A stretch of 64,000 bases of DNA, from positions 95,420 to 159,419 of the forward strand of contig SKCR01038116.1 of NCBI GenBank assembly GCA_019454045.1, written 5' to 3'. This stretch comes from Zanthoxylum bungeanum (taxonomy: Eukaryota > Streptophyta > Magnoliopsida > Sapindales > Rutaceae). Position 1 is the stretch's first letter; the number at the start of each line of letters is the position of its first letter. Shown here one piece after another: positions 1-64,000 of this stretch. The translations under genes were made by a program, and so were the position numbers. A model generated the notes under the pieces. It worked only from the letters and a program-made list of their open reading frames with translations. It was not told the origin of the DNA and made no database searches.

Positions 1-984
1 CAAATTTTAGTCTTGGATTATATTTGGGCTTAAACCATTTCCATAAAGTCCAAAATATAACTATTGGGCCTTTAGTAATTTAATTGGGCCTAATGGGCCA
101 AAATTGATTCTATGGCATAGGGTGATTCCTAATGGGCCTAGGTATTATGGGTTTGATCCATTTTGGCCGAAAGCCCAAGCCTAAAGAATTAATTAAAAGC
201 CCATTGGACTTTAATTAAATAGTATTGGATACTAATTGGGCCTTTGAAACCCATTAAGATTGGATTTTGAATCTAAGTCTTTAAGGCACATAAAAAAGTG
301 TAATTATTTAATTTGGAATTAAATATAAATTAGTATTGGATACAATTTAAATTGGATTTAAAATTATAGTTCAATATAATTCAAGAATACCTACTTTAAG
401 TATTTATTCTTAAACGAGTTTGACTCGCGCAATCAAATCATTGTATGAACATTGGATGGTCATTAATTCAAAGATTAAATAATTGGATTAGATTGATTGA
501 ATAACATGCTTTGTGTGAATACTTGGATGTATGTATGAATAATGTATATCGGATTGGATATTAGACGGGTGAGGGCAATTTTGGAAATTATTGTAATAAA
601 TTTAGAATTTTTCAAATTAGACATGCGTGTCCAGCCTATTACCTCTTTTCTCATTGTATTTCTCTTCTTACCAATTCCCCTCAATGTAAATGAGGTTTCT
701 TTAGAAGTATTATGTAATTGGGTAGAAGTAAGAATAGTGCTAGTGGGAGAGAGGAAAGGGAGAGATTTGTTCTAGGAACAAATTATATTATATATCCATC
801 CGCATATAATTATTAATTTTATCGCGCCTTATTATGCTTTTAGAATGCATGCTTAAGGGTGTATGATGAGACCTAATCAAAGATAATAAATTGGTTGCCA
901 ATTTACGCGAAAAACCCTCAACAAATATTAAGCGTTTTCCTTCCATTGAGTGATTCATTCCCATGATCCAAGATTGGCACTAGT

Positions 985-1372
985 TTGTTGGCCAAAGTCA
1001 AGACCTTTGACCATCGCGGATGTGTTTGAATCACGAAGGCTTTGTTCCATATCTCATGTCTTGTCCAAGTTGTGATTTGTTGGCCAAAGTCAAGATCACT
1101 TCTTGTCCATCGACATCGATTACGAAGTTTTCCAAAGTCAATGGGTCCCGCTTAACTGGAATCATTAAGCTTGTTGTGCCAAAGCCAATGCTTAGTTGAT
1201 TCAGAGGAAAAGGTTAGGAAAATATATTGGATATATTGGCATATATATTATATATATATATATTTTGGACTTGGAGGTCCACCTACCGGATCTAGGAATT
1301 GGATGATATCCAATTGATCTTAGAGATCTACCTAGTTAAATACCATACAACTTGTTGGCCAAAGTCAAGGTT
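985..1372 (+). repeat. Leader motif TTGGCCAAAGTCAAG, three copies in Copia A
   Basis: The 15-mer TTGGCCAAAGTCAAG, usually preceded by TG, occurs near 987, 1080 and 1354. Looser relatives (CCAAAGTCAATGGG, GCCAAAGCCAATGC) lie near 1130 and 1178. The same spacing pattern recurs in the leaders of Copia B, C and D here, so it belongs to the family. It is non-coding and its function is unknown. A second copy is at about 5387-5770 in the duplication. Confidence 0.85.
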
Positions 1373-1541
1373 GTGTGTTATTTAACGGGATCCTAGCCCA
1401 CTAGGAAACTAGGTTTCCCGAGTACTCCACAGAGGGTTAGAGGCTCGCTAAAAAATAGTTGGAGGCAAGTATTAAATTATCAATTTCGTTAAAATACTTG
1501 CTAATACGCGCTCATTTAATTTTTCGTCATCAATTTTATAT

Positions 1542-1748
1542 ATATTAGTTTGACTAATATTTAATTGTTGTTTTAATTAAACAGTTGGACTGTATTCAAA
1601 CTACTTCATTTGTGGTTGGTTATATAGTTGGAATATAGTAATCAATACATTTGAATGTAACCAATCAATTGTAGTTGATTATATAGTTAGACTATAGTAA
1701 TCATTATATTTTATTGTACTTGAAATCGTTATTGGATAGTTGGACTAT
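1542..1748 (+). other. Array of five mini-hairpins in Copia A leader
   Basis: There are five inverted repeats with 3-nt loops: ATATTAGT-TTG-ACTAATAT (1542-1560), ACAGT-TGG-ACTGT (1581-1593), TATAGT-TGG-AATATA (around 1622-1637, one mismatch), TATAGT-TAG-ACTATA (1682-1696) and ATAGT-TGG-ACTAT (1736-1748). Several extend through flanking GATTA/TAATC. They lie where gag should begin. Equivalent arrays are present in Copia B, C and D with altered but still paired stems. The duplicated copy is at about 5941-6149. Confidence 0.8.
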
Positions 1749-1926
1749 AGCAATCAAGATGACTGAAAGATTGGCGTCATATGACATAATCCTGGGGAAA
1801 ATGTCTTTAACGGCTTTAATTTTTAGATTAGGAATAGAACTTCAGAATAGTTATGGGAGCTAGAAGTTATTCTATTTGATAGAGAACCTCTCGAGCCTGA
1901 GCCCGGAGTTGAGTAAATAGTAGAGT

Positions 1927-3936
1927 ATGAGCTTTGGAAGACTCACTGTGATGATAACTTTAGTGCTCAATCCGTTATGCACAGCCGTAGCTTCTTTAAA
2001 GGACATATCCCAAGTTGAAGGAAGAAGGCGGAACAAGGTTCCGGCTTCGAGGATGTTTGTTTTAACATGTTCACTGCTGGTATTAAAATTGATTTTTGAT
2101 ACTAGAAGTGGTACATGAATATATGTACTAATGTGCGGGATCTGCTGATAATCAAGAAACTGGCTTCAAAAGAGATCAACCTACAAGTCAGAAACAGGAT
2201 GAGAGTCGATATTTTGTCCGTATGAACCTAAGTTTTGGAACTGCCCTTAGGGCATGTACTTAAATTAGGAAACTATTATAATGTATCTAGTTTCACTAGG
2301 AACATTATCTCTGTATCTAGTTTAACCCGTTGCGGGTATACCTTTATATTCTAGAACACTAAGTGTTTTGTTTATAAAGATGATATTAAGATAAACACAT
2401 TAGATGTGAATAACAGTATTTATATTTAGAATATAAAGAGATCCCAAACATATAATATGACAAACAAATAGCTCAAATTGAGTAAATCAAATGAGACTTA
2501 TTTGTGGCATTGTCATCTGGGATGCATTAACAAGACTCATATATCCACACTTTCGAAGAGTGGATACTAGAACGGATTTGATTCCAATTCAATGATGTCT
2601 ACGAATCTAGTTTATTAGGCAAAGTGCCTAAACAAACCTTTTACTTGGTAAAAGTCCAAATGCCACCGATCTGTTAGCCCTTGTTCATAGGGACGTAAGT
2701 GGCCCATGTCTAGCTAGGCTAGAGATGGATATGAGTACTTCGTAACCTTTAAGAATGTGGCATCGCGTTACGGTTATGTGTATCTTTTGAAACACAAGTT
2801 AGAGACTTTTGAGTAATTAAAGAGTTTCGACACGAAGTAAGAAAACAGACCGGTAAAAGTATTAGAACATTGCGGTCAGACCATAATGGACAATACTTAA
2901 ACATATGAGTCGCTCTGAGCTACCGATTTCCTTTTGAGGATACACGAATTGATTAGTGCAATACTTATTTTGAATAAGGTTCTATGAAAATCTGTTAGAC
3001 AAACTTCGTATTTGATATGAACAGGAAAGAAACCTAGTTTCTCATTCCTGAAGTTTTGGGAATGCTGGGCATACGTTTGGATGATACCAAACTAGAATCC
3101 AAATCAGATAAGTGCCAATTTGTAGGTTATCCTAAGGAAACCAAAGTATAGTACTTATACAACTCACAAGAGAATAATGTAATTATTGCTCTCCATGCGG
3201 TTTTCCTTAGAGGAATTCCAATATGCAGTGGTAAGTGGGAAGAAAGTAAAACTCGATGAAAATCGGAGTAATACTGTTCCAGGAACCGAATCATTTACGG
3301 AACACCAACGATTCATCAATGATGAAACCACAATTTTCTAATACACAATAACCGACTACGTATGAGGAAATGATACAAGGTATCGACTTTTTTTATGGCA
3401 AAGTGCCATGAAGTCCGAAATGGATTCCATGTATACCAACCAAGTTTGGACACTGGTTGATGTGCCAGAAGGCATTGTGCCTATTGGTACTATATGAGTC
3501 TTCAAGGAAGACATACATGGATGGCAACATAAAAATGTACACAGCTAGGCTTGTACAGAATGGGTATCGTCAAAGACATAGTGTCGAATACGATGAAATT
3601 TTTTCACCTGTTACCACGATTAAATCCATTTGGATAATGCTTGCTATAACTGCATATTTCATTTATGAAATATGAAAACTGGATGCCAGAACCACTTTCC
3701 TTAACGAAAACCTTTTGGAGGATGTTTATATACATCCTGACAGTTTTGTCGGGCTAAAACATGTAAACAAGGTTTGCAAGTTAAATCGATCCATTTATGG
3801 ATTAAAGCAAGTATTACGTTCTTGGAACCAACGTTTTGATAAGAGCATAATGGTATATGATTTAATTCAAAATGAATATGATTCTTGTGTATATAAGAAG
3901 GTTAGTGGGAGCGCATTGACAATGAATGTCCTATAA
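1927..3936 (+). pseudogene. Copia A gag tail and pol (PR, IN, RT), duplication copy 1
   Basis: This is a decayed Copia polyprotein. Around 2020-2120 a gag-tail/protease remnant ends in DTRSGT, which I read as the DTGSGT-type protease motif. Around 2500-2660 a GAG-pre-integrase segment reads LWHC..GCINKTHISTL and SLLGKVPK. Around 2860-2910 an integrase remnant reads RSDHNGQYLN. At 3110-3240 the CQFVGYPKETK segment typical before RT is visible. At 3420-3936 the RT reads SEMDSMYTNQVWTLVDVPEG, the AITAYF region, LEDVYIHPD and LNRSIYGLKQ. Stops and shifts break every domain. Upstream, 1749-1926 holds no recognisable coding sequence. Confidence 0.85.
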
Positions 3937-3940
3937 GTTG

Positions 3941-4567
3941 TGTTAGGTTTCTACTATAGTCCCAAGATCATTCAAGCAATGAAAATAATGTGAATACAAT
4001 AAAGAAGTATGGCGGAATCATACTTACAATGAATGGATTTGCGATGCGATGAACACAAAACTTTCCTTGCTCCATGAAGCTCTCGGCCAAGGTCCTATTT
4101 GTGCTATTTTATTTTCGGTCGACCTCCATTTGAGTGCTCCAAGCTCCAAGCTTTGTAAATGGATTACATGCTCAAGGGTTTGTTTCTCTATCACCTTTGC
4201 ATGACTCTTTAGTGTGCTAGCACTTGGAAAAATTTGCCATAAATTCTTCCTAAAGCTTCTTCATGCTCTCGATATTGAGAGAAATTGAGAGGAAAGAAAT
4301 TGGCCCAAGGTCGAATATGGGAGAGAGAGGAAGAAGATTAGTTATGTGTTTTGTGTAATCTAATACACAAAATGAAAGTCAAATAACAAAATAATAAAAA
4401 AATGGTGAATGTCTTTGAAACCATCACACTTGAGTGTTTGACACTCAACCATCATCCAACAACTTCCATCACAATAAAGTGATAAAGTTGACTAGTGATG
4501 TGACGCATGATGTGACTTATGGGCCCCACTTAATTCGAAATGCGAGTGGGCCTACAAACACTCTCGG
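3941..4567 (-). repeat. Truncated Copia B LTR edge, duplication copy 1
   Basis: The sequence opens with TGTTAGGTTTCTACTATAG, the 3' end of the minus-strand Copia B LTR, right after the target site AGTTG (3936-3940). It matches 8350-8975 and 16193 onward. It ends at the duplication junction and is therefore a 627-bp piece, not an independent insertion. Confidence 0.9.
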
Positions 4568-6328
4568 ATTTTGAAAGCCCATTGGACTTTAATTAAAAGC
4601 CCATTGGACTTTAATTAAATAGTATTGGATACTAATTGGGCCTTTGAAACCCATTAAGATTGGATTTTGAATCTAAGTCTTTAAGGCACATAAAAAAGTG
4701 TAATTATTTAATTTGGAATTAAATATAAATTAGTATTGGATACAATTTAAATTGGATTTAAAATTATAGTTCAATATAATTCAAGAATACCTACTTTAAG
4801 TATTTATTCTTAAACGAGTTTGACTCGCGCAAATCAAATCATTGTATGAACATTGGATGGTCATTAATTCAAAGATTAAATAATTGGATTAGATTGATTG
4901 AATAACATGCTTTGTGTGAATACTTGGATGTAGTATGAATAATGTATATCGGATTGGATATTAGACGGGTGAGGGCAATTTTGGAAATTATTGTAATAAA
5001 TTTAGAATTTTTCAAATTAGACATGCGTGTCCAGCCTATTACCTCTTTTCTCATTGTATTTCTCTTCTTACCAATTCCCCTCAATGTAAATGAGGTTTCT
5101 TTAGAAGTATTATGTAATTGGGTAGAAGTAAGAATAGTGCTAGTGGGAGAGAGGAAATGGAGAGATTTGTTCTAGGAACAAATTATATTATATATCCATC
5201 CGCATATAATTATTAATTTTATCGCGCCTTATTATGCTTTTAGAATGCATGCTTAAGGGTGTATGATGAGACCTAATCAAAGATAATAAATTGGTTGCCA
5301 ATTTACGCGAAAAACCCTCAACAAATATTAAGCGTTTTCCTTCCATTGAGTGATTCATTCCCATGATCCAAGATTGGCACTAGTTTGTTGGCCAAAGTCA
5401 AGACCTTTGACCATCGCGGATGTGTTTGAATCACGAAGGCTTTGTTCCATATCTCATGTCTTGTCCAAGTTGTGATTTGTTGGCCAAAGTCAAGATCACT
5501 TCTTGTCCATCGACATCGATTACGAAGTTTTCCAAAGTCAATGGGTCCCGCTTAACTGGAATCATTAAGCTTGTTGTGCCAAAGCCAATGCTTAGTTGAT
5601 TCAGAGGAAAAGGTTAGGAAAATATATTGGATATATTGGCATATATATTATATATAATATATTTTGGACTTGGAGGTCCACCTACCGGATCTAGGAATTG
5701 GATGATATCCAATTGATCTTAGAGATCTACCTAGTTAAATACCATACAACTTGTTGGCCAAAGTCAAGGTTGTGTGTTATTTAACGGGATCCTAGCCCAC
5801 TAGGAAACTAGGTTTCCCGAGTACTCCACAGAGGGTTAGAGGCTCGCTAAAAAATAGTTGGAGGCAAGTATTAAATTATCAATTTCGTTAAAATACTTGC
5901 TAATACGCGCTCATTTAATTTTTCGTCATCAATTTTATATATATTAGTTTGACTAATATTTAATTGTTGTTTTAATTAAACAGTTGGACTGTATTCAAAC
6001 TACTTCATTTGTGGTTGGTTATATAGTTGGAATATAGTAATCAATACATTTGAATGTAACCAATCAATTGTAGTTGATTATATAGTTAGACTATAGTAAT
6101 CATTATATTTTATTGTACTTGAAATCGTTAATTGGATAGTTGGACTATAGCAATCAAGATGACTGAAAGATTGGCGTCATATGACATAATCCTGGGGAAA
6201 ATGTCTTTAACGGCTTTAATTTTTAGATTAGGAATAGAACTTCAGAATAGTTATGGGAGCTAAGAAGTTATTCTATTTGATAGAGAAACCTCTCGAGCCT
6301 GAGCCCGGAGTTGAGTAAATAGTAGAGT

Positions 6329-8345
6329 ATGAGCTTTGGAAGACTCACTGTGATGATAACTTTAGTGCTCAATCCGTTATGCACAGCCGTAGCTTCTTTA
6401 AAGGACATATCCCAAGTTGAAGGAAGAAGGCGGAACAAGGTTCCGGCTTCGAGGATGTTTGTTATTAACATGTTCACTGCTGGTATTAAAATTGAATTTT
6501 TGATACTAGAAGTGGTACATGAATATATGTACTAATGTGCGGGATCTGCTGATAATCAAGAAACTGGCTTCAAAAGAGATCAACCTACAAGTCAGAAACA
6601 GGATGAGAGTCGATATTTTGTCCGTATGAACCTAAGTTTTGGAACTGCCCTTAGGGCATGTACTTAAATTAGGAAACTATTATAATGTATCTAGTTTCAC
6701 TAGGAACATTATCTCTGTATCTAGTTTAACCCGTGCGGGTATACCTTTATATTCTAGAACACTAAGTGTTTTGTTATAAAGATGATATTAAGATAAACAC
6801 ATTAGATGTGAATAACAGTATTTATATTTAGAATATAAAGAGATCCCAAACATATAATATGACAAACAAATAGCTCAAATTGAGTAAATCAAATGAGACT
6901 TATTTGTGGCATTGTCATCTGGGATGCATTAACAAGACTCATATATCCACACTTTCGAAGAGTGGATACTAGAACGGATTTGATTCCAATTCAAATGATG
7001 TCTACGAATCTAGTTTATTAGGCAAAGTGCCTAAAACACCTTTTACTTGGTAAAAGTCCAAATGCCACCGATCTGTTAGCCCTTGTTCATAGGGACGTAA
7101 GTGGCCCATGTCTAGCTAGGCTAGAGATGGATATGAGTACTTCGTAACCTTTAAGAATGTGGCATCGCGTTACGGTTATGTGTATCTTTTGAAACACAAG
7201 TTAGAGACTTTTGAGTAATTAAAGAGTTTCGACACGAAGTAAGAAAACAGACCGGTAAAAGTATTAGAACATTGCGGTCAGACCATAATGGACAATACTT
7301 AAACATATGAGTCGCTCTGAGCTACCGATTTCCTTTTGAGGATACACGAATTGATTAGTGCAATACTTATTTTGAATAAGGTTCTATGAAAATCTGTTAG
7401 ACAAACTTCGTATTTGATATGAACAGGAAAGAAACCTAGTTTCTCATTCCTGAAGTTTTGGGAATGCTGGGCATACGTTTGGATGATACCAAACTAGAAT
7501 CCAAATCAGATAAGTGCCAATTTGTAGGTTATCCTAAGGAAACCAAAGTATAGTACTTATACTTATACAACTCACAAGAGAATAATGTAATTATTGCTCT
7601 CCATGCGGTTTTCCTTAGAGGAATTCCAATATGCAGTGGTAAGTGGGAAGAAAGTAAAACTCGATGAAAATCGGAGTAATACTGTTCCAGGAACCGAATC
7701 ATTTACGGAACACCAACGATTCATCAATGATGAAACCACAATTTTCTAATACACAATAACCGACTACGTATGAGGAAATGATACAAGGTATCGACTTTTT
7801 TTTATGGCAAAGTGCCATGAAGTCCGAAATGGATTCCATGTATACCAACCAAGTTTGGACACTGGTTGATGTGCCAGAAGGCATTGTGCCTATTGGTACT
7901 ATATGAGTCTTCAAGGAAGACATACATGGATGGCAACATAAAAATGTACACAGCTAGGCTTGTACAGAATGGGTATCGTCAAAGACATAGTGTCGAATAC
8001 GATGAAATTTTTTCACCTGTTACCACGATTAAATCCATTTGGATAATGCTTGCTATAACTGCATATTTCATTTATGAAATATGAAAACTGGATGCCAGAA
8101 CCACTTTCCTTAACGAAAACCTTTTGGAGGATGTTTATATACATCCTGACAGTTTTGTCGGGCTAAAACATGTAAACAAGGTTTGCAAGTTAAATCGATC
8201 CATTTATGGATTAAAGCAAGTATTACGTTCTTGGAACCAACGTTTTGATAAGAGCATAATGGTATATGATTTAATTCAAAATGAATATGATTCTTGTGTA
8301 TATAAGAAGGTTAGTGGGAGCGCATTGACAATGAATGTCCTATAA
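6329..8345 (+). pseudogene. Copia A gag tail and pol, duplication copy 2
   Basis: This is the second copy of the decayed PR-IN-RT region at 1927-3936, with the same stops. Small indels move the frames: here the gag-tail segment reads on through FVINMF, as in Copia B, whereas copy 1 shifts there. RT ends with KKVSGSALTMNVL and then the Copia B insertion. The host reading resumes at 26318 with DDVLL, which restores a YVDD-type motif across the insertion. Confidence 0.85.
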
Positions 8346-8349
8346 GTTG

Positions 8350-10339
8350 TGTTAGGTTTCTACTATAGTCCCAAGATCATTCAAGCAATGAAAATAATGT
8401 GAATACAATAAAGAAGTATGGCGGAATCATACTTACAATGAATGGATTTGCGATGCGATGAACACAAAACTTTCCTTGCTCCATGAAGCTCTCGGCCAAG
8501 GTCCTATTTGTGCTATTTTATTTTCGGTCGACCTCCATTTGAGTGCTCCAAGCTCCAAGCTTTGTAAATGGATTACATGCTCAAGGGTTTGTTTCTCTAT
8601 CACCTTTGCATGACTCTTTAGTGTGCTAGCACTTGGAAAAATTTGCCATAAATTCTTCCTAAAGCTTCTTCATGCTCTCGATATTGAGAGAAATTGAGAG
8701 GAAAGAAATTGGCCCAAGGTCGAATATGGGAGAGAGAGGAAGAAGATTAGTTATGTGTTTTGTGTAATCTAATACACAAAATGAAAGTCAAATAACAAAA
8801 TAATAAAAAATGGTGAATGTCTTTGAAACCATCACACTTGAGTGTTTGACACTCAACCATCATCCAACAACTTCCATCACAATAAAGTGATAAAGTTGAC
8901 TAGTGATGTGACGCATGATGTGACTTATGGGCCCCACTTAATTCGAAATGCGAGTGGGCCTACAAACACTCTCGGGCTCGGGTTCGCTAATTCTGAATTA
9001 ACGAATTTTCCGTTGCGCCGTAATTAAATCAAATTTAATTAAATAATTATGCCTAGCAAAATTACTATTCATGTCGCTAGCGAATTAATTCTAAATTAAC
9101 TCGTTCGCCTGAATTAAAATCCAAGTTTAATTCTGCTTCGAAATCTAATTTCATTTAATATATCGAATATATTATTTTATCGATTAATTCCAAATTAATC
9201 GTTCTCTCTCTTTAATAGTATTTTATCCCAGATAAAATATCTCCGTAATTAATCCTAGATTAATTTTCTCTCTTTATTAATTAATCTCAGATTAATAATG
9301 TGAGAGTCATACGTCATCGGTGAATCTTCGAGAAGCGACCCATGAGATCCCCGGATATGTTGCAGTAAATCCGATTGTCGGACTATCCGAACACGTACGT
9401 ACCAAGTACTACGTTTTTACCGATTTACAAGACATGATTGGCTTCTAGCAAAGCACCGTGCCTACCCAATTCTCCAGAAATATTCTTAAAGGAATATGTA
9501 ATCTGTATCAGGCGTAGTATACGTAGTATTGCGTATTGCGATCCAGTATCAGATGTCACGTGTTAGGCCTGGGGTTGGAATTGTGTCTGCCCCGTACGAA
9601 GCACATGTCGGATCTCTGGTAACTAGTCTCTATAATCAGATAAACATGACCTATTCATAATATCCCGATAGCTGCAGCATATAAGAGCACCAGTTTCGTA
9701 ACTTACATGATCATCACTCCACTATGACTGGAGTGATATTTCTGTCTTGACATCACACCCAATACACTATGATTCTCAATATACCCAGAAGAGGCGTACA
9801 CAGAACCGGTTAAAGCCCTGGACGACCAAAACAAAAGTATATTGATTGTCGCAAGTATTAGCGGTGCAAGTCTCAGGTTAAGACCAAATACACCTACCCT
9901 GATTCGGACTTCCATAGACACATAGTCTTACTACCAATGGAATTCCGAGGGGTCTATCCAGAGCGAAGCTGTTTCCGTACCATTGGTAAACACAACCTCC
10001 TATCACACTTGCATAAGTATCCAATACTTAAATATATGAGAACTATGTCATTATGCTCCCACAACGGGCACAAGTGCAATACTAGTCTATTCCGCATTAT
10101 CGATGTCCAATCTCGATAATACTACGAATAGGGATAATTTAATGATTAAACCTTCATGGATTGATACTGTCTGATATCATCTCAATCCGGAACTAATCAT
10201 ATGGACTTTTATCATTTATAAATCCGGGTAATCTAATTACAAATGATAAAAGAGCAATTTCATTTGTCACATAGTTAATTTGTACAACAACACAATGTTC
10301 TATACAAATAGTGATGCTATGGGTCATAATTGTCCAACA
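8350..10339 (-). repeat. Copia B 3' LTR
   Basis: On the plus strand it starts TGTTAGGTTTCTAC and ends ATTGTCCAACA. The RNase H-side PPT abuts it at 10340. A cassette of mini-hairpins lies at about 9075-9300. It contains no gene; small open frames in it match no family and recur in every LTR of this group. Confidence 0.92.
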
Positions 10340-12700
10340 ATCTCCCACTTGGCCTATAGCCAATCACCCAAGTGTCCTACACTTGAACTATGTACAGGTC
10401 ACTCAAACTTCTGCTGAGAAACTACTTTCGTCAGCGGATTTGCAAAGTTATCATCTGATGCGATTTATTCGATCATCACATCACCACGATGTATGATCCG
10501 AACGAATCAGATGAATAGTTGAAGTGCATACTTGGATCGTTGATGAGACCATTAATTCTTTAGCCTGTGCTGTAGCCTAGCTTAGCTGCTAACAGAACTA
10601 TTCCTAATCTAATTAGGATTATTTAGATCCTAAGTGCTTCTATTGCTGCCTCAGCTGCAGCAATATTCCGCTTTTGCTGTTTATACGACAAAAATATCTT
10701 GCTTGGAAGATTTCCAGCTCACTGTTCTGTTATTCAAACTATATAGTACCCTTATTACGACTTATAGTCGTATTTTTCGGTTAGGAAACTTGCAGCAGTG
10801 AATCCAGTCACTTCAAGTTCTCCATCTCCATAGCTCAAGAAAGCATCCTTAGATACTTTAAGATACTTAAGGATGTTCTTAACATCAATCCAGTGACTAT
10901 CACTTGGATTGGCCTGATTGTGACTCCATATGCTCAAAGCATATGACACACCAGGTCGCGTATATATTTTTCAATGTACGAGTTCTAGGATAGCGCCAAC
11001 AACTTTTAGATTTATCCCAATAGATCTTTATTCCTAGAATAAAGGTTGTCTCTCCCAAGAATTCTACAGAGAATTTTCATGAAAGCCAAGCTTTCACCCA
11101 TTGTAATATGGGAATATCATTTCCAAGAAATGACATATCATCATTTTTTAGGACAATCACTGTCAGTGGGCTCCCACTAACCTCCTTACATACACAATAA
11201 TCATTTTCTTTTGAATTAAATCATATACCATTATGATTACATCAAAATGATAGTTCCAAGAATGCAATGCTTGCTTCAATCATCATCAATGGATCGAATT
11301 AACTTGCAAACCTTGTTTTCTCATTTTGGATACAACAAAACCGTCAGGATGTTGTAAACATCCTCCAAAATATTTCCGTTTAAGGAAAGCGATTTTGAAG
11401 TTCAGCTGCCATATTTCATAAATGAAACAAGCATCATCAGCAAGCATTATCCAAATGGATTTAACCATGGCAACAGGTAAAATTTTTCGTCGTAATCGAC
11501 GCAATGTTGATAACGATACCTTTTCTCTACAAGCCTAGCTTAGTACGTTGGTATTTTTCCATCCAGGTATGTCTTCCTTGAAGACTAATATAGTACCAAT
11601 AGGCACAGTGCCTTCCGGTACATCAACCAGTGTCCAAACTTGGTTGGTATACATGGAATCCATTTTTGGACATCATGGCACTTTGCCATGATAGGGAGTC
11701 GATTCCTTGTATCACTTCCTCATACGTAGCCAGTTCGTATTCCTCAATAAAATTGACATCTTCATGAGGTTAGATCAGAAACCCATACCTCCCAGGTTGT
11801 TTTCTGACTCTCTCCGACTTACGCGGTTCTTGTGTATTTGAAGATTGTGGTACAGTTTCATCCCTGATTAACTGTTTGTGTTCCATTAAGGAATCGGTGT
11901 CTAGAATAGTATTACTCCGATTTTCATCTAGTTTTACTTTCCTCCCACTTACCACTGCATATAGGTATTCCTATTAAGAAAAACGCATGGCGAGAAACAA
12001 TTACACTGTTCTCTAGTGAGTTGTATAAGTACTATACTTTGGTTTCCCTAGGATAACCTACAATTAGGCACTTATCCGATTTGGGTTCTAGTTTGGTATC
12101 ATCCAAACATATGCCTATCATTCCCAAATCTTCAGGAATGAGAAAACCCAGTTTTTTCCTGTTCATATCTAATATGAAGTCTGTCAAACAGATTTTTATG
12201 GAACCTTATTCAAAATAAGTATTGCACTGTTTAATGCGTATCCCTAGAAGGAAAATGGTAGCTCAGAGCGACTCATGATTAACCTTATCATGTCCAACAA
12301 AATTCGGTTCTCTGTTCGGACACACCGCTCAATTGAGGTGTTCCGGGAGGAGTCTACTGTGAAAGAATACTATACTCTTTCAAATAATTGAGAAGCTTAT
12401 TGCTTAAGAATTTCCATCACGGTCTAACCGTGATAGTTTAATACTTTTGCCGATCTGTTTTTTCTACTTCGTGTCGAAACTCTAAAAGTTTCTGACTTGT
12501 GTTTCACTAGAAACACATAACCATAATGCTATGCCACATCCGTAAATGTTACGAAGTGTTCATATCCACCTCTAGCCTAGCTAGACATGGGCCCACTTAT
12601 GTCACTATGAACGAGGGCTAACAGATCTGTGGCACTTATACTTTTACCAAGTAAAATATGTTTTAGGCACTTTGCCTAATTAAACTAGATTCGTAGACAT
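10340..12700 (-). pseudogene. Copia B pol: integrase, RT and RNase H remnants
   Basis: The PPT (reverse complement CCAAGTGGGAGAT) is at 10340-10352. Upstream in element sense are decayed RNase H (10400-10700) and the RT/RNase H connection (10755-10949: SYALSIWSHNQ, DSHWIDVKNILKYL, YGDGELEVTGF). RT fragments at 11286-11700 include SIWIMLADDA and EIWQLNFKIAFLK. The IN-RT linker at 11770-11955 reads SERVRKQPGRYGFLI. Integrase-core traces reach about 12600. Many stops and shifts make it non-functional. The remaining ~450 bp up to the zinc knuckle are pre-integrase/protease remnants. Confidence 0.85.
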
Positions 12701-13150
12701 TATTTGAATAGAATCAAATTTTTCCTAGTACCCACTCTTTAAAAGAGTGGATATACGAGTCTTGTTTAATGTGTCCCAGACAACAATGCCACAAATAAGT
12801 CTCATCTGATCAAATCAGTTTGAGCTATTTGTTCGTCATGTTCTATGTTTGAGATTTATTTATATTCAAAATATAAATACTATTATTCACATCTAATGTG
12901 TTTATCTCAATATCATCTTTATAAAATAAAACACTTTAGTGTTTTAGAATATAAAGGTATACCCGCAACGAGTTATACTCTGATATAGAGATAATATTTC
13001 TAGTCAAACTAGGTACATTATAACAGATTCCTAATTTAAGTACATACCCTAAGGGTAGTTCCTAAACTTAGGTTTCTACTGTTAAAACAGTGACTCTCGT
13101 CCCGTTTCCAATTCGCAGATAAATCTCAACTGAAGTCAGTATCCTGCTAA

Positions 13151-13492
13151 TCAACAGATTTCGAACATCAGTACATATCTATGTACCACACTTAGTATCA
13201 AAAATCCAATTTTGAAACTAATAGTGAACATATTTATGACAAACATACTTGAAGCCGGAGCCTTGCCCCTCTTCACTTCCTTCATGTCTGCCTTGTCCAT
13301 ACGACAATCATGCTTCCAGTGACCCCGTTTGCCACAGTTTAGGTAGACATCTTGGGATATGTCATTTGTCTTCCTAGAATACTGTGATGATTTTGCCTTT
13401 GCCCTTTTCCACACCCCAGAAGCCTTCGGCCAAGCCTTGGCCTTCTGGGATGTCGAAGTAAGATGCGCCTTGTGCTTCTTGCCCTTTTGCAA
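13151..13492 (-). pseudogene. Copia B gag zinc-knuckle remnant
   Basis: A 113-codon open stretch carries lysine-rich sequence and then CGKRGHWKHDC, the CCHC nucleocapsid knuckle (spacing nearly C-x2-C-x4-H-x4-C, with the first Cys in YLNCGKRGHW). It runs into the FVINMF protease-proximal segment also seen in Copia A. This would bind element RNA in a live Gag. The N-terminal Gag domain seen in Copia D is not found upstream (13500-13890). Confidence 0.82.
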
Positions 13493-13898
13493 ACTCTGGC
13501 TTTGCCTCCTAGAGCATAGCCATTAACTCTCCAAGAGTTTTGTATTGTAATTAGTACTTCTAAGATCTTAGTATAGATCTATGAAGATCCTTTAATTTCA
13601 ATATCATAATATAAGGATCTAATCCTTAATTCTGACGAAGAAACTATGGAGTCTTTTTGGCAAGCATAATGGATTGAGCACTAAAGTTATCATCACATGA
13701 ATCTTCCAAAGATTATGTTCTACTATTTGCTCAACTCCGAGCTTAGGCCCGAGATGTAATTCTTTCAAATAGAATAAATTCTCAATTTCCCAGGACTATC
13801 CTGAGGTTTTATTCCCAATATGAAAATTAAAGCCGTTTAAAAACATTTTTACCCAGGTTAAGTTTTAAAACGCTAATCTTTCAATTATCTTGATTGCT

Positions 13899-14102
13899 AT
13901 AGTCCAACTATCCAATCAACGATTTCAGGTACTATTGAATATAATGATTACTATAGTCTAACTATATAATCAACTATAATTTAATATTTAAATTCAAATA
14001 TATTGATTACTATAATCTAATTATATAATCAACTATAATTTGAATTAGTTTGAATACAGTCCAACTGTTAAATTAAAACAACGATATTAGTCTAACTAAT
14101 AT
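13899..14102 (-). other. Array of five mini-hairpins in Copia B leader
   Basis: Given on the element sense strand: ATAGT-TGG-ACTAT (13899-13911), TATAGT-TAG-ACTATA (13952-13966), TATAAT-TAG-ATTATA (14011-14025), ACAGT-TGG-ACTGT (14056-14068) and ATATTAGT-TAG-ACTAATAT (14084-14102). The third has A-T where the other stems have G-C, changed on both arms. It corresponds one-to-one to the array in Copia A. Confidence 0.82.
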
Positions 14103-16179
14103 TTATTCGAGTAATGACGAAAAATTGAAATGAGCGCGTATTGGCAAGTATCTAAACGAATTTGCAAACTTAATACTTACCTCCCACTATTTTTCGGCGA
14201 GCCTCTAACCCTCTGTTGAGTACTCGGGAAACCTTGTTTCCTAGTGGGCTAGGATCCTGTTAAATAACACACAACCTTGACTTTGGCCAACAAGCTGTAT
14301 GATATTTATCTAGGTAGATCTCTAAGATCAATTGGATCTCATCCAATTCCTAGATCCAGTAGGTGTACGTCCAAGTACGAAACATATATCTAATATATTC
14401 CAATATATCCAATATATTCCCTAACTTCTTTCCTCTGAATCAACTTAGCCTTGGCTTTGCACAACAAACTTAATAATTCCAGTTAAGCGGGACCCATTGA
14501 CCTTGGAAAGCTTCGTAATCGATGTCGATGGACAAGAAGTGATCTTGACTTTGGCCAAAAAATCACAACTTGGACAAGACACCGATATGGAACAAAGCCT
14601 TCATGATTCAAACACATCTGCGATGGACAAAGGCCTTAACTTTGGCCAACAAACCAGTGCCAATCTTGGATCTTGAGAATGAATCATTCAATGGAAGGAA
14701 AAATGCTTAATATATGTTGAGGGTTTTTCGCGTAATTGGCAACCAATTAATTATCTTTGATTAGGTCTCATCATACACCCTTAAACATGCATTCTAAAAA
14801 CATAATAAGGCGCGTAAATAAATTAATAATGATATGCGAATGGATATTTAAAACAACTTGTTCCTATAACAAATCTCTCCATTTCCTCTCTCCCGCTAGC
14901 ACAAATCTTACTTCTACCCAATTACATAACACTTCTAAGAAACCTCATTTACATTGAGGGGAATAGGTGAGAAGAGAAATACAAAGAATCAAGAGGTAAT
15001 AGGCTGGACACGCAGGTCCAATTTAATAAATTCTAAATTTATTACAAAACATTTCCAAAATTGCCCTCACCCATCTAATATCAATCCGATATAATTATTC
15101 ATACACCACATCCATGTATTCACACAAAGCATGTTATCAATCAATCTAATCCAATTAATTAATCTGAAATTAATGACCATCCAATGTTCAAACAACGATT
15201 TGATTTGCGCGAGTCCAACTCGTTTTAAGAATAAGTACTCAAAGTACAAATTCTTGAATTATATTAAACTACAATATTAAATGCAATTTAATTGCCTTCA
15301 ATACTAATCTTTATTTAATTATAAATTAAATAATTAGATTTTTTAATGAGCCTTTGCGACTTAGATTCTAAATCTAATCATTACGGGTCTCAAAGCCCAA
15401 TTAACATCCAATGTCAATTTAATTAAAGTCCAATGGGCTTTAAATTAATTATAAGGCATGGACTTTGGAAACCAAAGCCCAATAAGGAATCACACCCTTT
15501 GCCAAAAATCAATTTAGGCCCATTAGGCCCAATTAAAATTTTAAAGGCCCATTTTATTATATTTGGACTTTATGGTTATGGTTTTGGGCCCAATTGGATC
15601 CAACCAATTAACCTAAACCAAACTTGGCCCACCAAGCCCATTAAGCCCAAATACAACTTTATTAGCCCAATTCCAAATTTAAGCCCAAATAATTAAATTC
15701 CAAATTCCAAATTTCACAATTCAATTAACTTAAAGTGTATAGCCATAATAATTAATCAAATTAATATTTCCAAAATAAAAAATTATACAATTAATCATGC
15801 TTATTATCATCAACACATTCCAACATTATTGAATCAAAAATCAACTCATTTCCATGCTTCTAAGTCACAATATTTTAGGGATTTTCGTCTGATTCGATTT
15901 CGATTTCAATCCAATTAAATCCTAAATCAACATTTCCAAGTCTTTCAAACTCATCCAATGATTCAAAAAATAAAATCACCATGACATTTAGGGCACACTA
16001 ACTTTCGGCCAAGCCAAGTTTTTGGGGAAAAATTGATCCAATTCAATTTTCATCAAATTGATCATTCATAACACTATGTTATCATCATTCAAGCATATTG
16101 AAACGATCAATTTCATCAAAACATGCTCAAATCAATTTTACCCAAATTTTACCCTAAATCATTTTCATGCTTAAACAAG
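14103..16179 (-). other. Copia B leader (5' untranslated region), no gene
   Basis: About 2 kb of AT-rich sequence lies between the PBS and the hairpin array. It holds three copies of CTTGACTTTGGCCAA or a close variant (near 14276, 14561 and 14637), the complement of the leader motif of Copia A. A segment rich in AAGCCCA/GGGCC words lies at about 15430-15700. The open frames here have no family features. Confidence 0.75.
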
Positions 16180-16191
16180 GCTTTGATACCA
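16180..16191 (-). other. Copia B primer-binding site
   Basis: The reverse complement reads TGGTATCAAAGC, one base from the TGGTATCAGAGC site complementary to initiator tRNA-Met that is usual in plant Copia elements. It lies one base from the LTR end (16193). Confidence 0.88.
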
Positions 16192-16192
16192 T

Positions 16193-17284
16193 TGTTAGGT
16201 TTCTACTATAGTCCCAAGATCATTCAAGCAATGAAAATAATGTGAATACAATAAAGAAGTATGGCGGAATCATGCTTACAATGAATGGATTTGCGATGCG
16301 ATGAACATAAAAATTTCCTTGCTCCATGAAGCTCTCGGCGAAGGTCCCCTTTGTGCTCCTTTATTTTCGATCAACCTCCATTTGAGTGCTCCAACCTCCC
16401 AGCTTTGTAAATGGATTCCATGCTCAAGGTTTGTTCCCTATCACCTTGGATGACTCTTTAGTGTGTTAGCACTTGGAAAAATTTGCCACAAATTCTTCCT
16501 AAAGCTTCTTCATGCTCTCGGCATTGAGAGAAATTGAGAGGAAATAAATTGGACCAAGGCCGAATATGGGAGAGAGAGGAAGAAGATTAGTTGTGTGTGT
16601 GTGTTGTGTAATCTAATACACAAAATGAAAGTCAAATACCAAAATAATAAAAAATGGTAATGTCTTTCAAGCCATCACACTTGAGTGTTTGGCACTCCAG
16701 ATCATCCAACAACTTCCATCACAAAAAGTGATAAAGTTGACTAGTGATGTGACACATGATGTGACTTGTGGGCCCCACTTGATTCGAAATGCGAGTGGGC
16801 CCGCAAAACCTCCGGCCTCAGGTTCGCTAATTTCGAATTAACGAATTTTCCGTTGCGACGTAATCAAATATAATTAAATAATTATGCCTAGCAAAATTAC
16901 TATTCACATCGCTAGCGAATTAATTCTAAATTAAAGCGTTCGCCCGAATTAAAATCCATTTTAATTCTGCGTCGAAATCTAATTTCGATTAATATATCGA
17001 ATATTATTTTATCGATTAATTCCAAATTATTCGTTCTCTCTTTAAAAATTATTTTATCACAGATAAAATATCTCCGTAATTAATCCTAGATTAATTTTCT
17101 CTTTTATTAATTAATCCAGATTAATAATGTGCGAGCCATACGTCATCGGTGAATCTTCGGAAGCGATCCATGAGATCCCCGATAGTTGGCAGTAAATCCG
17201 GTCGTCGGACTATCCGAACATGTACGTACCTAGACTACGTTTTTACCGATTTACAATACATGGTTGGATTCTAGCAAAGCACCG
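16193..17284 (-). repeat. Copia B 5' LTR, first part
   Basis: It is homologous to 8350-9465 and is cut at AAAGCACCG by Athila K. The remainder is at 25432-26312. Confidence 0.92.
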
Positions 17285-19419
17285 TGATGAGTGGTATTTA
17301 TATCACTTATTCCCACTCATTTGACCTAATATTTTGTATAGTTTCTTGAGTTTTGTGAATGTTTTGATATGGTTTGTGTTATTTTGTAGATAAATAAAGT
17401 TTGGAAAGCATTGGAGGCAATTTGGGGCAAAAACGGACAAAAATGCGTCAACAGGGATATTTTGGTCTTAAGCGCGTCGCGACGCCAAGACTTTCACGTC
17501 GCGACGTCTAAAATGCGCCGAACAGTGCTAAAGTGCACCAGGTCCACAAATCAGAATCTGAGAAAAGTTTGACTTTGCTAACATGCGCCGTGCCACATGT
17601 CAGCATCCTACGGTGCCGACAGTCATCATCGCCACGTGTTCCACGTGTCATTCCATGTCATCAGCCACGTCAGCAAGTCAACAAGTCAACATTGGCACCT
17701 CACTGCCACATCATCATCAGCCAATCAGGAAGTGACACGTGTCACAATTCTACGGTGCCGACAGTCTCTTTCCTACGTGTCGCCACGTCGTCGCCACGTC
17801 ACCACCACGTCAGCATCAATAATTGAGTATCTAATCCTTATCTGACACGTGGCGGATAAGAATCTCATCGACCAATCAGAAGCCACCACGTGTCACAATA
17901 ATTGAAGCCCAACCACCATCCACGTGTCACATTATCAGCTTATCCAGAATCTTCAAACAGACGAACCAGAGCGTGCCACGTCGATAAAAGCTAGCGTAGC
18001 GACGCAGAGGCCTTGGCGTCGCGACGCTGGAAGCTTATCGCGCCTATAAATTGAGCTCGAGATTTCAGAATTGAATGCACCACTCTCTCTCTTATAATCT
18101 TTCTAAAGAGAGAGTTTTCTCTCTACTTTCTTTTAATTTTTAGTTTTTTTTTAGTTTTTAGTTTTGTAATTAATTTTAATTACGTTTTGTTAATATAGTA
18201 ATTTAATTTTTACTTTTTACAGTTTTTATTATTTACCATGAGGAGGTAACTCCCCCAGCTAGGGTGAAAGGTAATTCTTTTACTGTTACTATTTAGATTA
18301 ATCTCCCTTAAAAATAATATATTCACTATTTAAAATATTGACTTAAAAAGGATACCGCCAGATTGGTCGGTTGGTAATTCATTTTAATCTGATTTAAACC
18401 TGACTAATAAAGGATACCGCCAGATTGGTCGTTGGTAATTTAATTTTGGTTCCGCCTTTATGGCTGGTTGGACTTAATTTGACTTAATCAGGTTACCGCC
18501 TATATGGCTGGTTGGAAAAAGAATCACAAGTTTATATATTATTTTGGGAGATATCTAAATTAGTAGTAGTAAAAGTAATTCCTTTTACCTTAGCATTTTA
18601 TTTTATTGTAATTTACTTTTCAGTATTTACTTTACCGTATTTTTACTTTATGTCTTTTATTTTCAAGTTTTTACTAGCCCTAGTTATGTGTTGTAACTAA
18701 ATTAGTTATCTGGGGTTGTGATGAAATCCAATATCACCGTTTTATAAGGGTTAGATTATAGCTTGGGTAATATAAAGATTTATTTATTGAGTCTTAAACT
18801 TAATGCTTTTTCTTTCTTGGCCATTAATAAAATTGATCTGGTAAATCTAAAATGAACTAGACATAGGGATTTTAGGTTTCAGCCTTAGACTCAATAGCCC
18901 ACGATCTTCCTTGAGGATAGATAACCCTTTAATAGATTTCCTTACAGGATAGGAATATACCTGTCGGGCGGGGGTAGCCATAATTGGAACTTAAACTTAA
19001 TGAATCCAGATAATTTGGTTGACATAGACATATGGTTCAATTGGGTTAAACTGGGTATTTGTGTCTGACCATCGACAGAGGCTTACATATAATTTAGTGT
19101 TCCAGGTTAATAAATCAATATATTACCCAACTTTAAGATAACCACTTCATCTTTAAAATGATATTGGAAGAAATCACAACCCTAGATAGTTTTTAATATT
19201 GAATTTTCTTAAAACCTAATTTCGACAATTTTATTTACTTGCTGTTAAATTTAGAATCGTCACCATTTCAAATCAATCAATCAACCTGTTAGATACTAGT
19301 AATCATTTGACCTCATAAAATTAATAGATTAGATATTAAGTCCTCGTGGGATCGATATTTTTATACTACTTGAACGATACGTGCGCTTGCGTTATACGTG
19401 TGTGTTTACGCTCCGGTCA
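17285..19419 (+). repeat. Athila K 5' LTR
   Basis: The LTR starts TGATGAGTGG and ends CTCCGGTCA. U3 contains CG-rich palindromes (GTCGCGACG near 17477, 17501 and 18018) and a G-box cluster. A TATA box lies at 18045. U5 contains about 60-bp degenerate repeats around TACCGCC...GGTTGG (18350-18515). No second copy of this LTR is in the window. Confidence 0.9.
17607..18050 (+). promoter_or_regulatory. Athila K LTR promoter: G-box cluster plus TATA box
   Basis: Six CACGTG G-boxes occur at 17633, 17642, 17736, 17846, 17887 and 17921; four are CACGTGTCA. Many further ACGT cores (CCACGTC, CTACGTG) lie between them. A direct repeat beginning CTACGGTGCCGACAGTC occurs at about 17608 and 17750. The TATA box CTATAAATT is at 18044-18052, about 120 bp after the last G-box. 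bZIP/bHLH factors, including ABA-response bZIPs, bind such sites; use by this LTR is inferred. Confidence 0.7.
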
Positions 19420-19425
19420 AGTTTT

Positions 19426-19443
19426 TGGCGCCGTTGCCGGGGA
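19426..19443 (+). other. Athila K primer-binding site
   Basis: TGGCGCCGTTGCCGGGGA lies six bases after the LTR end. This is the tRNA-Asp-type PBS typical of Athila and related Gypsy elements. Confidence 0.9.
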
Positions 19444-19549
19444 CTTATTTATCTTTCACTATTAGTTTAGGGGTTAGATACGTTACTTGTATCTAATTTC
19501 TTTTTACTTATTGTTTTTGTTTTCTTGTGTTTCAGGTTCTCAGAACTAC

Positions 19550-21236
19550 ATGAGACGAACCAGAAGCTTTGAACTCTGATCGCTTGACCCAGAAATTGAA
19601 AGAACCATCAGACAGTTGAGAAGGGAAAGGCGAGAAGGCGAAGAAGCTTTAGTCAACATGGAACCTGAACCTTTGATCGTTGCACCACCAATTCCCATTC
19701 GAGACAGAACCATTCCGGTGGTTGACAGACTCATTTCCTGTATTGTACTTCCTCCCTTACCAGCAAATGCGTGTGACATCAAAACATGCATTCAGATGAT
19801 TCAGCAGTCAGTTCAATTCGGGGGGAATGCAACTGAAGATCCTAATGCCCACATCAGTAACTTCCTGGAAGTTTGCGGCACTTTTAACTACAACAGAGCA
19901 TCAGAAGAAGCAAAGAGACTGCGAGTTTTTCCATATTCCCTGAAGGACAGAGCTAAAGCTTGGCTACATTCACTACCAGCAGGTTCCATCACAACTTGGA
20001 ACACTTTAGCCACCAAATTTCTTGCAAAATACTTTCCACCAGCCAGAACCGGAAAGCTGAGGAATGACATCACATCCTTTGTACAACAAGATTCAGAATC
20101 CCTCTGCGAAGCTTGGGAAAGGTACAAAGATTTACTCCGGAAATGTCCTCACCATGAGATTCCAAAATGGCTTCAAGTCCAAACATTCTATAATGGCTTT
20201 CTGGAATAATGAGAACCACAATCGATGCTGCTGCTGGAGGAGCCTTGATGGCAAAAGGAGAAGATCAAGCCTGGGACCTAATCGAAGAAATGGCCAACAA
20301 CAATTCCTTGTGGCCAACAGAAAGGAGCATGATCCAAGAATTGCAGGAATTTATGAAGTTGGAGCAAACACAGCAGTGAATACCAGGCTGGATCAGATAT
20401 GCAAATGTCTAGAAACACTTAGCACGCAAGTTGTGAACATCACTGGAACCACAAGTTCACCATATGGAGGAGCACCAGAACCGAACCAACTTGAAGAAAC
20501 GGTGAATTATGTCAACAATTTCAACAGACAAGGGAACAATCCAAATTCCAACACCTACAACTCATGGTGGAGGAATCATCCTAATTTTTCATGGAGCAAC
20601 AATTCAGGCCAACAGTAGAACTATCCACCACTTGAATTCCAGCAACAGAACAAAAGCCATGAGCAAGCAAATGAACCAAGAATAACAGAAGTGTTGACCC
20701 ACTTGAAAAAGATAGAAGCAAAACACGACTCCCACGCAGCAAGATATGATGCTATGTTTCAATCCCAAGCAGCATTAATTCAAAGTCAATCTGCTTCTAT
20801 TAAAGCACTGGAGAATCAAATTGGACAACTGGAAAATGCTCAGAGTTACAGACCGCCAAGTACCTTTCCTAGCAACACGGAGCCAAATCCAAGAAACATG
20901 GGGAAGGAGTAATGTCATGCCATCATGTTAAAAAGCGGTACTGAAATCAACAAAGATGTTGGAGCCAAAACAACTGCTGAGGAAGTTCCAAAAGAAACAA
21001 AGCAACAGATGGAGGAAAAAGAAGCAAAGGAAAATGAACAGATCACTCCACCTCCACCTTTTCCTCAACGTCTTCAGAAGAACAAATTGGACAAGCAATT
21101 TTCCCGTTTCCTGGAGATCTTCAAAAAGCTGCATATCAACATTCCATTTGCATAAGCGTTGGAACAAATGCCCACCTATGCCAAATTCATGAAAGATATT
21201 CTTTCACGAAAACGGAGATTGGGAGATTACGAGCAG
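19550..21236 (+). pseudogene. Athila K gag (broken)
   Basis: Gag starts at MRRTRSFEL (19550). Codon 10 is TGA where related elements usually continue. The core (about 19780-20206) shows EDPNAHISNFLEVC, LKDRAKAWLHSLPAGS, WNTLATKFLAKYFPP and ESLCEAWERYKDLLRKCPHH, the Retrotrans_gag domain that builds the virus-like particle. A frame change near 20207 leads through GGALMAKGEDQAWDLIEEMA, and a second near 20340 into LDQICKCLETL and NTYNSWWRNHPNFSW. Stops at 20616 and 20910 follow. The tail (20925-21235) holds PFPQRLQKNK, FLEIFKKLHINIPF and YAKFMKDILSRKRR, the gag/protease linker of Athila elements. Confidence 0.9.
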
Positions 21237-21289
21237 TAGCATTAACAGAAGAATGCAGTGCCATCATTCAGAGGAAACTTCCCCCAAAG

Positions 21290-21650
21290 TTGAAAGATCC
21301 TGGCAGTTTCACTGTTCCTTGCGTCATATAGAAGACATAACTTTGGTAAGGCTTTGTGTGATTTAGGTGCGAGTGTTAACTTGATGCCTTTTTCTATTTT
21401 CAGGAAATCACAGATTGGAGAAACAATGCCAACTTCAGTCTCACTGCAACTTGATGATAGAACACTCATATTTCCGAGAGGTGTAGTTGAGGATGTGTTG
21501 GTCAAGGTTGACAAATTCATTTTCCCAGCAGATTTTATTGTCCTTGATATGGAGGAAGACACAGACGTGCCAATCATCCTCGGGAGACCATTCTTGGCTA
21601 TAGGTCGAACCATTATTGATGTATAAAAAAGAGAACTAACCATGAGGGTA
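21290..21650 (+). pseudogene. Athila K aspartic protease
   Basis: The retropepsin region reads LCDLGASVNLMPFSIF (catalytic D-L-G-A-S, about 21354-21380). VSLQLDDRTLIFPRGVVEDV and PADFIVLDMEED follow, with ILGRPFLA (the second conserved loop) near 21580-21600. A TAA ends the segment at 21624, and KRELTMRVQDQELTFNVFKAMK continues in the same frame to about 21800. The catalytic motif is intact, but gag upstream is broken, so activity is unlikely. Confidence 0.9.
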
Positions 21651-21799
21651 CAGGACCAAGAACTAACATTCAATGTTTTCAAAGCCATGAAATTCCCAGA
21701 TGATGAAAAGAATGAGGAATGTTTCAGACTTGATGTGATACATAGTACCGTTCAGTACTCTGATGAAAGACAAAGTTCTACTGACAACTTAAAACATGT

Positions 21800-22237
21800 C
21801 AATTGCCTGTGGAGCCTAAAGATAAAGCATATTTTGTTCTGAAGGAGCCAATTTTTGCACTACAAGCAACAGAAGAGAAAACGTTCCACCAGCTCAATGA
21901 ATTGGAGGAATTTCACAATCAGCCTTTTGATGATGCCAAATTGTACAAAGAAAATGGCAAGAAGAAGAGACATGATGAGAAGTTAGTGCGCATACAACTG
22001 GAACCAGGGAAGAAGGTACTGTTAAACAAATCAAGGGTGAAATTCTTCCCATGGAAGCCAAAATCACGGAGGTCAGGTCCATTTGTGATCACCAAAGTTT
22101 TACCAAATAGAGCCGTTGAGATACATGATCCTGACGCTAACAAAACTTTCAAGGTTAAGAACAAGCATGTCAAGCACTACTGGGGAGAATCATTTGAGCG
22201 ACAAAAAGAAAGTGTTACACTTTCAGATCCAGCTTAA
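21800..22237 (+). pseudogene. Athila K integrase C-terminus fused after protease
   Basis: From about 21803 the frame reads PVEPKDKAYFVLKE, LNELEEFHNQPFDDAKLYKE, EPGKKVLLNKSRVKFFP, RSGPFVITKV and KHYWGESF, the C-terminal part of Athila-type integrase. The preceding segment is the protease tail, so RT, RNase H, and the zinc and core domains of integrase are missing. The deletion joint is at about 21795-21805. This segment alone cannot reverse-transcribe or integrate. Confidence 0.88.
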
Positions 22238-22374
22238 CGTTCGAGAAGTCAAGTCTGGCTGACGACTTTAAACTTAGCGCTAGCAGGGAGGCAACCCATG
22301 CAATTTGTTGTATATTGTGATTTGGTGTGTTTTATTTTTGTGTGTTTAATTTTTACAGGTTTAGTCATTTCAAA

Positions 22375-22886
22375 ATGGAAGATGCTCTCGCAAATCTTCG
22401 CAAGCAATTTCCTTCCCTCCCTCAAAAATCTCTGATGAAAGTCTACAAAGCTCGCTTGGAACGGATGAGACTACTGATGATCAAAGGTATTCCTAATGAC
22501 ATTCGTTGGGTAATTGAAGTACGAGTCCGATTGGCAGGTGAGTCTTCTGACTCTTTTATTTCACATCTGCCTGGTTTTGGAAGAAGCACCTATGCAAAGA
22601 AACGTAGAGCTAAGCAAATGGTGTTTGTTTCAAATATGCACGATTTAATTGCAACACTCGTTGTCGTTCTTTAGGAATGGTGTCTGATAATCGCGAAGAC
22701 AAAATTAAATTCATTAGGGATGGCTTGAGTAATGAGTCTTTAGATGATATATCTTTAACTCTTGAGACGCATCCCAGTGGATATGTTCACATAGCCATTC
22801 GCAAATTACATACACAATTCCAAAAGGAAAGACAACAGTTAAGTCTCGGGAATCTGACTCAAAAGACCCTGTTTGCCAATTTATAA
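22375..22886 (+). CDS. Unknown ORF X in the env-like position of Athila K (one frameshift)
   Basis: The ORF starts MEDALANLRKQFPSLPQKSL and continues as a basic, helix-prone sequence (VYKARLERMRLLMIKG, STYAKKRRAKQM). Near 22650 a +1 change joins it to RCRSLGMVSDNREDKIKF and THPSGYVHIAIRKLHTQFQK, giving about 168 codons. I recognise no domain, signal peptide or membrane segment. It lies after the integrase tail, where Athila elements carry env-like ORFs, and before the LOG-like gene. It could be an element-specific ORF or another captured host fragment. Confidence 0.45.
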
Positions 22887-23180
22887 GAAAATTGGATGGG
22901 AAGCTTGTCCCTGACGCATAGACGTCAATCAAGCCGTTAGTTTTCTTGTAAATATTATATCTCTTTGTCTTTTCTTAATAATTGTGATTTGTTGTTATCT
23001 TTTATTTTCTCCAACAGGATGCAGACCTTTTTGACCTTTCACGATTTCTTTTGTGTTACCTAACAATCGTCATTTGGAAGATATTAGTGCTATTATTACT
23101 CACCCTTTTTCAGGTACTATAAATTCAGCCCGTCATTGCACTTTTGAAGGCATCCAGAGTTAAGAAAGAAATAAAAAAAA
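22887..23180 (+). promoter_or_regulatory. Spacer before the LOG-like gene: possible splice acceptors and TATA
   Basis: The spacer is pyrimidine-rich with two acceptor-like ends, TTTTCTCCAACAG (about 23007-23019) and CCTTTTTCAG (about 23104-23113). TATAAAT at 23118-23124 is about 60 bp upstream of the ATG. An A-run leads into the start codon (AAAAATGGAAG), a good plant initiation context. Env-like ORFs of Athila elements are thought to be expressed from spliced RNA, so either splicing or a private promoter could serve the gene. This is inference from motifs only. Confidence 0.35.
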
Positions 23181-23832
23181 ATGGAAGCCACTTCAAGAAG
23201 AGGAGTTGAAAACATCTGTGTGTTTTGCGGTAGTAGTGTTGGAACTAAGCCACAATACATAGAAGAAGCACAAGAATTAGGTCGAGTCTTAGCTGCAAGA
23301 AATATGCACTTAATATATGGCGGAGGAAATCTTGGACTTATGGGGATCGTTTCAAAGGCTGTACAAGAGGGAGGCAGTCATGTTTTGGGAATCATTCCAA
23401 AACCCTTGGCAGAGGCAAATCTTATTGGATCATCAAACAGAGAGGAACTGATCGTGCCAGGTATGTCTGAACGACTGGTAGAAATGATTAACCGTGCTGA
23501 TGCTTTTATCGCTTTGCTAGGTGGCTTGGGTACATTAGAGGAAATTTTTATAGTTCTATCTTGGGCGAACCTGAACATACACTAGAAACCGCTTAGACTG
23601 CTCAACGTTGATGGATTTTATAATTTTCTTTGTGTGTTTCTTGATGATGCTCGGAGAAATGGGTTCGTTCAAAACCTTTGAAAGAACTCATCTTTACTGC
23701 TAGAACTGCTCCGGATCTAATAGACCAACTCATAGCCTATGAACCACGAGTTGACCCTATCCTTTCAAAGATAAATTGGTCCGAGGATGATCGTGGTAAG
23801 AGGCGTCGAATTAATCTGGATCTTAACCTTTA
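23181..23832 (+). pseudogene. Captured LOG-like gene (cytokinin riboside 5'-monophosphate phosphoribohydrolase)
   Basis: LOG enzymes release active cytokinin bases from their nucleotides in the plant cytosol. Residues 1-134 read as a continuous LOG fold: ICVFCGSSVGTKPQY (12-26), LIYGGGNLGLMG (44-55), HVLGIIPKPLAE (67-78), M-S-E-R98-L-V-E-M, and LGGLGTLEE (113-121), the family's PGGxGTxxE signature with Pro and the aromatic both changed to Leu but the final Glu kept. A TAG at 23583 follows WANLNIH. The same frame then continues KPLRLLNVDGFYNFL and LDDARRNGFV to about 23672. After a shift the tail is LIFTARTAPDLIDQLIAY, ending KRRRINLDLNL. Plant LOG genes normally have several introns and none is visible, which suggests capture as cDNA. 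Loss of activity is likely but not proven. Confidence 0.88.
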
Positions 23833-23889
23833 ATTTCCTGTAGATTTTCAACTAACCAAGTACGACCTTCTTAACTCTCCTTTTACTGT

Positions 23890-23935
23890 TTAAGACATTG
23901 GGGACAATGTCTCATTTAGGTTTGGGGGAGGGAAT
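23890..23935 (+). other. Polypurine stretch after the LOG-like gene
   Basis: GACATTGGGGACAATGTC is followed by TTTGGGGGAGGG (about 23921-23932). This is a familiar landmark after the coding region of Athila-type elements and may be an internal polypurine tract. The true 3' PPT next to the 3' LTR is missing in this copy. Confidence 0.6.
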
Positions 23936-24344
23936 TAGTTGATCAGTACCTTGTGTTTTAGTTGTGTGTTATTTTTATTTTTAGTCCAAATTTTTCGAAA
24001 ATTACAAAAAAATTGAAAAATTTTCAAAAATTACAATAATATTTTGCGTTTTTGTGTTTTTATTTTGACTAAAAAGGTGAAATTGGTAAGAGATAGCTGA
24101 GTAAGGAGTTTCCACTCCTGAGACGTATCTCAAACCTATTTCGAAACAAGTTAATTTTTGTTTATTTTATTTTGAATTATTTAATTTGTGAATTCTCCTT
24201 AAAACGGACTAAAATGGATCTTCATTTGTTCAGTTAGGAGATATTATCAACATATATAGTAACATACGGACATGAGCTAAAATTGAAAAGTTTGTAATAT
24301 TCAGTGCTCTAGTTTAATTGGAGGAAACATTTCAAAAAGCAATG

Positions 24345-24895
24345 GAGTAAAAAAAAAAATAAAACAAAATAAATGTCTGAGATCCGGGTTATTAAGTCTG
24401 TAAAGGTGTTTTAACACCTAGTGCCCTAAAACCAACTGGTTTGGGAGTCACTGGCCCAAAGCTCGTTACATGGATCGAAGATGCTGCAAAAATATATATA
24501 TCTGAAGTCTGAGTAATTAAGTCCGTAGGGGTGTCTTAACACCTGGTGCCCTAAAACCAACTTGTTTGGGGGTCACCGACCCAACACTCGCTACATAGAT
24601 GGAAGATATTGTATATAAATAAAAAAAAAAATAAAACAAAATAAATGTCTGAGATCCGGGTTATTAAGTCTGTAAAGGTGTTTTAACACCTAGTGCCCTA
24701 AAACCAACTGGTTTGGGAGTCACTGGCCCAAAGCTCGTTACATGGATCGAAGATGCTGCAAAAATATATATATCTGAAGTCTGAGTAATTAAGTCCGTAG
24801 GGGTGTCTTAACACCTGGTGCCCTAAAACCAACTTGTTTGGGGGTCACCGACCCAACACTCGCTACATAGATGGAAGATATTGTATATAAATAAA
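24345..24895 (+). repeat. 272-bp tandem repeat, two units each of two half-repeats
   Basis: ATGTCTGAGATCCGGG recurs at 24373 and 24645. Each 272-bp unit contains two diverged half-units of about 120 bp, both with TTAAGTC, TTTTAACACC or CTTAACACC, GTGCCCTAAAACCAACT and TACATRGAT. Each half-unit has a short hairpin (AGGTGT-TTTA-ACACCT or GGTGT-CTTA-ACACC). Units are separated by A-rich runs. It is non-coding and lies in the 3' untranslated region of Athila K. Confidence 0.9.
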
Positions 24896-25426
24896 AAAAA
24901 ATAAAAAATTCAAAGAAAAAATCAGAAAATGAGAAAAATTATTCCATTGCTACAAAAAGGTGTGAAATCTGATAGAACTTTAGGGCAAAAATATTACTCT
25001 CTTATCAACTGCACTTATGACTGTTGTGGGAAAAAATGAGTTGATTAATATTTTGTTGGCTGTGTATATGGAGAATCGTAAATATAATCGGAGAATTTAC
25101 TTATTCAGTAATTTAAAATAAAACAAAACAACTAGTAAGTTGGAGTAGAAGTTTCACCTGATTAGTCACTAACATCTTTATTCTCTTTTCGCTTGTCTTT
25201 TTGCTTTTGTGTGCATTAGTTTTACTACCATTTTACTTTTGTAAAATGTTTGTGGGTATCATTGCTGTAAACCCTCACGAGACTACAACTCGTCCACTAT
25301 GGACACCTAGGGGTTTAAAGGCTTGTTGCATATGCTAAATGCATCTGTGAGCCCTACAAAAGTGGCTTAGTTAATTTATTTATGTTATTTTACTCTATGT
25401 TTTGCTCGAGGACTAGCAAAATGTCA
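24896..25426 (+). other. Athila K 3' untranslated end, no gene
   Basis: AT-rich sequence ends with TGCTCGAGGACTAGCAAAATGTCA. In related elements a GAGGACTAGCAAA-like end is followed by a G-rich PPT and the 3' LTR. Here it stops at the target site. Confidence 0.7.
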
Positions 25427-25431
25427 CACCG

Positions 25432-26312
25432 TACTTACCCAATTCTCCATAAATATTCTTAAAGGAATATGTAATCTGTATCATGCGTAGTATACGTAGT
25501 ATTGAGTATTGTGATCCAGTATCGGATGTCACGTGCTAGGCCTGGGGCTGGAATTGTGTCTGCCTCATACGAAGCACATGTCGGATCTCTGGTAACTAGT
25601 CTCTATAATCGGATAAACATGACCTAGTCATAATATCCCGATAGCTGCAGCATATAAGAGCACCAGTTCCGTATCCTACGTGATTATCATCTCCACTATG
25701 ACTGGAGTGATACTTCTCTCTTGACATCACACCCAATACATTACGATTCTTAATATACCGAGAAAAGGCGTACACAGAACCGGTTAAAGCCCTCGACGAC
25801 CAAAACCAAAGTATATTGATTGTCGCAAGTATTAGCGGTGCAAGTCTCAGGTTAAGACCAAATACACCTACCCCGATTCGGACTTCCATAGACACATAGT
25901 TATACTTCCAATCAAATTCGAGGGGTCTATCCAGAATGAAGTTGTTTCCGTACCATCGGTAAACACAACCTCCTATCACACTTGCATAAGTATCCAATAC
26001 TTAAATATATGAGAACTATGCAGTTATGCTCCCACAACGCGCACAAGTACAATACTAGTCTATTCCGCATTATCGATGTCCAATCTCGATAATACTACGA
26101 CTAGAGATAATTTAATGATTAAACCTTCGTGGATTGATACTGTCTCATATCATCTCAATCCGGAACTAATAATATGGATTTTTATCATTTATAAATCCTG
26201 GTAATCTAATTAAAAATGATAAAAGAGCAATTTCCTTTGTCACATAGTTAATTTGTACAACAACACAATGTTCTGTAAAAATAGTTATGCTATGGGTCAT
26301 AATTGTCCAACA
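25432..26312 (-). repeat. Copia B 5' LTR, second part
   Basis: It resumes at TACTTACCCAATTCTCC after the CACCG duplication and runs to ATTGTCCAACA, matching 9466-10339. The flanking AGTTG (26313-26317) completes the target duplication of Copia B. Confidence 0.92.
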
Positions 26313-26317
26313 AGTTG

Positions 26318-26640
26318 ATGATGTATTGCTTCTTAGCAAAAACATTCCCATACTAAAATCGATGAAAAATTCTCTATAGAATACCTGGGAGAAGCATGCT
26401 TTATTCTAGGAATAAAGATCTACTGGGATAGATCTAGAAAGTAGCTGACACTCACTCAGTATTCGTAAATTTTGATATGTACGTGACCTGATGTCTCATA
26501 TGTTTTGAGCATATGTAGATGCTATAAGGCCAATCCAAGTGATGGTCACTGGATTGATTTAAAGAAAATCCTTGATTATCTTGGATGAACCAAAGAGGCT
26601 TTCTAAGAATATGAGGAAATGAGAACTTGAGGTAACTAGG
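26318..26640 (+). pseudogene. Copia A pol, RT end to RNase H (second segment)
   Basis: The reading resumes inside YVDD with DDVLLLSKNIPILKSMKNSL, then reads IKIYWDRSRK-like and DRDVTGLI..KKILDYL-like sequence, and ends at ELEVTR before the solo LTR at 26641. It has multiple stops. It continues at 30886 with FTAASFQT, restoring the Copia connection motif ELEVTGFT. Confidence 0.82.
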
Positions 26641-29600
26641 TGTTGGTCTACTATAAGCTTCCCAAGATCATAAATCAAGCATGAAACAAGTGTAAATACA
26701 TTCAAAATGAGGTGCGGAATACTCACAATGAATGGTTGAGTCGATGCGGTGATGAACCAAATACGAACTGCCCTCCTCCATATTGCTCGGCAGTGAGCTG
26801 CTCAAAGTGTGGACTGCACGGCAGTGGGTGGTTTTCCTCCTCCAAGAATCGGCCATGGGTGATCCTCCATGGAAGCTCCAAGCTTGTGTTAATTCCTTGC
26901 TCATGAAAACACTTCCCTATCACATTGGTATATCTCCAATGGTGTGCTAGCAGTTGTGATTTTCTTTGCCACAAAAATCATCATATCTCTTCTTGCCATT
27001 TTCGGTCAAACTAGAAGAAAAACAGAAGAAATATGGCATTTCGGCCGAGAGAGAAGAAGAGGAGCATTTGGCTCCAAAACCGTGAACAGAGAGAGAGAAA
27101 ATAATAAAGTGTATTAGGTTTTATATTTCCAAAATAATTAACCATTTACCACTTTTTAATTTCAAAAAGACAAGCATTAAATGCTTTCAATCATCTCACA
27201 TCAACTCACTTCAATCAATCAAATGTCACATCACTCAAAGTGACATGTGATTTGACGCTTGATGTGACTTACGATTTGACGCTTGATTTGACTTGCGTGC
27301 CGCTCTCAAATTCGAAATTCGAATGCGCTCGTAAATAATCCCGGGCTCGGGTTCGCTAATTCCAAATTAATGATTTTTCTGTTGCGACGTAATTAAACGA
27401 TTACGTCTAACGAAATCACTATTCATGTCGCTAACGAATTAATTCTAAATTAACACATTCGCCCGAATTAAAATCTAATTTTAATTCCGCGTCAAAATCC
27501 AATTTTGTTTAATATATCAAATATATTATTTTATCAATTAATTCCAAATTAATCGTTCTCTCTCTTTAATTGATATTTTATCCCAGATAAAATATCTCCG
27601 TAATTAATCCCAGATTAATTTTCTCTCTCATTAAATTAATCCCAGATTAATTAAAGTGTGAGTCATAGGTCATCGGTGAATCTTCGGGAAGCGACCCATG
27701 AGATCCCCGGATATGTTGGTAGTAAATCGGGTCGTCGGACTATCCGAACACGTAAGTACCTAGTACTACGTTTACACTGATTCACAAGACAAGGTTGGCT
27801 TCTAGCAAAGCGCCATGCCTACCCAATTCTCCAGAAACATGCTTACAGGAATAAGCGATCTATATCAGGCGTAGTATACGTGGTATTGCGTATGTCGATC
27901 CAGTATCAAAGGATCACGTGCTAGGCTGGGGCTGGAATTGTGTTTGCCCCGTACGAAGCACATGTCGGATGTCTGGTAACTAGTCTCTATAATCGAATAA
28001 ACATGGCCTAGTCATAATATCCCGATAGCTCGAGCATATAAGAGAACGAGTTTCGTATCCTATGTGACCATCATCTCCACTATGACTGGAGTGATACTTC
28101 AATCTCGACATCACACCCAATACACTACGATTCTCAATATACCCAGCATTGGCGTACACAGAACCTGTTAAAGTCCTGGACGACCGCAACCAAAGTATAT
28201 TGATTGTCGCAAGTATTAATGGTGCATGTCTCAAGTTAAGACCAAATACACATACCCTGATTTCGGACTTCCATAGACACACAGTCATATTACTAATGGA
28301 ATTCCGAGGGGGTCTATCCAGAGCGAAGCTGTTTCCCGTACCATCGGTAAAACACAACCTCTTATTACACTTGCATGAGTATCTTATACCCAAAAATATG
28401 ATAACTATGTCGTTGTGCCCTCACAACGCGCACAAGTGTAATACTAGTCTTTTACGCATTATCGATGTCCAATCTCGATAATACTCTGACTAGGGATATT
28501 TAATGATTTATCCTACGTGGACTGATATTGTCTCATATCATTCTCCGTCCAGTAACAAATCACAAGGACCTCTCATCATTTATACATCTAGATGATCTAA
28601 TTGTTGGAGTTCAATCAAGTCCACAAGATCACAAACAATGCATAAAAATCACAAGTTATGAACACATCAAAGGAGATGGCGGAATCAACTCACATTGAAT
28701 TCGGTTTTGATGAATGAAGAACAAAGGTGCGTTTTTGAGCTCCCTCCAAGTCACGGCAGTAGCTTCCTTGACAGTGGGGCTGTGCGGTTTTGATCATCTT
28801 TGAACCTCCAAGATTCGGAAATTGTAGAGCACCATTGAAGCTCAAAGCTTCAAGCTTCCTTGCTCAAAGAAGAAGCTTCCCTATCACCTATGTATGCCTC
28901 AAGGTGTGCTAGCACTAAGTTTTGAAACAAAATCAAATCTTGTTTCTCATTACTTCTCGGCAGAACCAGAAAAACGAGAGAGGAAGAGATGAAAACGGCT
29001 TGAAGCCGAGAGAGAAAAGGGAGGGAAGAAGAAGACCGTGAGTCTTGCATGTTGGAGAGAGAGAGGACCGAATGTGTATAAAGTGAAAAGAAAAGTAATA
29101 TATATTTATTCATTTATTTTCCAAAAATAAATAAAACAAATATATATATTCCAAACCTTTTCATATTCCATCACTTTTACTTTTAACTTTAAGTCATATC
29201 ACATCACTTTTCACATCACATCTATTCACTTTAATAAAGTGACATATTGTCAAGTCACATCACTCAAAGTGACAATTGATTTGACGATTGATGCGACTAG
29301 CGATTTGACGCTTGATGTGACTTGCGTGCCGCACTCGAATTCGAAATGCGAATGCGCTCGCAATCACTCTCGGGCTCGGGTTCGCCAATTCCAAATTAAT
29401 GAATTTCCGTCGCGTCGTAATTAAATGATTACGCCTAGCGAAATCACTATTCACGTCGCTAACGAATTAATTCTAAATTAATTCGTTCGCCCGAATTAAA
29501 ATCTAATTTTAATTCCGCGTCGAAATCCAATTTCGATTAATATATCGAATATATTAATTTTATCGATTAATTCCAAATTAATCGTTCTCTCTCTTTAATT

Positions 29601-30880
29601 AATATTTTATCCCATTTAAAATATCTCCGCAATTAATCTCAGATTAATTTTCTCTCTCATCGAATTAATCCCAGATTAATTCTATCTCTCTCTTCTAATT
29701 AATCCCAGATTAATCAAAGTGCGAGTCATACGTCATCGGTGAATCTTCAGGAAGCGACCCATGAGATCTCCGGATATGTTGGCAGTAAATGCGATCGTCG
29801 GACTGTCCGAACACGTAAGTACCTCGTACTACGTTTATATCGATTTACAAGACAAGGTTGGCTTCTAGCAAAGCGCCATGCCTACCCAATTCTCCAGAAA
29901 TATTCTTACAGGAATATATAGATCTGTATCAAGCATAGTATACCGTAGTATTGTGTATATCGGCCCAGTATCGGATAATCACGTGCTAGGGCTGGGGCTG
30001 GATAAGTGTCTGCCCCGTCCGAAACACATGTCGGATGTCTGGTAACATAGTCTCTATAATCGGATATACATGACCTGGTCACAATATCCCGATTGGTTGC
30101 GCAACACTCAAGAGCACTAGTACCGTATCCTGCGTGACATCATCTCCAAATGACTGAAGTGACACTTCCATCTTGACATCACACCCAATACACTACGACT
30201 CTCTGATAAACCCAGAAGTGGTGTACACAGAACCGGTTAAAGCCCCCCTACCACCAAGACCAAAGTTTATCGATTATCGTAAGTATTAGCGATGCAAGTC
30301 TCAGGTTAAGACTATACACACCTACCTCGATTTCGGCCTCCCATAGACACATAGTCATAATACCAATGGGATTCCGAGGGGTCTATCCAGAGCGAAGCTG
30401 TTTCCCGTACCATCGGTGAAACACGACCTCCTATCGCACTTGCATAAGTATCCAATACTTATATATATGAGAACTATGCCGTTGTGCCCTCACAAACGCG
30501 CACAAGTGCAATACTAGCCTATTCCGCATTATCGATGTCCAGTCTCGATAATACTACGGCTAGGGATATTTAATGATTAAACCTTCGGGGACTGATACTG
30601 TCTCATATCATTCTCAGTCCAGGTACTAATCATAGGGACCTCTCTTCATTTATATATCTATGGTGATCTAATCACAAATGATGAGAGTGCAATTTCCTTG
30701 TCACATAGTTAATTTGCTACAACAACACAATGATCTGTGCAAATAGTGACGCTATGGGTCATTTTGTCCAACACTAATCACAAAGGATAAGAGTGCAATC
30801 TCCTTTGTCACATAGTTAATTTGTATAACAACACAATGATCTGTACAAATAGTGACGCTATTGGTCATAATTGTCCAACA
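26641..30880 (-). mobile_element. Solo Copia LTR 1 in Copia A, itself interrupted
   Basis: This is a single minus-strand LTR (26641-28601 plus 30779-30880, about 2.06 kb) with TGTTGG...CCAACA ends and target duplication CTAGG (26636-26640 and 30881-30885). No internal region is present, so it arose by LTR-LTR recombination. A hairpin cassette lies at about 27345-27655. Confidence 0.92.
28602..30773 (-). mobile_element. Solo Copia LTR 2 inside solo LTR 1
   Basis: A 2172-bp minus-strand LTR, TGTTGGAGTT...TTGTCCAACA, has target duplication CTAAT (28597-28601 and 30774-30778). It has an especially clear hairpin cassette at about 29380-29715, with loops CTA, CCA and TCA on the plus strand. There is no coding region; short frames inside it recur in sister LTRs. 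Confidence 0.92.
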
Positions 30881-30885
30881 CTAGG

Positions 30886-31347
30886 TTCACCGCTGCAAGT
30901 TTCCAAACCGATGAAACGACTGTAAGTCGTAATAAGGGTACGTAACCTCTTTGAACAACGGAACAGTGAGCTGGAAATCGTCCAAGCAAGATACTATTGT
31001 CGAATAAATAACCAAAACGGAACATTACTGCAGCTGAGGCAGCAAAAGAAGCATTTTGGATCTATATAATCCTAATTAGATTAGGAGTAGTTCTGTTAGC
31101 AGCTGAGCTAGGCTACAGCGCAAGCTAAAGAATCGCAGTCTCATCAATGATCCAAGTATGTACTTCAACTAATTCATCTGATTCGTTCGATCATACATCG
31201 TGGCGATGTGATGATCGAATAAATCGCATCAGATGATAATCTTGCAAATCTGCTGATGAAAGCTGTTTCTCAGCAGATGTTTGAGCGACCCGTAAATAGT
31301 TCAAGTGTATGACACTTGAGTGATTGGCTATAGGCCAAGTGGGAGAT
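30886..31347 (+). pseudogene. Copia A RNase H C-terminus and PPT (third segment)
   Basis: The RNase H remnant reads FTAASFQT and ITAAEAAKEAFWIY, then decayed sequence down to the SDW-like end. The PPT CCAAGTGGGAGAT is at about 31335-31347. Several stops are present. Confidence 0.82.
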
Positions 31348-32809
31348 TTTTGGACAATTATGACCAATAGCATCACTATTTGTACAGAACATGGTGTTGT
31401 TGTACAAATTAACTATGTGAAAGGAAATTGCACTTTTATCATTTGTAATTGGATTACCTGGATATATAAATGATAAAAGTCCTTATGATTAGTTCTGGAT
31501 TAATAAGATATGAGACAATATTAATCCACAAAGGTTTAATCATTAAATATCCCTAGTCGTAGTATTATCGAGACTGGGCATCGATAATACGAAATAGGCT
31601 AGTATTACACTTGTGCGTGTTATGGAAGCGTAACGACATAGTTCTCATATATTTGGGTATTGGATACTCATGCAAGTGTAATATGAGGTTCTGTTTACCG
31701 ATGGTACGGAAACAGCTTTGCTCTGGATAGACCCCTCGGAATCCCATTGGTAGTATGACTATGTGTCTATGGGAATCTGAATCAGGGTAGGTGTATTTGG
31801 TCTTAACCTGAGACTTGCATCGCTAATACTTGCGACAATCAATATACTTTGGTTTTGGTCGTCCGGGGCTTTAACAGGTTCTGTGTACGCCTCTTCTGGG
31901 TATACTGAGAATCATAGTGTATTGGGTGTGATGTCAAGATCGAAGTATCACTTCAGTAATATGAAGATGATGATCACGCATGGATACAAAACTGGTACTC
32001 TAAGTGCTATAACCATCGGGGAAGTATGACTAGGTCATGAATTTCCGATCATAAAGAGACTAGTTGCTAGTGATCTAATATATGCTTCGTACGAGGCAGA
32101 CACAACTCCAGCCCTATGCCTTGCATGTAACATCAGATACTGGATCGTAATACACAATACTACTTATACTACGCCTGACAAAGATCATGTATTCCGTAGA
32201 AGAATGTTTCTGGAGAATTAGGTAGGCACGGTGCTTTGCTAGAAGCCAACCATATCTTTTATTGGGTATTATTATTTAATTAAATTAGATTTAATTACAA
32301 AGCGACGGAAAATTCGTTTAGTCGGATTAAATGAACCGGGCCCAAAGTGTGTTGTGTAAGCCAACTAAATTTGGAATTTAATTGGTGGGACCCATGACTT
32401 ACATCAACTTGTCACTATTTGTGATGTAAGTAGATGGAATAGTAAATGTGGCATTTACTTCCCAAACCTACCAAGTCAACACACCCCAACTTTTTGTATA
32501 TGTTTTTTTGGAAAAACAAAATGGAACTATTCATTCTCTTCCTAATCCTCTCTTGTCCCAATTCTTCTATCTTGGAGGTGGAAAATTTTCTTTCAATTTT
32601 TGATCCAAGCTAGCACTTTGGGAGTCAACTAAGGTTATAGGGAAACTCACCCTTGAGTTTGGAATTCAAATCAAAGGCTTGGAGCTTCCAACAAAGAAGA
32701 AAAAGTCTTGAACTTCATCCGATCAAAGTGAGTATTTCGGCAACTTTCTTTGATTTATTCACACACAAATCACCTTAGAGATCCTTGGCATTTTCTAGGA
32801 ACACTAACA
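31348..32809 (+). repeat. Copia A 3' LTR with internal deletion
   Basis: This plus-strand LTR starts TTTTGGACAATTATGACC; the expected TG terminus is mutated to TT. It ends GAACACTAACA. At 1.46 kb it is about 0.5 kb shorter than sister LTRs: near 32250 the sequence jumps from the GAAGCCAACC region to TTATTTAATTAAATTAG, removing the hairpin cassette. The following ATGGG is a likely target site; its partner lies left of the window. Confidence 0.85.
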
Positions 32810-33218
32810 ATGGGATTCCGATGGGTCTATCCAGAGCGAAGCTGTTCCCATACCATCGGAAAACAAAACCTCCTATTACACTTGCATGAGTATCCAATAC
32901 CCAAATATATGAGAACTATGTTGTTACGCTTCCATAACGCGCACAAGTGCAATACTAGTCTATTCCGCACTATCAATGTCCAATCTCGATAATACTACGA
33001 CTAGGGATATTTAATTATTAAACCTTTCGTGGATTGATATTGTCTCATATCTTATTAATCCAGAACTAATCATAAGGATTTTTATCATTTATATACATAT
33101 TCAAGTAATTTAATTACAAAATGATAAAATAACAATTTCTTTTATCGCATAGTTAATTTGTACAAAAACCACAATGTCATTTACAAATAGCGATTCTATG
33201 GGTCAAAATTGTCCAACA
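32810..33218 (-). repeat. Copia 0 3' LTR, terminal part
   Basis: A minus-strand LTR fragment starts at ATGGGATTCCGATGGG, a position inside sister LTRs, and runs to ATTGTCCAACA. The other half should lie beyond base 1, because Copia A was inserted here. Confidence 0.8.
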
Positions 33219-34765
33219 ATCTCCCACTTGGCCTATAGCCAATCACTCAAGTATCTAACACCTGAACTATGTATATGTCGCTCAAACTTTTGCTGAGAAA
33301 TAGCCTTCGTCAGCGGATCTGCAATGTTATCATCTGATGTGAACTTCTCGATCTTCACATCCCCAGGATGTATGATCTAACGAATCAGATGGAAACGTCG
33401 AAGTACATGCTTGGATCGTTGATGAGACCGCGGTTCCTTAGCCTGCGCTATAGCCCCGTTATTGTCACAATAAAATGAACGGGTTCAACTGCTAATAGAA
33501 CTACTCCTAATTCAATCAGGAATTTACGGATCCAAACTGCTTCTTTTGCTGCTTCAGCTGCAGTGATATATTCTGTTTCTGGTGTTGAATCAGCAACAGT
33601 CTCTTGTTTGGAAGATTTCCAGCTCACTACTCCGTTGTTCAAACAAAATATGTACCTGAATTGCGACTTACAGTCAGTAAACCCAGTTACCTCAAGTTCT
33701 CCATCTCCATAGATTAAGAAAGCATCCTTAGTTCCTCTAAGATACTTAAGGATGTTCTTAACCGCAACCCAATGACCATCACCTGGATCATTCTGATAGC
33801 GACTACACATGCTCAAAGAATACGAGACATCAAGTCTCTTACATATCATGGCATACATGATCAATCCGACTGCTGAAGCGAATGAGATCCGACTCATGTT
33901 TTCTCTCTCATCTTGAGTTTTATGACACATGTCCTTAGATAGAGAGACGCCATGTGACACTGGCAACAGTCCCCTCTTAAACTGATCCATGATGAATCTC
34001 TTCAATACTTTGTCAATATATGAGCTCTGGGAGAGTCCAAGCATCTTTCTAGATCTATCCCGGTAGATCCTTATTCCCAGAATAAAAGCTTCTTCTCCCA
34101 GATCTTTCATGGAGAATTTCAATGAAAGGCAAGCTTTCACCGATTGTAGCATGGGAATGTCATTGCCAATAAGCAATATATAATCAATGTAAAGGACAAT
34201 GAATGTCAGTACGCTCACACTAACCTTCTTATATACACAAGGATCATCTTCATTTTGAGCGAAATCATATTCTTTTATGATCTCATCAAAATGTTGGCTC
34301 CAAGAACGCGATGCTTACTTCAATCCATAAATGGATCGATTTAACTTGCAAACCTTATTTGCATGTTTTGACACGATAAAACCGTCAGACTGTTGCATAT
34401 AAACATCCTCCAAAAGGTTTCCATTAAGAAAAACGGTTTTGACGTCCATCTGCCATATTTCATAATCGAAATTTGCAGCAGGTGAAAAAGTTTTATCATA
34501 ATCGACACCATGTCGTTGATGATACCCTTTCATTACAAGCCTAGCTTTGTACGTTTGTATGTTGCCATCCATGTCAGTCTTCTTCTTGAAGATCCATTTA
34601 CAACCAATAGGCTTTACGCCTTCTGGTGCATCAGCCAGTGTCCAAACTTGGTTGGTATACATATAATCCATTTCGGACTACATGGCTTCTTGCCATAAAG
34701 TGGAGTCGATACCTTGTATCACTTCCTCATACGTAGCCGTCTAATTATCCTCATTAAGTTAATTG
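33219..34765 (-). pseudogene. Copia 0 RT and RNase H (best preserved in the window)
   Basis: In element sense, RT at 34671-34315 reads MDYMYTNQVWTLADAPEGVKPIGCKW, EIWQMDVKTVFLNGNLLEDVYM and KLNRSIYGLK. After a short broken stretch a 256-codon frame (34218-33448) holds LYIDYILLIGND, SLKFSMKDLGE, LGIRIYRDRSRKMLGLSQ, NILKYLRGTKDAFLIYGDGELEVTGFTD and ADSTPETEYITAAEAAKEAVWIRKFLIELG. The catalytic pair is YIDY instead of YVDD, so RT activity would be lost. A frameshift near 33475 leads to NNGAIAQAKEPR and the RNase H end. The PPT is at 33219-33231. At about 34740-34765 pol stops at a junction with element H. Confidence 0.9.
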
Positions 34766-35452
34766 ATTAGTGGGGACTAATTGAGATTAGTGAATAAAAT
34801 TTTAAAGTTAAAATTGGTTAGATCACTAATAATCCACTAGTATTAATAAAGTTATTTTTTTAGCCGAGTATAATCTTGATACATTAGAAACTAGTGAGAT
34901 AGAAACCTTGCACTTCAAAATAGTGAGTGATAGAGGGGTATATCCTGCAAACTCTGTTGTTATCCAGAAATGTGAGATTCAAAAGACGGCTCGAGGCGAC
35001 GTTGCTTTTGTCCCCCTACGGATGGTGACCATTTTGGTTCAATATCAAGTTTGGATTCTGAGAGGATAGGGTGATTTGACCTACCCTACGGCGGCCCTTC
35101 ACTAGTTAAGTTCAAGGGTTCCGAAACAATGGGTTACACTCACAAATGAATGATTAAGTTGTTAATCAAAGTTTCATTGATCAAAATAATGGTAGTTGAT
35201 TAATATAAGAATAAGGGTTATTTCAGATATATTAATCAATTGAAAATGTCTTAATCTATCTTGCGAATACATGACTTACCCTACAACGACACTTATTTGT
35301 GGGATGATAGATAACTGTGGCATAGTAATTCTTTTAGGTTCTTAATTCATTGTACATTGATCATGCATTATGTTTAATTTTTTCCCTTCATATTTGACAA
35401 TTTTAATATGTGATGAATGAATGTTGAATGCGCATTTATTTTTTCAGTCATG
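34766..35452 (+). other. Leader-like region before gag fragment H, no gene
   Basis: About 690 bp of AT-rich sequence, with a CG-richer patch at 34985-35090, runs into the ATG of a Copia gag. I see no LTR end or PBS, so the left boundary is a junction with Copia 0 pol. Its identity as a Copia leader is inferred from position. Confidence 0.5.
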
Positions 35453-35861
35453 GCATCTGTAATTATCTCAATTCTCAAATAACAAGAAAAAATAACAGGG
35501 GAAAATTTTGTTAAATGGAAAAGTGACATGAATGCTATATTGGTCTGTGAAGAACTTAAATTTATCCTGATTGAGGAATGTCCTCCTGAGCCAGCCCCAA
35601 ATGCTGGCAGACCTGTACTCAATGCCTATAATAACGGGATTAAGGCCGATAAGAAAACCCATAGCTATTTGATATCATCGATGTCTAAGGTTCTTGCTGC
35701 AAAACATGAGCCTATGGTGACAACATCTTTAATTATACAGTCATTACCAGAAATTTTTGGGCAGCCTTCGGAGTGGTAACAAAATGAGGCTATTATCTTT
35801 ATATTGACCGCAAAGATGAAGGAATGTAGATCAGTCTGAGACCATGTCTTAAGGATGATAT
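35453..35861 (+). pseudogene. Copia H gag N-terminal fragment
   Basis: The sequence reads MASVIISILK, an in-frame stop, then EKITGENFVKWKSDMNAILV, LKFILIEECPPEPAPNAGRPV, HSYLISSMSKVLAAKHEPMV and IFGQPSEW with a further stop. This is the Copia gag family with the EKLTGENY-type start and FGQPS motif. It differs clearly from the gag of Copia D. It ends where LTR G begins. Confidence 0.86.
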
Positions 35862-36116
35862 TGTTGGACAGTTATGACCTATAGCGTCCCTATTTGTACA
35901 GATCATGGTGTTGTTGTACAAATTAACTATGTGACAAATGAAATTGCTCTCTTATCATTTGTGATTAGATCACCAAGATGTATAAATGATAGGAGTGTTG
36001 GTTTCAATTATTAGTCCCAAGAAAGTATAAGCAAATGAAACACATGATTTATATATGTAAAACTTGAAGCATGGCGGAATCATACTTACAAAGCTTGTGA
36101 TGAAAAATGATAAAAC

Positions 36117-36530
36117 TTGAAGCATGGCGGAATCCCGTGGGCCTCAACTGATGCGCCTTCAGTCATTCGGGCGCGGAAGAGTTTCTTCTTCAACCAACTC
36201 GTACCTCTCCATCCGCTTGTTGGTACGGTGGAGATCTCACAGTCTAGCCATCATGTTATAAGGATCCAAGTCATTATTCTGGCGACGAAAGTGCTGAGTC
36301 ATCGAAGCTAACATAATAGCCTGAGCTGTGTCACAATCATCGCTGTGAGTTTTCCATAACTCCAGCTCAAGTGGGTCAGTGGGCTTAGGCGGGAGAGGTA
36401 TCTGTATAGTGTACAACATCCTCTCAGCCCCAAGGACTATCCTTAGGTTCATTTCCCAATCAGCGAAGTTTGTGCCCTTAAAGACATTGTCACCCATGAT
36501 GATGTCTCGGACATTTCCCTTGCTTGCCAT
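36117..36530 (-). pseudogene. Copia D gag N-terminal domain
   Basis: The start is MASKGNVRDIIMGDNVFKGT (ATG at 36530), followed by NFADWEMNLRIVLGAERMLY, LWKTHSDDCDTAQAIMLASM and QNNDLDPYNMM. After a frame change come LKKKLFRARMTEGASV and EAHGIP. The FKGTNFADWEMNLRIVL part is the Copia capsid start (W-x-x-x-L/M). It has no frame breaks over about 98 codons. The remainder of gag is deleted. It is the only copy in this family that keeps the gag start, which fixes where the leader hairpins lie. Confidence 0.88.
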
Positions 36531-36539
36531 CTCAACTAC

Positions 36540-36623
36540 GATAGTCCAACTATCTAGTTAATGATAAAATGGGTACAGTCAAACTGTTACAAGAAAAAAT
36601 AACAATGTATTAGTCCAACTAAT
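36540..36623 (-). other. Three leader hairpins directly before Copia D gag
   Basis: On the element sense strand: GATAGT-TGG-ACTATC (36540-36554), ACAGT-TTG-ACTGT (36575-36587) and ATTAGT-TGG-ACTAAT (36609-36623). The nearest ends 9 nt before the gag ATG. The order matches Copia A and B. Confidence 0.82.
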
Positions 36624-38736
36624 TTTAATAAATAGACGAAATAATTTTGAAAGACGTGTAAGGCTAAGTATCTGAACGAAATTACAAATTCAATACTAGC
36701 CTCCCACTATATTCATTAAGTCTCTAACCCTCTGTTGAGAACTCGGGAAATCCTATTTCCTAGTGGGCTAGGATCCCGTTAAATAACACACAACCTTGAC
36801 TTTGGCCAACAAGCTGTATGCTATTTAACTAGGTAGATCTCAAAGATCAATTGGATCCATCCAATTCCTAGATCCGGTTAGGTGGACATCCAAGTCCAAA
36901 ACATATGTACATTACTTATGCCAATGTATCTAATACATTTTCCTAACCATATCCTCCGAATCATCTAGGCCTTGGCTTTGGCACAACAAACCTAATGATT
37001 CCAGTTAAGCGGGACCCATTGACAAGGAAAGTTTCGTAATCAATGTCGTTGGACAAGAAGTGATCTTGACTTTGGCCAACAAATCACAACTTGGACAAGA
37101 CACCGATGTGGAACAAAACTCTCATGATTCAAGTACATCCTCAATTGACAAAGGTCTTGACTTTGGCCAACAAACCAATGCCAATTTTGGATCTTGAACA
37201 AGAATCATTCAACGGAAGGATAATCGCTTAATATAGATTGAGTGATTTTTGCGTAATTGGCAACCAATTTATTATCTTTGTTAGGTCTCATCATCATACA
37301 CCTTAAGCATGCTTCTAAAACATCATAAATTGCGTAAAGTAAATTAATAGTGATATATGGATGGATATATAATACAAGTTGTTCCTAGAACAAATCACTC
37401 CCTTTCCTCTCCCCGCTAGCACTATTCTACTTCTACCCAATTACATAATACAATAAGAGAAACCTCATTTACATTGAGGGGAATTAGGTGAGAAGAGAAT
37501 ACAAAGAGATAAAAGAGATAAGGCTGGACACGCAGGTCCAATTTATAAATTCTAAATTTACAATAATTTCTAAAATTACCCTTTCCCTTCTAATATCCAT
37601 CCATATATACACTATTCATTCATCACATACATATATATTCAATCAAGACATGCTATACACCAATCTAATCCAATTAATTAGTCTTTGTTTAAGTGATCAT
37701 CCAATGTTCAAACAACGGTTTGATTTTGCGCGAGTCAAACTCGTTTGAGAATAAGTACATAAGGTACGAATTCACGAATTATATCGAACTACTCGTTAAA
37801 TCCAATTTAAGTCGTATTCAATACTAATTCAATTTATTTAATTCCAAATTAAATGTTTACACTTTTAATGTGCTTTTAAAGACTTAGATTCTAAATCTAA
37901 TCTAATTGGGTCTCCAGCCCAACTAACATCCAATGTTTGTTTAATTAAAGTCTGATGGGCTTTCAATTGATTTATTAAGGCTTGGGCTTTGGTCAATGTA
38001 GGTCAAACCCAATTACCAAGCCCAAATAAGGAATCACCCTTAAATGCCATAAAATCAATTTCAAGCCCATAAGGCCCAATTAAACATTAAAGCCCATTTT
38101 ACTATATTTGGACTTAATGGAGTGATTTAAGCCCAAATTGGATCCAATCCTTTTGGCCCAAATCTACTTGGCCCAACCAAGCCCATTATGCCCAAATATA
38201 ATAATACAAGCCCAATTTTACAATTAAGCCCATTTATTAAATTTTAATATTCCAAATTTTAAAATTCAATTAATTAAAGTGTAAATCCATGATTAATTCA
38301 TTAAACCAATATTTCCAAAACACCAATTTAATTTATTAATCATCACTTGTTCAAAACACATGTCCAACATTTATTTGAACAAAAATCAAGTCCTTTAACA
38401 TGTCATATTGCATTCGGCCAAGAGGGATTTTTTGGTTCGATTTGTTTTTCAATCCGATTGAATCACTAATCTACGTCCCGTATATGTTTTAAGTCATCTA
38501 ATGAACTTGTACACAAAAAATTCCAATCCAGTGCAAGGACCACCACATTCGGCCAAAGCAACAATTTTGGGGAAAAATCATCCAATGCATTTTTCTCAAA
38601 ATTTATCATGTATAACATCATATTACATACATATAAGCATACTTAATAATCAAATTTCACAAGAACATGCTTCAATCAATTTTACCCAAATTAACCCTAA
38701 TGTATTTCATGCTTAAACATGGCTCCATGATACCAT
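36624..38736 (-). other. Copia D leader and PBS, no gene
   Basis: An AT-rich leader of about 2.1 kb has CTTGACTTTGGCCAACAA at about 36792, 37067 and 37151, and CTTGGCTTTGGCACAACAA near 36970. The PBS lies at about 38721-38735; its complement is TGGTATCATGGAGCC, a variant of TGGTATCAGAGC, one base from the LTR. Confidence 0.8.
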
Positions 38737-40673
38737 TGTTGGTTTCTATTATTAGTCCCAAAGAAAGTATAAGCAAATGAAACACATGATTTATATATGT
38801 AAACTTGAAGCATGGCAGAATCATACTTACAAAGCTTGTGACGAAAAATGATGAAGAAAATCCTTGAGTCTTCAAGGTGGAAACTTTCGGCCAAGAAGAA
38901 ATGAAGAAGAAGCTTCAAGCCTTTTAGTATTCCAAGCTCCAAGGTTGTTTCCCTATCACCTCCTTTGATCCTTCATTGTGCTAGCAAATGGAGAAAATGA
39001 AAAAACAATTTTTCTTGCCTATGGAAGCTCACGGCGTGAGCAAGAAGAAAAGGGAGAGAAGGCTTTTTGTATTCTATTCTTTTTCTCTTTCTTGTTTCCA
39101 AAAAACCGAGAGATGTGTGTAATAATTACCAAAATATTTGGTAAATACCTTTCCAAAAGGTAAAAACGTTTTCCCTCCAAAAAGCCATTAAATGGCCTCA
39201 CCTACTTACATCGTGAATAGTGACAATGTGTCACTCAATAAAGGTGACTTGTGACATCCATCAACTAGTCATGTCAAGTGATGAGACTTCGCGATGTGAC
39301 TTGCGGGTCCCACTCGTTTCAAAATACGAATGTGTCCGCAAACACTTTCGGGCTCGGTTTTGCTAATTCCGAATTAACGAATTTCCATTGCGACGTAAAT
39401 TAAATAATTATTCCTAGCGAAATTACTATTCACATCGTTAACGAATTAATTCTAAATTAATTCGTTTGCCCGAATTAAAATCCGATTTTAATTCCGCGTC
39501 GAAATCTAATTTCGTTTAATATATCGAATATATTATTTTATAGATTAATTCCAAATTAATCGTTCTCTCTCCTAATAAGGCATTTTATCCAAGATAAAGT
39601 TTCTCCATAATTAATCCAAGATTAATAAAGTTCGAATCAAACATCATAGGTGAATCTTCAGGAAGCGACCCAAGAGATCTCCGGATATGTTGGCAGTAAA
39701 TACGGTCGTCGGATAATCTGAACACGTACGTACCTCGTACTACGTTTTTACCGATTTACAAGACAAGGTTGGCTTCTAGCAAAGCGCCATGCCTACCCAA
39801 TTCTCCAGAAATATTCTTATTGGAATATTAGATCTTTATCAAGCGTAGTATACCGTAGTATTGCGTACATCGATCCAGTATCGGACGATCACATGTTAGG
39901 CCTGGGGCTGGAAATGTGTCTGCCCTGTACGAAACATATATCGGACATCAAACAACTAATCTCTTTAAATCGGACAATCCTGACCTGGTCATATTGTCCC
40001 GACGGTTGCAACCTTTTATAGAGTACTAGTTCTGCATCCTGCGTGATCATCATCTCCATATGTCTGAAGTGATACTTCCATCTTGACATCACATCCAGTA
40101 CACTACGATTCTCGATAAACCCAGAAGAGGTGTACACAGAACCGGTTAAAGCCCCGAACCACCAAAACCAAAGTTTACCGATTGTCGCAAGTACTAGCGA
40201 TGCAAGTCTCAGGTTAAGACCATATACACCTACCCTGATGCGGCCTCCCATAGACACGCAGACATACTATAAATGGGATTCCGCGGGGTCTATCCAGAGC
40301 GAAGCTGTTTTCCGTACCATCGGTAAAACACAACCTCCTATCGCACTTGCATAAGTATCCAATACTTAAACATATGAGAACTATGTCGTTGTGCCATCAC
40401 AACGCGCACAAGTGCAATACTAGTCTATTCCGCATTATCGATGTCCGATCTCGATAATACTCCGACTAGGGATATTTAATGATTAAACCTTTTATATTGA
40501 TAGTCTTATATCATCTCAATACGGAACTAATCATATGGACTTTTGCCATTAATATATCAAAGTAAATAATTTACAAAACGGCAAAAGGCAATTTCATTAT
40601 CAAATAGTCAATTTTGTACAATAATACAATATCATTTACAAAACAGTGACGCTATGGGTCATAATGTCTAACA
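38737..40673 (-). repeat. Copia D 5' LTR
   Basis: A 1937-bp LTR, TGTTGGTTTCTATT...AATGTCTAACA, of the same subfamily as LTR F at 62271. A hairpin cassette lies at about 39360-39625. Confidence 0.9.
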
Positions 40674-41487
40674 AGGAGGTCCTTATGATTAGTTCCTGGA
40701 TTGAGATGATATGAGACAGTATCAATCCACAAAGGATTAATCATTAAATATCCCTAGTCAGAGTATTATCGAGATTGGACATCGATAATGTATAAAAGAC
40801 TAGTATTACACTTGTGTGCGTTGTGAGGTCATAACGACATAATTCTCATATATTTGGGTATAGGATACTCATGCAAGTGTAGTAGGAGGTTGTGTTTTAC
40901 CGATGGTACGAAAAACAGCTTCGATCTGGATAGACCCCTCAGAATTCCATTGGTAGTATGACTATGTGTCTATGGAAGTCCGAAATCAGGGTAGGTATAT
41001 TTGGTCTTAACCTGAGACTTGCACCGCTAATACTTGCGACAATCAATGTACTTTGGTTTTAGGTCGTCCAAGGCTTTAACAGGTTCTGTGTACGCCACTG
41101 CTGGGTATATTGAGAATCGTAGTGTGTTGGGTGTGATGTCGTGATGGAAGTATCACTCTAGTCATAGTGGAGATGATGATCATGTAGGATACGGAACTCA
41201 TTCTCTTATATGCTGCAGCTATCGGGATAAAATGACTAGGTCATGTTTATCTGATTAAAGAGACTAGTTACCAGAGATCCGATATGTACTTCGTACGGGG
41301 CAGACACATTTCCAGCCTCAGGCCTTGCACGTGACATCCGATACTGGATCGAAATACGCAATACTAAGTATACTACACCTGATATAGATCACATATTTTT
41401 GTAAGGATATTTCAGGAGAATTGGGTAGGCATGGCGCTTTGCTAGAAGCCAACCTTGTCTTGTAAATCAGTATAAATGTAGTACTAG

Positions 41488-43203
41488 TGTTGGTTTCTAT
41501 TAAGGTCCCAAGGATGAAATCAAACATAAAACAAGTATGAATACACATCAAATTAGTTGTGGAATACTCACAAAGAACGGATTTGATGCTACGAATAACA
41601 AAATCTTCATTTTCTGCCTCATCCAAGTTCGGCAGTGGGCTGTTCTGTTGTCCCCATTTTCGGCCATGTGAGGTGCTCCATGAAAGCTCCAAGCTTGTGT
41701 TGATTCCTTGCTCATGTAGTGAGTTCCCTATCACCTTTGTATGGACTCATTTGTGTGCTAGTACTTGGTGTTTTTGCCACAAAAACACCATTGATTTCCC
41801 TTCACTTTCTCGGCATTTCTAGACAGAAAACAGAAGAGAAAACAGAAGGTGAAAACCGTGTGAGAGAGAAGAAGGTTTTGGTTCCAAAACCATATGCCGA
41901 GGAGAGAGAAGAAGAAATGTGTATTTGTTGATTTGTTTTCCAAAAACAAATAAAACATATACCAAAAACTTTTTCCAATAAGTCAAGCATTAAATGCTTT
42001 CCATCATCTCATATCAACTCACATCAATCAATCAATCAATTGTCACATCACTCAAAGTGACATGTGATTTGACGTTTGATGTGACTAATGATTTGACGCT
42101 TGATTTGACTTGTGTGCCGCACTCAAATTTGAAATGCGAATGCACTCGCAAACAATCCCGGGCTCGGGTTCGCTAATTCCAAATTAACGAATTTTCCGTT
42201 ATGACGTAATTAAATGATTATGCCTGGCGAAATCACTATTCACGTCGCTAACGGATTAATTCTAATTTAACTCATTCGCCCGAATTAAAATCTAATTTTA
42301 ATTCCCCGTCGAAATCCAATTATTATAATATATCAAATATATTATTTAATCGATTAATTCCAAATTAATCGTTATCTCTCTTTAAATGATATTTTATCCT
42401 AGATAAAATATCTCTGCAATTAATCCCAGATTATTTTTCTCTCTCATCTAATTAATCCCAGATTAATAAAGTGCGAGTCATACATCATCGGTGAATCTTC
42501 GGGAAGCGACCCATGAGATCCCCAGATATGTTGGCCGTAAATTCGGTCGTCGGACTATCCAAACACGTAAGTACCTAGTACTACGTTTATACCAATTTAC
42601 AAGACAAGGTTGGCATCTAGCAAAGCGCCATGCCTACCCAATTCTCCAGAAACATGCTTACAGGAATAAAAGATCTATATCAAGCGTAGTATACATGGTA
42701 TTGTGTATGTCGATCCAGTATCAGATGATCAGGTGCTAGGCTTGGGGCTGGAATTGTGTTTGCACCGTACGAAGCACATGTCGGATGTCTGGTGACTAGT
42801 CTCTATAATCGGATAAACCTGACCTTGTCATTTTATCTCGATAGCTGCGGCATTTAAGAGAACCAGTACCGTATCCTACGTGACCATCATCTCCACTATG
42901 ACTGGAGTGATACTTCCTTCTTGACATCACACCCAACATACTACGATTCTCAATATACCCAGCATTGGCATAAACAGAACCTGTTAAAGTCCTGGACGAC
43001 CGCAACCAAAGTATATTGATTGTCGCAAGTATTAGCGGTGCAAGTCTCAAGTTAAGACCAAATACACATACCCTGATTTCAGACTTCCAGAGACACATAG
43101 TCATACTACCAATGGAATTCCGAGGGGGTCTATCCAGAGCGAAGCTGTTTCCCGTACCATCGGTAAAACACAACCTCCTATTACACTTGCAAGAGTATCC
43201 TAT
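41488..43203 (-). repeat. Copia LTR E (partial)
   Basis: This minus-strand LTR starts TGTTGGTTTCTATTAAGG after ACTAG (likely target site, 41483-41487). It is cut at AAGAGTATCCTAT by Gypsy J; about 0.3 kb of its far end is not seen. A hairpin cassette lies at about 42170-42470. Confidence 0.87.
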
Positions 43204-44859
43204 TGTTGGCACTGCATTTTTACACATAAGTCCCTATGATGAGTCTCATTTTGGAGACACTACCTTTTAAGTCACGGAGGTCACGGAAAACGGACATCGG
43301 AAGGGGAAATTCTGAATAAACAAGGTTCACTATTTTCGTTCGTGCTGCGTTCGTGTTTACGTTCGAACATAAAACATATTGCAGGCGTTCGTGCCGCGTT
43401 CGTGGAAGCGTTCGAACGGTGTCGGTAATTCTGGTTTTGCTGCTAGCCTCACATTAAGCCCAATTCGCCCAAGCTTTGGCCCACACCCCAAGCCCATAAA
43501 ACACATCCCAATTTAAATAATTAAAAACATTAACTAAATAAGATAATAAGTAAATTAATTAAATAATTAAATGAAACATATACCAAACATAAAATAAACA
43601 ATTACCAACTTAAACTAAAATCATGCTAATTTAAATAATTCATATACTAAAATTAAAATAAGATATGCCTAATTAAAATCAATCCTAACCAATTAAAGCC
43701 ATCATATATTTGACTTCCTAATCTAATAGACATCTACCAATTTAAATTAGTTGACTTCCTAATTCAATAAGATATCCACCAATTTAGATTAGTTGACTTC
43801 CTAATTTAAAATATTTTCCGTCCCCCCTCAATCTTGTATATACCATTCCTATCACTCCTATTTGGAAACAAATCTCTTCCTTGTGAGACAAGGGCAAACC
43901 CTAGCTCTCTTCTATATAACATGCACTAAACCTAGCCACCTGGTCTCTCTCCACTTTCTCTAATACACCCCAGACATCAAGACACTCTCCATATCACACG
44001 TAAACTACAAAACACCAAACAACACACACACAACCATTCCCTCACCAAATAACGAGAACAACACACAGCAGCCCCTAACCCTTGAAATCAGCCCCTGACA
44101 GCACCGAAACTACCCCTGAAATCAGTCCCAAACAGCAGCCCAATACCTCCTCCCCAAACACACAACCAAACCGTAGCCTAAAACACCAAAAGTGCACCCA
44201 AAAAACAGTCACCAAGAACATCAAAACAATCCACCAAGAACATCAAAACAGTCCACAAATAGTAAGCAAAAATACAGAGGAAACAGCAGCAGAAACCACA
44301 AGGAAACAGCAGCAAAATGGAGTCAAAACAGTAGCTCAGCTGCCGAACAGCGAAGGAAAGGACAAACCAGTGAACCAGAAAGTTGCGGAGCTTTACCCCC
44401 TTCCGATCTTCGTGAAACGCGAGTCCGAGAGACGGCTTAAAAGGTTAGACCTGAGGGTACTTCCCATACTCATCTTCATTTGATTCTTTTATTTATTTTG
44501 ACTGTATTTTACTTCTTTGTTAAATATTGTTTATGTATGATTGTGTTGTGGGTATTGGATGAATGGAAGGTGTCGTCTCTTTGTGGTATATAGGTGGAAA
44601 CCCAGACGTAAATTCCATAGCCGAATCCGAATCGACGGTAGTGCGGTCTGTACTTGGGATACAACTCACGTACCACTTGAGTAAACGACACCTTCTTTTG
44701 CTTCATGATTGGATTGATTTATTTTTTCTCGTCACTTGAATTCTGCATGTTGCTTATTCCTGCATGATTCAATCAGCGCATGGGCTTAGTAAGTGGAATG
44801 AAAGAACCCCCTATGGGAGGGGTTAAAGCCTTTACCACGATGCTTTGCCGCGCCGGTTG
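43204..44859 (+). repeat. Gypsy J LTR, first part
   Basis: It contains GTTCGAAC and GTTCGT words at 43335-43420, an AT-rich U3, TATA-like CTATATAAC at 43911-43920, a CA- and A-rich stretch 43970-44440 with a chance-looking open frame, an imperfect stem-loop at 44566-44695 and the first unit of a ~174-bp repeat from 44761. It is broken by Copia C at TSD GGTTG (44855-44859). Confidence 0.85.
44566..44695 (+). other. Imperfect ~130-nt stem-loop in Gypsy J LTR
   Basis: GAAGGTGTCGT (44566-44576) pairs perfectly with ACGACACCTTC (44685-44695). Inside, GTGGTA (about 44582) pairs with TACCAC (44671-44676) and CCCAG pairs with CTTGGG. It lies in the likely transcribed part of the LTR. Confidence 0.65.
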
Positions 44860-46905
44860 TGTTGGATAATATGACCCATAGCGTCACTATTTGCACAGAT
44901 CATTGTGTTGTTGTAGCAAATTAACTATGTAATAAGGAAATTGCACTCTCATCGTTTGTGATTAGATCACCATAGATATATAAATGAAGAGAGGTCCCTA
45001 TGATTAGTTCCTGGACTGAGAATGATATGAGACAGTATCAGTCCCCAAAGGTTTAATCATTAATATCCCTAGTCGTAGTATTATCGAGACTGGACATCGA
45101 TAATGCGGAATAGACTAGTATTGCACTTGTGCGCGTTGTGAGGGCACAACGGCATAGTTCTCATATATATAAGTATTGGATACTTGTGCAAGTGCGATAG
45201 GAGGTCGTGTTTCACCACGATGGTACGGGAACAGCTTCGCTCTGGATAGACCCTTCGGAATCCCATTGGTATTATGACTAGGTGTCTATGGGAGGCCGAA
45301 ATCAAGGTAGGTGTGTATAGTCTTAACTGAGACTTACATCGCTAATACTTACGACAATCGGTAACTTTAGTTTTGGTGGTGGGGGATCTTAACTGGTTCT
45401 GTGTTCACCTCTTCTGGGTTTATCAGAGAATCGTAGTGTATTGGATGTGATGTCAAGACGGAAGTGTCACTCCAGTCATAATGGAGATGATGTCACGCAG
45501 GATACGGTATTAGTGCTCTTAAAGTGATGCGCATCCAATCGTGATATTATGACCAGGTCATGAATATCCGATTATAGAGACTAGTTACCAGACATCCGAT
45601 ATGTGTTTCGGACGGGGCAGACACTTATCCAGCCCCAGCCCTAGCACGTGATTATCCGATACTGGGCCGATACGCACAATACAATTGTATACTACGCTTG
45701 ATACAGATCTAGATATTCTTTGATGAATATGTCCGGAGAACTTGGGAGACTTGGTGCTTTGCTAGGAGTCGACCTTGTCTCGTAAATCGGTAGAACGTAG
45801 TACTTGGTACGTACGTGATTCGGGCACTCCGACGACCGTATTTACTGCCAACTTATCCGGGGATCTCATGGGTCGCTTCCCGATAATCCACCGATGACGC
45901 ACAACTTGCACTCTTGAATAATCTGGGATTATAATAGAAGAGAGAGAAAATTAATCTAGGATTAATAACGGAGATGTTTTTCCGGATAAAATATCGTCTA
46001 AAGAGAGAAACGATTAATTCGGAATTAATCGATGTATTAATATATTCGATATATTAGACGAAATTAGATTTCGACGCGGAATTAAAATAGATTTTAATTC
46101 GGGCAAACGAGTTAATTGAGAATTAATTCGTTAGCGACGTAAATAATAATTTCGCCGGGCGCGATTATTTATTAAATTCGATTGAATTAACGTCGCGACG
46201 TAAGCTCGGTATTTCGGAAATATCGAACCCGAACGCGTGAGTGCACGTGGGCCCACTTCATTTGGAAACGTGTGGGGCCCACAGACACATGTCATTCTAA
46301 TGCTTTGCATGTAGATTGTGTACATTGTACTCAATGTCATTGCATGTAGATTGTGTACAATGCACTCAATGTTATTGCATGGAAATTGAGTGTTTTATAC
46401 TCTAAGCCATTGCATGTTATGTGTCATAATTTTATTATTAATTTAATAAATTATGGCATAAATATAAATTGATTTTTGGTAAATCATTTTAATTAACAAT
46501 ACACATTTTTCTCTCTCTCTCAATTTCTCTCTTCTCCTCACGAAATCTACAAAGTGTGGACTGTTTTTGGAAGCCAAAAACCGTGAGCTAAAGGGAAGCA
46601 AGAGTGGTTTCTCATGGTGAGAAATCAAGTGCTAGCACACTTACAAGTCTTGCGAAGGTGGTAGGGAGGTTCGACCATGAGACGGGATCCATCCGACGAA
46701 GCTAGGAGCTCCGTTTCTTCACTTAATTTTCTGTTTTTGTAGGCAGTGGACTGCATGCAGTAGGCTTACATGGCAGTGCGTTTTTGGGCTTGAATCGTCT
46801 CAAATCGACTCTACCGATCAATGTGAGTATTCCGCTACCTCCGTTGATGTGTTCACACATAATTTCATGTCTTGATTTGATCTTGGGACCTTAGAAAACC
46901 CAACA
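44860..46905 (+). repeat. Copia C 5' LTR
   Basis: TGTTGGATAATATGACCC...ACCCAACA, 2046 bp. A hairpin cassette lies at about 45917-46229. A TATA box TATAAA at about 46463 is followed by a CT-rich stretch, the likely U3/R border. It contains no gene. Confidence 0.93.
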
Positions 46906-46906
46906 A

Positions 46907-46919
46907 TGGCATCATGAGC
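46907..46919 (+). other. Copia C primer-binding site
   Basis: TGGCATCATGAGC is a variant of the initiator tRNA-Met site TGGTATCAGAGC, one base after the LTR. Confidence 0.8.
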
Positions 46920-49179
46920 TAATGTTGCAAGCATGAAATTTGTAGGGCTTAAAATTTGGGTAAATGTTTTTGAGCATGATTTGAATAAATTGCTTGTTTG
47001 AGTATGCTTATAACATGATTTATTGCATTTTGGTTGGACCAATTTGTTGAAAATTGATTTGAAATTTTCCCCAAAATATTGATGTTGGCCGAATGGTGTG
47101 AAATTGATTGAAGCATGTTCTTGTGAAATTGATGAATAAGAATGCTTACATGTATATAGAATGATGTTACATGGAATCATTTTATGAAAAATGCATTGGA
47201 TGATTTTTCCCCAAAAATTCCACCTTGGCCGAATGTGATATGCCCTAATGTTGTCTTGGAATTTTGGTTTTGTGACATTGGATGTGTATAAAATCAAATT
47301 GGATGGTGATTTGATGTCGATTGTAGGTTCGATTGGATCGAAACCAAATCGGACACAAAATCCCTCCTTGGCCGAGAGCATGAAAGCATGTAAATGGGTT
47401 TGATTTTTCATTATGTGTGTTTGACATGTGATAATGAATTGAATATGATTAATAAGACTAATTTGGTGTTTTGAAAATGTTGATTTAGTTGATTAATCAT
47501 ATAATGCACTTTAGGTAATTAAATTGCGTAATTGGATTAGTGTAATTTAATTATTTAGGCTTAAATTGGATTTGGGCTTGAATTGTTGTAATTGGGTCTT
47601 TTGGGCTTGATTTATCAAGTTTGGTTTAGGCCAAGTGGATTGGATCCAATTGGGCCCAAAACCTTAACCATAAAGCCCAATTGCGACTAATGAACCTTTA
47701 ATGTTCAATTGGGCCTAATGGGCCAAGATTGATTTATGGTTATGGGGTAAATCCCGGATTGGACTTTGGTTATCGGTTTGACCCGAGTTGACCAAAAGTC
47801 CACGCCTTAAGAAATCAATCAAAAGCCCATTGGACTTTAATTGAATTGACGTTGGACGTTAATCGGTCTTTGAGACGCGTTACGATTAGATTTGGAATTT
47901 AAATCGTAAAAGGTTTATTAAATAAAAGTGTATATTTAATTTGGAATTGAAAAGTGAATTAGTATTAAATACATGTTAAATTAGATTTAATGATGTAGTT
48001 TAATTTAATTCATGAATTCGTACTTTGAGTACTTATTCGCAAAAACGAGTTTGACTCGAACAAAATCAAATCGTTGTTTGAACATTGGATGATCACTTAA
48101 TTATCAGATTAATTAATTTGATTAGATTGATTGATAGCATGCTTATGTGTGTGAATACGTGGTTGTGTTGAATGAATAATGTATATCGGATGGATATTAG
48201 TCGGGTGGGCAATTTTAGAAATTGTTGTAATAAATTCGATTTATTAAATTGGACCTGCGTGTCCAGCCTTATCACCTTCTTTCTCTTTGTATTCTCTTCT
48301 CACCTATTCCCCTCTATGTATATGAGGTTTCTTTAGAAGTGTAGTGTAACGGGTAGAAGTTGTACAAGTGCTAGCTTGAGTGAGAAAGGGAGAGATTTGA
48401 TCTAGGATCAATGTGTTAAGTATCCATCCGCATATCATTATTATTTTATTTCATACTCGCTTTATTATGTATTTAGAATGCATGTTTAAGGGTGTATGAT
48501 GATGAGACCTTAATAAAGATAATTAAATTGGTAGCCAATTTGCACGCGAAAAACCCTCATTAAATATCATGCGTTTTTCCTTCCATTGAGTGATTCTTAC
48601 TCAAGATCCGAGATTGGCAGGGGTTGTTGGCCAAAGTCAAGCCCTTGTCCATCAAAGATGTGTTTTAATCACGAGGCTTTGTTCTATATCGGTGTCGTGT
48701 CCAAGTTGTGGTTTGTTGGCCAAAGTCAAGACCACTTCTTGTCCATTGACATTGATTACGAAGCCTCCATGGTCAATGGGTCCGCGCTTGACTGGGATCA
48801 TCAGGTTTGTTGTGCCAAAGCCAAGGCCTAGTTGATTCAGAGGAAAAAGGTTAGGGATATATATTGGATATATAGGCATATATGAGATATATGTTTAGGA
48901 CTTGGATGTCCACCTAACCGGATCTAGGAATTGGATGAGATCCAATTGATCTTAGAGATCTACCTAGTTAATTATCATACAATTTGTTGGCCAAAGTCAA
49001 GATTGTGTGATATTTAACGGGATCCTAGCCCACTAGGAAACACGGTTTCCCGAGTACTCGACAGAGGGTTAGAGGCTCGACGAAAAATAGTGGGAGGCAA
49101 GTATTGAATTTGCAACATTCGTTCGAATACTCGCTAAAACACGCTCATTTATATTTTACTCGTCATATTAATCAAAAGT
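46920..49179 (+). other. Copia C leader with TTGGCCAAAGTCAAG motifs, no gene
   Basis: A 2.3-kb AT-rich leader. It parallels the start of the window (Copia A) and the complements in B and D. TTGGCCAAAGTCAAG occurs near 48627, 48717 and 48987, and GTGCCAAAGCCAAGGCC near 48814. Short frames here show no domain. Confidence 0.8.
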
Positions 49180-49427
49180 ATTAGTCGGACTAATATTTTA
49201 TGTTGTTTTAAAAAATATATATATAGTTGGACTATATACAAACTCATTCAATATATAGTTGATTATGTAATTGGATTATAGTAATCAATATAATTGAATT
49301 AAATGATAGTTGATTTATAATGAGATTATAGTAATCAATATTAAAATTATAGTTGATTAATAATTGGATTATTGTAATCATTATAATAAATAGTACCTTA
49401 TTAAATTGATTAAATAGTTGGACTATT
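49180..49427 (+). other. Array of six mini-hairpins in Copia C leader
   Basis: The hairpins are ATTAGT-CGG-ACTAAT (49180-49194), TATAGT-TGG-ACTATA (49222-49236), TAAT-TGG-ATTA (49268-49278), TATAAT-GAG-ATTATA (49316-49330), AATAAT-TGG-ATTATT (49359-49373) and AATAGT-TGG-ACTATT (49413-49427). Several are enclosed by GATTA and TAATC. The stems differ from those of A and B in ways that keep pairing. Confidence 0.82.
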
Positions 49428-52400
49428 GAAATCAAGAAAGAATTGAAAGATTGAATATTTAAAATATATAATCCTTTGATTAAATGTTTTAAATGATTTA
49501 ATTTTCAATTGGGAATTATAATAGGTTAATTTATTTGATAAAATAACTTGTTATTACTAAGCCCATAATTAAGCAAATAGTAGAGCATAAAGTCTTTGGA
49601 AGATTTATGTGATGATGACTTTAGTGCTTAATTGATATACTTATAATAAATCTATCTTTAGATTTAAAAGTATTAAAATTGCAATTAATAATTCTTGGAG
49701 AATTAATTGACTATTCTAGTGGAGAAAAGTCAAAATTTGCAATTGGGCATTTAGCACAAGGTGCACATCATTTCGATATTCTAAAACCCAAGGCTTGCCC
49801 AAAGGTTTGTGAAATATTGAAAAGGTAATTGACATATCCCAAAGTGACTACCAGTAGGATATGGAAGACACGAAGGAATTAAAGAAAGGGCGAGGCTCTA
49901 ACTTTAAAAATATTTGTCAAAGTTATGTTCACTACTAGTATTAAAATTGGATTTTAAATACTTAGTGTGGTACATAAAATATATGTATTGACGTTCAGAA
50001 TCCGCTGTGAGCTGGATACTGGCTTCAAGCCGAGATTTCTCTGCGAATCGGAAACGGGACGAAAGTCGCTGTTTCGACCGTAGATACCTAAGTTTAGAAA
50101 CTACCCTTTGGGTATGTATTTAAATTAGGAACTGTCATAATGTAACTAGTTTATCTAGAGTCATTATCTCTATATCAGTGTTTAATCCATTGCGGATAAA
50201 ACCTTTATATTCTAGAACACTAAAGTGTTTCAATATATAAAGATGATACTGAGATAAATACAGAATTTATATTTTGAATATAAATAAAATCTCAAACATA
50301 TAAAATGACAAATAAATAGCTCAAATTGATTTGATCAATGGAGACTTATTTGTGGCATTGTTGTCTGGGACACAATTAAACAAGACTCGTATATCCACAC
50401 TTTTGAAGAGTGGGTACTAGGACTGATTTGACTATTCAAATAAGGTCTACGAATCTAGTTTGTTAAACAAGACTCGTATATCCACACTTTTTGTAGAGTG
50501 GGTACTAGGACTGATTTGACTATTCAAATAAGGTCTACGAATCTAGTTTGTTAAACAAGACTCGTATATCCACACTTTTTGTAGAGTGGGTACTAGGACT
50601 GATTTGACTATTCAAATAAGGTCTACGAATCTAGTTTGTTAAACAAGACTCGTATATCCACACTTTTTGTAGAGTGGGTACTAGGACTGATTTGACTATT
50701 CAAATAAGGTCTACGAATCTAGTTTGTTAAACAAGACTCGTATATCCACACTTTTTGTAGAGTGGGTACTAGGACTGATTTGACTATTCAAATAAGGTCT
50801 GCGAATCTAGTTTATTAGGTAAAATACCTAAAATGCTATTTACTTGGTAATAGTAAAAGGGCCACCGATCTGTTAGCCCTATTCATGGTGAAGTAAGTGG
50901 GCCCATATCTAGCTGGGCTAGATGTGAACATGAATATTTCGTGACCTTAACGGATGTGACATCACGTTGTGGTTATGTGTTTCTTTTGAAGAACACAGAT
51001 CGGAAACTTTAGAGTTTCGACACGAAGTAGACAAACAGATCGGCTATAGTATTATTCCGCCACGGTGAAACCGTAATGGAAAATACTTAAGCAGTAAGTT
51101 TCATACATAAATGAAAGAGTACGGTATTCTTTCGTATGAGGGCTCCTCCCGAGACACGTCAGTAAGACGGTGTGCCGAACCAAAAACCGAATTTTTGTTG
51201 GACATGATAAGGTTTATCACGAGTCGCTCTGAGCTACTGTTTCCTTCAACAGGATATGTATTAACAGTGCAAAACTTATTTAGAATAAGGTTCCATATAA
51301 ATCTGTTTGACAGATATCATATAGGATATGAACAGGAAAGAAACGAGGTTTCTCATTCCTGATAATTTGGGTATGCGAGGCATAGCGTTTGGATGATACC
51401 AAACTAAGGACCCAAATTGGATAAGTGCCAATATAAGTTATCCTAAGGGAAACCTTAAATATAGTACTTGTAAATCCCACATGAGAACAATGTAATTGTT
51501 GCTCACCATGCGGTTTTCCTGAGAGGAATACCGATATGCAGTGGTCAGTGGGAGGATAGTGATACTCGATGAAAATCGGAGTAATACTGATCTAGGCACG
51601 AAGTCCTTAATGGAACACAAATAGTTCATCTATGATGAAACTATACCATTAATCTTCAAATACACAAGAAACTAGTAGATCGGATAGAGTCAGAAAACAA
51701 CCTAGGGTATGGGTTTCTGATCTAACCTCATAAAGATGTCAATCTTATGGTGGTGTACCATCCGACTACGTTTAGAGGAAGTGATACGAGGTATCGACTC
51801 CCTGTTATGGCAAAGTGCCATGAGTCCGAAATGGATTCCATGTATAACAACTATGTTTGGATACTAGTTGTTGTACCACAAGGCGTTGTGCCTATGGTAC
51901 ATTAAACGTCTTCAAGGAAGACATACATGGAAGGCAACATACCAACGTGCAAACCTAAGGTTTTGACGGAAAGGTAGCGTTATCAACATTATGTTAATAA
52001 CGGTTCAACCTTTTTACTTGTTGCCATGATAAATCCATTTTGAAGATGCTTGTTGATAACTGTATATTTCATTGATGAAATATGTCAGTTACAAATCAAA
52101 ATCGCTTTCCTGAAAAGGAAACCTTTTGGAGGATGTTTACAACATCCTGACGATTTTGTATAACCGACAAACCAGGTTTGTGGGTTATTCGATCCATGTT
52201 TGGATTGATGCAAGCATAAGGTTCTTGGAACTGTCGTTTTGAAATAATCATAATGGTTTATGATTTGACTCAAAACGAAATAATTCTTGTGTATATAAGG
52301 AGGTTAGTGGGAGAGCGCACTGACAGTGAAATTCCCATAAAGCAATTGGTGAAAGCTTGGCTTTCATAGATATTCTTTCAATAGAAATTCTCCGTAGAAT

Positions 52401-53086
52401 TCTGGGGAGTAACAACCTTTATTCAGGAATAAAGATCTACTGGGATAGATTTGGAGTTGTTAACACTCTCTGGGAATTGTACATTTAAAATGTACTTGTA
52501 TTGGTTTCTCATACGCTTCGAGCATATGGAGTCACAATCGGGTCAATCCAAGTGACAGTCACTGGATTGAAGATTAAAGAACATCTGTTAGTATCTGAGA
52601 GAACTAAAGATGTTGTCTTAAACTATGGAGATGGAGAACTTGAAGTGACTGGGATCACTGCTGCAAGTTTCCAAACCGGTAAATACTGCGGTACTATAAA
52701 GTTTGAATAACAGGGACAGTGAGCTGGAAATCTTCCTAGCAAGATAACTGTTGCCGAATAAACAACAAATGCGGATCATTGCTGCAGCTGAGGCAGCAAT
52801 AGAAGACCATCTGGGTAGAAAATAAATCTAATAAGATTAGATAAAGTTCTGTTAGCAGCTGAGCTAGGCGTCAGCATAGGCTAAGGAATTAAAGGTCTCA
52901 TCGACGATCCAGATATATACTTCTGTATCATCTGATTCGTTCGGATCATACATCGTGGCGATGTGATGATCGTGTAAATCGCGTCAGACGATAATTAAGC
53001 AAATCCGCTGACGAAAACCTTTCCTCAGCAATTTGAGCGAATTGTACATAGTTCGAGTGTAGGACACTTGAGTGACTCGCTACGTG
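49428..53086 (+). pseudogene. Copia C gag tail and pol remnants
   Basis: It is heavily decayed. A protease-proximal segment lies at about 49900-50000 (ILSVV, as in Copia B). A pre-integrase segment with RLICGIVVWD and KQDSYIHT is at 50340-50400, then the 88-bp repeat. Integrase traces run 50820-51250, and a CQYKLS-like connection is near 51430. RT traces run 51830-52320 (MDSMYNNYVW, KKTFWRMFTTS; ends YKEVSGR). RNase H at 52500-53040 reads LNYGDGELEVTGITAASF and IAAAEAAI. There is no open stretch of domain length, so it encodes no working protein. Confidence 0.82.
50381..50820 (+). repeat. 88-bp tandem repeat, five units, in Copia C pre-integrase region
   Basis: CAAGACTCGTATATCC recurs at 50381, 50468, 50556, 50644 and 50732 (spacing 87, 88, 88, 88). 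Copia A has this segment once (about 2530-2630). 88 is not a multiple of three, so each added unit shifts the frame. Internal units are almost identical, so the expansion is recent. Confidence 0.95.
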
Positions 53087-53099
53087 CCAAGTGGGAGAT
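53087..53099 (+). other. Copia C polypurine tract
   Basis: CCAAGTGGGAGAT abuts the 3' LTR. It primes plus-strand DNA synthesis in a live element. The same tract is seen in A, B, 0 and, with one change, F. Confidence 0.88.
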
Positions 53100-55151
53100 T
53101 GTTGGATAATATGACCCATAGCGTCACTATTTGCACAGATCATTGTGTTGTTGTAGCAAATTAACTATGTAATAAGGAAATTGCACTCTCATCGTTTGTG
53201 ATTAGATCACCATAGATATATAAATGAAGAGAGGTCCCTATGATTAGTTCCTGGACTGAGAATGATATGAGACAGTATCAGTCCCCAAAGGTTTAATCAT
53301 TAAATATCCCTAGTCGTAGTATTATCGAGACTGGACATCGATAATGCGGAATAGACTAGTATTGCACTTGTGCGCGTTGTGAGGGCACAACGGCATAGTT
53401 CTCATATATATAAGTATTGGATACTTGTGCAAGTGCGATAGGAGGTCGTGTTTCCACGATGGTACGGGAAACAGCTTCGCTCTGGATAGACCCTTCGGAA
53501 TCCCATTGGTATTATGACTAGGTGTCTATGGGAGGCCGAAATCAAGGTAGGTGTGTATAGTCTTAACCTGAGACTTACATCGCTAATACTTACGACAATC
53601 GGTAAACTTTAGTTTTGGTGGTGGGGGATCTTAACTGGTTCTGTGTTCACCTCTTCTGGGTTTATCAGAGAATCGTAGTGTATTGGATGTGATGTCAAGA
53701 CGGAAGTGTCACTCCAGTCATAATGGAGATGATGTCACGCAGGATACGGTATTAGTGCTCTTAAAGTGATGCGCATCCAATCGTGATATTATGACCAGGT
53801 CATGAATATCCGATTATAGAGACTAGTTACCAGACATCCGATATGTGTTTCGGACGGGGCAGACACTTATCCAGCCCCAGCCCTAGCACGTGATTATCCG
53901 ATACTGGGCCGATACGCACAATACAATTGTATACTACGCTTGATACAGATCTAGATATTCTTTGATGAATATGTCCGGAGAACTTGGGAAGACTTGGTGC
54001 TTTGCTAGGAGTCGACCTTGTCTCGTAAATCGGTAGAACGTAGTACTTGGTACGTACGTGATTCGGGCACTCCGACGACCGTATTTACTGCCAACTTATC
54101 CGGGGATCTCATGGGTCGCTTCCCGATAATCCACCGATGACGCACAACTTGCACTCTTGAATAATCTGGGATTATAATAGAAGAGAGAGAAAATTAATCT
54201 AGGATTAATAACGGAGATGTTTTATCCGGGATAAAATATCGTCTAAAGAGAGAGAACGATTAATTCGGAATTAATCGATGTATTAATATATTCGATATAT
54301 TAGACGAAATTAGATTTCGACGCGGAATTAAAATTAGATTTTAATTCGGGCAAACGAGTTAATTGAGAATTAATTCGTTAGCGACGTAAATAATAATTTC
54401 GCCGGGCGCGATTATTTATTTAAATTCGATTGAATTAACGTCGCGACGTAAGCTCGGTATTTCGGAAATATCGAACCCGAACGCGTGAGTGCACGTGGGC
54501 CCACTTTCATTTGGAAACGTGTGGGGCCCACATGACACATGTCATTCTAATGCTTTGCATGTAGATTGTGTACATTGTACTCAATGTCATTGCATGTAGA
54601 TTGTGTACAATGCACTCAATGTTATTGCATGGAAATTGAGTGTTTTATACTCTAAGCCATTGCATGTTATGTGTCATAATTTTATTATTAATTTAATAAA
54701 TATGGCATAAATATAAATTGATTTTTGGTAAATCATTTTAATTAACAATACACATTTTCTCTCTCAAATTTCTCTCTTCTCCTCACGAAATCTACAAAGT
54801 GTGGACTGTTTTTGGAAGCCAAAAACCGTGAGCTAAGGGGAAGCAAGAGTGGTTTCTCATGGTGAGAAATCAAGTGCTAGCACACTTACAAGTCTTGCGA
54901 AGGTGGTAGGGAGGTTCGACCATGAGACGGGATCCATCCGACGAAGCTAGGAGCTCCGTTTCTTCACTTATTTTCTGTTTTTGTAGGCAGTGGACTGCAT
55001 GCAGTAGGCTTACATGGCAGTGCGTTTTTGGGCTTGAATCGTCTCCAAATCGACTATACCGATCAATGTGAGTATTCCGCTACCTCCGTTGATGTGTTCA
55101 CACATAATTTCATGTCTTGATTTGATCTTGGGACCTTAGAATAAACCAACA
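53100..55151 (+). repeat. Copia C 3' LTR
   Basis: 2052 bp, nearly identical to 44860-46905. The hairpin cassette at 54161-54470 has nine or more inverted repeats with 3-nt loops; ACGTCGCGACGT lies at 54438-54449. The TATA box is at about 54712. Confidence 0.94.
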
Positions 55152-55156
55152 GGTTG

Positions 55157-56373
55157 ATGGTGTTCCGGTTGAATGCAAGATACGTTCAATCGGACATATT
55201 AGTTTGATATGATTGTCTTTATGTTTTTATGCATGGTCCAATCAAGCGCATGGGCTTAGTAAGTGGAATGAAAGACCCCCTATGGGGAGGGGTTAAAGCC
55301 CTTTACCACGATGCTTTGCCGCGCCGGTTGATGTGTGTCCGGTTGGATGTAAGATGTGTTCAACGGGGATACTTAGTTTGATATTATTGTCTTTATGTTT
55401 ATATGCATGATGCGATCGAGCGCATGGGCTTAGTAAGTGCGATGAGAGGTCCTCTAATTGAAGAGGTTAAAATCCTTTACCACGATGCTTCGCCGCGCCT
55501 CGCATTGTACTATTTGTCATTTATGTATTGCGTCTCATTTCATGCATCAGGTCTGTTACCGTTCGAATGTGTTTACGAACGCAACTTGAACGCGCATGTA
55601 TTTTTCCTTATCATGCATCAGGTTTTATTTCTGTTCGAACGCAAACGCCATACGAACGTGAGCATTCTGTTTCATTTCCGTTCGAACGCGTTTACGAACG
55701 CTACTCGAATGAGAACCTTCTGTTTACCGATCGAACGCGTCTACGAACGCTGCACGAACTCACACGGTAAACAGATCCTCTTGTATCACATTACGACATG
55801 TCCATCTTAGCATATAGTTACCCCTTTTCTACGTTATGCATTTGTATTACCTCTCTAGTTGTCTATTTCTGTTATGCGCTTAAATATCTTTTCTTAATAT
55901 TCATGCTAGTAAGAATGCTATTTGTTTGCGCTTCTGTGTCTGCCAATGCGTTCATTAACTTGTATGCTTACCATATGATAATCCTTATGTATGTAAAATG
56001 AGACATAGATTACATGCAAATAGGCTGTATGCAAATTCGAATATGTGTTACATATAAATTTAGATGAACTTGTTGATGTATGTATGTGAATGTAGAAGCA
56101 TGATATTCTTGGAAATAAGTGTTATTTAAGCCTGGTTAAATTATTTCATAAATCCTTTTATTACAAGTGACATAAGTAAGGGACCATTCCGAACCCAACG
56201 GTTTGAGGTCTTCTCTTGCGAGGGGTGAGTGCGGCCTTAAATCTCATTTTCCCGGTTCACACCGGGTGGCGACTCCATTACTCTCCGATTTAGTCCCTCG
56301 TGGCTACTCCGTACTCCCAACTAGGCCACGAGCCTATGACAGCATACGTCGCCCAGATTCCTGTGTTCCCACA
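55157..56373 (+). repeat. Gypsy J LTR, second part
   Basis: It continues the ~174-bp repeats to about 55500, then has four or so units around TTCGAACGCGTTTACGAACGC (55560-55770), a U5-like stretch and the end TTCCCACA. The open frames at 55400-55810 arise from the repeats and are not credible genes. Confidence 0.85.
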
Positions 56374-56376
56374 GTT

Positions 56377-56394
56377 TGGCGACTCCACTGGGGA
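56377..56394 (+). other. Gypsy J primer-binding site
   Basis: TGGCGACTCCACTGGGGA lies three bases after the LTR end. This resembles the tRNA-Arg-type PBS of Tat/Ogre elements. Confidence 0.82.
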
Positions 56395-56899
56395 TAGAGA
56401 ATTGGCCCCGAAATATTGTCTTGTAATGTTTGGATTTATGTTTTAATTGACCGTGTCTATAGTGGATGAAATAGGGGTTTAATCAAAGACATTTTGAGGC
56501 TAGGTAATGGTTCGGTGTCTTCCTTCACTCACTACCTTTCTAGAAGGAAAAGCTGTGAAGGCACCTAGATAGCCATCTACTCGTAGCCTTTTGTGATGGA
56601 CTAATTTGGAGGACTCGTTGTTTATTCCTGACACCAAGCGATAAGAGCCCAAGAGGCTTGGGTATTTAAGTGAGCCTCGCTCCACCTTCCCTCTGGGGAA
56701 TCTACAACGGGAAATCCATTTGACAGTCTGTCGCACACCATAGCTCACTGGCACGTACCTTAGTGTATAAAAAAGGGTGTGCTCACTTGGTCGCTCGAAC
56801 CCTTGAGTGGGGAGACCTAGTTGTGGGCCATCCTTCGCCGGTAAGAGCCTTTGTCTATACTCCTACGAACCCACCCATAGACCGGGTTGGCTAAAGTAA

Positions 56900-57385
56900 C
56901 AATTATTTCCTTGAATATGTGCTTGTGGACCATCCTCATTTGGATGCAGTTGAACTATTGTCAGAAATGCGGACTTGCTGGGCCATTTAAACTGGGGCGA
57001 GTTCGTATCTTATGACTATTAGGCCCAAAGCTTCTGAAATGTTGATGGGCCATTCTGTGGGAATTATTGTTTTATGTTTGCATTATCTTTCTTGTATGCT
57101 TGTGTTTGGGAACATTGTCATTTGGATCCATTCGGACCTTTTGTCATGAGATATGGGCTTGTTGGGCCATTTAAACTGGGACAAGAACATATCTTATGAT
57201 GATTGGGCCAAAAGCTTCTAAAACGCCAATGTACCATTATATGTTTGTGTTTAGGAACATTATCATTTGGATACGGTTGGACTTCTTGCCATGAGATGTG
57301 AACTTGTTGGGCCATTTAAACTGGGACAAGTTCACTCCTATGATAGTTAGCCCAAAAGCTTCTAAAATGATGATGGGCCGATTTG
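56900..57385 (+). repeat. Three diverged repeats in Gypsy J leader
   Basis: GGGCCATTTAAACTGGG occurs at about 56980, 57164 and 57309, each followed by CCCAAAGCTTCT or a close variant and preceded by CATTTGGAT. The spacing is 145-184 bp. It is non-coding. The 500 bp before it (56395-56900) show nothing recognisable. Confidence 0.78.
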
Positions 57386-57539
57386 TGTGAAAATTTTAAT
57401 GAGTTGATATTTTTTTGTATCGCATGCATATCATGCATCTCAAGCACCCCATGCATACATATATCATGTTAACCCTTGTGTTCTGAAAGCCAACATAGAT
57501 TCCCATTGGGTTAGAAAAAAGGGAAGACTCACCAAAATA

Positions 57540-58718
57540 CTGAGAATAGACATGAGTGAATCAGATATTGAGGTATCCCGGATAGATCAGTTGGAGAATG
57601 GTTCGCCAAGATTACTGAACAGTTACAAGCCTTGACTACTGCCATGACAAATATGGCTGTACCCCGTGCTGGGGGAAATTTTGAGAACGTGAGGCGTGAT
57701 GAGCCTTCGAATGGGTTAGGGGATGATGTACCCACTTTTGATGATGACATGGCAGAATATGCAGCAGGCATAGTGATTGGGTCTCAGGCAGAATTTCAGA
57801 AGCTTCGGGATCAGGTTGAAACAGTTACCTGCGAAATGAGGGGTAAGAATGAGGATTTTTTAGATTATGAGGCAATGACGTTTGGAGAACAGCTGCCAGC
57901 TCAGTTTAAATTGCCCGACATGGCCAAGTTTAATGGGAATGGAGACCCGAGAGCCCATCTGTAGCAATATGTCTCAGTCATGAGTTCAGTGGGCCTATCA
58001 CAGCGCCAAGTCCAAAAGATGTTTGGGATGTCACTTGAGGGGGCACATGTGGTTTGGTATCATAGCCTTGAGAAGAAGGTTAAGGAAGAGTGGAGGCAAC
58101 TAGCTGATGCTTTTCTAAAGCAGTATGTTACAGACTTAGAGATTGACTTGTCACTCCGTGATTTGGAGAACACTAAACAGAAGCCAGAGGAAAATTTCAA
58201 AGAGTATGTGGATCGCTGGAGAAGCCAGCTTTTGAAAATGCAGACTTAGCCTTCAGAGAAAGACCAAATTAAGATGATTATCAAGGGCACCAAGCCCTCT
58301 ATTTATGGTAAGCTGAGGAGGATGACTTCGATGATTTCTGATTTTCGACAGTTGAGGGAAACTATCATGGATATTGAGGAAGAGGAGGCTAAAAACAGAA
58401 AGTTCTATGGCCAGAATAGGCGGACTTTTGGGGGGCATTCTGAGACTAAGCCCGCTACTGTCGAGGTTGCTGCCATCAGAAACCGGAAATTCGCCAACCT
58501 TGGTAGACCTTTGTCGAAGGTATTTTGAAAAGTTACAGGGACAAGGAATCTTGAAACCCTTAGAAGGCAAGCCACTTCCACACCCCCTACCGCCACACAT
58601 AAATGTGAACCTTTATTGTCACTTCCACCAGCTACATGGCCATGACACCGACAATTGCACCCGCCTCAGGCATGAAATTCAAGATCTCATAGATTCCCAT
58701 AAAATACCCAACCCATGA
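57540..58718 (+). pseudogene. Gypsy J gag (broken)
   Basis: The main frame from about 57600 reads AKITEQLQALTTAMTNMA, then FKLPDMAKFNGNGDPRAHL with a stop (57962). QRQVQKMFGMSLEGAHVVWY, EWRQLADAFLKQYVTDLEI, LENTKQKPEENFKEYVDRWR and another stop (58247) follow, then KGTKPSIYGKL. This is the Retrotrans_gag domain. After a shift near 58515 the nucleocapsid-like end reads LYCHFHQLHGHDTDNCTRLR, with the C-x2-H-x5-H-x4-C spacing typical of Tat/Ogre gag. It is not functional. Confidence 0.88.
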
Positions 58719-59379
58719 ATAGAAACCATCAACCACCAAGCTTCTTACATGGATGAGTGAAGAACCATAGGCCGAGGAAGAAGGCAGTGCTGCGGATGAT
58801 GGAGATGTTCCTCCTAGTCTATTTGATCCAGTTTTTTTAAATGACGTTGATTTTGTTACTTTTTCGAACTCTTTTCCTCAACAATAATAAGGACGTTCAT
58901 TTCGCTAAATCTCTTCTGCAATATGAGTATATTTGAGAAAAACATTCAACATTTGTACTATGAAATTCAGTGATGTTTAGAACAAAGGGAATCCTCAGAA
59001 TAAGCAAGCTGAAAGGAAAGGATATCCATTCAGAAATTGGGAAATGGAGCAGTAAAAATATCAGACTTGGAAGGGAATTAGTTCACCGAGCCGATCAACG
59101 TAGACAGATTGAAGAAATAGCTTGTCTGAGAAAGAGAAGACTAAGCAGTCACCAAGAGAATTGACGAAAGACCTAACCCGAAGGGATAAGAACATTCATG
59201 CATCCATACACGTAACGCATTTTGCATCCTTTCGTGTTTGTTCTGTTTTGTAATAATAGGTTTCAAAGGAGAAAAAAAAAAGCACCGAATGCAAGCCAAC
59301 CAGAAGCAGTAAACAGTACAATGTCAGCAGTCTTCAGGAACGAATCACATGGGCGAGGCCCATATCATCAGTATCAGTT
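58719..59379 (+). other. Gypsy J region after gag, nothing recognised
   Basis: About 660 bp with short broken frames rich in Lys, Arg and Glu (58970-59160) and no motif I can name. Protease, which should follow gag, is not visible. Confidence 0.5.
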
Positions 59380-59650
59380 TGGGATGAATCCCGAGGGTCG
59401 AGGCCCACATCAGTATCAGTCTGGGGGCGAGGCCCATATCAGTAGCAGTTAGGGCCGAGGCCCACATCAGTATCAGTCTGGGGGCGAGGCCCATATCAGT
59501 AGCAGTTAGGGTCGAGGCCCACTTCAGCATCAGTTTTGGGGATAAGTCTCAGGGCCGAGGCCCACATCAGCATCAGTTTGGGGCGAGACCCGTATTAACA
59601 TTAGCATCAGTCTTGCCGGGTATGGCATTTTGGGGGGCGAGGCCCATATT
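59380..59650 (+). repeat. Minisatellite of ~32-bp GAGGCCCA units
   Basis: Degenerate units contain CGAGGCCCACATCAGTATCA or a close variant, with CAGTCTGGGGG or CAGTTAGGG between them. About eight units run through all frames without a stop for long stretches. In one frame they encode a Gly/His/Gln-rich peptide. Confidence 0.85.
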
Positions 59651-59663
59651 ACATCAGATCAGT

Positions 59664-59785
59664 TCTGCCGAGAATGGCACTCCGAGAATGGAGATATAGT
59701 CCGAGAATGGACAGCTCGAGAATGAGCACGCCGAGAATGGCACTCCAAGAATGGAAACACAGTTCAAGAATGAACAGGCCGAGAC
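59664..59785 (+). repeat. Short CCGAGAATGG repeats
   Basis: At least seven degenerate CCGAGAATGG words run at 15-20 bp spacing, directly after the GAGGCCCA minisatellite. Confidence 0.8.
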
Positions 59786-59880
59786 TTATAAAACAAAAAA
59801 TGAAACAAAACATATATATATATTTTCCCTTTGATTGCCAAAAATGTAAGGAAAAATAATACAAGATATTTTTCATTTTT

Positions 59881-61253
59881 TGTTTCAATTAATTAAATGG
59901 AAATTGATTTACTAAAATTTTGGTATTTGATCATTAAAGCATTAAATGAAAACCAACAAGTGATACTAATCATATAAGGCTATTTGTTAACTTAATCATT
60001 GCAAAAGATATTTATAAATCAATTACTTTAATCATTTAATATTTAATATTTAATAATTAAATATAAATATCTTAAATATATGTATTATATTTACATTAAA
60101 TAATCAAAATACATATATTAATGATATATGTCAAATATCTCAATTTGACATTTAATTAATGTGTATTTAATAAAATAAAATATTAAATAAAAATATACAT
60201 TAATTAGGAAACGACCAAAAGATTTAATTGCGTGTATTTTCGTTTAACTGTTAAACGACTTATAAATAATCAGTATTATTCATAAAAGTTTCCATAGTAC
60301 TCAACAAGTATATTTCATTAGTGAGACTCTCTAGGTTCAGGCATATCTATCACGAAATCCAATTTCGTGTCCATAATATACCTACATATAAATTATGATG
60401 AACACGGATAAACTCTCTTAATCATACAAGTCAAGGTCATTGCATACGTATAATCCCTCCGTCACAGATATCCGGATTATTCCAGAGATATAGATATAAA
60501 CATCAAATATTTATAAAGATAATCACGTCGATGTTTCTATTACCAATCGCTTAATAACAATTAGAACTTAATTCTACAGTGTACCACAGGCTCATGGATT
60601 AACAGATTGCTAATTCCATATTGAATATCTATGCTTTATACACCAACTGACGGATCCTTTCTTGACGCACACAAGATATCCTGAGCATCAGTCCATACCC
60701 AACGAACAGGCGGAGGTCTGATCTAAATAGATCAGTGATGTGACTGCTATCAAAGTGTGGAGGATAACTCATATATCTACAGTGGTATCTCAAGTCAAAG
60801 AATCACTATGCTACTGAACCCGAGAAGATTTTTATTGATGTTAGTGTACTATCAATTAAGAATTCTTCAATGAGTAGTTCAGTTTTTATCCGCTATAAAA
60901 ACCTACACGTCTATGCAAGTCTCCAAGACTGATGGTTCTTTGAGAAACCGTTGGAATCTAATATTCCAGTATAGGACATGTACCAGTCTCAACGGGTTTA
61001 CTTTACTGACCAATTAGTGTAAACCTTGACCCGGAACTATCTAAGAATGACAACATCATGAAACAACTCAATGTCAGTTGCGACGCTTTTGCAATAGTAT
61101 CATAACTAATCATTCTAAGGTCAATTTCATCTTTACCATATATATAAAGATGTTATATAATATAAACTATTTATTTTATTCATAATAAAATATTACATAA
61201 GTATTTACAGGGAAATACATAAAAAAAATTGGTGCTCCGAACACCCACCCTAA
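59881..61253 (-). repeat. Copia I LTR (minus), left end uncertain
   Basis: The right end CACCCTAACA is followed by a PPT complement AATTATCCCACTTGC, so this is the 3' LTR of a minus-strand element of a different Copia family. TG at 59881 is the most plausible left end, but no partner LTR or target duplication confirms it. It contains no gene. Confidence 0.6.
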
Positions 61254-61992
61254 CAAATTATCCCACTTGCTCTATTATCCTCACATGTTTAACAATAACT
61301 TCAGAGGAATGGCCTTGGTAAGCAGGTCTGCTACATTATCTTCACTCAGTGTCTTGCACACGACAATGTCCCCACGTGACACAGTCTCTCGAATGATATG
61401 GTACTTTCGTTCCACATGCTTCGACTTCTGATGTGTCCTTTGTTCATTTGCTTGCGCAATGGCTCCTATATTTCCATAGTATAACGGAATTTAAATCTTG
61501 ATACTTGGGTCTACTTCTTATTTTTTGATAAATTTCCTAACCCATACAGCTTCAGAAGCTACAATATATTCCGCCTCTTTGGTGGAATCAGTTGTTGACC
61601 ATTGTTTGAAACTCTTCCAACAAACTGCAGCTCCTTTAAAGGTAAACATGAATCCTGATGTAGACTTTCTATCTTCAAGATCCTTGATTGGAAATCAGAA
61701 TCTGTGTACCCATGAAATTGCAGTTCACTTCCTCCATATATAATAAACTTATCCTTAGTACCTTTAAGATACTTGAGGATATGTTTAATGGCCATCCAAT
61801 GGTCATTTCCTGGATTGGACTGATACATGCTGGTCACACTAACTGCAAAGCTGATATCAGATCTAGTATATAACATAACATACATGATGCTGCCCAAACT
61901 TGAATCATAAGGCTGATTAGACATTCTAATCTTCTCATATTCTGTTTGTGGACACATCTTCTTGGAAAGATATAAGCCATGTCTAAACGGTA
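61254..61992 (-). pseudogene. Copia I RT end and RNase H
   Basis: In element sense: KMCPQTEYEKIRMSNQPYDS, GSIMYVMLYTRSDISFAV, DHWMAIKHILKYLKGTKDKF and FHGYTDSDFQS. A shift follows, then STTDSTKEAEYIVAS, AIAQANEQRTHQKSKHVERK and DNVADLLTKA, ending at the PPT. This is Copia RT/RNase H. It ends at a junction near 61992. Confidence 0.86.
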
Positions 61993-62029
61993 TGTTTGTT
62001 ATATTATAGTTACCATATTAGACATTATG

Positions 62030-62270
62030 ACGGGGCTATAGCACAAGCTAAGGAACCAAGGTCTCATCAACGATCCAAGCATGTTCTTCGGCGTTACCAT
62101 CTGATTCGGGAGATTATACATCGTGGCGATGTAAAAGTCGAGAAGGTCGCATCAGATAACAACATTGCAGATCCGCTGACGAAAGTTGTTTATCCGCAAG
62201 TGTTTGAACGACATATACATAGTTCAGGTATTAGATGCTTGAGTGACTGGCTATAGGCCAAATGGGAGAT
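62030..62270 (+). pseudogene. Copia F RNase H C-terminus and PPT
   Basis: An open end reads GAIAQAKEPRSHQRSKHVLR, IREIIHRGDVKVEKV, NNIADPLTK and HSSGIRCLSDWL, then a stop. This is the C-terminal end of Copia RNase H. The PPT GCCAAATGGGAGAT is at 62257-62270. The upstream part is missing, and the join to Copia I lies at about 61993-62029. Confidence 0.86.
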
Positions 62271-64000
62271 TGTTAGACATTATGACCCATAGCGTCACTG
62301 TTTTGTAAATGATATTGTATTATTGTACAGAATTAACTATGTGATAATGAAATTGCCTTTTGCCGTTTTGTAATTTATTTACTTTGATATATAAATGGCG
62401 AAAGTCCATACGATTAATTCCGTATTGAGATGATATGAGACAGTATCAATACATAAAGGTTTAAATCATTAAATATCCCTAGTCGGAGTATTATCGAGAT
62501 CGGACATCGATAATGCGGAATAGACTAGTATTGCACTTGTGCATGTTGTGAGGGCACAACGGCATAGTTCTCATATATTTAAGTATAGGATACTTATGCA
62601 AGTGCGATAGGAGGTTGTGTTTTACCGATGGTACGGAAAACAGCTTCGCTCTGGATAGACCCCGCGGAATCCCATTGGTAGTATGTCTGCGTGTCTATGG
62701 GAGGCCGCATCAGGGTAGGTGTATATGGTCTTAACCTGAGACTTGCATCGCTAGTACTTGCGACAATAGGTAAACTTTGGTTTTGGTGGTTAGGGGACCT
62801 TAACTGGTTCTGTGTTCACCTCTTCTGGGTTTATCAGGAATCGTAGTGCACTGGGTGTGATGTCAAGATGGAAGTGTCACTTCAGACATATGGAGTTGAT
62901 GATCACGCATGATATAGAACTAGTGCTCTATAAAAGGTTGCAACCGTCGGGACAATATGACTAGGTCAGTATTGCCCGATTTAAGGAGACTAGTTGCTTG
63001 ATGTCCGATATATGTTTCGTACGGGGCAGACACATTTCCAGCCCCAGGCCTAACAAGTGATCGTCCGATACTGGATCGATGTACGCAATACTACGGTATA
63101 CTACGCTTGATATAGATCTAATATTCCAGTAAGAATATTTCTGGAGAATTGGGTAGGCATGGCGCTTTGCTAGAAGCCAACCTTGTCTTGTAAATCGGTA
63201 AAAAACGTAGTACGAGGTACGTACGTGTTTGGATTATCCAACGACCGTATTTACTGCCAACATATCCGGAGATCTCTTGGGTCGCTTCCTGAAGATTCAC
63301 CTATGATGTTTGATTCGAACTTTATTAATCTTGGATTAATAACGGAGAAACTTTATCTTGGATAAAATGCCTTATTAGGAGAGAGAGAGAGATCGATTAA
63401 TTTGGAATTAATCGATAAAATAATATATTCGATATATTATTAAACGAAATTAGATTTCGACGCGGAATTAAAATCGGATTTTAATTCGGGCAAACGAATT
63501 AATTTAGAATTAATTCATTAGCGAACTGAATAGTAATTTCGCAAGGCGTAATTATTTAATTCACGTCGCGACGGAAATTCGTTAAATCGGAATTAACGAA
63601 ACCGAGCCCGAAAGTGTTTGCGGACACATTCGTATTTTGAATCGAGTGATATCCGCAAATCACATCGCGATATCTCATTACTTAATACGAATAGATGGTG
63701 GATGTATCTAGTCACCTTTGAGGGATGATACATTGTCTCTAATCTCAAAGTGTGGTAATGATGGCAAATGATGGATTTCATTTTGGAGGGAAAGTCATGC
63801 ACGGTTTTGAAGGATTTTTTGCATTAAAAAATTCTTTTGGTATTAGATATCATATCACTTTTCATTTCCTTGGTCTCTCATGGTTTTTTGGCATGCAAGG
63901 GAACAAATTAAAAGTGAAACACTCTCCTCTTCTTCTCTCTGCTCACGCCGTGAGCTGCTAATACAAGGCAGAAAATTGTTTTCATTCTCCATTTTTGCTA
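62271..64000 (+). repeat. Copia F 3' LTR, runs off the window
   Basis: It starts TGTTAGACATTATGACCC. It is the inverse of, and closely related to, the Copia D LTR. A hairpin cassette lies at about 63320-63550, for example ATCGATTAATT around TGG with an 11-bp arm. The last ~210 bp of the LTR lie outside. Confidence 0.88.

What the first reader, a model, noticed from the sequence alone, without database searches (positions are those of the whole stretch)
23181..23832. An Athila-like retrotransposon carries a LOG (cytokinin-activating) coding sequence
Seen: a continuous LOG-type N-terminal two-thirds (FCGSS, YGGG, GLMG, Arg98, GGLGTLEE), with C-terminal parts recognisable after one stop and one shift. 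It lies between the Athila integrase tail and the ACATTGGGGACAATG/polypurine landmark, inside a well-defined element with TSD. Known: LOG proteins act on cytokinin nucleotides; plant LOG genes have several introns. Inferred: the sequence was captured as cDNA and mobilised, possibly giving a retroelement that influences host cytokinin levels. I know of no such description.
Basis: partly seen in the sequence, partly recalled or inferred. Interest (0 to 1): 0.92.

Follow-up and report, generated by a model that had tools for sequence, protein, structure and literature searches.

The report
Dead retrotransposon-borne cytokinin-activating enzyme gene
A broken plant jumping gene carries a damaged copy of a plant-hormone-activating enzyme gene; such carriers were already reported in citrus and poplar, but intact relatives share an unexplained conserved tail that hints at a job in the cell nucleus.

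Summary
A LOG (TIGR00730/PF03641) coding sequence lies at 23181-23833, + strand, with one in-frame stop after codon 134 and one frame change near codon 163. It sits inside an insertion (17285-25426) with a CACCG target-site duplication and a homologous unfilled site in the window. It shows no introns and lies in sense with gag. The insertion is itself a wreck: no 3' LTR, and none of its 12 ORFs of 90 aa or more matches a reverse transcriptase or integrase family. An element-borne LOG is not new: LOG-type (YgdH) domains are reported in Gypsy LTR-retrotransposon consensuses of Citrus and Populus (PMC9289625, citing Steinbauerova 2011). Intact 217-aa relatives (up to 90% identity) exist, and one shares this element's leader upstream of LOG, so the gene looks like an old part of an element lineage. 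Not found described: a C-terminal basic + LxLxL tail, which where present is as conserved (62% mean pairwise identity) as the enzyme core (62%), while the linker before it is 38%. Best explanation: the lineage encodes an active LOG, perhaps nuclear, that raises free cytokinin in cells where the element copies itself. This copy is a fossil. Influence on host cytokinin is untested.

The parts
17280..17284 (.). left target-site duplication CACCG
   Evidence: continuous at the homologous unfilled site near 9455
17285..19419 (+). 5' LTR (TGATGAGTGG...CCGGTCA); no matching 3' LTR
   Evidence: left border from the TSD, right border placed just before the primer-binding site (inference); no LTR partner in self-BLAST
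19426..19443 (+). primer-binding site TGGCGCCGTTGCCGGGGA (tRNA-Asp type, assignment recalled)
   Evidence: tRNA-Asp is among the primers of non-chromovirus Gypsy elements (PMC6317226 passages)
19580..20209 (+). gag ORF; gag-like sequence goes on in another frame (a relative continues at 20212-20340)
   Evidence: PF03732 E=2.7e-23; relatives to 90% identity in the list; continuation
21294..21626 (+). protease-like ORF
   Evidence: only a weak PF08284 match, E=0.16; assignment recalled
   Evidence: ORF list; no Pfam integrase match; assignment recalled, not tested
22375..22674 (+). small ORF with a sub-threshold match to carlavirus nucleic-acid-binding protein
   Evidence: PF01623 E=0.0035, 17.7 bits against cut-off 20.9
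22614..22886 (+). ORF piece in another frame with a short cysteine cluster; link to the previous ORF is a guess
   Evidence: no family match
22948..23017 (+). intron-like stretch GT...CTCCAACAG (70 nt), possible splice acceptor for LOG expression (inference)
   Evidence: leader around it is shared with relative P0029
23181..23582 (+). LOG codons 1-134
23583..23833 (+). LOG remainder after an in-frame stop, with one frame change near 23669; ends in the basic + LxLxL tail and a stop
23895..23909 (+). ACATTGGGGACAATG landmark
23921..23932 (+). polypurine-like TTTGGGGGAGGG
24348..24891 (+). two tandem copies of a 272-bp unit in the 3' part of the element
25427..25431 (.). right target-site duplication CACCG; element ends ...ATGTCA at 25426

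Best explanation
A decayed Athila-type (OTA superclade) LTR-retrotransposon copy carrying an accessory gene for a type-I LOG phosphoribohydrolase in the sense 3' position. The gene entered an ancestor of this element lineage as an intronless sequence and has been kept as a working 217-aa gene in relatives. Shown: homology, no introns, sense position inside TSD borders, intact relatives with the predicted fold, R98/E121 and a conserved tail. Inferred: the protein is expressed from a spliced or downstream reading of the element RNA, cleaves cytokinin nucleotides to free cytokinin, and is taken to the nucleus by its basic tail; raised cytokinin would favour dividing, meristem-like cells in which the element can copy itself and reach the germ line. 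The copy in this window is a pseudogene and does nothing.
For: Family and fold; model of intact relative P0002 at pLDDT 85.6, best PDB matches the Arabidopsis LOG-type proteins 2a33 and 1ydh, TM 0.95 and 0.93 by target for the best chains. Element context: TSD and unfilled site, gag, P0029 shares the leader upstream of LOG (54.7% over 75 residues, E=3.3e-16). Retention: of 135 relatives of 205-245 aa (of 190 LOG relatives listed in two searches), R98 in 125, E121 in 131, L.L.L tail in 112. Tail conserved like the core in the rows that have it, linker not. Dispersal: nine Reevesia-named clusters whose gene names give eight different chromosomes. Prior reports in Citrus and Populus elements.
Against: No genomic context for relatives except P0029's leader; protein libraries hold only intact ORFs, so counts of intact copies are biased, and member counts pool many metagenome samples, so they are not copy numbers. 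Enzyme activity, expression, nuclear import and any effect on cytokinin are untested. Scores to the bacterial equivalog model of the cytokinin enzyme (NF058542) are far below its cut-off of 300 (89.3 for the window piece, 104.8 to 127.3 for three intact relatives). No RT was found, so the lineage is not settled. Fifteen of 135 relatives lack the tail. Whether host LOG genes also bear it could be checked only against two Arabidopsis structures, whose matches end before it.
Confidence: 0.6

Rival explanations
1. Passenger: the LOG gene was transduced once and is carried without benefit; intact copies are simply young.
For: This copy is broken; gene transduction by plant retrotransposons is known (PMC7264820).
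Against: Relatives only 47-66% identical to P0002 (most rows of A2) keep length, R98, E121 and mostly the tail; the tree has two supported groups (100/99 with 15 rows, 96/94 with 20 rows). The library's bias to intact ORFs weakens this.
Confidence: 0.17
2. The protein is kept mainly for its tail: a nuclear LOG-fold protein that binds a host corepressor (LxLxL, EAR-like) to alter silencing, with the enzyme reaction secondary.
For: Basic + LxLxL tail as conserved as the core in an otherwise variable, low-confidence end.
Against: Catalytic residues are kept too; six Xanthoceras-named and three unnamed relatives stop before LxLxL; the EAR reading is recalled, no binding shown.
Confidence: 0.13
3. 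A host LOG retrogene or LOG locus next to, not part of, the element.
For: Canonical LOGs are host genes; some relatives are annotated as LOGL10 in Populus.
Against: LOG lies inside TSD borders between gag and the 3' end; leader shared with P0029; no introns.
Confidence: 0.05

Closest known systems
YgdH/LOG-bearing Gypsy LTR-retrotransposons of Citrus sinensis, C. clementina and Populus trichocarpa (Alvarado-Marchena 2022, PMC9289625; citing Steinbauerova 2011)
   Same: LOG-type domain as an extra domain in a Gypsy element of dicots
   Different: Host here unnamed; in this copy no RT was found, the 3' LTR is missing and LOG is broken. The section read does not mention a tail.
Plant type-I LOG proteins (At2g37210 and At5g11950; called LOG3 and LOG8 from recall)
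   Same: Fold, PGGxGTxxE region, R98, E121
   Different: They fall outside the 40 element-type rows in the tree (94/97). At position 99, Lys in both, 123 of 135 relatives have L, I or M and 11 have K; at 96 they have S in 75 and H in 37. Matches to them end before the basic + LxLxL tail.
Orchid Gypsy elements with an AlkB-type m6A demethylase (PMC9289625)
   Same: Host-type enzyme as accessory gene of a Gypsy element
   Different: RNA demethylase shown active in vitro (abstract); LOG acts on cytokinin nucleotides
Athila/Calypso env-like 3' ORFs
   Same: Sense ORF between pol and 3' LTR, possible spliced expression (PMC7264820)
   Different: LOG is predicted to be a soluble enzyme, not a membrane protein

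Membership tests
LOG (TIGR00730) family | Family profile above curated cut-off | tested here: met
   123.2 bits against 96.35 for the window piece
LOG (TIGR00730) family | PGGxGTxxE and R98/E121 | tested here: met
   R98, E121 and GGxGTxxE present; the leading Pro is Leu in the window, as in 11 of 135 relatives
LOG (TIGR00730) family | Cytokinin-nucleotide phosphoribohydrolase activity | not testable with these tools
   needs assay; bacterial equivalog cut-off not reached
LOG (TIGR00730) family | Full-length open frame in this copy | tested here: not met
   one stop and one frame change
LTR retrotransposon | TSD of 5 bp and TG...CA ends | tested here: met
LTR retrotransposon | Pair of LTRs | tested here: not met
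   3' LTR missing in this copy, possibly lost across a GTCA microhomology (inference)
LTR retrotransposon | gag | tested here: met
   PF03732
LTR retrotransposon | Reverse transcriptase and integrase | tested here: not met
   no such Pfam match at E<=1 in the 12 ORFs of 90 aa or more (7, 5); 84 ORFs of 40-89 aa not scanned
Athila lineage | RT/INT phylogeny | not testable with these tools
   no RT found
Athila lineage | Primer-binding site and sense 3' extra ORF | tested here: inconclusive
   tRNA-Asp-type site (recalled match) at 19426 and LOG in sense; neither is exclusive to Athila
Carlavirus nucleic-acid-binding protein (PF01623), ORF 22375-22674 | Profile above gathering score | tested here: not met
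   17.7 and 18.4 bits for two cuts of the ORF against 20.9

The most novel reading that the evidence does not exclude
A widespread lineage of dicot Gypsy elements encodes a nuclear cytokinin-activating enzyme with a corepressor-binding-like LxLxL tail, so a transposable element makes its own plant hormone (or reprograms hormone-response chromatin) in the cells where it moves; in this family a small virus-like nucleic-acid-binding protein may be encoded just upstream.
Probability: 0.2. Interest if true: 0.8.

Novelty: new member of a known kind. Interest (0 to 1): 0.42.

Why it matters
If intact copies are active, a transposon lineage would carry a hormone-activating enzyme, linking transposition to host cell division. 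The conserved tail gives a concrete, testable handle on why Gypsy elements keep host-type enzymes as accessory genes. The window itself shows only a fossil of this.

Tried and rejected
Host locus next to the element: disfavoured, LOG lies inside the TSD borders and shares its leader with a relative. Chance resemblance: rejected. Close kin in IMG/VR or GTDB contigs: LOG, gag (32), the integrase-like ORF (33) and both upstream ORF pieces (44, 55) gave none; the alignment search of IMG/VR gave 21 distant loci (25-55% identity, many over only 29 residues) that I did not follow. Folding the ORF at 22375-22671 alone gave pLDDT 54.1, too poor for a structure search. LTR dating: impossible without a second LTR. 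A first tail pattern was badly written and was replaced by the count. tRNA scan: none.

Papers: ten searches. In their listings and the papers opened, only PMC9289625 ties LOG/YgdH to LTR elements; most listed papers were not opened. PMC9289625: outline, passages and the section on extra domains. PMC7264820: first two of three parts. PMC6317226, PMC11728184, PMC11963269 and PMC10606437: passages only; the last has a PF03641 host gene in an eccDNA-rich window, not an element gene. The searches for an EAR-type tail in LOG or in Gypsy elements were seen as listings only; nothing there claimed it in title or abstract start.

The host plant is not named: its genome could not be searched.

Full report
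OBSERVATION. The frame 23175-23585 (+) is open for 136 codons and reads as the N-terminal two-thirds of a LOG protein. It matches Lysine_decarbox PF03641 (E=9.3e-21) and LDcluster4 PF18306 (E=2e-17), TIGR00730 above its curated cut-off, and 17 distinct solved sequences, the best At2g37210 at E=5.3e-38. Aligned to intact relatives it runs from codon 1 to 163 in one frame with a single in-frame stop after codon 134, then changes frame once and runs from 164 to 217. Of 1153 six-frame pieces in the window only the three LOG pieces match an intact relative at E<=10.

THE ELEMENT. The insertion spans 17285-25426, is flanked by CACCG, and interrupts a repeat whose unfilled counterpart lies near 9455 in the same window. 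The left end is an LTR (17285-19419) followed by a primer-binding site at 19426-19443, which I recall as tRNA-Asp type. Gag is clear (PF03732; 404 relatives among 547 candidates, best 120 listed). Protease-like and integrase-tail-like ORFs follow; those two names are recalled, with no significant Pfam match. None of the 12 ORFs of 90 aa or more in the element matches an RT, RNase H or integrase family at E<=1 (7, 5); 84 shorter ORFs of 40-89 aa were not scanned. There is no 3' LTR: self-BLAST finds no pair, a sensitive comparison of the ends gives only short, weak matches, and no 12-mer is shared. Both the 5' LTR end and the right end of the element finish in GTCA, so loss of the 3' LTR across this microhomology is possible but unproven. 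LOG lies at the sense 3' position, upstream of an ACATTGGGGACAATG landmark and a polypurine stretch.

RELATIVES. A search with the 134-codon piece gave 1283 proteins at E<=1e-5 among 1316 candidates; 120 are listed. The best three are 217-aa LOGs, 88-90% identical, from unnamed ENA sources; the first named plant is Populus at 63%. One relative, P0029, is read through from upstream and shares the window's leader upstream of LOG (54.7% identity over 75 residues, E=3.3e-16), so leader and LOG travel together. A second search from P0048 listed 120 of 7732 and named Xanthoceras, Populus, Reevesia, Diplodiscus and Parasponia. Reevesia has nine named clusters whose gene names give eight different chromosomes, which suits a dispersed repeat, although no flanks could be read. 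Two clusters hold more than 200 member sequences (P0094; P0302), but members may come from many samples and are not copy numbers. In a 44-row tree the window groups with P0001-P0004 (100/99), inside a 15-row group (100/99) beside a 20-row group (96/94) with Populus, Reevesia, Diplodiscus and Parasponia; At2g37210 and At5g11950 fall outside the 40 remaining rows (94/97). The row called Cglut_5zbj there is Pseudomonas aeruginosa. Only 39 of 190 LOG relatives were put in the tree, and ordinary host LOGs other than the two Arabidopsis ones are missing.

THE PROTEIN. The model of P0002, with an alignment of 34 rows, has pLDDT 85.6 and matches LOG structures. Of 135 relatives of 205-245 aa (of 190), R98 is kept in 125, E121 in 131 and the motif Pro in 124; the window has Leu at the last. 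The last 11 residues, K-K-R-K/R-L-D-L-x-L-x-L, lie in the low-confidence end (204-217 under pLDDT 50). Of 34 rows, 25 were left after removing rows 85% or more alike; in these the mean pairwise identity is 0.618 for the core (10-185), 0.38 for the linker (190-206), 0.44 for the N-terminus (1-9) and 0.62 for the tail, the last over 210 pairs, that is, only rows that have the tail; 4 of 25 have gaps at its last five columns. L.L.L with a basic cluster occurs in 112 of 135; the 23 others are 8 near variants and 15 without it, among them six Xanthoceras-named proteins (P0076, P0082, P0098, P0244, P0247, P0250) and P0038, P0039 and P0049, which stop just after the basic residues. Matches to the two Arabidopsis structures end before the tail. 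Reading it as nuclear signal plus EAR-like corepressor motif rests on recalled consensus patterns.

MECHANISM. Shown: a LOG gene inside a Gypsy-type element, intact in relatives and with conserved catalytic residues there, dead here. Inferred: expression from a spliced message (a 70-nt intron-like stretch with acceptor at 23017 precedes LOG), release of active cytokinin, nuclear placement, and benefit to the element in dividing cells.

KNOWN OR NEW. PMC9289625 (results section on extra domains read in full) reports the YgdH domain, found in LONELY GUY proteins, in Gypsy LTR-retrotransposon consensuses of two Citrus species and, with a filter off, P. trichocarpa, in line with Steinbauerova 2011 (not held; reference seen). 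The kind is therefore known. In ten paper searches I did not find an account of the conserved tail or of a tested function.

SIDE FINDING. An ORF upstream of LOG (22375-22674) has a sub-threshold match to the carlavirus nucleic-acid-binding family (E=0.0035, 17.7 bits against 20.9); a piece in another frame holds a cysteine cluster but matches no family. IMG/VR scans gave no kin. It is a lead only.

Noticed in passing
22375-22674 and 22614-22886 (+): Small ORF upstream of LOG with a sub-threshold match to carlavirus nucleic-acid-binding protein PF01623; a neighbouring frame piece holds a cysteine cluster. A virus-like accessory gene in an LTR element would be notable if intact relatives confirm it.
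   Followed up: partly
20054-20160 (-): Rfam snoR71 (RF00097) matches the antisense strand of gag, 52.2 bits against 40; possibly a repeat-derived family match rather than a snoRNA gene.
   Followed up: no
189-4567 and 4589-8975: Tandem duplication of about 4.4 kb at 99.5% identity, recent or an assembly effect.
   Followed up: no
44860-46905 and 53100-55151: Direct repeats of about 2 kb at 98.7% identity, possibly LTRs of a young element.
   Followed up: no
33448-34677 (-): Copia-type reverse transcriptase (PF07727) pieces.
   Followed up: no
50376-50817: Tandem array of a unit of about 88 bp, shifted copies 96-99% identical.
   Followed up: no
20619-20912 (+): Gag-region ORF with only weak, below-cut-off coiled-coil-type Pfam matches.
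   Followed up: no
L001-L021: IMG/VR loci with distant LOG-like genes, 25-55% identity; not examined.
   Followed up: no
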